From the NCBI RefSeq assembly GCF_905475395.1, contig NC_058337.1, forward strand, positions 90,328,368-90,392,367: a DNA stretch of 64,000 bases, read 5' to 3'. The notes beneath the pieces were generated by a model, which did not search any database, had not been told where the DNA came from, and was given only the letters and a program-made list of their open reading frames with translations. Position 1 is the first letter of the stretch. The number at the start of each line of letters is the position of its first letter. Shown here one piece after another: positions 1 to 64,000 of the stretch. The translations under genes were made by a program, and so were the position numbers. This DNA is from Chrysoperla carnea. Lineage: Eukaryota > Arthropoda > Insecta > Neuroptera > Chrysopidae.

Positions 1-59
1 AATAAAAATGTGAATAACGCTTATCACCTGGAGGAGTACTGTACCTTCTAGGAGATGAA

Positions 60-360
60 AATTGATAGCATTTTAACTTCCCCGTATAGAAAGTTATTGT
101 TTTGGGTCTAATTTTCGAAATCGAAATTTTTAATTTATCTTTACGTTTCGTGGTTAGAACAAGACATTAACACCATTTTGGAGAAGAAGTATGTGTGTGT
201 AAATAAGATCCTTAAATAATTTCATAACATTCGATCGCGTCGTTTTCGAAATTTTCGAAAAAAGAGTCAGAAATTGTTTTTTTTTTTAACTCTTTATTAT
301 ACTGGGAAGTTATTTGTGTGGACCTCAAGAGTCGCACCGGGCCCACAACACGGCTTGTTG
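60..360. repeat. Dispersed repeat, copy 1 of 3
   Basis: This stretch resembles 38190-38443 and 48830-49200. Shared landmarks are a block reading GTATAGAAAGTTATTG, a TTTTCGAAATCGAAATTTT-like block, a block around 'cattaacacca', and (here and in the third copy) 'gtgtggacctcaag'. The two other copies lie at the right ends of the two segmental-duplication units. No coding potential is seen. The class is unknown. Confidence 0.55.
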
Positions 361-397
361 ATTTTTTAAATTCGAATAGACAATAGAATATTTAGGT

Positions 398-790
398 GAT
401 CGCTCCGAGCGTGAATTTCGTTTCCATGACAACGATACACTACTTTAATTATAGAATTAATGGATGCATATATAATTGTGTGGATTGCATTGAAAACTTA
501 CATTTAAAATTTAATATTCTTGTTTCACAAATTTAAATAAATAATTACGATAATTAACATTTGAAAAATAATATTTGTACAATTTGATTTCTTATTTTCA
601 CAATTTTTAATGCATTAAGTTTAATTAATTAGTGTTTTTCAATCATTTTAATTTGACAGTTTCTATATCATTAACATGTAAATAATTGCAAATTAGTCAT
701 AACAGCCCACTTTATCTCCAAAATTTTTCACTTAAAGCGCTGGCATCGATTTTATTATCCCTACCATGACTACGCACACAACGATGTCTA
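398..790 (+). repeat. Non-autonomous dispersed element, about 390 bp
   Basis: Begins near ATCGCTCCGAGCGTGAATTT, passes through TTTCCATGACAACGATACAC and ends near CATGACTACGCACACAACGA. Related copies are at 30318-30655 (same orientation, right end truncated), 57240-57480 and 60068-60465 (both opposite orientation). It has no coding capacity. Four copies in one 64 kb window suggest a high-copy family. No clear terminal inverted repeat is visible, so the class is undecided. Confidence 0.65.
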
Positions 791-1050
791 AGTATTTAAC
801 AAACTTAAAGATGTACGAGTCCCAGGGAAATTTTGGATAAAAGGCTTGATTTTTTTTATATGAAGATGGACAATGCCCACATTGGTCTTAATGGAAAACG
901 GTATGTGGATGTTTTTTATAGATTTTCTAAAACTAGTCGTTGGAAATTTAAAAAAAAAAAACGATTTTAAGTAAAGTTAAAATTATTGTAAAAAAAAAAA
1001 GAAAACCGTTGTGCCCGACTAAATAAGGATGTATGACCACGGCAGTGGGG

Positions 1051-1153
1051 TAGATGAAAAGCAAGAATAAAATTTTTCGATATCTGGAGTAATTTTCAAA
1101 ATAATGGAAACCAAGGCAGATATCGAAAAATTGCATTCTTATTTTTCGTCTAC
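1051..1153. repeat. Short foldback (inverted repeat) element
   Basis: The left arm starts GTAGATGAAAAGCAAGAATA and the right arm ends TTCTTATTTTTCGTCTAC, its near-perfect reverse complement. The arms are about 36 bp around a 30 bp loop. This looks like a miniature inverted-repeat element or a foldback relic. Confidence 0.6.
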
Positions 1154-4100
1154 ATTAATGAAGTTATATTAATAACAAAATTCACTATCAAAGTTGAAAA
1201 TAAGGTACAAATAATTTCAACCACAAGTCTAAACTTACCTTGGCGCTCGTACTACCTAAACAGATATCCTCTTATATATTACTCACAGAAATAGCTACAA
1301 TACTAACTTCGGCAAGTTTCTACAAAAACGTTGAAGGATAATATTTGATTTCTATCAACAGCTTCGAAAACAAGAATGAAAAGTTATTCCCTGATAATAA
1401 AGTCCCCAAAAATTTCACATAGAATTATTGTTTTTAATAAAACTGCCATACGGTTGCTTACTTTTAAAACTTACAAAATGAATAAAGTTTGAAGCTATTA
1501 TTAATTATTCTTAAATCATTTGTTTGTTTTAATATACACAAAAAAAAGAGAATAATCTTTAATTATTTGAATACTATACGTCGAGTATATTCGATGTGTA
1601 AAAACTATGCTGCCATATAGAAATTAATAAAGGGTTTTCATATATATCATCAATATATCACAATACCATTCTATGTTGTTTTTTAAAGTATAAAGGAACC
1701 CTGTGGCGTTCATTTACGGGGGTTTATAAATATCCATATGTGCATGTTGAAAACAACCCTATGAGGATAACACCTGTCATACTAATTTTACCAAATATCA
1801 AATGTGTATAAAGATCTAAGACTTGTGCTAAGAGATTACGTAGTGTAAAAATTTGTTTTTATAATTCAAAACTGAAAGTTGATTAAACATTTCAAAGTAT
1901 ATTTTATAAAAATTTAAAAAAACTAAAGAAAATTTGGAGTTCATCATCATTATTAAAGTCTTTTTGCATTAATTGAGGCCTCGGTAATATATTAATTCAC
2001 TTTAACTCTAATTAACACGTCTCATTCCATTATTATTCCACAGAGATAATGTTTTTGAATAAGACACAACAATTATTGTTCCTCTCGTAAAGGTCTACAA
2101 AATGACTCTATTTACATTCAATTTGACATTATTCTAAAAACAATGTATTGTGTGCTTCATCTTTTAGCCTTATCAAATAATGAATCAACCTTATCAGACA
2201 AATGCTATAATTTTATATGTACGGAATGCTAAACAAGAAACCAAAAAGTCAAACCAAAACTATTGAAAAGAATAACATGAAATATGAATATGGAATAATA
2301 GGGTATCTGTTATCTACTACTTAAATTGAGCTGCTTTTATAAATAATAAATATACTTAAATAAACTTTAATAATTTTTTACAAAAGTTTATCTTCTTTGT
2401 TCCTAAAGATTTAATTAAAATCATTCAACCAGATATCATAATTTCTTTTTATTTCGTTATTCAATTTGTTTAATTTTTTGTATTTTACCAAATATTTGAA
2501 TTATAATATTACCTACGCGCCTGTAAAAGTCAAAATAAATCGATGTCAACGATGCAAAAAAAATAAGAATTACTTCCGAAGCTCTCAGCTAAGAAACTAA
2601 GAAAACTGAGAAACATAGTTGATTCATGCTCCTGCGAGCATGTTTTCAGATCTTTGAGGGGAAGCAAATAAGGTACACTATGCCATTACAGGAAAGCTTA
2701 ATAGGCAAGATAACTACATATTTGTTTAACTTCAGATGAAGACGATTATGATGAAGAATTGATTCACGTACACAGTAGTGAAGTTAGTTTTTGAAATATG
2801 CAAAATATGAACGTTTAAAATTCCAAATTAGACATTTAGATAGAGATTTCATATAAATTTCCAATCTGCAAGAAAGAGACGGACTGCAACTTTTGAGAAC
2901 TTATAAATTCTTCGTTTTTTAATAAATTTAAATATAATTTTCAAATTCTATGTTGGTGTTAATTCTAGTTTTACAATTTGATATGTAATATGCCAAATTC
3001 AGTCGCAGAAATCTACCTTAACTAAAGATATTCTCTTTATAAATGTATTTTTAAGTCTTTATTATTTTTAATAAAGTCAGTTTTAAGATGCAGCTATAGT
3101 ACAGACTCTCAATCGTAGCTTACAGAAGTGTATAAATAACTTTAAGAACTCATAATAATTAATAATTGTAAAAACATGTTACTCAATCATGATTTGATAC
3201 GAAACTAGTCGTAAATTTTGGATTCAAAATAAATATTCTTTCTTAAAATAATTTAAGGATTCACTTCTTAAATGCATCCTTCAAAGGGAAAAAGAGACTG
3301 TTTTGCCAACATTTTATAGAAATTGTCATCGTTAAGCAGACAAAAGCACTTGAAAAAACATGGCGAATCAGGGTCATGGTAAACTAAGAGAGGATCTTTT
3401 CACCCACAAAATTTTAAATTTTTTAATGCAAAATTATAGCCGTTAAGCGTAACATTTACCCAAACATTTAACACCCATTTAAAAAATGCACAATCGTAAC
3501 CTTTTTCGGTATATTTTTCCAAGTACCCCTTAAATTTATTATTTTTGTAATTAGATAGTTTCGAGGGGTGACAATTAAATTATAAACATTGATCGATAGA
3601 TGTAAAAGCACTCGTCCTGCAATGACTTTCACAGCAGGATATCTTGAAATAATACATACATAAAATATTTATATATGTATTTTGAAACAATCCATGCTAA
3701 CTATTGTGACGAATAACTTGCTACTAGTGTTGTTGTTTGTAATCATGTACCACACTATACTAAACCATGGTACAAGTAGTAGAAGAATATTGTACCCGCG
3801 GGAAAACAGGCCCCCAATTTCTCTAATTTTATTAGTAATGTTGTTTTCCCCAACGTCAATATTATTCACTTAGCCAGTGATTATATATATTTGATTCTTC
3901 TGAATGTTTAAACATTTTCCTTAATTTGGTTATCTCTCTATGCAAGCTAAAATATACAGCATATTATGCAAACTACAAAATACATTATAGTCCCGGCAAA
4001 ATTCGTCACTGAGCATGATTAACTTTCGCAAGGAAAATTTTTGCAGGATCCCGTTTAAAACATGGATAGGATTTTGTTTAAAATAATTTTTTTTTTTAAG

Positions 4101-4537
4101 CAAATTAGTAATATTGAGCGAATTGCTTCGCAAAAAATTTAATCATATAATTGTGATCAAAATTAACAAAAAATGTTCTTTGAAATTTTTCTCTAGACCC
4201 TCCAATCCCTCAAAACTTCATGAAAAAATCAGATTTTTAATTTGTAAATAAGATTAACGCTTCATATGAAAGGGTGCATAAGTTTTCACCGAATTATTTT
4301 CGAAATTTCTATTATTAAAAGTTGATTACTTCGACTTTAACGTATTTCAGATAAAAATGAGTTTTTATTCCAATTCCACGGTTGTCGACTGGTGTATAAA
4401 GAAACACATTGTACCTAAATATTATTTACCATTGTTTCCATGAATTAATTATTTTGACGTAAGAAATTATTTTTATGAATGCGTTATATTTTTATGTTTT
4501 TTAAAATAGGTATATTTTGAAAAAACTATTTTATAAA

Positions 4538-7500
4538 ATGTCCATCCACTCAGATGACACTATTTATACAATTGGAGGTTTTCATAAAACAACTACTACA
4601 TCATTAGCACTACCAAATTTCCCAAACACCAATCATATTGATATTTATAATGTTCGTATTTCACCCCAAAAAATTACATTTACGGGTGCTTTTGATGGAA
4701 AAAAATTTATAGAACAAGTTACAGTACAAAATTTGGGTAATAAAAAAGTTGTAATTCGATTTGGAACACCGACCTCATTTGTAAGTTTAAAATTTATATT
4801 TCATTGTCTATATACTTTTAGCAAGTTGGAGCTTATTTGAGAAATTAGCTTTTCGCTTTTTTCAACAAATTTTTTGTTTAAGTAACCCTCACTCTCCTAG
4901 AGTGATAGAAGAATCCTTCTGACAATGGAAAGAACATTAGCGTCCATACTTCCTGTAAATGCTTGAAAGGTTTGAGATCTCTTAAAAGACGGCACTTAAG
5001 TGCAATGCAAAGGAGAAATCAAAATAATCCAATGGTCCCGAAAATGGGTAAAACTCCCAAAAATACTTTATTTCTATGCATGCTGTAAGAATGCGAATTT
5101 CTCTATTCATCGTGATTAGTTCCACGTTAAAGAAAAAAATCGCAATAATTTTTGAACATACAACCTATAAAATGGGAATAACTACCCCAAAAATATCGTA
5201 TTTACTCTCGTACTTTCTAAAAAGATACGGTTTTTTTATATTCTACGTTAAATTCTTAGAATTTAGAAAAATTAAAAAAACTTTATCGAAAAAAAAATTG
5301 TTTTAATATTGGAAAAAAAAACTTAATTTTTCCCCCAACAACCAGCTCTGAGGAATAAGCTACTTAGGCTGACTTTTCCCATTTGGAGGGGAGGGGGCGG
5401 TTGTGTTATAATAAACATATTTTTTCCATTTTTAAATTACTATTGTTAAATAGCATAATTCTATCCTGAATAGAAATAAATAGGATATTTTTGGGAAATT
5501 TTGCCATATTCGGAGAGATTGCAATTAGAAAATTAAATTATTTCGATTTCTTATTTATTGCCAAAAAATGACGTAATAAAATAATAAAATAAAGAATAAA
5601 AAAACCGCACTACTTTAGCGAAATAAACGTAATACATTCAAAATAAGATAAAAAATTTTGAATCGGAATGAATACGAACATTTTAGTTTAAATTAACTAT
5701 AATTGCAGGCATTTCATATAAAAGGAGATCCTGGAAAAGCAGTATTAGCTCCAGGATTGGCAGTCACGAAATCTATATCATACACTTGCCAAATTACCCA
5801 ATCAATGCTCAAAACTCAATTTCCAATTCAAATTGACAATTATGTATATAATTATGTTATAGAAGTGTAAGTATTTTTATAAAACCCTTTTTAATTGAAG
5901 CGTGAAATACAAATTGAATAACGTCTTAGAGTTGATAACTACATGAAATATAAATTATTCAATATCATTATAGTGAGAATTAAACCTTTAAACGCAACCT
6001 GACAGGTAAAGGTTCAAATCGAGTGTGGGGCCCAGACCTAAGGTTTGCCTACGCGTGGGTAGAAATTCAGTTTTAACAGATTATTTTTAAAAATAAGGTA
6101 ATTTTGACATTAAACTGCGTTAAATTGAATTTTTTTCACATTTAAAAGAGCTTTAAGTTTCGAAAAACATAAGATATTTAAAAAAAATTTGTTTGATGTT
6201 TACGAGAAAATTAAAAGTTGGTATCACCTCAGATGTCGTATTTCCTAAGTTAATGGATCAAACAAACAAATTTTTTGTTTAAAATAAAGTAGATTAAAAA
6301 TCATTAAATACGTACCTATATATCTTTTTTTCAAAATTTCGCACATAAAGAAAAATGAGGGGATAGAGCTTGGAATGCTTTTCATTATTGTAAAGTCAAT
6401 ACTTATGCAGTTATGGCTATGAAAACTTGCATTAAAAGTAAACTCTCTTATGATAGTCTGCAGTGGGCGTAGCATTAATTGCCTATGAACCTTTGGCGCT
6501 ATTTTACTCATGCTGCCTTTATTTTATTCATCTCACCAAGCTATATGACGTAAGTTAATTCTGACACAAACATAGCTAAAAACGCTTCCCATTAAATTTC
6601 CTTCAAACAAATCGGTTTATTACAAAAATCAGTTCATTACTTGATAAATCAATAACAGTATATTAAGGTAAAAAATACGTTTTTACGTGATAGTACGTAA
6701 ATAGGGGAGTTTTTTATTTTAATAAGAAAGGCTATAATTAAGTTTTTTAACAATAACAAAGTCTTTAAAAAAAATATGAATAACAAAAATCGATTTTTGA
6801 ACAACTCTATTCAATTGAATGCCTGTGCCGATCGAAAAATATATTAAGTATAAACTCAGAATTTACATGATATTTCTCCAATATACTGAATTTCTAACGA
6901 ATGTGGATTCAATGTGGTTTACAGACACCAAAAGTTTCAACCTTTAATAAATAATCTTAATTATCATCTATTTTAAAATAATTGATTTAATTATTTCAGA
7001 TTTTTAGCGAAACCATGTATCATTCCAGATCCCCCAACAATTGATTTTGGAATAATGAACCTTGGTCAAAGTCCTATTATAAGAGAATTGATAATACAAA
7101 ACGTGGGAGATAAAACAACCACATTTAAGATTGATTATTCATCAACAGATGTGAATATGGTTATGAGTCCAAATCATGGTGAATTATGTGCTAAAAGTTC
7201 ATTGAAAATGAACTTATCATTAATTCATGCTCCAATAGGATATCACATCAGAGAATTTTGGATAAAATGTGATCCAAAACCAATACGTGTAACTAGTATG
7301 TATCACAAATGTCTAAATCAATATACTTAATTTTATCTCGATGCAGAAAATATAGCCAGTGGCAGGTGAAACAATTTCCTATAGCTACATAATTTGGAAT
7401 ACAACCTAAGTTTTACAATAAATTTTGTTTCAAATTTCATCTCTATAACAGTCAGCCGGAAACCAAAATTTTATATGCCCTCACTTTATGGTAATTTTAA

Positions 7501-10500
7501 AAAATTGCTAAAACTTATCAGGAACGAATTCCAAAAATTTCTGGTAATAAAATGTGCAACAAGACTTATGGAAGGGAGGGGGGCGAAATAAAATCTATTT
7601 AATAGGTTGCTTAGGTTAAATGACAATGGCTATACGGATGACATATATTAAGCTTGAGCTACCTAAACCTTTTAAAATAAATTCTTATTTACGCTGAATT
7701 AAAATGATGCCGTCATCTAAAATGATTTCGTGTCCTGCCATCTTCACGAAAAATTTACATGTCTTTAGGCGTATTATGAGAAGGATGTCAGCCGCTATAA
7801 TTTACTTAAGTTGTAAAATTTGGCGTAAATTTTTGGAAAAATGTCAAGTTTACGAATAGTTACATATACAGATAACTGTATGAGAACTTGACATAATATT
7901 AGGCACATCCCAAAGATGGTACTCAACCAAACAACTGTGGCTTTTAAATTTGCTTCATGCCATTGTGTAGCTGATAGGACACATATATAGGTAATAACGT
8001 AATATCTCATAGCTGGTGGCTTCCCTATCTAGTTATGCCATTAATCATACCAAGTAATCGTAAAGTCGTCAGGACCAGTATTTTTGGTACGGATAATTCA
8101 CAGCTAATATTAATCCTACATAGAGTACCGTGGGTGATCTTCCGAGATAAATTGTTAGTAATGTTCTGTTAATTTTTTTCACACTTTTCAATTCATTTTA
8201 TTCGCTAATTCACTTTTATTTACTTTCAGTTGAAATAGTTGTAATACATAAGCAACTATCTATTACACATGAAAATTCATCACCAGATTTAACATTGGTT
8301 AATTTTCCAATGACATTTCGTGGTTGTCAACGATATGATACGTTCTTATTAAAAAATTCAAGTGCCACATCTACATGTTTTGTTATTTTGCTAGAGCAAA
8401 ATCAATCACTTTATGTGAGTATTATGTGAGCAAAAATCCATGATCTGAAAGTTTCAACAGTTTCAACAATCAACTTACTTTAGTCGATTGTAAGCGCTTT
8501 GTATTTCAATTTTATCCATATCCGGGAAACCGCTGCAATATCATTAAAATTGTGATTTGAAAGATCAGAAAAATCAACCAAATGCATGACCTAAATTCGT
8601 GAAATACAGGTTCATTAATACCACCTCAATGCTAAGAAACAAACCTTGAACTGGTTTGATATAAAGGATTATTAATTATAAACACTAGAACTTTAACCTC
8701 AAAGAAAAACCAATTTTATGAGATAACATTATATATACAAAAATATACCATGATTTTCCGAATTTTTCGGGATTACTAGTGATCTTTTTACAAGAGTAAT
8801 TTTTTTCATTGATTTCTTTTTTAATTTAAAAACGAGAGGTGTAAAGTAAATAAGGGCTCATGGACCCTTAAAACTTAGTTATTCCTTTGAAATCAACGAA
8901 TAATAAAGATGAAGTTATTAGCTAATACTATTTATAGCTGTATACGCCCAACCCTGTATGAATCTCGTGGTCTAATCAATACGAGGTATATATAGTTACC
9001 CTGTTTCTAGATTAACAAGAATCAATAAAATCTGTAGAAATGATTCTTTTTTTTAATTTTAGCACCTTCTTATATGTTATTAAATGCAACTCTAAATTTT
9101 GTGTTGATTATTTTGGTATCTTATATATTTAAACGAACAATTCTTGTACATACATCTACAATATCGACTACGGCTCCAACAATTTTCATTAAATTTAGTA
9201 TGCACGGGGTTTCGGTCATGAAAAATCAATCTAGCTAGGTTTCATTTTTAGAAAACGGCGTTTGATCCACGTTTTCGGGAAAAACTGAAACATCAACTGC
9301 AAAATATGACTCTTTCTGACATCTATTGGTGAGTGTGTTGATAGATAACTGGCGTGATATACGTATATCGCAGATAACGAACTAAAGTATATTACCGGGA
9401 TGTTCAAATTGGTATTTGTGTGGAGACATTTTTAACTGTTCTTATATTAGTGATAAAATTTTTGTTTTTTTAAATAAAAAATACCGGTCAAAGCTCGGTT
9501 ATCTAGATACTAGCTTTTTAATGGTATACATCGCCATAAACATAAGTTTCTGTAATATATTTAATAATATTTGAATTTTATAATCTATAATAATATAAGC
9601 AATTTATACTCTCAGAATTTAGAGAATGCAGATCAGGAATACAAAGACTTAGAACACTTTAAAATTATGCCTACTAGTGGAATGTTGTGCCCCTTTGAGG
9701 AACGAATAATAGTTCTCAGGTATTAAAATTTAAACTATCCAAGATATAATATTAATATGCTACCTATTTTAATATCTAAATTATAAATGCTCCTAAAATA
9801 AGAAAACCACCCCTAAAAATGAAATTTTTTCCATTTGATGGGTAATAAAGTCAAATTACCAAACTTTGAAAAATTTTAAGATATATGTCGCAATTGGCCG
9901 AAAAACTACTTTTTTCTTTTATTAAAATTGTAGATAAACTTCGCCTCAACAGCCCAATTATCGTTTCAAAGGAGATAACTATACTCTAGTTCTGGGTACT
10001 ATCTGGATACTATACTGGGTAGTACCTGGGTACCAGTACACAGTTCACAACATGTTGATTATCCACCACAAGCCGTCGTGGGTAAAATGAACGAATTTAA
10101 AACTTCTTACTTAGCATTTCCTATCATAATGCAAAATGCTTATTGTCGGCTCCTGTATTTTTAATACAATTTTGAAAATTAATTTTAGTTACACACCTCA
10201 GAAAAAAACACCAAAACATGGTTGGAAAACTAATATACCTAAAGAGACAGAGCATTCAATTTACTTAACACTAATGAATGTTCAAGACAATTTAGAAAAA
10301 GATAAACAATCAGGTATGCAATTGTTAAATTTTTCGGGAAACATATTTAGTTGAATTTAATTCAATAAGAAAAATTTTTAATTGCAGGAAATAATTTCGT
10401 TTTAAAGGTTGAGGGTCAGTTTTTCAGAGGACAAAAATCAGGTTCTCAACTCTTCTCTATGAAATCGATCAAAAGTTCCTTAAGCATGTTACCATCGCAT

Positions 10501-13500
10501 CACTCAGATGGTACGTCAAGTTTTAAAACTATGGAAAATGGTATGTTTTTTATTTTTTCTTATGAACTTTTGTATACATCATCTATTACCTAGAATATCT
10601 TTCAAAAAAAGTGCAAGTATTTTTTTGTCTTTTGTTTCCATATTTAAAGAAACCGACGTTGCCATAATTTACTTTATAGACAACATCTATTAATTTTCAA
10701 TTAGATTTTCTTGAAAACCGACACTTTATTATATAAGATAATCATTCCTCCTAATAACATCATCATTTTGGTGGATTCCTCGATAACGATGAATTTGGTA
10801 CCCAACTGCTATCCCAGTCATAAATAAATAAATAACTTAAATATTTACTACCTTCGTATAAACTGTTGAATGACTAATGGCGTTTATACCAACCAAATTG
10901 CTGCATTATTAAAGAAATACTATTGATTTCAGCGATTATTCCACAACAATTAGAAAAATACATAGACCAATTTGACATTGTTTTTCTTAATCATTAGCCT
11001 TAGGCCTCCAAATCTTTAATTCTACTCTGGCATCAAGTCATTTGAAAAGAAGTTTTTGTTCTAGCATCTGTCTAGTCATATTTTTTTCGTCGCGATACGT
11101 TGCTTCATTGTGCCTAACATCGTGAATAGATTTCCCGCAAAATAACAGTCTATTATAGGCGCTAAAGTACATTCAATTTACCACTGTATGGCGTCAAAAT
11201 CGCCACTGCACACAGTAGCCAGAAAACATGTTCAAAATGTGCCTAACAATTTTGTATTTCCTCAGAAGTTGCATTTGATATTCATTCGTATGAAGAACCA
11301 AAAATAACAAAAAAACTTCGTTTATGCGTGTATGGGATATCAGAATCTATTAATTTACTTATTGAACCAAGTGAAATTTCTTTAAATATTTTAAAAACAT
11401 CTGAGCCAATTAAACGAGTTCTATGCCTAAGAAATAAATCCAGATTTCAAGAAATTCAGTTTGTGTATATCAAACATCCGTATATTTTTGTAAATCCAAC
11501 AACGGGTATATTGAAACCAAACAAATCAATGGATATTGAAGTGACTATAAGGCCAAAAACAGCTGGAACATTCGAAACAGCGATTAAGTTTGAAGCAAAA
11601 GGATTGAGTGTTGCATATAAATCGGAAAAAGCATATGAATGGATTCCACTTAGCACGTTTAAATGCACTTTAAAATACACGACTTCAACTGACATATATA
11701 AAAGGGAACATAAACCAATGTTTAACACCGGTTTAGTGCCGAAAAATACCGTTCATTCCGTAGGCAAAAATATCAGTGGTATAACGTTTACAAGTAATAT
11801 TCCTAAGCCTAAATGTGCCATATATGGTGTTAATAAGTGCCCTAAGCATAAAAACAAACCTGAAGATCAATGCTTAATTGCATTCCCAAATGATAATCTT
11901 ACCGAATCAACGTCACCTGACCAAATTTCAAGGTAAGTCATAAATAATTCTTCTATCTTTTACGGTTTAAGAGATGGTCCTACGGACCACCTTTTTACAT
12001 TCTAGCTATACTACAAAAATTTCAGCTCTATATCCCTCTTTTGAGTTATCGTGAGTACAGACAAACGGCAATAAACTAATTAGGTGATTTTATGAAAACC
12101 TATACCAAAATTTTGTTTGGCCTATGTATTTTTAAGCCTTACAAACTTGGGACTAAATTTAATATACATTGATATATTTCATATATACAGGGTATAAAAA
12201 AAATTATGTTATAGATGCTTATATCCACAGCTCAGAATACAATTAATTCTTCTTAATGCATAGAGTGTGGATATAATAAAAAAAATTGAGGTCGTGGGAG
12301 CTCCGTTAGGAACGAAGTTCCTTACAGTACAAAAACTAATGTAAACGTTAAATAAATACTTATATACAAAACTTACTTTTGTAAATCTGTATTATCCATT
12401 CAATCTGTTTTTGATTGTTCACCTAAAATAAAGTTATAAACTAATTAGTTATAATAGTTTATTAAATAATTGACGTTTATAAATTGTTGTTCGTTTGACA
12501 GCTAACAAAATAACATTTGATTTGGTTAGTGTCAAGTAGGCAATTTTCCCAGACGCACATAATTATAGTACACGAATTTTGCCATTTTTGTACTATTTAC
12601 ATCCAAAACTAGTTATGTATATGCATAGTCATGTAACTATTTTTGGATGTAAACGGTAAAAAAATGCAAAATTCGTGTACTACAATAAATAAAAATATTA
12701 TAAAGTAGGTGAACATATCGTGATTGCCATGGATATGGTCGTGATTTCTGCCAGTTTGCTCACCATAGCGAGCCGCGTTAAGGAACTTTGTTCCAACTAG
12801 AAAGATGTAGTCGAATATAAAACAAACATGTTTGTATGGTGTTTGTCTGACATGCAAGAAGGGCATCAGCAATTCTATCTCGAATTTCCATTTAAAAAGT
12901 ACCCTTACACATTTTGGAACCGATGTATCATTGTTTGTAATTTTGAGAAGTTGAATTGATTCGATGTAGAATTGCTGATTGTCTTCTTTCTTTCTGTAGT
13001 TATCTGAAGACACCCAAGATACAAATTTCGCTATAGAGTATTATGTTAACAAAATTGTCAGGAAATATGAAAATGAATAAACATAGTTTTTAAAATGACA
13101 CAAAGTTCACATGAAACAAACTGGAGTCCAGTTATTGCTGGCAATGTATAAAGTGCTACCTAATATAAAATTGGCAAATTTAGATATTATTTTGTAAGAG
13201 CCTACACACGAATGTGCATTTTTGAAGCATGGAAGCCCATGGTTCAAATCAAGAGAATTTCTCTGGAAAGATTATAGACATATAAACAAAAGCCTCCACC
13301 AAAACTCAACCTAGTTATTATTTGTCCTAAATCGTGCATAAAAAGAATTTATAGTTTTATGAAAATACGTGCTTAATTTTTATTACAACGTTTTTTTTTT
13401 TGTTTTTTTTTTTTTTTTTTTTGTTTAAACAGATATCGTACAATTTTTGCTGGAATACCACGAACTTCAGTGTTACATCCTTTTTCAAAACAATTTACTT

Positions 13501-16500
13501 ATTACGATCACTTCATCAGAAATAATACCCGTAAACAGTTACGATCAAGTTGTATCTTGAGTATATCAGAAAAGGGTCGTTTAAACTCTTGCAAATGTCT
13601 TGATATTAAGTCAACTGACTTAAACCTACTTGGAGGTATAAAAATAAACTCAACAAAGTTAGCAATGGTTAAACTGCCAAGTGTAGATGATTTACCACGA
13701 AGTTGTACGTATTTTCCTTTAACTCCAATACAATTGTTCAATATTCAAGTGGCACCGCATCGAATTAAGTTTGGGAAGGTTAATTTTTTTAAATGTAATT
13801 TATAGTTTTTAAATATTTTGTTTAAAACAAAAACATATTTTTTCTAAAATGAATGGAAACAAATTTTTAAACTGAATCAAGAATTGCTAAAATTCAATCT
13901 TTTTACACCAATTAAGAATTTTATTATATTTTATCTATAAAAATAACAAGTGAAAACAAACAATTGACTGAGTTAATTGTTGAAATACCATGTATAGGCA
14001 GTGTTGATTACTCTTTCACATTACACATACATACATGTCACACATATACCACTAGTTCGATTTACATCTAGGCATATAAATATCGCGAGTATGACAAATT
14101 ACATGCGTTAAGCAATGCATCTAAGTAAGAGATATTATATATGTTATATGAAATTGCAAAAAAAGAATCGTGGCTTCGATGTCTTTTCAGCTATACAACA
14201 GTTCTTCTGTTGTGTGCCTGCATAGAGTGGGAGAGAACACATGTATATAATACTGCTCACTTAGATGCATTGTATCTAAAAATTTCAGCTTGATATGTTT
14301 TTTCGTTTTTTAGTTATCGTGATGACAGATGGACAGACGACAGACAGACAGACCGAAAATGGACTAATTTAATGATTTTATGAACACCTATACCTAAATT
14401 TTGTTCATAGCATCAATATTTTTAAGCGTTACAAACTTGGGACAAAACTATACCAAGTATACCTTGGTATATTTCATATACATAAACTAAAGTACATAAA
14501 CAAAAAATCGAAAAAAATTTATGGTTTCTGATTTGAATGAAACTATATAAGGTAAGTATATAAGGTAATTTTGACCCAAAAAATTCAAAAATCGTATTCA
14601 TTAGTTTTAGAAATATCACCCATTTTATCATATTTTGGATCGATATCTCCGAAACTAGTTTCCCAATCGTTATATAAATACGATTTTTGTAAATTATGGG
14701 TCAAAATTACCTTATAAACAGAGTTTTATCGAAATCGGAGCCAACATTTTTTTTTTCGATTTTTTCGATTTTTGTAAAGGGGTACAATTTGGATAAAACT
14801 TAGAATATAAGGTAATTTTGACCCAAAAAATTCAAAAATCGTATTCATTTGATGATTAGAAGCATAGTTTTTGAAATATCACCCATTATCCCATATTTTG
14901 GCCCGATATCTCCGAAATTAGTTTCCTGATCGTTATATAAATACGATTTTTGTAAATTATGGGTCAAAATTACCTTATAAACAGAGTTTTATCGAAATCG
15001 GAGCCAACATTTTTTTTTCGATTTTTGTAAAGGGGTACAATTTGGATAAAACTTAGAATATAAGGTAATTTTGACCCAAAAAATTCAAAAATCGTATTCA
15101 TTTGATGATTAGAAGCATAGTTTTTGAAATATCACCCATTATCCCATATTTTGGCCCGATATCTCCGAAATTAGTTTCCTGATCGTTATATAAATACGAT
15201 TTTTGTAAATTATGGGTCAAAATTACCTTATAAACAGAGTTTTATCGAAATCGGAGCCAACATTTTTTTTTCGATTTTTTCGATTTTTGTAAAGGAGTAC
15301 CCCTTAAAAAAATTCCAAAAAAATTTATGGTTTCTGATTTGGATAAAACTTAGTATATAAGGTAATTTTGACCCAAAAAATTCAAAAATCGTATTCATTT
15401 GATGATTGGAAGCATAGTTTTTGAAATATCACCCATTATCCCATATTTTGGCTCGATATCTCCGAAACTAGTTTCCTAATCGTTATATAAATACGATTTT
15501 TGTAAATTATGAGTCAAAATTACCTTATAAACAGAGATTTATCGAAATCGGAGCCAACATTTTTTTTTCGATTTTTACGATTTTTGTAAAGGGGTACCCC
15601 TTAAAAAAATTCCAAAAAATCGAAAAAAAATTTATGGTTTCTGATTTGGATAAAACTTAGTATATAAGGTAATTTTGACCCAAAAAATTCAAAAATCGTA
15701 TTCATTTGATGATTGGAAGCATAGTTTTTGAAATATCACCCATTATCCCATATTTTGGCTCGATATCTCCGAAACTAGTTGCCTAACCGTTATATTAATA
15801 CCATTTTTGAATTTTTTGGGTCAAAATTATCTTATAAACAGAGTTTTATCAAAATCAGAGACAAAAAAATTTTCTCGATTTTTTCGATTTTGTATAAAGG
15901 GGTACGTACCCCTTTAAAAATTCCAAAAAATCGAAAAAACCAATACTGCTGCCTATTCGTTTAAATAAATTTTAGTCATTTTTTTATTATTGAATAGTTT
16001 AAATATTTATGAATAAACAAATGAAAACAAACAATTGACTGAGTTAATTGTTGAAATACCATGCATAGTTAGTGTTGATTTCTTTATCACATTACACATA
16101 CAAACATGTGACACATACATAACTGATAATCAAGTATAGTACATATTATAAAATTTCCGCCTAATTGGCGCCCTCACGGGTAAACAGTGATGTTTACGAA
16201 AAAATGTTACAAACAAAAGTTGTTAAATTTTTGATAAGGAACAAGACCCAATTGAACTATGATGCTCATTTACGAACTTGACCTCACTTTTTACGTCCTG
16301 AGTACGCTGTAAAAATTTCAGCTTCATATCTTTTTTCGTTTTTGAATTATCGTGTCCACAGACGGACGGACGGACGGACGGACAACCGGAAATGGACTAA
16401 TTAGGTGATTTTATGAACACCTATGACAAAATTTTTTTCCTAGCATCATTATTTTTAAGCGTTACAAACTTGGGACTAAACTTAATATACTATGTATATT

Positions 16501-19500
16501 TCATATATACATGGTATAAAAACATAGAAGCGTAATGTGGCCATCCAAACGGTTGATCGTTATAGAGGGAGGCCTAAAAAAAGTATGCGTATAGCTGCCT
16601 TTGTCTGTCTTATATTACCTCTACGAAATACACAGACATGCACGTGTTTATACAATAATTCAAAATATTAATATTCGCTAATAAATCAAATAAAACGATT
16701 AGGTTAATTTTTGCAATAATTTAAATAAAATTTGTTGATTTTTAGGTATCTAAAGATCTCGCAACCAACGAGCAAATAAGCATTGTTAATTTTAATGATT
16801 TCAAAATTAAATTAGAAATGAAATCAACACATCCAGAAATAACTTTTCCTATCGGATCAACAGTTTTAGTAAGTTCGCAAAGCCAATCACAACTCTTAGT
16901 TCGTTTTCACTCAAAACTAGCGGGAAAAGTTCATAAAATAATTAATTATATTATAAACGATTCACATTCATTTGACATAGACATATTTGCTGAAGTAGCT
17001 GAAAAACATTTAACAATTAAGAACAAAATAATTGAATTTAATCGAAATAATGTTGACGCGATATTTGACAAGAAATCAATGCCTATAGCAATAGTCAATT
17101 CTGTAAATAGTTTTACAAGTTTTAATTTCATTGTAAGAGATCAAGTACAATATGAAGTGATCCCATCAAAAGGAACTGTGCCACCACTTAGTTCGATCAT
17201 ATGCCATTTATATCGAAAATTGGAATATAATTTAAAATCTCACACAGAAATTACTATGGTAGCAGAAAGTGGACGTTATGAGAGTTTAATTATTAAATGT
17301 GACGCAATTATTCCAAGTATAACTCTAATAAGTACTACAATTGATGTTGGTACATTGCCGTTAAACATTTTAAAAACACATTACGCATTTTTTCATAATC
17401 CAAGTCAGTTAGACGTAACCTTTTTGGTGTTGAATCCAAATCCAATAGTTGGTGTCAACATTGAAAGTATTAGTGGAATTCTACGTCCACAGTCATTAAC
17501 AAAATTATATATACATCTTAAAATAAGAGCAATTGTTTCATTCGATTTTATAATCAACATTCAAATACAAAATACATATGTAATTTATCTACGTGTTCGT
17601 GGCAAAGTCGTTTTCCCACAAGTAAAATTAAAACCAAATAAAATTAAATTACGCCGTATCAGTGCCGACAGCTTTGACAGAATGTCTTTTGAGATATATA
17701 ATCTTGGTGAAACTGAGGTAACAATTAATATACCGCTAAACAAAAATTACTCTGAATTTGTGTTGTCAGAAGAACCCGAGATAATCATTTCACCATATGG
17801 AAGTCAAGAGGAAATATTTTTAGCACCCAAAACTCATAGAAAATTGTATATACATTTTCAACCCACCGATGTTGCAAGTTATGAATTCTTTTTGCCGGTT
17901 ATTATTAATCAAATATTAGGTCCTGTTATTCTGGAAAGGGAATTTGAAACAATAAATCCAAAATATAATTTAAAAAATTATGAATCGTAAGTGCAAAAAA
18001 CTCTTGGAGCGTATTTTTGTTTTTAATAGAGATAAAATATTCCACGTTAAGATCGAATACAGGATTTTTTTGCAAGAACCCTAATGAAATTAAATCTAAA
18101 AAACAAGTTTTCGAAAACAATTTAATAATATCACCGTACGCTTTATTAAAGACGGAGATAGACAAAATTCGTGATATTTTAGCATAAAATCCTTGATATT
18201 TCAAAAATCCATGATATTTTAGCATAAAATAAGAGGAAGAAAGGCAGCAAAGTTGATACCCTCAAAAGGCACTTCCATGACGCTATATATAACTCAACTT
18301 ACATATTTTTAACCATAGATAAAAGATTTAGTTAATATATTGTTTTTAACCTACTAGCTCAATTTGATAAAATTGAGGAGGCGCGCAAAATCTCAAAAAT
18401 TTATTATATTTCTACACAAAAAGGAATTGGAAGATTGAGGAAATTGGCATCGCACTTCTTTGAAATTAATAGACTAATTAACCTACATACCGATTTTCAA
18501 CCCTCTACCCCAATTTGGAAATATTTTTGTAATTTCCAAAACCACTTAGTGTTCTATTAAGGCCTACAAAAACAAGTTTATAACCCACTATTCTCCGTTG
18601 AAAATCGATACGATATTAATAGTATATAATATATATAATATAATAGCATATCAATGTTATGAAATCCCGTGTATGCTAATTAATAGCTCTAACAATGATA
18701 TTTCAGGCATTTAGTTTTTAATTCTTTCCTCTTTGTTGAAACCATATTTTACAATACTTTTAAATATTTCAGAAACTATTTGGATAAAGACTGTTGTAAT
18801 TTTGAAAATAATATTCCTGATGAATTATCGGTTTTGAGAATTACAGTCACTGTACAATCCCATATATTACATTTATCAAAAAAGAATGTAAATTTTTATT
18901 ACTCACCGTTTGCAAAAAATAAAAATTTGACTCATTGTGATATCACCATTAAAAATGTATCCACAGAGATAAAAAATTTTTTGCTTCGAATTGACAGTCT
19001 GCAAAATACACCATTTATAGTCCAAGCATTTGGTAAACATATTGAACAAACCGATGTTGCGTTAATTCAAACTACATACTTACCACGTGATGAAGTAAAA
19101 TTAGCTATTTGGTTTTCACCATTACAGCCGGGAAAATACACTGCAAAATTACCAATTTATGTTCAACATTACGAAATAGATAGTCGTGTTTATAATTATA
19201 TTAACCTTGATGGAATTTACGCTGAATCAAACATTACGACAAATGTTCATAAAATTTATTTTGGAGCTGTACCGTTGAATATAACAAACGAAAGATTAAT
19301 TCATATTAAAGCCGAAAATTATTATGTTACGTCCACAATTACAACTAATTCTACATCAAAATATATTACAGTAACTTGTCCTAAAGGAAATTCGTTTTTA
19401 AATAAAGACGAAAATCCAATAATTTTACCCATAATTATTGCTTTTAAAAGTAATGAACCTATTTCACTATGTGAAAAAGTTACAATTACAGATCGATTTG

Positions 19501-22500
19501 GCAACCAATGTGTAATACAAGTTTATGCATGTGCCGATAATTGTATATTTACAACATATGAATTTCTAGCAATGTATCGTGAATTTATCAAGTACGAAAC
19601 CAACATTATCGAAACTGTAAGTATTTTTTTGGAAATTATAGTAAAGATATAGAGCCCGAGCTAGCTTTTCATGTGGACAATATCCTTGATGGTGGTTTTT
19701 GAGAAAAGAGACACAACTTCTATGGTACCTATTCCTGAATGTCGGATAGAGGAACGTTTACCGACTTGCACCTTCACCCTGCGGTAAGGAGCTTCTATCA
19801 CTTTATTAAATAGGGAAGGAACGGAGCATTGGTGGACTCACCGATGCTAATTATCACCTAATGCTGCGTCTACGGAGCCACTGCACTCATCTCTCTTAAA
19901 TATTTTTTACCATGCTTTTAAATTAATCTGATTTATTTTAATCGCATTTGCGTATCATTTTTAACGGGGCACCTGCATGGGAATGAACACTGGACCCTGA
20001 AACTTACATATAATAATATGGTTTATGTTCTAGTTGCATCAAAATAATCTAGACACAACACCTAATTTAGTATTAAAGAAATCTTCTTTGGAGCTTTATT
20101 CGAATATAATAAATTCTGATAAAACTGATTGTGATGAAATATGTATTGATTTTCCTAAATATCCCGAAAACACTGGGGAACCAACAGATATTAGTAATTA
20201 CTTAAATATGGTTGTATCTAAAGTAGAAATGTTTCTTTATGAACGAGTGTTTCGATACGAATATTTTGCCGCAATACCAGATGGAATTCTAGCAATGGTT
20301 GATATTTTGAGTGAAGAGCAACCAAAAAGTCCTCCAAATGAAAGGAAATATTTTGAAATATTCACGTTTCTCAATCGAATGTACGGAGAGGAGACATCTC
20401 GTTTTTTTTCTAAGGGGTAATTTTTGTATTAGATTAATAGTATCATATTTAATATTATATAAACATATGGCTACAAAAAAATGCTATAAAATTTTTAACT
20501 TTAATTATAGTGGTGAATAATAATTCTGAAGGGAGTTTTTAAATGCACATTTGAAGTAGAAAACATGTACATCCAATACGGCTACCGATTAATAAGTACG
20601 AAATAAAAAATTTGATTTTTTCTGTTAAAGCCCAAATTTTTCGAATGTCATATGAATTTCCAACACAACTTAACCTTTTAACCTTAATTTTAGATTAAAT
20701 GACTTTAATAACCGTTTTAATTTAGTTAGCCATTAAAATTTGTAGATTCAAAAATGAAATAAATAAAGGGTTTTCAAGGTCCTCAAATCTACCTTGTGAG
20801 GGTTATTCCACAATTTTTGGTTAATGTAATTTATTTGTTATTTGAAAATCTGGGGATGAAGTTATTTGGTATCTTTTATTTCATTTATAAAGATATGCAT
20901 ATATTGTACATTCCGTTGTTTGAGAATAAAAATTTCCTAATGTACCTAGATTCAGCATTTAGCCCCACCAAGTCCATTTAAAAGCAATCTCAATTTAATT
21001 TTCATTTAATCTTTACACTCCACTATAGGGAACAGCAATTTATAATGTAAGTGATTGAAACATTAATAATTCCCTATGATTCTCATACAGACCTTCTCTT
21101 CTCTGTGCGTACCTATTAACATGTGTCAATGGTACATGACACATGTGTTATGTTAAAACTGAACTATGACATAATATTATCCCCAATAAGCAATGATTTG
21201 TATAGAATGTGATTTACAACTCAAAGCACAGCTTGTAAATAAATGAACAGTAAAAGCAAAATTTTTAACTTTGAAAACTCTAAAAAATTGTATATCTATT
21301 TTACTTGAAAACAAATACCATGGAACAATCATTCTATCGATTACTCATCTAGTAAGTAAACTTTGGCCTCATATAGTTGCTACCTCATAGATGATATCTG
21401 CCGAGAAATTATAGAGTGCTTTATTAACCCTACTATCTCTAATATTTGGCATGGTATAGTAAATCTTACTGATTTTTTAGTAATAAATTTCAGACCATTA
21501 CCAACGGAAAGAATGGATCGTGTACGTTTTGTTTACATATTATTTAAGCAAATGATTGATTTTGTTGAGGCTCAAGGTGGTCATGTAAAACATATAGATC
21601 CTAAATATTTATTATCGTATGGAGATTATGTAATATTTATGAATGCGATATTTCCTCATACAAAAGAACCTACGAAATCAAAAGAAAATATAAGTTTATA
21701 TGATCGGAAAATATTTGATCGATATTGTAAACGATCCTGGTTAGATATACTGTTACAATCGCTTAAAGGAAAATTATTACCACATATAAACACAAGTAGC
21801 TTGACGAATCATGCAAAAATCGTGGATGAATCAAAGCCAAATGTTCAAGAAATTAACGATTCATATAAAATGTCGCATATAAAATGGATATTATCACATG
21901 ATAGTTTGAAACATTTGAATACACTGGAAAGTAATGTTTATAGTTTACATGAAAGAATTTTACTTGCATGGTTAAATCGTCACTTTGAGTATCACCGACA
22001 AGCAATCTGGAGATATGGAGTATGTGTTCCGGCACGTCGTATATGTAATTTTGATACAGATTTATCAGATGCATTACCATTTGTATTTGTAACAATGTCT
22101 TATTGTCCATATGTTCAAAAACAATGCTTCAACGATTTATTTACGCATGCAGCTACACTAGAAATGGCATATCATAATGCAGCGCGTTTAATAAACGCAT
22201 GGCAAGATTTAAATTTAGGCAAGTATTTTTCGCTGAGGTAGTTCGATCACCGGTATAGTAGGGTTACTACTCAAACTGCTATTTACTAAAATCTTTCTAG
22301 CTTTTCATCTCTAAAGTAAATAAAAAAACTAAAAGTAGTGTTTATTAAGTGAAAATCTTAATTGAAAAACAATTGTTATTCAGTCCAAAAGAAACTCCAA
22401 AAATATGCAAAATGCGAAAATATTTCAGGAAGTCGATTGGAACAACAAATTTCTCTAAAAAAGACTTTTAAGAAAAGTTTTGTATTTTCTACAATAACCG

Positions 22501-25500
22501 AGTAAAACCCAATTCAAGAATTGTACCTAAATGTTTTGTATGTCGATGGTATTGTGCACTCATATGGTAATTGTACAGTAAAATATGTTACAAATGAAGG
22601 AAAATGAAATAAACCGCTCACTTTTTATTAAAACCTTGTGGAATATGTTTCTTAGGTATTAAATACCATTAGTAAGCCATGAGCTAGTTGAGCAAAAATT
22701 TCTATTGGTTAATCTATACATATAAAATGCTTTATCTTGAATGACTGACTATGACTGGCGGATCAACTGAAATTGGAGAGTAGGGTTTTTGCATGACGTA
22801 GGCATCCGATAAGAAATAATTTTCCGAACTTCTTTTCCTAAGAGGCTAAAAAACGGGGGCAAATTTTGTATGGGACAACGTGATGTCTTGGTCCAATGTA
22901 CTTCAAATTTTGCATAAACATTCTTTAACATATTTGTATGTATTTAAAATTCAAGTTAACCAACGAAGTGAGTGAATAACTGCTAGTAAACAATAAATTG
23001 TTAATTCAATGAAAAAGAATTTAAAATTGACTTTAAAAATTAATAAATAGGCAACTTGTATTACATATACGTTATACATGGATAATAATTTTTCGATTAT
23101 TTGACAAACATTCACATTTACGTCATACAATTTGCTTACTAACTAATTTTTGTAAACCAATTTATTTTTTATTAACAAATAGAAACATTTGCGCAACTAG
23201 CTTACTGAGAAATAGCTTAGCTGTGAAATCTTTTACTGAACAAGAAGTGCAAATTTTATTTATAAAAGAGGTTTAAGTATGTAAATAAAGTTATTCTATT
23301 GGATGTTTAGAAATGCTCCCTTGAAAAATCAGCAAAATCCAATTTGCCGCATTTGAGCACAATACCATCAATGTATAATAAATCTTGAAATTAAATATTT
23401 TACTAAAAAATTTCTGTCCGTCATTCCACTTAAATAATTTGACATAATTTAACTTTTTCAAAAGGAAGTATATAAAGCATCTTTTAATTTATGAAGCGAA
23501 TGGGAATGGGACAACTCCCGTTTCGAACTCCGGAAGTCGAACCAATATTATTATACAATTATTATATTTATTTATTTATAATTGGAAATATTTTTATTTA
23601 GGGATAACTGTTACACCCAAAGACATTGTTGAAAATAATTCAATATCGATGCTATTTCTTGTACTATTCTTATATTTCACACTGCCTGATTATATACCAT
23701 GCCAGCTAGTGCATTTTAAAACAAATCTATCAGAGGTTACTTGTCGTTGTGTAAATATTTTAACACCTGTAGAAACAAACTACAAAGTAAATTTTATTGG
23801 TAATGAACATACATGTTTTTATACAAATCAAGATGAGAATGTAATTTCAGTCACAGATAGAGGTTTAGTGTTGCGTTTATTTTACCATGCCAAACAAATT
23901 GCACGTAGTACAACCACATTGATATTAATTGGTGAAGTTTCACAAGGTGTATTTAGCAGTAGTTTAGTATTGACTTTGGAAGGTGAACCAAGGCTAACCC
24001 CATGCCAAACGATTAGTGTTGCAGCATCTTTATATGATAATATTGAAAAAATAATAAATATAAATGTGCCATATAATTGTGCTGGTCAGTTTCAAATATT
24101 TATCAATGAAAATGAAATACGTGGTTTAGAGACCTTTACTGCATATCCATGGGATAAAGAATCACTTCGAAAAATACCACGAAAATTATACATAAAAGAA
24201 AAAGTATTAAATCACATCGGAGGTAAATCAGCAAGTCTACACTTATATCTATCATTTCTATTAGCTGAGACAAGTAATTATTATTTGATATTTATTAATA
24301 AACAAATTGGTGACTTTATTATCAATATTACAATGATACCAGCGCATTTAAGAAAAAGATCTGAATTTACATATAAAATGCCAGAAACCTGTTGTACACG
24401 TAAATGCATATGTAAAAATCATACAAGAACGGAATTTGAACTTTGCCCATGTGTTATAAATATACCAATTAGAAAACGTAACAAATATTGGTGGGAATGT
24501 TTTCGTAAATCACAACGTCAGGCGTTACCATATGAAGAATGGAGTTTTTGGGATAAACGATTAGGTACTTCATACAAAAAGGGAGGCCAGATCGTTTAAG
24601 AGCTAAGCCGGGATAATTTTATCCATTTTTATACACAAAGATAATGTGATATTTATTATATTTTTCATTTATTATACACTACCTACTTTGTGTGTTTTAT
24701 TTTCAATGTTCGATTCAGAATTTGATTATGTTAAATAGAGCTATTTACACAGACAACAATTTCAACGCTCTTTATATCTCTTATTTAACTATATGTATTT
24801 TGGGAACAAACGATGAAACTTGGTACACTTGGTTCTTTTTCGATTTAAGAAGATTCTAGACTTATTAGAAATGGTTAGTATAATAATTTAAAAAAAATAA
24901 TGATAATAAAATAAATAATGAAGTCTGAGCCATTGCGGATTTAGTGCGGAAAGGTTGAAAAACAGCCGCTCGACCGCTTTGTGTGTGTGTCTGTCTGTCT
25001 ATCTGTGGAATCGCAGCGCCTAACGTATGAACCGATTTTGATTTTTTTTGGTTTTGTTTGGAAGGTAATTTAATGGAGAGTGTGCTTAGATATGTTTCAA
25101 GGGCGAATTTAGAGTTCCGCACCCGAAACATCTAAAAAAATAGGCGATGATCTTCAAAATCGGTTTAGTTTTCAGTTTTTTTGTTTAATTAAATGAAGTG
25201 TTCTTAGATATGTCTCATCTGCAAGTTTAGGGTTCCGTACTCGAAAAATTTGTCGAGAATTTTGTAAATTTCCATCGTTATAAATGCGATGTAAAAATAC
25301 AAATATAAAAAGGCACAAGAAGCATTAATAACACAACCCTTTTAAAAATTTGTAGAATGGAATCTAAATATTCTCAAATATTAGGATAAAACTCCCGGTA
25401 GCTTGAACATCTGGCGGACCTTTTACTTTCTTAGTCTTGTAACTAGTTATATCTTATTTTACTTTAGTTAGACCCCAATGATTCTACAAAATTTAAATCG

Positions 25501-26518
25501 GAAAAGGATTTTTAGCCCACCGTGTACACAGGTTGGACAATTTTAATCTACACATCTATAAATATACCTCGTTTTGTACCAATCAAAAAATAACTTAAAC
25601 AAAAGTTGCAAAGTTTGATGGGCTAGACATAATGTACTGACAGATTGGACCTAGTTCTTCGGGTTTCTTTATAGCCAATTTAAATCCTAAACGGTAAGAG
25701 ATAAATTATTTTTTGATTGGTTAACTACAAAACGAGATATTTAGATGTATAGATAAAAATGGCTCACCCAGTATATCATAAATACAGGACATACAAAAAG
25801 TATGGAAACAGTCCAAGAATTCGAGAGAGGCACTTTGTTTTGAAAAACGAAACAACAGGTGACCAATATTTAAAAAAAAAAAAAAAAAAACATGAAAATC
25901 TCGGGATGGGGCAGGGTTCAACTATAAAACCTGTGAACCTCCTATTTTTTATTAAAGACTCAAATTTCCACAAAAAAAGTTTTTTCGATTTTAACGCTAC
26001 AATCTTAAAAATTGTTTTTTCATAATTTTTGAAAAAATTAGAGGTGTGAAAAATAAAAGGTTTCAGTTCATTAACATGAAATAATCATTCAGATACTTAT
26101 TTTCAGTAGTTTTTTTTTTTTTCAATTCGCATTAGTTAACGTCATAATACTAATTTTTTATTTGCTGGGCGATGGAAAATCTTTTTTGTAGAAGATGGCG
26201 GCAAAATTAATGATATAATAAACAATTTTAGATACAAACATAGGTGAACGTCTGGTGCAATGGCTTATAAATGAGAGTAGTCAACCAGCGCCTCAAAAGC
26301 TTAAAATTTATAAAATAAGAGAAACTTACAAAATCGAGGATTTGGACACATCTGATGGGGAAATCTTACATCCTGCAGAACTATGTATGGAAGAAATGGA
26401 TATTGATGGTGTAGTCAATTTACCAATTATATCACATAAACCTGGAAAATATATCCTTCAATTGAAATCTGCCGATGGACTTGAAATTCGAATTATTTCT
26501 ATAAAACTTACAGCCTAA
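4538..26518 (+). CDS. CFAP47: CFAP47-like cilia- and flagella-associated protein (15 exons, 2278 aa)
   Basis: Family role: CFAP47 is an axonemal protein of cilia and sperm flagella. Exons I assembled: 4538-4780, 5709-5866, 7000-7295, 8230-8414, 9616-9719, 10189-10313, 10388-10540, 11266-11932, 13433-13778, 16746-17986, 18773-19616, 20034-20416, 21377-22218, 23602-24564, 26232-26518. Every junction keeps frame and the total is 6837 nt with a TAA stop. Repeated beta-sandwich (ASH/MSP-type) modules carry motifs such as PPTIDFGIMNLG (about residues 144-155), VAPHRIKFGK (ending at 759), TTIDVGTLPL (about 956) and HKIYFGAVPL (about 1332). A calponin-homology domain spans about 1768-1895: HERILLAWLN in exon 13, then the ITVTPKDI and LFLYFTLPDYIP block at the start of exon 14. 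A Cys cluster (CCTRKCICKNH) follows near 2126. Only about 380 residues follow the CH domain, far fewer than in vertebrate homologues as I recall them. The start is the first in-frame ATG after a TAA at 4502. An earlier exon is possible because an acceptor-like TAG lies at 4507-4509. Introns hold many repeats. Confidence 0.86.
12055..12200 (+). repeat. Tail of a dispersed repeat (family B), intronic
   Basis: Carries the family's tail landmarks: 'attaggtgattttatgaaaa', 'ttttaagccttacaaacttg' and a TGATATATTTCATATATACA end followed by 'gggtataaaa'. Other family B copies: 13957-14480, 16020-16522, 33210-33452, 43879-44032, 53345-53692 and 54640-55170. Lies in intron 8 of the CFAP47-like gene. No coding capacity is seen. 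Confidence 0.65.
12567..12683. repeat. Near-perfect foldback element, about 117 bp
   Basis: The left arm begins TAGTACACGAATTTTGCCAT and the right arm ends GCAAAATTCGTGTACTA. The arms pair over about 50 bp around a short loop near CTAGTTATGTATATGCATAG. This is a miniature inverted-repeat element or hairpin relic inside intron 8 of the CFAP47-like gene. Confidence 0.7.
13957..14480 (+). repeat. Family B repeat, left copy flanking the tandem array
   Basis: Has a family B head (AACAATTGACTGAGTTAATTG, itself near-palindromic) and tail ('gcgttacaaacttgggac' then a TATATTTCATATACAT end). A second copy in the same orientation lies at 16020-16522, on the other side of the array at 14559-15950. Both lie in intron 9 of the CFAP47-like gene. 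Confidence 0.65.
14559..15950. repeat. Tandem array, five units of about 250-307 bp
   Basis: Units restart with the same block, GGTAATTTTGACCCAAAAAA, at 14564, 14811, 15064, 15361 and 15668, so the spacing is 247, 253, 297 and 307 bp. The longer units gain a segment with CCCCTTAAAAAAATTCC and TTTATGGTTTCTGATTTGG. Within a unit the first block is echoed in reverse complement (GGGTCAAAATTACCTTATAA), so each unit can fold on itself. Units 2 and 3 are nearly identical, which points to recent unequal exchange. The array is intronic and non-coding. Confidence 0.85.
16020..16522 (+). repeat. Family B repeat, right copy flanking the tandem array
   Basis: Direct repeat of the element at 13957-14480: the same head (ACAATTGACTGAGTTAATTG) and the same tail ending TTTCATATATACATGGTATA. 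It includes a short GGAC microsatellite at about 16363-16382. Intronic. Confidence 0.65.
22219..23601 (+). other. GC-AG intron inside the CH-domain coding region
   Basis: Exon 13 of the CFAP47-like gene ends TTTAG at 22218 and the intron opens GCAAGT, the usual consensus for the minor GC-AG class. It closes with TTTAG at 23601. No GT donor in this stretch keeps both the phase (1 then 2) and the CH-domain continuity: NLG followed by ITVTPKDI. A repeat fragment (about 22700-22990) lies inside. Confidence 0.75.
22700..22990 (+). repeat. Short interspersed element ending CTGCTAGT
   Basis: Runs from about 'atctatacatataaaatgct' to 'aacgaagtgagtgaataact' and then GCTAGT. This 'gaagcgaagtgagcg...CTAGT' type of ending is seen in many insect interspersed elements, some of them Helitron-related. 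A reverse-oriented end of a similar type (ACTAGCTTTTACCCGCGGCT) lies at 26716-26735, and a more diverged one (ACCCACCCGCTTCGC) at 39957. No coding capacity. Confidence 0.45.
24930..25260 (+). repeat. Dispersed repeat with 'gggttccgtactcg' motif
   Basis: Contains a GTGTGTGTCTGTCTGTCTAT microsatellite, then CCTAACGTATGAACCGATTT, then two similar blocks with 'cttagatatgt' and 'ttccgcacccg' or 'ttccgtactcg'. A reverse-complement copy is at 56930-57230 and a fragment is at about 36150-36215. Located in the last intron of the CFAP47-like gene. Confidence 0.6.
25515..25780. repeat. Foldback element, about 265 bp
   Basis: The left arm has ATCTACACATCTATAAATAT, CTCGTTTTGTA and CCAATCAAAAAATAA. The right arm has the reverse complements TTATTTTTTGATTGG, TACAAAACGAGATATTTAGA and 'tgtatagat'. 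The centre is unique. Likely a degenerate non-autonomous DNA element in the last intron of the CFAP47-like gene. Confidence 0.55.
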
Positions 26519-27652
26519 TGTATATATAATTAAAAATTTGTTTACTAAAAAGATTCATATTTAAATTAAATCTTCAATTTTAATATATTTGTCAGATGTT
26601 CATAACAAATCGTAATAACAAAAACAAAATATGAATTATAAAACTGTTAATAACACTTTAAAGGCATTCAAATATTGTTTTTTATTTTACTGATTATGTT
26701 TTAATTTTATTTTTTACTAGCTTTTACCCGCGGCTTTGCTACCAATAATAATTCATTTCAATGAATTCATTATTTGATTAATTTATTAAATCATTTATTC
26801 ATTTAGAGAACGTACCTAGTCCCCACCCCCTTTACATACCACTCGAATTGTAGACAATGCCAACTTTAAAAACAGATCAACCGATAATAATTTGATAAAT
26901 TTTACCTATAATTTCGAATATTAGATCGCATTATCATAGAGTAGTAAACTTTTCACCGTTTGGTCCCGAAAATTTTCAAGAAGATATAGAATATGTATTG
27001 CAATTAGTTCAAGGTTCCGTAATAAATTATTAATATTAATATAGAGTGTTTCGTATTTAAGATGAAGACGCTCATATTTTTGTTATTTATAGGAGTATCG
27101 ATTTGAAATTTTGCACAGGCATACATAGACGGGTTACATTTTTTAGGATACTTAACCAAAATCTGAACTTTAAACTCAGCATACAGCAAATTGAACAATA
27201 TGGCCAATTCTTAATATTTTGCCTAGCGTCAGAAATGGTTAGAGATAAAAACTTTTAGAAATAGTTGCTTAAAATATTTTTTTTCTATTCATTCACCGAT
27301 TTTCATGACAAAATTAACTTTTTTTTTATTGAAATATTTGAATACATAACACTCTTAAAATTATCAATTTGTCCAATTCCATAGCACACCAGCTATAAAA
27401 TTGAAATAGAAACTTTTAACACTGGTGTGGTATGGAATGTAAAAATTGCACAAATTGATACTGAAGACTATTCGGATCCAAGAGTGCTACTTTAAGTTCA
27501 CTTCTTTACATTTAAAACGAGCCCTGATAAAGCCCAAGAGGACCAAGGATAACAAAGATACATACTCATGTAAGTATTGTCTATTTTTAATGAAAGAAAA
27601 ATGTGTAGCGTTTTTTTTTTGTCGCGTCTATTTAAAAAAAACAATATAGTAC

Positions 27653-28212
27653 AAGATCCGAATTAGGGTCGACCTTCACCCATCCTTTTACCGAATGAAA
27701 GTTATTTTTTATGAAAAGTAAAATATTAACAAATATTCCTGTGACGGGTTGCCTTAAAAAATATGGTCCAGACCATTTTTAATATAAATATCAAAACTTG
27801 GAAAGCTTGTAAACATTATTTTTGACCAATATTTTGTGGCCAATCATATGCCACCGTAATTGGAACAAAATTATCTTTATTTAGATATGCGAGTCAATGA
27901 ATTAACAGATGCACGTAATTACTATTTTCAACTTGTATAAATGCGATAATAGTGAACGAAAAAAGGCAGACAACATAGCTGCTACATATTCTTTATGGCT
28001 TTTACTTTCGAGTAGATCAAAATTCGTAAGATATGCAAGTCAGTGAAAAATTTCTAAAAATTTTACTCTTGATATTTTCACTAAAAGTAGTCTGGACCAC
28101 ATTTTTTTAGGCAACCCATTGCAGGGATATTTGTTAACATTTTATATTTCATAAAAAATAACTTTCATCCGGTAAACAGATGGGTGAAGGTCGATCCTAA
28201 TTGGGATCTTAG
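27653..28212. mobile_element. Non-autonomous DNA element with long terminal inverted repeats
   Basis: The left end begins AAGATCCGAATTAGGGTCGA and the right end closes CGATCCTAATTGGGATCTT. The inverted arms are about 120 bp, with matching inner blocks GGTTGCCTTAAAAAATATGG and TTTTTTTAGGCAACCCATTG. The interior is about 300 bp without an ORF. It fits a deletion derivative of a cut-and-paste transposon. A clean target-site duplication is not obvious. Confidence 0.7.
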
Positions 28213-28708
28213 ACTAATACGACCTAGGATTAAATCAAAATGATCGTAAATTTTCAACTTATTTAAACAAAATGGTAATAAAAGAAATAACGTATTTATT
28301 TTAAAATAATAATAAACTTAACTAGTGTACAATTAATGAATGTAAAACTTAGTTCTTCATACAAAATATTCATAATTAGAGGTAAAACAATATCCAAATT
28401 ATTTAAATTCCTGGCCGACGTGCCCATGGATGTGCATAATACAGTTGAACAACAAATTAATAAATATACAAAACACATATTTGCTAACCGCACGTATGTA
28501 GTAGCTAAATGAAACGAATCTACCGTGAAAATTAATATTAAAAAAAATATAATCTAAAAATTAAATTTTTATGAAAGCCAAGTTCGTTATTTTTAAGTTA
28601 AAATTTTAGATCCCAAAATAAAAGGATTTTTTTGATCAATAAGAACATTAAAAGATAGTTTTTTTAAATATTTAAAACTTGACCCTCAAAGATAATTTGA
28701 TCAACGTT

Positions 28709-28714
28709 TTTATT
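28709..28714 (-). terminator. Polyadenylation signal of Nup35
   Basis: AATAAA on the minus strand, about 18 bases after the Nup35 stop codon at 28732-28734. Confidence 0.5.
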
Positions 28715-28731
28715 ATTAATTATTATGTTTT

Positions 28732-29776
28732 TTACCACCCAAATACATATTCCATAGCTTTAGTAACAATCCCAGTTGATTTTTGTGGTACAGGTGATGT
28801 AATTGTTTCTGCTATATTTGAATTACGTTGTTGAGGTGATAAATACGGCTGTGCCAAAGATCGTACAGGTCGTGGAGATGCTGCAAATGTACCATTGTTT
28901 AAATTTGACTCATTTATTGAAACATTTTCTTTATTGCTCAATTCATTTGGTCGATAAGGTAGTACACCAACCATAATTGATCCAGCTAAAATTTTACCAT
29001 TAAACGCTAATGCTTTACTCGCTTCGTAAGGATTTGAGTATTTAATGTGAACCCAATTCCCTTGTGATGGGAATTTTTTTTCAACAATTGTTCCACACTG
29101 TGCAAAATGTGCTAGAATAACATTTGTGGTAGAGCATGGAAAGCCTAAAATTGTTACCCATGTATTATCAGGTGATAATGGATCAATTGGTTGACGATTT
29201 GTTGGTGTCCAATTTGATTGTAAAGTTGAATTTTCATGTTGCACACTCAAACGATTAAAAGGTCGTTTGGGCGTTGATGTTAACTTATCTTCCACAATAT
29301 GGATAGAATTATTTTGAAATGTATCAAAAGTGGTTGCATTTTTAGGCGTGTTTATTGTCGAAGTTTCATTTGGATTGTATTTATACCTACAAAATAAATT
29401 TTTATAAATCGAGTTTTATTTAAATACAAATAAACAATTTACTATACCTAGCTTCCAATGTATCAAACAATCCTTGAACAGGGGGGCCACTTTTCTCATT
29501 CACCTTTTGTTTTGCCATTGCTGGAGACGTTGGATCAGATTGAAAATATCCAGAAGTTTGATGATATGTACTAGGGTATAAAACTCGATCTGGAGTTTCT
29601 GAATTTTTGAATAATCCTCCTCTACTTTTTGTTGGGCTTAATGATCCATGGCGTTGGCTTGGTGAAGTTTGTTGTTCACCCATCAAAAAAGCTGGTAAAA
29701 AAGGTGTATTTGAACTCATGTTTAATGGGTTAGTTTTTGGACTTTGAACGGGACTTCCAAGTGTCATTGGTTCCAT
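28732..29776 (-). CDS. Nup35: Nucleoporin Nup35/Nup53 (2 exons, 327 aa)
   Basis: Nup35 (Nup53) is a scaffold nucleoporin that links the inner ring of the nuclear pore to the membrane. Exon 1 is 29776 down to 29448 and exon 2 is 29386 down to 28732. The joint splits an Arg codon and gives 327 residues, close to the usual length of about 326. The N-terminal half is disordered and rich in Ser/Pro, with SPTKSRGGLF and GPPVQGLFDTLEAR, as typical for the family. The central Nup35-type RRM is clear: TWVTILGFP, then ILAHFAQCGTIVEK, NWVHIKYSNPYEASKAL and GKILAGSIMVGV. The C terminus ends AMEYVFGW, the conserved membrane-binding amphipathic helix. The start is the first ATG. Its 5' end is divergent from the GTSF1-like gene, and its first 64 bp are repeated at 40399-40462. 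Confidence 0.95.
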
Positions 29777-30317
29777 TTCTAAATAAGTAAATAAAATTCT
29801 AAATTTTATATAATCAGAAAATATTATACTTTTGAAACTTACTTTATAATTTGTTTTTTTTTAATATTTGGAGCGAAAATACGAGGTTTTCAAACTGTTG
29901 TTTTAGGAGATTGAATACAAAACGTAAATCAGGCAGACAACTTGAGGAAAATACTTCTGTTACGTTGTCATTGAAAAAAAAACTATTTAAAATATTTTAA
30001 TGAATTTAAATTATTTTTATTAAAGTGTAAAGACTAGGTAAACACATGGCGGTTTTTTTAGTTGTCTTCACTAATCAATCATATATTTTATGTATGTAAT
30101 CAACACTAATTCATCACTACAAATTTAGATTTGCTTCTGTTCCGAGATTTGCTATTACTTTGAAATAATATGAAGGCAGTTGGTAAGATCATTCACCATG
30201 CTAATGTCAAACTTAAAAATATTGTTAAAATTTCAGCGCCGCAGTAGCAGAAAAATAAACCTTTTATCAGGTTATCCAGCGATCATTTCATTTAAAAATA
30301 CGATAACAAAATACTTA

Positions 30318-30655
30318 TTCGCTCCGTGCGTGAGTTTCGTTTCCATGGTAACGATACACTACTTTAATTATAGAATTGTATGGATGCATACATAATTGTA
30401 TGGATTGCATTTAAGACTTACATTTAAAATTTAAATTTATTGTCTCACAAATTTAAATAAATAATTATGATAATTTACATTTGAAAAATAATATTTGTTC
30501 AATTTGATTTCTTATTTTCACAATTTTTAATGCATTAAGTTTAATTAATTCGTGTTTTTCAATAATTTTAATTTGACATTTCTATAACATTAACATGTAA
30601 AAACTTGCAAATTAGTCATAACAGCCCCCTTTAACTCCAAGATTTTTCACTGGCT
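30318..30655 (+). repeat. Dispersed element (same family as 398-790), inserted in unit 1 only
   Basis: Begins TTCGCTCCGTGCGTGAGTTT and ends around CTCCAAGATTTTTCACTGG, without the family's right end. Unit 2 reads straight across this point (about 40965-41010) with different short filler, so the element was gained by unit 1 or lost from unit 2 after duplication. Confidence 0.6.
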
Positions 30656-30799
30656 AGATTTGATAGTAATACCATTGAAAGTGAAATTAAAATTGATTAA
30701 ACAACGAAGAAGTTATACGCAATCAAAGATTGCTTATAACTTTCAAAGTTTGTCCATCTCTTTTTAGCAAAATCAAGTTGTATATATAATCTCTATGGC

Positions 30800-30831
30800 G
30801 ACACCCACGTATGACGTCACTAGTGGGTGTC
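30800..30831. promoter_or_regulatory. CRE-like TGACGTCA inside a perfect 9-bp inverted repeat
   Basis: GACACCCAC at 30800-30808 and GTGGGTGTC at 30823-30831 are exact reverse complements, and the loop between them holds the palindrome TGACGTCA (30812-30819), the consensus site of CREB/ATF-type bZIP factors. It lies about 600 bp upstream of the GTSF1-like start codon. Unit 2 keeps it unchanged at 41148-41179. Confidence 0.4.
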
Positions 30832-31424
30832 CTCTTTGTTTAATTAGAAATTTTAAACGTTCATATTTTGCACGCTAGTAAAGATTTTTAAAAATCAACT
30901 TCACTTTCCTCTCCCCTATTGTTTTCAATCACTTAGACAACCTGATGTGCAGTACAATGTATGTAACGACCGAAGACTAGACTAGTTCAGCCATAGTCGC
31001 TTATTATCCTTCTCAATCTTCTTTGAGAGGTAATTTTCACTATATTGCCATTCTAGTTAGTATATTTTCAAAGGTTCCACTCTGCTGCCAGCCCTGCCAG
31101 TCCCATAGTAAATATTCCAAGATAATTAAATTTATATCTAGTAACATTTGATTAAATCACAGTTGGTACGTTTGTTCGGCAGGTATAAGATATGACATAT
31201 GACCTTTGAAAATTCACTACGATACGACTGTGCTCGAGACTTAGTAACTACTGGACTGAAGTTAAATAAATAATATTATTCATCTAGGTCATCTAGGATA
31301 TTATTGTAACTTGTTTATGGTAGTATTGAAGGTTAGGTATTGACTCAACGAAAAGAGAAATTATATTATTCAATATTGAGAAGTTTAAATATTTAAAAGT
31401 TTGAAAATATTTAATAGTTTGGAA

Positions 31425-34400
31425 ATGAGTAAAATAGTTCCTGCTGTTCACCATGGTAAACAATATACTATTTGTCTAAAAGCCGTATTTTCAATATAAT
31501 TTTATTACAGACAACATTTTATTAATTTTATATACAGACATCATTGTTTTCATTGACACCGTTGTTTGAGTTGCATTTATTTACCGTTATCTACACGTGA
31601 TTCAAGGATCAAAATTTTTTGTATTTTTAAAATCACTGATCATAATATACATACTCTTACAATTAGAGCTATTATTAGGACAGCTCATACCATATACGTA
31701 ATTTAATACACACTTATTTATAACTTAAATGTTAAAGGCACTATAATTTTCTTTTCAGGCCTCGAAGCCAAATTCATTGAATGTCCATATAATAAATCTC
31801 ATCAGATATTACCGGATAGGATGCAAGTACATTTAGTTCGTTGCCGAAGATCCCACCCTGACGAAATGAAGGTTCCATGTCCATTCAATTCAACTCATGT
31901 GGTGGGCCAGTGTGAATTAGAGGTAATCTGCTTTACTCAATTTTCTATATCAAATTACTTAAAATGTCCTTTTGAAAAATATATTTACTAGAAAATATCT
32001 ATCTCCGTTGTATAAACAAACAAAAACTATAGAACATATAATTTATTATTTTATAATATCATTTACAACTCTAATTCGTAAGGCAAGAGTACAAGCCCAT
32101 GCTAAAAATTTTCGAGTATGGAAAAAAACTGAATGTCACGTGTACAAATGGGAAGTTACGGTGAAGTATTTTTGTACGGCTTTCTTCCTTGTGCTAGAAC
32201 CTTATATAAAAATGATGGAAAACCTAGTGCTGTTAAAATATTTTTGTTTCCGTAAATTTCCGAAGCACTACGGGTGATTTTTTTCTGTACGGCTTTTATG
32301 TAATTCGCTTTTAATACTTATGTTGAGTTAGTGTCCAGTAACACCGTACATATTTACTATTGCGGAGATGAGATATCAAAGAGTTTCCCTAAATAGGTTG
32401 GGGTTGTTGATTTGAAGCAACAGAAAATAAAGTAATTTTAAAACTATTTTATGAATAAACAACAGTTTTTGACACGCCGTACATTTTTAGTGGTACATAG
32501 GTGTCTTAGAGGGAAACTACTTTCGCTGAAAAAATAGTACTCATAGTAACCTAGTACTCGATCTAACCCAGTCCGATGTCAAAAAATTATTTTAATTCCA
32601 ATAGCTCATATTCGCGGGTTTTTTTATACACGTTTCTGTGCTTAATATTTTCTTCAATAGTTGCCTGAATATGTGCGGATATTCGACGCTTGATTGATGA
32701 CGAATTGATCGGTAATATGCGAATAATATTGGTTTTGCTGTATCTCGGTTACGAAAATTTAACATTGTGCTCAAAATAGATAGACTAGACTATAATGTAG
32801 AGAGCAATGGTTGTGATTTAAAAGTACTTGTTTTTAAATTTCAGTATCATATTGCAAATTGTCCAGATCAGAAAACATTAGTTAGCCAACTAATCGAATA
32901 CGAATCTGAAGAAAGAATTTTCGAACCTATTCCTATCATAAATACTGATGTGGAATGTTCTGAAAATTGGGATGACGTAAGTATTTTTCAAATGTTAAAA
33001 AATTTTTCAAATGTGTTACACTCGCATTCTGTAACTATTTAATGATTACATTGGGTATCGTTGTCTGTAGAGGCCTAATGTAGACGATAATGGTTGTGAT
33101 AATTGATGTCATGACATCATAATAACCATTACTGTCTAAATTATTTCTCTATTGATAATTGTCAACCTTAAAGTTAAATTGTTACAGTTTACAGAAGGTG
33201 AGTACTGGGGAGTCAGCGTTTCCATCAATTCATAAAGTGTCGTTTTTTAAAAAGTTAAGAAATGTTGTTTTTGAGTAATCGCGATGACAGACGGGCAGAC
33301 AGATGACAGGCAGACAACCGGAAATAGAATAATTAGGTGATTTTATGAACACCTATACCAAAATTTTGTTCATGGTATCAATATTTTTAAGCGGTACAAA
33401 CTTGGGACTAAACTTAATATACCTTCGTATATTTCATATACATGGTATAAAAATTCGTATCATAATATTCATAAATTATTAGTAATGTTCATTTATTATT
33501 TAGGTTAACGTACCAACTTATGATCCCACTGAACATTTAGAAAACAACATCATAATAAGAAATATGCAAGTACGTCCTCCAAGCGAACGTAAGGCGTTCC
33601 GTGAACAAGAAAATAGGCGTATTGAAGCTTTAAAGGATAGAAACAGAGATAATGCTGGTAGAAAAGATAATGCTTCTTCGATGAATGAATCTAAGGTTAA
33701 ATTAAAATTTTTATCAATATAATTAATATTTTATGTTTATAAGTTTTCAATGTCACATAATTTATTTTTAGGTGGCAACGTTTCGTCGTCCGAACACTGT
33801 TTCTGTAACAAAAAAAGCTACAACAGCTGCTAATAATGCTTGGGTAATTTTTTTTTTTCATTTCCTTTAATTTTATTAATAGTTTTGATGTTCAGAAAAA
33901 GGTGCATACAATTTGCTTTTAACACAAAGGAAAGCTGGCTGAATGAATAGGGAACACTCAGTCAATTCTCTATGTCTATACTTTAAACCAAATTATGTGA
34001 AGAAACTATCACTCTTTGGTCTGTCCGACTGGCATAGCCTATTTTTTTCCGAATTTCTTTAACGAAAAAAAGTTGAAATTTGGTACTAGTATAGAGTTTG
34101 ATGATCCAATCACGGTCTTATAGTATAAACAATCGAGTTCTGATTTGGAGTTTTAATTTTGGTGGTTAAGTTAGGAAGTTAGAAATTTAAATGATTTTTT
34201 CCTAAGTTTCTTAATTTTGAAGGTTCCAATTGGGCTTTTTTGGTATGTATAGACAGAAACTCGTAAAATTATGTTAGTAAGCAAACGTGTTCAAGATGTT
34301 AATAAGCAACAAATTTTGTCAAATGTTACACAAATTAAAGCTTGCCATAATTAATAATAAATTTTATTTTTATAGAACGAGGACCATATGAGTCAAACCA

Positions 34401-35088
34401 GTACCGTGCAGACAGCAATAAGGTATGTAGCTAAGAATTTGTATTTATATTTTCATATTCATAATAGAAGTGCAGTCTGGCATGTAAAGGGTGTCATTGA
34501 CTACAATTTCAAGTTTTTCTTTTATCCGGGTGTAGTAACTGAGAATTAAAAAAATTTAAATTAATGTATCATAGAGGGTGCTCATATATCCACACTACGT
34601 AGTACACTTTACAAAAACAATGCTAATTTTTTGTACACCATACACTCCTGTAAAAATGTTCACATCCGTAGGGTACAAGAAATTTATTTAATCTTAATAA
34701 ATATTAAACATTTTAAAATAAAATCCCCGGAGTCTCTCAGATGTTGCATGTTACTACGAAAACTAAAATTTTATGGATAAATTACTGATTAATTTAGCTA
34801 GCCTCTTTGTGATCAATTTATGAAAATTATACTTTATTAGTTTATTCTTAACATTTTTTCGGTTATAGTTAGTTACCAAATATAAATTTACAATAGACTA
34901 TAATATAATCCCTTTTATATTTAATTTTTAGCACTGGATATGATTCTTCCGATGTTGAGGTAACAAGCCAATTTGGTAATATGACTTTAAAGAACACCAA
35001 TGATGGATTTATTACTGTTCCTTCGCGTAAAAAGTCAAATATGGCAGCACGCGGACGTGGTAAAAGGAATCCATTGAATTGCAGTTGA
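31425..35088 (+). CDS. GTSF1: GTSF1/Asterix-like CHHC zinc-finger protein, copy 1 (7 exons, 264 aa)
   Basis: GTSF1 (Asterix in Drosophila) family proteins are PIWI partners needed for piRNA-guided silencing in the germ line. Exons: 31425-31455, 31759-31922, 32845-32976, 33504-33695, 33772-33843, 34376-34422, 34932-35088. Phases all join, with 795 nt in total. Two CHHC fingers are exact C-X5-H-X9-H-X3-C: C19/H25/H35/C39 (CPYNKSH...HLVRC) and C51/H57/H67/C71 (CPFNSTH...HIANC). An acidic Trp motif (ECSENWDD, W107) follows, as in the PIWI-binding tail of the family. The rest is hydrophilic, with a basic end (AARGRGKR). At 264 aa it is longer than the roughly 167 aa I recall for the classical members. 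The start exon is MSKIVPAVHHG, whose phase-1 donor fits exon 2. Second intact copy at 41947-45792. Confidence 0.9.
33210..33452 (+). repeat. Family B repeat in intron 3 of GTSF1-like 1
   Basis: Tail portion of the family: 'aattaggtgattttatgaac', 'gtacaaacttgggactaaac' and a TATATTTCATATACATGGTA end. The matching position in unit 2 (43879-44032) has the same insertion with a short internal deletion, so the insertion predates the duplication. Confidence 0.65.
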
Positions 35089-35119
35089 ATGGAATCAAAA
35101 ATATTGTTATGGTCCATGC

Positions 35120-35125
35120 AATAAA
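35120..35125 (+). terminator. Polyadenylation signal of GTSF1-like 1
   Basis: AATAAA about 31 bases after the TGA stop (35086-35088). The equivalent in unit 2 is at 45824-45829. Confidence 0.55.
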
Positions 35126-35173
35126 CATATGTTAAAGTAATTTTGAAGTTTCCGTCAGATTGGAAACTGATTA

Positions 35174-35283
35174 CAAAAAACCACCCCAACTAGCGCTAAC
35201 TCAACACCTATTAACAAAAACAACTCATTGCGTTATGTTTAGTTGGTCTGGATTGAGTTAGCACGAGTTGCGGTGGTTTTTGA
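35174..35283. repeat. Miniature inverted-repeat element downstream of GTSF1-like 1
   Basis: The left arm CAAAAAACCACCCCAACTAG continues CGCTAACTCAACA. The right arm TTGAGTTAGCACGAGTTG continues CGGTGGTTTTTGA. Arms are about 33 bp and the whole is about 110 bp. A matching copy lies at 45877-45987 in unit 2, so it was present before duplication. Confidence 0.65.
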
Positions 35284-35288
35284 TCATT

Positions 35289-38200
35289 TTTTTTTAAGTC
35301 AAATTTACAATTTTACTAGTCAATTTACAATCTGATAGAAATTTCAATATAACGGTGAAATATATACATCCAATGTATATTTAGTAACTTTCAATTACAG
35401 TGACTGCTAAGCCTTGAAATAGGTGTGATAATAACGCAAATCTGATGCGATGTTAAAATATTTATCAAAAATGATTCACAGAATTAAGATTTGTAACCTT
35501 TAATAACTTAGTCGTGACGCACAGTGTCGTAAAGAATATAATATGAGCAAAATTTCCGAACTCATCAATTCACACAGTATAGAGACAATTTATATGAAGA
35601 AGGCGATATAAAATATACAGCCAGTGTATCTATAGCTATGAAATTTGTTTCACTCATTCTTTAGAAATTCGTAATTATTATTACCCTTGACAATTATGTT
35701 GGCAATTACTTTTATAGCTATTAAATTTTTTAATTGTGGTTACAAAAAAGGATTTGTAAAATTTCAAAGTCAAAGATAAATTTACAGACAATTATTTTCG
35801 TTGCGTTTATACACCATGGACTGACTATTCGTTAAATACAAAACTTACCCTAAACAACAAAATATAATTTTGGTTTTTATTAAAAAAAGAAAAATTTTTT
35901 GTTTTAAAAAGTTGACTTAGTGTAGGCAATTTATAATTCGTGACCCGTCATTTAAAGGCTATCAGAGAAATTACATTTTAATTTTAAATTCATACACACT
36001 AAAATGATTTATTTTAATTAATTACTTATTTTTTGGTCCAAAATAAATATTATAAAATTTGTTAAACTAATAGAAAAATTACTTTTAAAGATGTTACATA
36101 CTTATACCCCCTAAATCTAGAATTTTGCAGGATGGTACACTTGACCTTAATGTGAAAGTTTTTAGGGTTCCGTACCCGGAAGGTAACCAACGGAACTCTA
36201 TTACAAAGTTAAGAATTGTTAATTATTATCACCAGTATTTTCCTTTTTAGATAAACTATGTACATCAAACTAATTTCGCGTTAATAGTTATTTTGTAAGC
36301 ACGTGTATAATTTTATATGCCACTTGTACTATTCTTCGATTCTCAAAGAAATTATATTTGAGTAGAAAACGCAATATCTGCGCTTATATAACAATACCAT
36401 TTAAGTAACATTTGATAAGTTTTCTTCAGGAAAGACAAAAAAAGTGTATATTTCCTTCCAAATTCTTCAGAAATAATAAATCCATTAACGGGTATTTATT
36501 AGCTTTAGCTACGATGTATTCGTTAAAATAAGTGCAATTTTTTGAAGAATTTAAAATGAAACACTTTTTTGGCTTTCCTGAAAACCTGTTCAAATGTTAC
36601 TTGCGCGGTATTGTTATATAAGTGACGGTATCTACAATTAATACAGAATACAGAGTATTCTTTGGTATCTGTAAAATCGATGTATTTCTATTAGCTAGCA
36701 TGTTTTGTACCGTTCTTATAGACCATAAATTCTTAAATGAAATGTTTAGAAATAATATATAAAGGCAAACGATAAACTTAAACTTTAAGTTAGTGAAACT
36801 TTTCTAAGTGATATGTATATATTTCAAAATATTTGTAATTCAAATTTATAAAAGTTATCAAATAAAATTTAAATGTAAGATGAGCAACTTTGATTTATAC
36901 ATCGATGTTTTTTGCCGAATTGAAATATGCAGTATGGGACAAAGTCCTGCAAACCATTACAAATTCTTTATTCATGTAATGGTTCTAAGCAAAATTTCTT
37001 ATATGGGTCAACATCCCAAATACCATTGTACAGTCGGTTATCTAATTGTAAATGATCAAGATAATACTATATAAATGTTTATGAGACGTTTGGCATTTAT
37101 TATTTATATATTAATGAGCGTGTGTAGCACGTTTGTCTTTTTTAGATTTAGTTCACCTGTACATTATCTTTCTCTTTTTTACTATAGAATTATAATAGGT
37201 GCTAAATTCACAGGAAGAGCGACTATAATCTTTTTAAACTAAACAATACCAATGCCATAATAAACTGAAATTGATTCTTGAGTTACTTGAAAAATTTAAG
37301 TTGCTCATCTAAATTTTAAATGATATTGAATATTAAAATTTTATAATTTTTTACTTGTATAAAGATAATAAAAGTACGTGCACACTATAACCAAAGTTTT
37401 TCTAGCCATTGTGTACAAATATCTCAAGAATAAAATAAATATATTTTCTCATACAATCATTTTTTTTGTCGAATATGTTAATATTTTCAAACTACTGAAT
37501 GGCCTTCGAATAATTTTTGAAGAATGCGTTTTATTTGTGCCCATGCCAAAACTCAATTCAAATGAAAAGTCGTTGAAAATTTGAAACTGGTGTCGTAACT
37601 ACTTATAGTTCAGTAATGGCTTGTTCTAAAAATGTTTCTACATTTTATGGACATGACAGTTTTTTTTTTTATTTACAGGGATCGTTTTGCCAAAGCCTTG
37701 ATTTTTTTTAAAACAAAATAATTTTTTTAATCAGAAAATTTGATTCATGAAGTCATAGTGGAGGTGATATTTCGTTACCATAGTCTGAAAAAAAAAAAAA
37801 TCATGCACGGTGCGGATAGATATTTTCACTGTAAAGAAGGATTTGGTTTTTTTGACAGACTTTTAAAAACAACACTAGCAAAAAAATGCAAAATATTTTT
37901 TGTCTGACAAAAATTTTGTGATATTTTGCATTTAATGCAAAAAAACCACAACTTTCTATCATGTATTGAAGAAGAGAGAGTATTTTTGTGATTGTTCTCA
38001 CCATTTTCGGAGAGTTGTTTGTTAAAAAGTATTTTGATTTCTGCCTTCATATCAAACTTAAATATTGTCGAATAAAATGAACGCGCATCCTTCTAGGGCT
38101 ATTACAGAAAGAAAGGAGGATACTTAAGGGATTGTTTTTCCTATTTTCAGGATTTCATCATTATTGAATAGTGTTGTATTTTATAATTTCTCAGTATAGA

Positions 38201-38443
38201 AAGTTATTGTAATGGGTTCGATTTTCGAAATCGAAATTTTCAACATATCTTTACTTTTCATGGTCAGGACAAGGCATTAACACCAATTTGAAGAACTATG
38301 TGTGCGTGTACGTATGCATATACGTTCATGGTCATTTTTTCCGTAATCGATATCGTGCGAAAAAAAAATGATATCGACTTCGTTATGGTGTCGATCGAAG
38401 CGTATTAACGACAATTTGGTCCAAAAAGCATTTTATAATATTC
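35289..38443. other. Non-coding downstream part of duplication unit 1
   Basis: Apart from the small ORF at 36880-37074, no gene is supported. A repeat fragment with 'agggttccgtacccgg' lies near 36165-36181. A dispersed repeat (copy 2 of the family at 60-360) lies at 38190-38443. The rest is AT-rich and matches 45993-49086 of unit 2. Confidence 0.5.
36880..37074 (+). CDS. Possible small ORF, 64 aa (unit 1 copy)
   Basis: ATG to TAA, beginning MSNFDLYIDVFCRIEICSMG. It has an imperfect internal repeat of about 24 residues (ICSMGQSPANHYKF and ISYMGQHPKYHCTV). A TATA-like TATATAAA lies at 36756-36763, with a TTAGT initiator-like site near 36790. Against it: the three differences from the unit 2 copy all change the protein, and I recognise no family. 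It may be chance or a relic. Confidence 0.22.
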   Translation: MSNFDLYIDVFCRIEICSMGQSPANHYKFFIHVMVLSKISYMGQHPKYHCTVGYLIVNDQDNTI

Positions 38444-38660
38444 TGTTGCTGGTTTGGTGTAATTAGAAACAAATCAAGATTTTTATTAATTATTATATTA
38501 AATTTATTTTATTAAAGTACATTTAGCCGCTTGTTCATAAATTCGACTTCGCTTGTATAATGAATGATGAATACTGACTGTTTGATGCTTAGATACTGAC
38601 TGAGAACAAGTTCTAATCAACTTCGTTCCCACTGAGCTTAGTTGGCGTGTGTGTCAGATG

Positions 38661-39690
38661 TCATATTACTGGAGTAAATCTAAGCAAAAAAAGGCTGTTA
38701 TATGGATTAAAAGTTCGAGCAGCGAAACTTTGGGGTTTTTCTTTTCACATCAAAATAAGTATTTTTTGAAATTTTTTACTTTCCCGGAGTGGTGCAACAT
38801 GTTTAAAAAACAAAATGGCGTCAAAAATAAAATTTTTTTCAGAAATTTTATCATTTTTATTTTCTATTCGCAAAAGGAGACATCGGTGCATATCCAAATT
38901 TGGTAGGTTTGTAGTCCATGTTAAGAACTACTCCTCATAATTTTTTGGTGGGGTTTCGCCCCTTCCCCTCCCAGTTATATATATATGTATACATACATAT
39001 GGTAAAACAGTTCATTTGACTATAACTTGAAAAATATTCGATTGATTTTAATGAAACTAATACCAATAGTAGGTTTTATTACTTACAACTTTCGGTTAAA
39101 ATTTCAGCGAAATCCGTTAAATAGTTCGGCCAAAATTTCCAATTTAGGGAATTGTTTAAAATGGCTGCCATTTTATGCCATTTTGTCCTACGAGGTTGAA
39201 TTTTTTTTTAAATTGTAGAATTTTTTGTTATCTTTCGATTTTATAATAAGTGGCTTACCCGTAAAATGACTCCTTGATCCATATTTTTGCGAAAAACGGA
39301 AAATTTATCACTTTCTGGAAATAATTGTTTGGGGGGTGTATGGACTGGCTTTGGGGGGTGTTTTTTGTTTTGTCATGAGAAAACTATTTTTAAAAGAGGT
39401 CTATATGGTTTAAAGCAAAATTTTTAAGTTTTAACCCCCGCGCTGTAAGGGGGAAGGGGTGTATGAAATAGATGTATCTTAAAAGATTTTAAAAAGAGGT
39501 CAAAATAGTTTAAAATGCTAAAGTAACCCAAAACTTTAGATGCTTTTATTAATATAGCACTTGTTGCACCACTCCGGGAAAGTAAAAAATTTCAAAAAAT
39601 ACTTATTTTGATGTGAAAAGAAAAACCCCAAAGTTTCATTGCTCGAACTTTTAATCCATACACAAGGCGTAATTTCACTCTACTACAATG
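38661..39690. repeat. Foldback element, about 1 kb, in unit 1 only
   Basis: Arms of about 130 bp at 38661-38800 and 39556-39690 are reverse complements (TATGGATTAAAAGTTCGAGC versus GCTCGAACTTTTAATCCATA; CTTTCCCGGAGTGGTGCAAC versus TTGCACCACTCCGGGAAAG). The unit 2 counterpart (49087-49293) lacks it and carries other sequence. The interior has no long ORF. Confidence 0.6.
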
Positions 39691-39946
39691 TCACCACCGC
39701 CAATGTGGTTTAGATTTAATTGAGAAAAAAATCGTTCATTATTTATGTATTCGGCAGGTTAGCATGTTTGACAAATACGAATTGAAAGCTTTTATTTTTA
39801 AAATAAAAATCCATAATTTCGATACTTTTCTAAAATGAACGTAGTTTGGTGTAAAAATTAGATAAAAAATAGGTTACATATCTAGGTATAAAACCTAATT
39901 TTTAAATATATCAGTCGATATTAATTATTTTGTCCATTGTATTTAA

Positions 39947-40398
39947 CTAGAGTGATACCCACCCGCTTCGCTTGGCTTAAAAGGAAAGATTGATAAAGAT
40001 TGCTCCCGCTTATCCCTTTTCTATAACACTCGAAATAATGGTGGGGTTTATTTTACAGAGGTAAAATATATATTTTTTTAAATGTATAATAGTCGTAATT
40101 ATTTATTGAGTATATCAGAAAAGATGGCCTTGAAATATTTTATATTCACTATTTTTACAGAAATCTGTAATTTACGGTAATTTCACATGTCAAATTAAAT
40201 TTTTTTATTTATTTAATATATCTTTATAAATTATAGTTCATGTGTTATTCTGATATATCAGCTATATTGCTGTAGAGTTTCATTAAAAACCATTCGCTAA
40301 TTTTAGCAGGTTCTTTTTTGTTATACCACGTTTTATAGTGACTGACGTTTCATGTCACGTCACACGGGAATGCTGTCGAACGGGATAAAAAGAATCCT
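39947..40398. mobile_element. Repeat-derived spacer at the duplication junction
   Basis: Fills the gap between unit 1 and unit 2 and has no counterpart after unit 2. It starts CTAGAGTGATACCCACCCGC followed by 'ttcgcttggc', the reverse of a common interspersed-element end. It later contains a sequence related to one arm of the foldback at 58072-58449 (TTCATTAAAAACCATTCGCT). It reads as one or two nested interspersed elements. Confidence 0.5.
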
Positions 40399-40462
40399 AA
40401 CTCATGTTTAATGTGTTAGTTTTTGGACTTTGAACGGGACTTCCAAGTGTCATTGGTTCCAT
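40399..40462 (-). pseudogene. Truncated duplicate of the Nup35 5' end
   Basis: Repeats the first 21 codons of Nup35 (from MEPMTLGSPV) plus its upstream region, then stops at the duplication breakpoint. One codon differs (Pro to Thr). Without the RRM and the C-terminal helix it cannot make a nucleoporin, but its promoter is duplicated and may still fire. Confidence 0.85.
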
Positions 40463-41147
40463 TTCTAAATAAGTAAATAAAATTCTAAATTGTATATAAT
40501 CAGAAAATATTATACTTTTGAAACTTACTTTATAATTTGTTTTTTTAAATATTTGGAGCGAAAATACGTGGTTTTCAAACTGTTGTTTTAGGAGATTGAA
40601 TACAAAACGTAAATCAGGCAGACAATTCGAGGAAAATACTTCTGTTACGTTGTCATTGAAAAAAAAAAAAACTATTTAAAATATTTTAATGAATTTAAAT
40701 TATTTTTATTAAAGTGTCAAGACTAGGTAAACACATGGCGGTTTTTTTAGTTGTCTTGAAACTAATCAATCATATATTTTATGTATTTAATTAACACTAA
40801 TTCATCACTACAAATTTAGATTTGCTTCTGTTCCGAGATTTGCTATTGCTTTGAAATAATATGAAGACAGTTGGTAAGATCATTCACCATGCTAATGTCA
40901 AACTTAAAAATATTCAGGTTATCCAGCGATCATTTCATTTAAAAATGCGATAACAAAATACTTATAGTAGAAAGGGCCATATTACCCATAAAAATGTAAC
41001 GCTAGATTTTATAGTAATAGCATTGAAAGTGAAATTAAAATTGATTAAACAACGAAGAAGTTATACGCAGTCAAAGATTGCTTATAACTTTCAAAGTTTG
41101 TCCATCTCTTTTTAGCAAAATCAAGTTGTATATATAATCTCTATGGC

Positions 41148-41179
41148 GACACCCACGTATGACGTCACTAGTGGGTGTC
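41148..41179. promoter_or_regulatory. CRE-like hairpin, unit 2 copy
   Basis: Identical to 30800-30831: GACACCCAC and GTGGGTGTC flank TGACGTCA (41160-41167). About 770 bp upstream of the GTSF1-like 2 start codon. Confidence 0.4.
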
Positions 41180-41539
41180 CTCTTTGTTTAATTAGAAATT
41201 TTAAACGTTCATATTTTGCACGCTAGTAAAGATTTTTAAAAAACAAATTCACTTTCCTCTCCCCTATTGTTTTCAATCACTTAGACAGCCTGATGTGCAG
41301 TACAATGTATGTAACGACCGAAGACTAGACTAGTTCAGCCATAGGCGCTCCTTCTCAATCTTCTTTGAGAGGTAATTTTCACTATATTGCCATTCAAGTT
41401 AGTATATTTTCAAAGGTTCCACTCTGCTGCCAGCCCTGCCAGTCCCATAGTAAATATTCCAAGATAATTAAATTTATATCTAGTAACATTTGATTAAATC
41501 ACAGTTGGTACGTTTGTTCGGCAGGTATAAGATATGACC

Positions 41540-41727
41540 AAAGTTGTCAACTTAGTAGTTTTACCACTAAAATTAGTGGTTTTTTCTACTATTTTTCTAC
41601 CTTTCGTGGGCAAATAATTTAATATTTTAATATCATTTCTGGCAATATTATTGCTCTCTAGTTGTTTTTAGTGGTTTTCTATCTCCTGTTTAGTGGGCCT
41701 TAGAGTTGAAAGTTGGCAACACTGGAA
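41540..41727. mobile_element. 188-bp insertion with ATGACC direct repeats, unit 2 only
   Basis: Bounded by ATGACC at 41534-41539 and 41728-41733. The ends AAGTTGTCAAC and GTTGGCAACACT are imperfect inverted repeats. No coding capacity. The matching site in unit 1 (31191-31204) reads TATGACATATGACC, which still has two TATGAC copies, as an excision footprint would. Confidence 0.65.
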
Positions 41728-41946
41728 ATGACCTTTGAAAATTCACTACGATATGACTGTGCTCGAGTCTTAGTAACTATTGGACTGAAGTTAAATGAGT
41801 TAAATAAATAATATTATTCATCTTATTGTAACTTGTTTATGGTAGTATTGAAGGTTAGGTATTGACTCAACAAAAAGAGAAATTATATTATTCAATATTG
41901 AGAAGTTTAAATATTTAAAAGTTTGAAAATATTTAATAGTTTGGAA

Positions 41947-44900
41947 ATGAGTAAAATAGTTCCTGCTGTTCACCATGGTAAACAATATACTATTTGTCTA
42001 AAAGCAGTATTTTCAATATAATTTTATTACAGACAACATTTTATTAATTTTATATACAGACATTGTTTTCATTGACACCGTTGTTTGAGTTGCATTTATT
42101 TACCGTTATCTACACGTGATTCAAGGATCAAAATTTTTTGGTATTTTAATATCACTGATCATAATATACATACTCTTACAATTAGAGCTATTATTAGGAC
42201 AGCTCATACCATATACGTAATTTAATACACACTTATTTATAACTTAAATGTTAAAGGCACTATAATTTTCTTTTCAGGCCTCGAAGCCAAACTTATTGAA
42301 TGTCCATATGATAAATCTCATCCGATATTACCGGATAGGATGCAAGTACATTTAGTTCGTTGCCGAAGATCCCACCCTGACGAGATGAAGGTTCCATGTC
42401 CATTCAATTCAACTCATGTGGTGGGACAGTGTGAATTAGAGGTAATCTGCTTTACTCAATTTTCTATATCAAATTACTTATAATGTCCTTTTGAAAAATA
42501 TATTTACTAGAAAATATCTATCTCCGTTGTATAAACAAACAAAAACTATAGAATGTATAATTTATTATTTTTTAATATCATTTGCAACTCTAATTCGTAA
42601 GACAAGAGTACAGGCCCATGCTAAAAATTTTCGAGTATGGAATAACGTTGAAAAGGATGCTCTTATATGTAAAAGTAAGTTTAAGGTCAGTATTGCGCGG
42701 TACAGGTGAGTACAGGTGAAAAACTGAATGTCACGTGTACAAATGGGAAGTTACGGTGAAGTATTTTTGTACGGCTTTCTTCCTTGTGCTAGAACCTTAT
42801 ATAAAAATGATGGAAAACCTAGTGCTGTTAAAATATTTTTGTTTCCGTAAATTTCCGAAGCACTACGGGTGATTTTTTTCTGTACGGCTTTTATGTAATT
42901 CGCTTTTAATACTTATGTTGAGTTAGTGTCCAGTAACGCCGTACATATTTACTATTGCGGAGATGAGATATCAAAGAGTTTAACTCCTTTCCCTAAATAG
43001 GTTGGGGTTGTTGATTTGAAGCAACAGAAAATAAAGTAATTTTAAAACTATTTTATGAATAAACAACAGTTTTTGACGCGCCGTACATTTTTAGTGGTAC
43101 ATAGGTGTCTTAGAGGGAAACTACTTTCGCTGAAAAAATAGTACTCATAGTAACCCAGTACTCGATCTAACCCAGTCCGATGTCAAAAAATTATTTTAAT
43201 TCCAATAGCTCATATTCGCGTGTTTTTTTATACACGTTTCTGTGCTTAGTATTTTCTTCAATAGTTGCCTGAATATGTGCGGATATTCGACGCTTGATTA
43301 ATGACGAATTGATCGGTAATTTGCGAATAATATTGGTTTTGCTGTATCTCGGTTACGAAAATTTAACATTGTGCTCAAAATAGATAGACTAGACTATAAT
43401 GTAGAGAGCAATGGTTGTGATTTAAAAGTACTTGTTTTTAAATTTCAGTATCATATTGCAAATTGTCCAGATCAGAAAACATTAGTTAGCCAACTAATCG
43501 AATACGAATCTGAAGAAAGAATTTTCGAACCTATTCCTATCATAAATACTGATGTGGAATGTTCTGAAAATTGGGATGACGTAAGTATTTTTCAAATGTT
43601 TAAAAATTTTTCAAATGTGTTATACTCGCATTCTGTAACTATTTAATGATTACATTGGGTATCGTTGTCTGTAGAGGCCTAATGTAGACGGTAATGGTTG
43701 TGATAATTGATGTCATGACATCATAATAACCATTACTGTCTAAATTATTTCTCTACTGATAATTGTCAACCTTAAAGTTAAATTGTTACAGTTTACAGAA
43801 GGTGAGTACTGGGGAGTCAGCGTTTCCATCAATTCATAAAGTGTCGTTTTTTAAAGAGTTAAGAAATGTTGTTTTTGAGTAATCGCGATGACAGACGAAC
43901 AGACAGACGACAGGCAGACAACCGGAAATAGAATAATTAGGTGATTTTGTGAACACCTATACCAAAATTTTGGGACAAACTTGGGACTAAACTTAATATA
44001 CCTTCGTATATTTCATATACATGGTATAAAAATTCGTATCATAATATTCATAAATTAGTAATGTTCATTTATTATTTAGGTTAACGTGCCAACTTATGAT
44101 CCCACTGAACATTTAGAAAACAACGTAATAATAAGAAATATGCAAGTACGTCCTCCAAGTGAACGTAAGGCGTTTCGCGCACAAGAATATAGGCGTATTG
44201 AAGCTTTAAAGGATAGAAACAGAGATAATGCTGGTAGAAAAGATAATGTTTCTTCGATGAATGAATCTAAGGTTAAATTAATATTTTTATCAATATAATT
44301 AATATTTTATGTTTATAAGTTTTCAATGTCACATAATTTATTTTTAGGTGGCAACGTTTCGTCGTCCGAACACTGTTTCTGTAACAAAAAAAGCTACAAC
44401 AGCTGCTAATAATGCTTGGGTAATTTTTTTTTTCATTTCCTTTAATTTTATTAATAGTTTTGATGTTTAGAAAAAGGTGCATACAATTCGCTTTTAACAC
44501 AAAGGAAAGCTGGCTTGAAACCAAAGACAAAACTGAGCAATACCTATACAAAATTGACCGCTCTGTAGAAAGAGACAAAGCGACTGTGCGCTAATACCTG
44601 CCTCTTTTCTATGGATCTGTAGAAATACTCTAGAAACTATTTACTTTATAGCTGAATAGGGAACATTCAGTCAATTCTCTATGTCTATACTTTAAACCAA
44701 ATTATGTGAAGAAAATATCACTCTTTGGCCTGTCCGACTGGCATAGCCTATTTTTTTCCGAATTTCCTTAACGAAAAAAAGTTAAAATTTGGTACTTGTA
44801 TAGAGTTTGATGATCCAATCACGGTCTTATAGTATAAAAAATCGAGTTCTGATTTGGGGGTTAAGTTAGGTAGTTAAAAATTTAAATGATTTTTTCCTAA

Positions 44901-45792
44901 GTTTCTTAATTTTGAAGGTTCCAATTAGGCTTTTTTGGTATGTATAGACAGAAACCCGTAGAATTCTGTTAGTAAGCAAACGTGTTAAAAATGTTAATAA
45001 GCAACAAATTTTGTCAAATGTTGCACAAATTAAAGCTTGCCATAATTAATAATAAATTTTATTTTTGTAGAACGAGGACCATATGAGTCAAACCAGTACC
45101 GTGCAGACAGCAATAAGGTATGTAGCTAAGAATTTGTATTTATATTTTCATATTCATAATAGAAGTGCAGTCTGGCATGTAAAGGGTGTCATTGACTACA
45201 ATTTTAAGTTTTTTCTTTTATCCGGGTGTAGTAACTGAGAATAAAAAAAATGTAAATTAATGTATCATAGAGGGTGCTCATATATCCACACTACGTAGTA
45301 CACTTTACAAAAACAATGCTAATTTTTTGTACACCATACACTCCTGTAAAAATGTTCACATCCGTAGGGTACAAGAAATTTATTTAATCTTAATAAATAT
45401 TGAAACATTTTAAAATAAAATCCCCGGAGTCTCTCAGATGTTGCATGTTACTACGAAAACTAAATTTTTATGGATAAATTACTGATTAATTTAGCTAGCC
45501 TCTTTGTGATCAATTTATGAAAATTATACATTATTAGTTTATTCTTAACATTTTTTCGGTTATAGTTAGTTACCAAATATATATAATCTTTAGTATTTAA
45601 TTTTTAGTATATTTTTTATAGTATTTAATTTTTAGCACTGGATATGACTCTTCCGATGTTGAAGTAACAAGCCAATTTGGTAATATGACTTTAAAGAACA
45701 CCAATGATGGATTTATTACTGTCCGTTCGCGTAAAAAGTCAAATATGGCAGCACGCGGACGTGGTAAAAGGAATCCATTGAATTGCAGTTGA
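41947..45792 (+). CDS. GTSF1: GTSF1/Asterix-like CHHC zinc-finger protein, copy 2 (7 exons, 264 aa)
   Basis: Second intact copy of the gene at 31425-35088, in the same orientation. Exons: 41947-41977, 42278-42441, 43449-43580, 44080-44271, 44348-44419, 45071-45117, 45636-45792 (795 nt, TGA stop). All splice sites, both CHHC fingers and the W107 motif are kept. Eight residues differ from copy 1: F16L, N22D, Q26P, I125V, E143A, N146Y, A166V and P243R. Nine synonymous codons differ. Exons 1, 3, 5 and 6 are identical at the DNA level. The family role is PIWI cofactor in piRNA silencing. Whether the copies differ in expression or partner is not visible here. An assembly duplicate is unlikely, since the units carry different insertions. 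Confidence 0.9.
43879..44032 (+). repeat. Family B repeat in intron 3 of GTSF1-like 2
   Basis: Orthologous to the insertion at 33210-33452 but missing about 30 bp in the middle ('ccaaaattttgggacaaact' joins the two sides). Confidence 0.6.
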
Positions 45793-45823
45793 ATGGAATA
45801 AAAAATATTGTTATGGTCCATGT

Positions 45824-45829
45824 AATAAA
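45824..45829 (+). terminator. Polyadenylation signal of GTSF1-like 2
   Basis: AATAAA about 31 bases after the TGA stop (45790-45792), at the same place as in copy 1. A second AATAAA lies only a few bases after the stop (about 45797). Confidence 0.5.
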
Positions 45830-45876
45830 CATATGTTAACGTAATTTTGAAGTTTCCGTCAGATTGTAAACTGATT

Positions 45877-45987
45877 ACAAAAAACTACCCCAACTAGCGC
45901 TAACTCAACACATATTAACAAAAACAACTCATTGCGTTATGTTTAGTTGGTCTGGGTTGAGTTAGCACGAGTTGTGGTGGTTTTTGA
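45877..45987. repeat. Miniature inverted-repeat element downstream of GTSF1-like 2
   Basis: Counterpart of 35174-35283. The arms are CAAAAAACTACCCCAACTAG and 'agttgtggtggtttttg'. Confidence 0.6.
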
Positions 45988-45992
45988 CCCTT

Positions 45993-48900
45993 TTTTTGTA
46001 AAGTTAAATTTACAATTTTACTAGTCAATTTACAATCTGGTAGAAATTTCAATATTACGATGAAATATATATCCAATGCATATTTAGTAACTTTCTGTTA
46101 CAGTGACTGCTAAGCCTTGAAATAGGTGTGATAATAACGCAAATCTGATGCGATGTTAAAATATTTATCAAAAATGATTCACAGAATTAAGATTTGTAAC
46201 CTTTAATAACTTAGCCGTGACGCGCAGTGTCGTAAATAATATAATATGAGCAAAATTTCCGAACTCATCAATTCACACAGTATAGAGACAATTTATATGT
46301 AGAAGGCGATATAAAATATACAGGCAGTGTATCTACACCTATGAAATTTGTTACACTCATTCTTTAGAAATTCGTAATTATTCTTACCCTTGACACTGTT
46401 GGCAATTGCTTTTATAGCTATTAAATTTTTTAATTGTGGTTACAAAAAAGGTTTTGTAAAATTTAGTCAAAGATAAATTTACAGATAATTATTCTCGTTG
46501 CGTTTATACACCATGGACTGACTATTCGCTGAAATACAAAACTTACCCTAAACAAAAACCTATAACTTTGGTTTTTATTAAAAAAAGAAAAATTTTTTTG
46601 TTTTAAAAATTTGACTTAGTGTATGCAATTTATAATTCTAGCCCGTCATTAAAAAGCTATCAGAGAAATTACCTTTTAATTTTAAATCCATACACGCTAA
46701 AATGATTTATTTTAATTAATTACTTATTTTTTGGTCCAAAATAAATATTACAAAATTTGTTAAACTAATAGAAAAATTACTTTTATAGATGTTACATGCT
46801 TATACCTCCTAAATCTAAAATTTTGCAGGATGATACTCTTGACCTTAATGTGAAAGTTTTTAGGGTTCCGTACCCGGAAGGTAACCAACGGAACTCTATT
46901 ACAAAGTTAAGAATTGTTAATTATTATCACCAGTATTTTCCTTTTTAGATAAACTATGTACATTAAACTAATTTCGCGTTAATAGTTATTTTGTAAGCAC
47001 GTGTATAATTTTATATGCCACTTGTACTATTCTTCAATTCTCCAAGAAATTATATTTGAGTAGAAAACGCAATATATGCGCTTATATAACAATACCATTT
47101 AAGTAACATTTGATAAATTTTCTTTAGGAAAGACTAAAAAGTGTATATTTCTTTCCAAATTCTTTAGAAATAATAAATCCATTAACGGGTATTTATTAGC
47201 TTTAGCTACGATGTATTCGTTAAAATAAGTGCAATTTTTTGAAGAATTTAAAATGAAACACTTTTTTCACTTTCCTGAAAACCTGTTCAAATGTTACTTG
47301 CGCGGTATTGTTATATAAGTGACGGTATCCACAATTAATACAGAATACAGAGTATTCTTTGGTATCTGTAAAATCGATGTATTTCTATTAGCTAGCATGT
47401 TTTGTACCGTTCTTATAGACCATAAATTCTTAAATGAAATGTTTAGAAATAATATATAAAGGCAAACGATAAACTTAAACTTTAAGTTAGTGAAACTTTT
47501 CTAAGTGATATGTATATATTTCAAAATATTTTTAATTCAAATTTATAAAAGTTATCAAATAAAATTTAAATGTAAGATGAGCAACTTTGATTTATACATC
47601 GATGTTTTTTGCCGAATTGAAATATGCAGTATGGGACAAAGTCCTGCAAACCATTACAAATTCTTTATTCATGTAATGATTCTAAGCAAAATTTCTTATA
47701 TTGGTCAACATCCCAAATACCATTGTACAGTCGGTTATCTAATTGTAAATGATCAAGATTATACTATATAAATGTTTATGAGACGTTTGGCATTTATTAT
47801 TTATATATTAATGAGCGTGTGTAGCACGTTTGTCTTTTTTAGATTTAGCTCACCTATACATTATCTTTATCTTTTTTACTATAGAATTATAATAGGTGCT
47901 AAATTCACAGGAAGAGCGACTATAATCTTTTTAAACTGAACAATACCAATGCCATAATAAACTGAACTTGATTCTTGAGTTACTTGAAAAATTTAAGTTG
48001 CTCATCTAAATTTTAAATGATATTGAATATTAAAATTTTATAATTTTTTACTTGTATAAAAATAATAAAAGTACGTGCACACTATAACCAAAGGTTTTTC
48101 TAGCCATTGTGTACAAATATCTTAAGAATAAAATAAAAATATTTTCTTATAAAATCATTTTTTTGTCGAACCTGTTAATATTTTCAAACTACTGAATGGC
48201 CCTCGAATAATTTTTGAAGAAAGCGTTTTATTTGTGCCCATGCCAAAACTCAATTCAAATGAAAAGTCGTTGAAAATTTGAAACTGGTGTCGTAACTACT
48301 TATAGTTCAGTAATGGCTTGTTCTAAAAATGTTTCTACATTTTATGGACATGGCAGTTTTTTCTTTATTTACTTTATCAGAAAATTTGATTCATGAAGTC
48401 ATAGTGAAAGTGATATTTCGTTACCATAGTCTGAAAAAAAAAAATCATGCACGGTGCGGATAGATATTTTCACTGTAAAGAAGGATTTGGTTTTTTTGAC
48501 AGACTTATAAAAACAACACTAGCAAAAAAATGCAAAATATTTTTTGTCTGACAAAAATTTTGTGATATTTTGCATTTAATGCAAAAAAACCACAGCTTTC
48601 TATCATGTATTGAAGAAGAGAGAGTATTTTTGTGATTGTTCTCACCATTTTCGGAGAGTTGTTTGTTAAAAAGTATTTTGATTTCTGCCTTCATATCAAA
48701 CTTAAATATTGTCGAATAAAATAAACGCGCATCCTTCTAGGGCTATTACAGAAAGAAAGGAGGATACTTCAGGGATTGTTTTTCCTATTTTCAGGATTTC
48801 ATCATTATTGAATAGTGCTGTATTTTGTAATTTCTCAGTATAGAAAGTTATTGTAATGGGTTCGATTTTCGAAATCAAAATTTTCAACATATCTTTACTT

Positions 48901-49704
48901 TTCATGGTCAGGACAAGGCATTAACACCAATTTGAAGAACTATGTGTGCGTGTACGTATGCATATACGTTCATGGTCATTTTTTCCGTAATCGATATCGT
49001 GCGAAAAAAAATGATATCGACTTCGTTATGGTGTCGATCGAAGCGTATTAACGACAATATGGTCCAAAAAGCATTTTATAATATTCGGTCGAGCCGAGCG
49101 AATTTTGAATTATTTTTTATAATTATTTATTATGCTGGGAAGTTATTCGTGTGGACCTCAAGGATCACACCAGACCTTACCCATGGCTTGTAGTTTTTCC
49201 TTCTACAAATAAAAAGGTATACTTTTGTATAAATTCAAATTATACTGAATTATTTTACCAGTTATCATGAGATTGGTATACAATCTAATAAATCAATGTC
49301 ACCACCGCCAATGTGGTTTAGATTTAATTGAGAAAAAAAATTTTGAAGTCATCAGGTTTAAAATAAATTTTTATTTTTAATCATAGTAAAAAAAGAAGAA
49401 TAAATTACAATATCTACAAAATTACAAATAACTTTTGTGAATTCATTATATATAGGTATGGATTTTCTAAATTCGTTCATTATTTATGTATTCGGTAGGT
49501 TAGCATGTTTGACAAATACGAATTGAAAGCTTTTATTTTTAAAATAAAAATCCATAATTTCGATACTTTTCTAAAATGAACGTATTTTGGTGTAAAAATT
49601 AGATAAAAAATAGGTTACATATCTAGGTATAAAACCTAATTTTTACATCTATTTATCAGTCGATATTAATTATTTTAGCCATTATATTTAATTTAATTAA
49701 ATCA
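45993..49704. other. Non-coding downstream part of unit 2
   Basis: Matches the unit 1 downstream region. No gene is supported apart from the doubtful small ORF at 47577-47771. It includes the third copy (48830-49200) of the repeat at 60-360, here extending further into 'gaagttattcgtgtggacct'. Confidence 0.5.
47577..47771 (+). CDS. Possible small ORF, 64 aa (unit 2 copy)
   Basis: Copy of the ORF at 36880-37074, also open from ATG to TAA, with its TATA-like and TTAGT elements preserved. It differs by Val to Ile, Met to Ile and Asn to Tyr, with no silent changes. I cannot name a function. Confidence 0.22.
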   Translation: MSNFDLYIDVFCRIEICSMGQSPANHYKFFIHVMILSKISYIGQHPKYHCTVGYLIVNDQDYTI

Positions 49705-49867
49705 TTATTCTTGGTTCATGGTGATACAAGTGCCAAAATACAATATTGTAAATAAAATAACTTTTGTAGTTGAGCTTAATTGAGGCATTTGTCCAACTCG
49801 AGTTAAACTGGTAGTTCGACCTTTTTTCTTTCTTTGAATAATTTGTGGAGTTGTGATATTTTGACAT
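49705..49867 (-). other. Possible alternative last exon of the minus-strand secreted-protein gene
   Basis: A good acceptor (TTTTTTTATAG) precedes a frame of 53 codons that reads CQNITTPQIIQRKKKGRTTS and ends with a hydrophobic run (KVILFTILYFGTCIT) before the stop. A donor-like AG/GTATTT at 50025/50024 in the upstream exon has exactly the phase needed to join it. This would swap the last 22 residues of the main form for a tail with a possible membrane or GPI-type signal. A second frame of the same stretch is also open, and the stretch may simply be 3' UTR. Confidence 0.35.
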
Positions 49868-49957
49868 CTATAAAAAAATTAAAAACAACTGATTTTTATT
49901 TTAACCAAAATGTAAAGATTCTATATAAAATAGGAATATTAAAAAATAATCACACAT

Positions 49958-52900
49958 TTAGTTTTTAACAACTTTTTCAACTTGTGGCGAAGATTTGGCA
50001 TCCATTTGTTTTTGAGCTAAATACCTAGCAAATTCGAAGGCAGGAACATTTGAATTTTCTTGTGAGGAGTCTGATTGTTTGTTTGTTTCAGGTAACAATT
50101 CTGGTTCAATATTTTCGGCATTTGGCCCAGATTTACGTAATTTATTATTTTGTGTTGCTAATTGTCTTAATAATATTGGAGCTCCAAACACTTGTCGTGA
50201 TTGATAATTTAATTTAAATGGAATTGTAGTGTCTTCCAATTGTGATTGTTCTTTTTGAGTTTTCTTGCTATCTTTGAGATTTTCGTTTTTTGTTTCTTGA
50301 TAATGTGATTCAACTTGTTGTAAATTTTGTTTACTTTCAAGTTGTGGTTGTAAAAATTCATTGCTTTGTTTGAATTCATTTTGTAAAATTAAGAAAGGTT
50401 CTTGTTGTTGTTGCTGCAAAAGTGCACGATTTGATCCCATTTCATTTGGATTAAAAGTTTCAACGTCTTTTGAGTTTTGCCGTGAATCAAATTCTAACGG
50501 ATTTCCAGGTGCGAAGAATTGTGGTGGAAATTGAAATGGTTGTGATGAGTACATGTAGAGTGGTTGCCCGTTTAATACAAAAAATCTTTGCCCGGGTTGT
50601 ACAGCTGGAACTTGTGTGAGAAATCTATTTTCTGGTAAATTTGAATTTTTATCAGCTGCCGCTAAGACATCTTGTTCACCAGCAGTATTTGGTTTATCTG
50701 GATTTTCTAATTTTGCCGAATTTTCTTGATTTTCTCTATTTTCATCTTTTTGTAGTTTTTCAGGTTTCTGGTTGTTATTTATAGTTTCTGAAATTTAAAA
50801 GAATTGAACATTAATTCTTGGCCCTCGTAAAACGTCCAATTGTTTTCGTATTGAAATAAATCGGAAATCCAATGAATTGTATCAGAAATTCAGTTTCCGA
50901 TTTTATCCTTTTCAAACCTTTTCATTATTTTGAATAGAAGACATAAAATTTTAATATCCTATTTATGAATGGGTTGGAATAATTATGGAGGCAAAGGTAT
51001 TCAACACGACTAAATTTCCGATTGATTGGAAAAGGAATTCATCGTAATTTATTTTCTAATGTAAATAGTTTTACCTGGTATCAGTTCTGCGTCTTCTGGA
51101 GTAGGTCTAGCAGCCGGACTACCAGGTTGAGTTGCAGATCCTCCGCCATTTCCAAATACATTAAAATTGAATGGAACTAATGGTGCCCCACCTGGGAAGA
51201 ATTGTCCATTTGATTGTGGAAATAATATTGGATTTTGAGGTTGTGGGCGCACGTTTGATATTAGTACTGTATCTGGATCTGGTTGAAATCCATTTCCATT
51301 ACCAGGAGGTCTTGGTATAAATACTGCATTTGGATTTAATGTCGGTCGAACATTTACACTTGGTACTATTTCATTGTAATTAGGTGTTTGAGCCCCCGAT
51401 GGAATTGGAATATTATTTGGATAAATATAAAATCTTAAAAACAAAAATAAATCTTTTAAACGTGATAATCCAGAAAGTATTGGTTTATTCAGCTATTCAC
51501 TCTGGATATCGAATGTACAGGGTGCCACAAATTGAAATAGTTCGACAGGAATGCCAATGGTCGTTTAGAAACGTAGATCATTTAGAACAGATAATAAGGG
51601 AAACAGTTCAAGAAATCACTCGCGAGATATGTAGGAGTGTATTTAAACTATTTTTTAAAAGATCAATTACATGTATGGAACGCGAAGGTGGTTACGTTGA
51701 GGCAAAACGAACTAAATGTTGTTCCATACATGTAATTGTTGAATTCTTTAAATACACTCCTACATATCTCGGGAGTGATTTCTTGAACCGTTTCCCTTAT
51801 TATCTGTTCTAAATGACCTGCATTTCTAAACGACCATTTACAATCCTGACGAACTTTTTCAATTAGTGAAATCCTGTACATATTCGATGTCAAGAGTGAA
51901 TAGCTGAATGGTAATATTTTCGAAAGCAGAGATTTTTATAAATAGTAATTTTTTTCGTAAACCTTATAAAAAAAATAGGTTTTCCATATGTAGCTAACTT
52001 AACTTAGGCATGTGTAGCCTAAATATTCACGCTGGGAGAAAAGTCAAAGTGGTGTACCTACTTCTTTTTTGTGCATAATTTTATGATATTATTTTTTTAC
52101 AAAGGCTGAAATTGTGAAAAGGGTAATGGTCTAGTTTCCCTGTGAAATGTGAAAGCCTATAAACGTGTGCATTTTGAGTAGCTTTTAGGAATACCACACC
52201 CTTATAAAAATGGGGGATGTCATATAATATTGAAGCCTATCACATTATTCGTCGAATCCTAAAGTACAGTTTAATAGAAAGATTTGCATCTAATTTTATG
52301 ATAAATATACGTCTAGAAATTCATGTATATTCGTCTCCAAAGATTTTCGCAAGTGAGACGCTCTTTATCATGGAACCTGAAAGTGATGGATTCCGCTTTT
52401 TATGACATTCCTTCAAGAAAGAGATAATCGAATAATAAATGCAAAAATCATCTACAAGATACCTTAGAAATTGTAATTTTAAGAATTCGAAAAAAAAATT
52501 AAAAATAATTTTTTCACTTGTTTGAAGATCTCTTCCTGTTAGAACGACAAAAAAGAATGTCCAATAATTTTAAGCTTGCAATTAAAAATTTTCAAAGCCC
52601 CGTGAAAGAGATTGCCTCACTCTTAAGAATTATCTTAGAGAAAAATATTGGTCGAAGCACAATTAAGCTACACCAGAACTTATAAAAGGGTATTTATCAA
52701 CGGCATTGATTGTATGCTTACCAGCACCGTGACTATAGCGAGAAAATAAGATTAGAAACGGATAATGTTATAAAATAATATTGCATATATGGTACTAAAA
52801 TATAGTAGGTACTATATTATAAAAAAAACTTGAACATTTCTAGAAAATGTAATTTGTCTACAACTCATAATAAATATGATTATAATTGATTAATACGAAC

Positions 52901-55900
52901 AAAATATTTATTAAAATAAATATACTTAAGTAATTTTTTTACTTTAAATTATAGATTTTGATAATCGTTTTTCAAGTTATCAAATAATTTACTATTTGCA
53001 TTATGTAACTATTTGAAATAATAATAACTTTATATAATTATGAAGTATATCGGAAGTACTGGTTGAATAAATTTTGTTTGAAAATAAATATTAATATTTA
53101 AAAAAAATTTCAAAATATTTAAACATGATCCCATAATGAAGCGTTAATTGTATAATTCTTTTTAACTCCTATTTGAAGGATCGATAAAAGTAAGTTTGGC
53201 AACTATAGAAACGTACCATATTAAAACTCGTTAGCAGAAAATTCACCTTTCCCCCTCATTATATATTTTTCTGATTATAAAATTTTATTTATTTTTCTGA
53301 TTAAGCTTTTTATGGAAAGAAATGAGATTTGCGTAATACAAAGTTTTAACAGTGATGTTTACGAAAAATTGTTTCAAACTTATGTTCTATGTTTAACGGT
53401 TTACAAGATGGGCCCTAGGGACCCAAAACCCAATTGACCTATGTTGCTCATTTACGTCAATTTTCACGTCCTGAGATCTAAAAAAATTATAAAAATTTCA
53501 GCTTGATATATCTTTTTGTTTTTGTTTTTGAGTTATCGTGATCACAGACGGACAAGTGGGAATCGATTAATTAGGTGATTTTATGAACATCAATACCAAA
53601 AATTTGTTCGTAGCATCAGTATTTTTAAGCGTTACAAACTTGGGACTAAACTTTGTATACCTTGATATATTTCATATATACATGGTATAAAAAGGGGAAA
53701 AGGAACATGAAAGTTAACACTCCCAAAAAGCACATTCTTAGCATAACTTCTATTATCTCTCTTTACCAACATCGATTCACCTAGTTTATAATTCTACATA
53801 TACCTACATATAATTTCTGTGCATTTAAACTAAAGTAGGTCGCTGGAAATGCCCAAAAGTAGCGAGAGAAAAATGACTAAAAAAAAAAAATCGGGAAAAA
53901 TATAAATAAATATATTCAAATTTGCTTTTATCTTTTACGATTTAAAAACATATTTTAGTGCGTCCGTTCTAGATTTCGTATGATACATTGACGAAATTTC
54001 ACGCATGTGTATTTTTTACTTGAGCTCAAAGTGACTTTTTAATTTTTATGTGTCAACATACTGTTACATTTTCTGCTCGTTGTCTTTTTTGTTTTCAATT
54101 ATTGTGACCGACAGCCAAACAAACAGTAGGCGAATTAGGTGATTGTCAGAACACTTGTCCCAAGTATACTGGGTGTTCCAGACCACCCGTCCAGGCTGAT
54201 TATTTTTGAAAGTTTCAAAAAAAAAATGAAAACGAAAAAACACGTATCAAATATTTTTTGAAACTCTATCACACCCTACTAAATACACTTCTTACCTTCA
54301 ACCCCTTGTTAGGGGTAGGGGGTGCAACTTAAAAAAGTCAAATGGAAACCCCCATTTTTTTTGCAGATTCAGATTTGAAAAATTTTCGAACAAAATGTTT
54401 CTATTTTTTTTTTGACAAATCTGAATCTGCAAAAAAAATTGGGGGTTTCCATTTGACTTTTTTAAGTTGCACCCCCTACCCCTAACAAGGGGTTGAAGGT
54501 AAGAGGTGTATTTAGTAGGGTGTGATAGAGTTTCAAAAAATATTTGATACGTGTTTTTTCGTTTTCATTTTTTTTTAAACTTTCAAAAATAATCAGCCTG
54601 GACGGGTGGTCTGGAACACCCTGTATATGAAATATATCATTTTTTACCGTTTTAAGTGTGTGTTTATTTTAACTTAGAGAGTATATGATATATATCCAGT
54701 GATACTAAGTGTAGTCCCAAATTTGTAACCTGAGTGTCTAAGAGTCCATTTCAACTTAACCGCACGTCTACGATGGAAAGTGAGGTTGAGTTCGTAAATG
54801 AGCAACATAGGTCTTGGGTCCGTAAGACCTATCTTGTAAACCGTTAGAGGTAGAACAAAAGTTTAAGTGTAAAAAATGTTCCTCATAAAAAATAAACAAA
54901 TTTTGTTTGAATTTTATTTTTCGTAAACACCACTGTTTACTCCTGAGGGTGCAAATTAGGTTCGATTACATATATGTATGTGTTTGTTTATTTATGGGAT
55001 CTATCTACTATGCCCACTGTCGAAGTGAGAAGGAAGATACTCTTTTTACTTTGTGTGTAAGAGTGGCTACCTTTCTTTACTTACATGACGTTAAAAAAAC
55101 AATCGATTGCGTAATCAATACTGTCTAAGCATAATATTTCAACAATTAACTCAGTCAATTGTTTCTTTTCACTTTTTCTGTTTTTATTTTCTATCATTAT
55201 ATATTATCGTTACAAAATTTAGAGTAAATTTTACATACATTCATGTGCATTACATATAGTTTGTAAATATCATGAGTCACGACGAATCTCTAAATAATAT
55301 AATCTAATAGTGAAAATGAAAAACAAATTTCTTGGAAATTTTTCGATCCCATATACTTTTATTAACGAGATAGGGCTTCGTTAATTATTAATTAAAATTT
55401 GGGAAATTTCTCGATTTAGGTATCAGTGTCGTCGAGACTGGTAATAGTTTGGTCAAATCAGCAATCATTTTTAAATACAACTAATTTTATAATAAATTAA
55501 AATAACAATATTATATGTCATTGATCAAATTTAATGTATTAACAATAATTAAAAATCATAAAAACATTTTTAAAAACTCAGTTGACTAAAATTTAACTGT
55601 CAAATTTAATGATTAGCTGTTTAATTTGCTAAAAATTTTGAATTTTTTTCTAATCATTTTAGTTTATAAAATTAATGTTTTACATCTGAATACATATTAA
55701 TTTATTATATAAGGTTGAGCCGATAGTACACTGCATTTTTGCAGTACACCCTAATTTTTTTTTTTTAATACCAAAAATAATTAATAATTGTTTTTAGACT
55801 CGTTGTCGTTTTTACATTTTAACCTATAGAGGGTGGAGCAACATTCTCGAAAATGTATGCGTTCATTTAATATTTGCTATTCACAATATGTTAAAATTCC

Positions 55901-56405
55901 AATTTTTAAGGATTAATGATACAAAAACCCTTCGCCAGATTTAAAAAAAAAATTTAATCGCGTGATTTAGTAATTCATACCATATCAAAAACAGATTTTT
56001 AGCTATACATTGGCTTGTTATTGCAAATTTTTTTGTAAATATTTAAGGAACTTGTAAAAATGTTCCACTAACGCAGAACACTTAACGACTGAAGTAATTT
56101 CGTTTGTAAGCCAATCTATCTTTTCACTTGCCACTTAAATTTAACGAGTTAAATAGCTATTGCCAAAGGTTTATTTTTTAACTTAATCTATAAGGTTTTA
56201 AAAAAATCGTTTACCTGTCAGCAAATGGAGTTCTTTGTTGTATATCAATACGATCAGCACCATTTGTTTGTGGGATTATAGGTTGTAAGCCAATACCTGC
56301 TGGTTGTCCAGGATAAAATAAAACTTGTCGAGAAGGTATCGGTAACGATGTACATTTAATATAATTAATTAACAACAATGAACAAATTAAATATAACACT
56401 GCCAT
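49958..56405 (-). CDS. Secreted proline/glutamine-rich protein, unknown family (3 exons, 459 aa)
   Basis: Exon 1 is 56405 down to 56215, exon 2 is 51433 down to 51075 and exon 3 is 50787 down to 49958. Phases join (AG/A and G/AA) and give 460 codons with the TAA stop. Residues 1-20 (MAVLYLICSLLLINYIKCTS) are a clear signal peptide, with likely cleavage before LPIPSR. The mature protein is low-complexity. An N-terminal part is rich in Pro, Asn and Gly (RPPGNGNGFQPDPD, VFGNGGGSATQPGSPAARP). A middle part is rich in Asn, Glu and Lys. A C-terminal part has a QQQQQ run and many Gln, Glu and Ser. It has no cysteine-rich or enzymatic motif. It would fit an extracellular matrix, cuticle, eggshell or secretion protein, but I recognise no family. 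Introns are long and hold transposable elements. A TATA box lies upstream at 56598-56591. Confidence 0.8.
51487..51909. mobile_element. Foldback made of two inverted transposase-like fragments
   Basis: Two arms of about 190 bp are reverse complements around a loop of about 40 bp (ATTCAGCTATTCACTCTGGA at the left, GTGAATAGCTGAAT at the right; inner CAATTACATGTATGGAAC and its complement). Both arms translate to related peptides: RQECQWSFRNVDHLEQIIRE on the plus strand and RQDCKWSFRNAGHLEQIIRE on the minus strand. The peptide style resembles the C-terminal end of mariner/Tc-like transposases, though I cannot confirm this. It lies in intron 1 of the secreted-protein gene. Confidence 0.6.
53345..53692 (+). 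repeat. Family B repeat, plus orientation
   Basis: A longer copy, from AGTGATGTTTACGAAAAATT through AATTAGGTGATTTTATGAAC to the TATATTTCATATATACATGG end. With 54640-55170 it forms an inverted pair around a foldback element. Confidence 0.65.
54167..54627. mobile_element. Near-perfect foldback element, about 460 bp
   Basis: The left end TACTGGGTGTTCCAGACCAC and the right end GTGGTCTGGAACACCCTGTA are reverse complements. The arms extend about 200 bp each with very few mismatches, including CAACCCCTTGTTAGGGGTAG and its complement. The flanks read TA, as for a TA-target element. The arms could form a long hairpin RNA. High arm identity suggests recent origin. Lies in intron 1 of the secreted-protein gene. 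Confidence 0.8.
54640..55170 (-). repeat. Family B repeat, minus orientation
   Basis: Reads in reverse the landmarks of the copy at 53345-53692 and adds the family head: AGTCCCAAATTTGTAACCTG, then 'cgtaaacaccactgtttact', then CAACAATTAACTCAGTCAAT at 55140. Adjacent to the foldback at 54167-54627. Confidence 0.6.
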
Positions 56406-56590
56406 TATTATTTTTTATTCTACAAAAAAAAACCAAAACGTTCCAAAAACAATGTAAAAAATTACTAATTTAAATAACAGAAACAAACCATTAAATTTTC
56501 ACTTAATAAAAACAGTAATTTTTTTTTCTGTACGATGTGAAATACTTCGAGATCACTAGGATAATGCCCTACAGTTATGAGGAGTGGTGG

Positions 56591-56598
56591 CTTTTATA
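56591..56598 (-). promoter_or_regulatory. TATA box of the secreted-protein gene
   Basis: On the minus strand GGATATAAAAGCC contains TATAAAAG about 190 bases before the start codon at 56405. Transcription would begin around 56565-56570, giving a 5' leader of roughly 160 bases. A strong TATA box fits a tissue-specific secreted-product gene. Confidence 0.5.
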
Positions 56599-56929
56599 TC
56601 CTCAATGTTGAGTATTGTTTATTACAGAAGTCAATATATTATTTCACATATATGATATATTGTTCTTCAGGATTGCAACGAGATTTTTGTTTTTATTAGT
56701 GGGGGTGGGGTTTGATGTGTGATGATGAAAATTCAATCTCTTCTACTGAATAACAAATAATTTTAATATAAAAATTGCATTGCACATGGCACAGAATGGT
56801 TCTAATAAATACAGCCATAAACAAAAATTTATAGTTAAAATAGGTTATTATTAAGTTTTTTTGTGTTTTGATACTATTTAAAATAGCTTGTTGCATTACA
56901 AGTGAAATTTACAAAATTGAAAAACCCCC

Positions 56930-57230
56930 GACAATTTTCCGGGTACGGAACAATAAAATCGGATTTGAAACATGTCTAAGAACACTTTCCATTAAATTTT
57001 CTTTTTGCTTAAATCCTTTTCAAAATTGAGCCGATTTCGAAGAACACAGAACCCTGAATTCGCACTTGAAACATAACTAAGAACACTCTCCATTAAATTG
57101 CCTTTCAAACAAAATAAAAAAAAATCAAAATCGGTTCATCCGTTTAGGCGCTACGATGGCACAGGCACACAGACAGACAAACACACATAGCGGTTAAACT
57201 TATAACACGTCTTTTTTTAGTTCGGGAGTT
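56930..57230 (-). repeat. Dispersed repeat with 'ttccgggtacgg' motif, minus orientation
   Basis: Reverse-complement relative of 24930-25260. It has two blocks with 'aacacttt' or 'aacactctccattaaatt', an AAAATCGGTTCATCCGTTTA block and a CACAGACAGACAAACACACA microsatellite. Confidence 0.6.
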
Positions 57231-57239
57231 AAAAAATTG

Positions 57240-57480
57240 TGAAAATGATCAGATTGCACAAATATTATTTTTTAAATGTAAATTTATCATAATTATTTTT
57301 AAATTTGTTATTTATTTATTTAATTATTTAATATAATCGGGCAGCTAACCCTTTAAAAATATAATTCTAATATAAATATAATATTGTTATACAATTATAT
57401 ATGCATCCATACAATTATATTAATAGAGTAGTTTATCGTTACAATGGAAACGCCTCCAATAAAACTCATGGATAGTGCGA
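57240..57480 (-). repeat. Dispersed element (same family as 398-790), partial and diverged
   Basis: Reverse orientation, with ATACAATTATATATGCATCC and TATCGTTACAATGGAAACGC. More diverged than the copy at 60068-60465. Confidence 0.5.
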
Positions 57481-58071
57481 AAAGAGACGGTAAAACTTCA
57501 ATTTTTATATATCGGAATGTTAAAAGTATAATAAATATCTGAAATGTCTGACAATTATCGATACATTCAATTTTATTTTGTTTTTTTACTTCTTACATGA
57601 TCAGCAACTGAAATAAATGAAACCATGATTATTAATAACCATTGAAAAATGTATATGGATCAAGCACAATTCCAAAGAATTCTTTTGTTTATCCCATGTC
57701 GCTCACATATTATAATTTATTACATAAAAAAAACTGTAATCTGTGATGTCGCTCATGGCATGCGATTAGCCATAGACTTACACAGTCGCTATATTGGAAC
57801 ATCTTATTTCGATATTTCAATATATCGTTGCCATATCCATAGTTACTACTGGCGTAAAGTGTCATATAAACAGCTTTTTACGCCACGTGATGCAAACCTT
57901 AGAGTAACTAAGGTTACTAAAGCTACTTTAGAGAAACACTTTGATTGTCATTGGTAGCACTAATACCAATCATAAAAAATTTAATTGTTTAAAATCACTG
58001 TTTAAAATTTAGTTGTTATTGCCTACATTAAAATTGTATTTGAAAGTTCTAAAAAACATAATAACAAAATG

Positions 58072-58510
58072 TTTCACGCCAAAACTAGCGAATGGTTTTT
58101 AATGAAACTGTACAGCAATATAGCTCATACATCAGAATAACACATGAGCTATAAATTATAAAGATATAGACATTTAAAAAAATTAAGTTTAATCTGACAT
58201 TACTATTTTAAATTTTTACAGAAATCTTTAATTTATGGTTCAAAATGATCATTTGCTCCATCTGCGATTATTATTTTGCTCCATAAATTAAAGATTTCTG
58301 TAAAAATTTAAAATAGTAATGTCAGATTAAACTTAATTTTTTTAAATGTCTATATCTTTATAATTTATAGCTCATGTGTTATTCTGATGTATGAGCTATA
58401 TTGCTGTACAGTTTCATTAAAAACCATTCGCTAGTTTTGGCGTGAAAGCATAACAAACGAACAAACAAACAAACATCCTTACTTTCACATTTATAATATA
58501 TAGGGATAGG
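58072..58510. repeat. Foldback repeat with retroposon-like tail
   Basis: Arms of about 167 bp (TTTCACGCCAAAACTAGCGA at the left and TCGCTAGTTTTGGCGTGAAA at the right) around a loop of about 45 bp at about 58239-58280. After the right arm come (AACA)n and CTTTCACATTTATAATATAT, then GGGATAGGGATAGGG, a tail style common in insect retroposons. Single-arm relatives lie near 40130-40315 and 61840-61935. Confidence 0.7.
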
Positions 58511-60000
58511 GATAGGGATTAAATAAAGCCGTTATGAAAATAGATATATTGTAAACGTGGTCATTTAATGTTAGCCTTACTGTGTATGTATTATGATAAA
58601 TATTACAATGTTTGTTGAATATACGCATACATGTAATAAAATAATTTGATGCGCTTGGGAAGCGCCGTTTTACCTTCACGCAGAAGTAGTACCTATGGAA
58701 ATAAAATATAATAATTGTCAACACATATCATCTATAATTTGACTTATTCGACGACGATCTATCTCATTGTTATACAATTCAAGTATTTTATAATATTTTT
58801 TTTTTTTAATAAAAAATTCATACCGATGATGATATTCTTATGAAATTATTTAAAACTTATAAAAAATAATGTGTGTATATTGTGCGTTTATGACGTTTCA
58901 TCATTTTTCAATATTATTTGCAAATCAAAAAACATCTTCTTTTTTTTCTTGAATTGTTTCCAATAACTTTTTTTTCTTTTAGGTAAATTTCAAATTTATA
59001 TCTAATATTATTAATATGTATGGGGTGTGTACTGATATTGAGTAATTAATTATTATATTATTTAAAAATCATTTTCTTTATTATTAGAATATTGTAGAAT
59101 AAGTTTTTAATATTTTTAAACACAAGAAAATATTTTTTTATTGAAACGTGCGGAACTAAAAAGTATAAAATAATTTTAAAATTAAGTTTTCGGGAGATGT
59201 ATAGGAAAAGTATGTGAGAGATTTCATAGCCCCGATCTGGGTCTAAAATCTAAATATGTCTGGGTCAATAAACTCCTAAATTTGAAATAATTCCGGAGGG
59301 ACTTTTCGGTATCCCAACATCGTGACACATTGATAGATACTTAGCGATAGACCTTCATGTATTTAGAAAAACCTTGAAAATTTGGAAATTTGGCAAAGTA
59401 ATTTGAAAAATTTATATAATGCAAAAATTACTCTATTCTAGAGTTCTATTATTCTCATTTATTATCTTTGATAATATTTATATAACCATAGGTCGTATGG
59501 GAAGAATTACTAATGACATCATATGGTAGTCATATTTAGTCCTAAATATTTTATTGGAATTACTAGACTATGATAAAATGAGTATCTTTTTCAAGATTTT
59601 GGATATTAACAATTCTTTTTTCTGAAACTATAACATATTTTAGAGTATGTTTTGAGTTGTTGGTTTATAATGTCTAATTTCATACCATCTAAGACCGATA
59701 ATAAGATTAAAATATAATTTGTTAATTCATTCGAAGGCTCAAATTATTTGTTTCAAAAATTTGAGTAGAAATTTTTTTTGGAATCAATTAAAAACTGAAT
59801 ATTTTAACTGTATATATAAAATTTTTGACCATTTCAAAAATCTAAAAAATGGATGCGTTTTTAATAATATTTTTGAAAACTGCATATCTAGAAAAGTGTC
59901 GAAGTGAAACTGTTTTTTTCTATGGGATTTAAGTAGAAAATTTTGTTAATATGGCTTTTGGGTCTAGACTAATTTTTACAACTACAATTTTTGACCAAAA

Positions 60001-60050
60001 AATAAAAAAAATAAAATAAAATAAAATAAATAAATAAATAAATAAAACAA
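60001..60050. repeat. AAATA/AAAT simple repeat
   Basis: AAATA units followed by AAAT units. It directly precedes the dispersed element at 60068-60465. Confidence 0.8.
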
Positions 60051-60067
60051 TAACTATATCTATATTA

Positions 60068-60465
60068 CGGTCGTTGTGTGCGTAGTCATGGTAGGGACAA
60101 TAAAATCGATGCCAGCGCTTTAAGTGAAAAATTTTGGATTTAAAGGGGGCTGTTATGACTAATTTGCAATTCTTTACATGTTAATGTAATAGAAATGTCA
60201 AATTAAAATTATTGAAAAATACGAATTAATTAAACTTAATGCATTAAAAATTGTGAAAATAAGAAATCAAATTGAACAAATATTATTTTTCAAATGTAAA
60301 TTATCATAATTATTTATTTAAATTTGTGAGACAAGAATATTAAATTTTAAATGTAAGTCTTAAATGCAATCCATACAATTATATATGCATCCATAAAATT
60401 CTATAATTAAAGTAGTGTATCGTTACCATGGAAACGAAACTCACGCACGGAGCGATAAATTGAGT
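60068..60465 (-). repeat. Dispersed element (same family as 398-790), full length, minus orientation
   Basis: Begins with TCGTTGTGTGCGTAGTCATG and ends with GTATCGTTACCATGGAAACG then AAACTCACGCACGGAGCGAT, the reverse of the element at 398-790. It is the best-preserved copy in the window and gives both ends of the family. Confidence 0.7.
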
Positions 60466-63400
60466 AAAAATTCGTTTTAAAACTGGCGAAATGGGAAAGG
60501 AAAATTTTTGGTTAATTATTTATAATTTGCTGTAGTTTTTTTTTTTTTTTTTAAATATTGTAAAAAACTTTTACAAACCATACCTGAAATATAGAACCTC
60601 ATTTATAGAAGTTTGTTACACACTTACCATATTAAGTATTTTTATTTGAATACTATACAATTGTGTAGAAAATATTAATAATATTGATTGAAGTAAAATC
60701 ATATTATTTAGCAATTTATTATTTTATTTTACACGAATTTTTGTAATTTTTATTTAAAAAAAATTCTACCATTCGATTAGATGTGTGTACATGTGAAAAA
60801 CAAACTTTTTGTAAATGGTTTACAAAATTTGGACAATGAATCACACTTTAACTTTCAGTTTAAAATTTTTGTGAAACAAGGAAGATAAAACGTTGAAATT
60901 ATTGACAGAATTTCTTTATTCTATTTTAAAGGTAATTTATTTATTCTATTTTAAAGGTAAGTTAAAATTTATTTTAAATATTCTCTTGATTTTAACATGA
61001 ACAATTTAATTATGTCGGTAGATAACTAACAATATTTTCAAAATTATTTAAGATATCGATATAAATACAATACCCAATTTTTTGTATATTCATCATATTT
61101 CTTCCCGTTGCCTCCACCAAATTTGAAAAATTCATTTCGTATCGGGATGACCATAATTTAGCAACATTTTGGTACCGTAATTGTTTAGTCAACCAACAAT
61201 TGTTTAAGGAAACTTTATTACCCAAGGGATGGAAGTAAAGTTGGCGTTTATTTAACGGGCTAAGTGGGGCAAGTGGATTGAAAGATAGCATGTGGTATCT
61301 TTAAAGTTGTTGTTTATATTGCGAGTGGAATATAGAGGTGCTAAGTGAGGACAAGGTTCGTAGGTTTTATAAATGAATTAATAGTTCACTACGAAATGAA
61401 TCATTTGAACAACGCAAACTCAAATGATCATAACATAAAAAAAGATTGTGTTTGGAACCATATAACGTTTGGAACGTGTTAGACCATTCGCTGATCTTGG
61501 AAATACCAAAATGTGTTCAAAATTGAATTTTTTTTGACAGAAAAATTTATCATAATATAAATTTAAAAAAAAAAAGGAATTAAACGAAAAAACCACAATT
61601 TTTCAACAATTTGCCTTGATTTTCTCTGAAATTTTCTATATTTTACTGGATTTCCAAAAAATCCTTTTGCACCATGCACCATGTTAGCACCTTTTAAGCA
61701 ATTTTTATTTTTGTGTTTATAAATAAAACGCTTATTTTATAAAAAGCTTATTTTTTGACCCGCGCAACTGCTTCTGAATGGAAGCTCTCGAAATGAATAA
61801 ATTTTACCCATTTTTGCAACATTTTTGGTAATTGCTGTGTTTTTAAATTATAGCCTCTATGTTATTCTGTTGTATGAGCAATATTATTATAAAACTTCAT
61901 CAAAATTCATTCAATAGTTTTCGATATCATCCTGCGAAACGGACGGATATTTGTTAGTATTTTTATAAGTTATAGCATTATGCTTTTACGTATGTTTTTA
62001 AATAACTTTATAGATTAAGAGCTGATACATGTTGTGAGCTATTTTTTAATTTATGTAAGTATCAAAGTTGATGTTTCTAGGTTTTTTCAATTAATGTCCA
62101 ATGTCCGTCTGTATTTGGGGCCAGTATGATTTACGCCTTGAAAAAATTTGTCTTTATGAACTCTCCACATACCTCATATACAGATATATAATTCAGGGAG
62201 CATTTTCATTTAGGGAGCATTTGACATTTTCAACTTGAGTTCAACGGGACAAAAAAGTGAAATGGTAGAATACCTACTTGTATTTGTCCATTTCAAATAT
62301 CGAAACCTCATAAAAATGTAATGTAACATACAGAATGTCCTTGCATATCATACATAATATTGCATAAACAAATATTATGGCCGAGATAAAATATTTCCAT
62401 TGTATTTATATTTATTTATTTTTCATAAACAAATCACGCATTTGGTGTGTTTGTGTTAAAATAATGCTAACAAACAAAGTTCATAGTGTACCTAGCTAGC
62501 TTATAGTTGGCTGCTAGATACACAAATTCATCATTATAATTACTTATCGAACACAAAAATAAAATAAAATCATGATTATGAAGCAATAAAATTGTCCTGA
62601 ATAAGGTAAGAGAGGGCCTTAATAAAATAAATTATTGTTTATAATAAAAATATGCATATAAGATGTTACAACAAATTATAAAGGTGTTCGAAATAAATAT
62701 TATTAGTTGTAATATATTCATAGATTTCGGTGCTTCATTTTCTCGCTTCCGCCTCATATGGATCTGAAAAGTACTTTTTTTTTTTCATTTCCTAAGACAT
62801 TAATCGTGCTTGACGATTCTTAAACCTTATACTATTTTTTTTGTGAGGCTCTCGGTATCTACTTCAATACTTTTGATCGAGAAAACTTCAAAAATACTTT
62901 TAGAACGTTTATAATCGTTTCGTAGCTCCTCTAGAACATTATTCTAGAGGTATACATAATATATTCACTATTTATATTATAATCATTATTTTTTCCCCGC
63001 TACGTTTGGTACCTTCAGAAGCATCCTGGGGGAAACCGCTTTTTTAGACGTTTTTTAAGGTTTGCTTATCTTTGCAGTTTCTTAAAAATTGAACTTTAGA
63101 GTTGAAAATTAGTATGCAGGTTGAGTGAGCGTCCGGAAAGTACCTTTTGGGGGATGATAAGGTCCCAGCTTTTTTTAACCTTTTTGTGTGTCGAAATATA
63201 ATGAATTTTCGCTGTTTTTGAGGCAACACGCGCCTCCATAATTTCTCCAAATTGAAGTGGTGTGCTGATTATTTGTATTTAGATAAATCATTATCAAGAA
63301 AATGTATTTTGGAGATGTTTTTTAGCCCCTCACTCCCCATTTGTATGTGGAAACATTATGGCTTTATGCGGTTTTCAAGTCTTGTAAAAACTCATTTTTG

Positions 63401-64000
63401 AAAATTATATTAACTTAATGGAGACCTAATTTGGAAGTAATAATCATTAGTTTGGCATTATGTTTGTTAGATTTCTCTCAACGACTTTAGCAAATTGTAA
63501 TAGGCGAGGGAAGAAATGTCTCTTTTTTGGCCAGAAGTGGAGCAAAATTTTAATTTGTTAGTCTTAATAAAGTCTTAACCAAAGGTTGGAAAAAGAAAAC
63601 CAATGCTCTTTTTATTTGTCTCGATCAAACTTGGGTAAGGACAGCAAAACGAATTAAGTATCCTCTTATTTACCTATCCGTTGGATTAATTAAGGAAGAT
63701 CAAACAATCCAAGCAAGATCAAAGATATAGTTATCAACTTTGTATATTCGTTCTATTTTTATTGACCATTCTATATATTATTTATAAATATAGTTTGATT
63801 TTCACTTATTACCTTCAAATATCATAAACACAAAATAATATTTTATTTGTTTACGTGTAATGAATTTTATTTTTGATTTTGATAGTATTTAAATTTTTCG
63901 CACGCACAGATTATTAATTTTTTATATTTCATTTAACAGTGCCCCGATTCAAAATTATTTACAAAACGGATTTCCGAAATACAAAAAAAAAACTTCAGGC

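Follow-up and report, generated by a model that had tools for sequence, protein, structure and literature searches.

Recent tandem duplication of a Gtsf1/Asterix-like gene with its upstream region in the green lacewing Chrysoperla carnea

The duplicated segment and its boundaries

The window analyzed here, the whole 64,000-nucleotide stretch C1:90328368-90392367 of the Chrysoperla carnea genome, contains two GTSF1 genes, each embedded in one of two units of about 10 kb that form collinear direct repeats. Comparison of the window with itself resolved these repeats into seven pieces with 95.1-98.1% identity. An earlier note on this DNA had described two intact seven-exon genes for proteins of 264 residues, in tandem and in the same orientation, at a spacing of about 10.5 kb. 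All of this was borne out. The start codons at 31425 and 41947 are 10,522 bp apart, each coding sequence (CDS) has 795 bp, the exon lengths are equal in the two genes (31, 164, 132, 192, 72, 47 and 157 bp), and in the spliced models all six introns of copy A and of copy B alike have GT/AG splice sites.

29713..39946, plus strand: duplicated unit, copy A (self BLAST pieces and alignment)
40399..49691, plus strand: duplicated unit, copy B (self BLAST pieces and alignment)
31425..35088, plus strand: GTSF1 copy A, 264 aa, two Pfam PF05253 matches; exons 31425-31455, 31759-31922, 32845-32976, 33504-33695, 33772-33843, 34376-34422, 34932-35088
41947..45792, plus strand: GTSF1 copy B, 264 aa, two Pfam PF05253 matches; exons 41947-41977, 42278-42441, 43449-43580, 44080-44271, 44348-44419, 45071-45117, 45636-45792

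Introns and flanks are common to both genes and the unit occurs twice in the same orientation, as in a recent tandem duplication. Genome searches, which covered 559,487,470 bases in 337 contigs, did not reveal a third copy of the unit with a 2562-base query from its 3' part, downstream of gene A. Among the best 40 of 359 candidates, the only two full-length matches were the query itself at 100% and copy B at 96%, and the others were short dispersed repeats at 85% or less.

The left end of the unit lies in a neighboring gene, and the junction between the units is filled with repeats.

29420..29776, minus strand: first coding ORF of a divergent Nup35 gene (open reading frame; no Pfam match)
28732-29295: ORF with the Nup35 RRM (PF05172, E 2.5e-26)
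40399..40462, minus strand: truncated version of the first Nup35 coding exon, located where copy B begins on the left (29705-29900 aligned to the sequence from 40391)
39946..40307, no strand: dispersed repeat 1 of the junction; at least 39 other matches covering most of it at 88-92%, plus one short match, among the best 40 of 3155 candidates
40311..40398, no strand: dispersed repeat 2 of the junction, ending about at the start of copy B; at least 39 other matches at 93-99% among the best 40 of 134 candidates

The two complete ORFs in this list probably belong to one Nup35 gene, and the left breakpoint would fall in the first coding exon of this divergently oriented neighbor. With its left end there, the unit gave copy B a truncated end of Nup35 together with the upstream region. 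The earlier note had the gene copied "with its promoter"; this holds only insofar as 1.7 kb of upstream sequence was duplicated, back into the first exon of Nup35. The idea of a unique filler at the junction was rejected, as the junction is made of two repeat families.

These boundaries also bear on the question whether two haplotypes of a single gene were set in tandem during assembly. A heterozygous insect may show divergence not far below 3%, and the approximately 3% between the copies is near that range. Such errors did occur in this genome, in that six haplotypic duplications were removed from the draft according to the assembly report, which describes inChrCarn1.1 as 337 scaffolds with 560 Mb and a GC content of about 29% (PMC10116181). 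However, the same report gives a contig N50 of 67.8 Mb and 0.9% duplicated BUSCO genes, copy B begins within a Nup35 exon next to a junction of dispersed repeats, and the outer flanks of the two units differ. The window is gap-free and contains no N, which argues further against misassembly and led us to reject a scaffold-gap artefact. The artefact explanation is thus weakened, and we regard it as highly improbable.

Protein family and residues that differ between the copies

The assignment of both proteins to the GTSF1/Asterix family, proposed in the earlier note, was supported by two zf-U11-48K stretches per protein (PF05253, E 3e-18 and 7.5e-16) and by the best relatives of solved structure. 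The top match was the GTSF1 chain of entry 9nhb (79.2 bits, E 3.5e-21, residues 15-144), followed by mouse GTSF1 (6x46; 63.8 bits, E 1.7e-16); at E values up to 1 these were the only two distinct solved sequences. Entry 9nhb is listed for Siwi as well, and its GTSF1 chain is probably the silkworm protein, judging by the entries common to Siwi. A paper on the PIWI-GTSF1 structure was not found in the literature, and the NCBIfam library, which is prokaryotic, gave no match for GTSF1.

Both CHHC fingers can be read in either copy, as C19-H25-H35-C39 and C51-H57-H67-C71, and the tryptophan motif is likewise kept, with Trp107 (in ENWDD) and Trp197 present in A and B. The ENWDD motif aligns with ENWDD of the 9nhb chain. 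Mouse GTSF1 contacts PIWI via central tryptophans, of which it has three (W98, W107 and W112), and does not accelerate cleavage when four basic residues are mutated (PMC9385479); the lacewing proteins have a single central tryptophan. The RNA-binding basic residues R26, R29, K36 and K39 of the mouse protein align with L28, R31, R38 and R41, so that three of the four positions are basic in the lacewing, identically in A and B. By sequence, the pair appears to belong to the Siwi-partner type. Each copy would then act as a tandem-CHHC cofactor whose central tryptophan motif binds a piRNA-loaded Siwi-type PIWI protein, and whose first zinc finger binds RNA, leading to faster target cleavage or silencing.

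The copies are identical at 256 of 264 residues. Nine silent and eight coding differences had been counted previously, and the count stands (19 CDS bases in total). The amino acid differences are F16L, N22D, Q26P, I125V, E143A, N146Y, A166V and P243R. Residues 16, 22 and 26 lie within or beside finger 1, at sites that are not conserved among the lacewing, 9nhb and mouse proteins. N22D is in the finger and Q26P adjoins the zinc ligand H25, while E143A and N146Y form a cluster in exon 4. In the sequences and in the alignment with the solved relatives, none of the eight differences affected a zinc ligand, a position of the mouse basic residues, or ENWDD.

Age and selective constraint

Altogether, 245 of 8263 aligned sites of the unit (2.97%) and 74 of 2823 intron sites (2.6%) differ between the copies. 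The event is therefore young in relative terms, as the earlier note had concluded from the introns. Mutation rates in other insects are about 3e-9 per site per generation; at this rate, 2.6% divergence from copy to copy would correspond to some 4-5 million generations, to be taken as an order of magnitude only. Divergence is uneven along the unit: the variance of 400-site windows was 34, compared with 11 after permutation, and none of 2000 permutations was as high, although the first windows are partly affected by poor alignment through a repeat. The longest identical run extends over 279 sites (p 0.047). This pattern points to tracts of gene conversion or to mutation at an uneven rate.

The units also differ by insertions.

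30316..30651, no strand: short repeat element upstream of the gene in copy A only; 39 other matches at 96-98%; missing from B in the alignment
41539..41725, no strand: short element in copy B only (alignment), some 220 bp ahead of the start codon; one short match and 39 further matches of almost full length at 89-96%
38663..39660, no strand: transposon-like element with terminal inverted repeats in copy A only; the matching stretch in B has just 0.38 kb

The element at 41539-41725 is bordered by GATATGAC and GAAATGAC, and at its site copy A has the tandem 7-bp repeat ATATGACATATGAC. These features fit an element that predates the duplication and was excised from copy A, leaving a footprint.

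Within the coding sequence, synonymous differences number 11.0 over 165.2 sites (pS 0.0666) and nonsynonymous ones 8.0 over 626.8 (pN 0.0128), for a pN/pS of 0.19 (Fisher p 0.0004). None of 33 indel events lies in the CDS, where 3.1-3.5 were expected (p 0.03-0.05). Both observations speak against the explanation that one copy is redundant and decaying, and merely still unbroken. The youth of the event would suit such decay, and intact frames are weak evidence by themselves because 19 random changes would leave the frame free of a stop with a probability of 0.45. The strength of constraint also depends on the yardstick, because nonsynonymous divergence is only reduced to 0.49-fold of the intronic value (p 0.058); silent sites diverge more than introns (p 0.006). 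On this evidence, both copies look selected, less clearly so in comparison with introns, and we consider decay of one copy very unlikely. Positive selection received no overall support from the comparison of coding with silent or intron divergence. Exons 2 and 4 are more divergent than introns 1-4 (15/356 vs 30/1797, p 0.007), in a contrast that was chosen post hoc and in which silent sites are in excess too.

Retention of the pair and comparison with known systems

Beyond the pair, neither a PF05253 profile search (28 of 28 candidates) nor a protein search (12 of 12) identified a GTSF gene in the genome other than one on C5, at about 21,531,688-21,532,002. It has an intronless CDS for 104 residues with a short tail that ends in GWN, and it is nearer to mouse GTSF1 (59.7 vs 47.7 bits). 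Silkworm Gtsf1-like is likewise described as nearer to mouse GTSF1 (PMC9385479). At the sequence level, the C5 gene resembles Gtsf1L.

A Piwi-domain search gave 19 matches, one of which falls in an open frame of 72 aa on C6; the other 18 are spread over six loci. The locus at C5:49.85 Mb is of Siwi type, with 291 bits to Siwi and 228 to the next. A second close Siwi-type locus was not found with a stretch of this PIWI gene as query, the Ago3-like genes coming next with 48% and 45%; the six-frame searches score best candidates only and may have overlooked another PIWI gene. The loci at C5:19.58 Mb and C6:32.36 Mb, which we take to be Ago3-like, are 57% identical to each other, and the copy on C6 scores 462 bits with Siwi, far below the 636 bits with the best PIWI proteins (the C5:19.58 Mb copy left out). 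The remaining three loci presumably represent Ago1 and two Ago2-type genes, which they resemble by eye. As the X chromosome of inChrCarn1.1 has 38.62 Mb (PMC10116181), C6 (38.56 Mb) is likely the X.

In this setting, the earlier note's suggestion that the copies are specialised for different tissues, sexes or PIWI partners can be weighed. There are precedents in silkworm Gtsf1L, mouse GTSF1L and GTSF2, and the asterix duplicate of Drosophila pseudoobscura. Moreover, the two upstream regions have different element insertions, three of the eight amino acid changes are in or beside finger 1, and the genome has two Ago3-like genes, of which one lies on the likely X. A more specific version holds that A and B began to split their work by sex or tissue, tuned by the finger 1 changes (N22D, Q26P) and the exon 4 cluster (E143A, N146Y), in a pathway with two diverged Ago3-like genes, one of them on the likely X. 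Against specialisation stand the single Siwi-type locus found, the separate Gtsf1L-like gene on another chromosome, the low pN/pS, and the zinc ligands, mouse basic-residue positions and ENWDD that are unchanged between the copies. We regard specialisation in general as unlikely, and its more specific version as quite unlikely. With two cofactors of the Siwi-partner type, one Siwi-type PIWI found and a Gtsf1L-like gene already present, dosage or expression divergence is a likelier explanation than partner specialisation. The pair would thus most likely be kept for dosage, by expression divergence, or simply because it is young, and not as one cofactor per PIWI protein.

Our preferred reading, which we consider probable, is that tandem copying of a segment of about 10 kb, comprising a Gtsf1/Asterix gene and the sequence upstream of it, took place in a green lacewing lineage, that both copies encode full-length proteins apparently under purifying selection, that these would serve as cofactors of a Siwi-type PIWI, and that they were retained through dosage, expression divergence or mere youth. 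The observation in the earlier note was correct, and its functional interpretation may be plausible, though in part disfavoured. Because the proteins share 256 of 264 residues, the pair would make it possible to test which diverges first, expression or partner choice.

An earlier report of the lacewing duplication was not found in literature on GTSF1/Gtsf1 paralogs, Gtsf1 and piRNA in aphids, Chrysoperla piRNA, and Neuroptera Piwi/Argonaute duplication, a search with most subscription papers outside its coverage. Two silkworm Gtsf1 paralogues reportedly activate different PIWI proteins. BmGtsf1, the Siwi partner and probably the 9nhb chain, has two CHHC fingers and ENWDD like the lacewing pair, with which it aligns over residues 15-144, whereas the lacewing protein is longer (264 residues vs 149 for the solved chain) and is encoded twice in tandem. 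Silkworm Gtsf1L, which binds Ago3 (PMC10711660), belongs to this gene family as well; the C5 lacewing gene is similar to it in build, and the pair in the window is not of its type. In the mouse, GTSF1L and GTSF2 are described as potentiating MIWI and hardly MILI (PMC9385479), and Drosophila has four GTSF paralogues, of which Asterix alone seems critical (PMC9539491). The asterix duplicate of the Drosophila obscura group (PMC6505081) is, like the lacewing case, a recent insect duplication in this gene family. In D. pseudoobscura, it is described as intronless, moved from the X to an autosome and strongly male-biased (PMC6505081), in contrast to the lacewing copy, which arose in tandem at the DNA level with all introns. 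Given the silkworm and Drosophila precedents, the lacewing duplication is an ordinary kind of event, and it adds a case at an early stage to the known insect duplications of piRNA-pathway cofactors.

Divergence between the GTSF1 copies

Between the tandem GTSF1 genes, copy A (31425-35088, plus strand) and copy B (41947-45792, plus strand), 11 of 165 silent coding sites differ, as against 74 of 2823 intronic sites, so that divergence is higher at silent sites than in introns (p 0.006). Four changes between the copies fall within codons 141-146. About 220 bp 5' of its start codon, copy B carries a short element (41539-41725); the matching site in copy A (31190-31203) holds a 7-bp sequence repeated in tandem. 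From the sequence, it looks as if the counterpart of the element had been excised from copy A.

Other frames and repeats in the window

11328-22241, plus strand: frames with CFAP65/CFAP47-like domains, past the divergent gene Nup35
23649-24599, plus strand: open frame
49958-50554, minus strand: glutamine-rich open frame
51487-51909: foldback-like palindromic stretch
54165-54627: foldback-like palindromic stretch
58069-58451: foldback-like palindromic stretch

No Pfam matches at E up to 5 were listed for the open frames at 23649-24599 and 49958-50554. The three long palindromic stretches, found by self-comparison of the window, match their own reverse complements at 82-95%. The self-comparison also revealed clustered related repeats at 14500-15940, each several hundred bp and in both orientations.

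Piwi-domain genes elsewhere in the genome

C5:19.58 Mb: L035, single large open frame of 890 codons
C6:32.36 Mb (likely X): L036, single large open frame of 906 codons

These two PIWI genes, putatively Ago3-like, are 57% identical. Another pair of genes, similar to each other, lies on separate chromosomes (L039, C3:60.79 Mb; L040, C5:64.82 Mb) and is presumably Ago2-type, as judged by eye.
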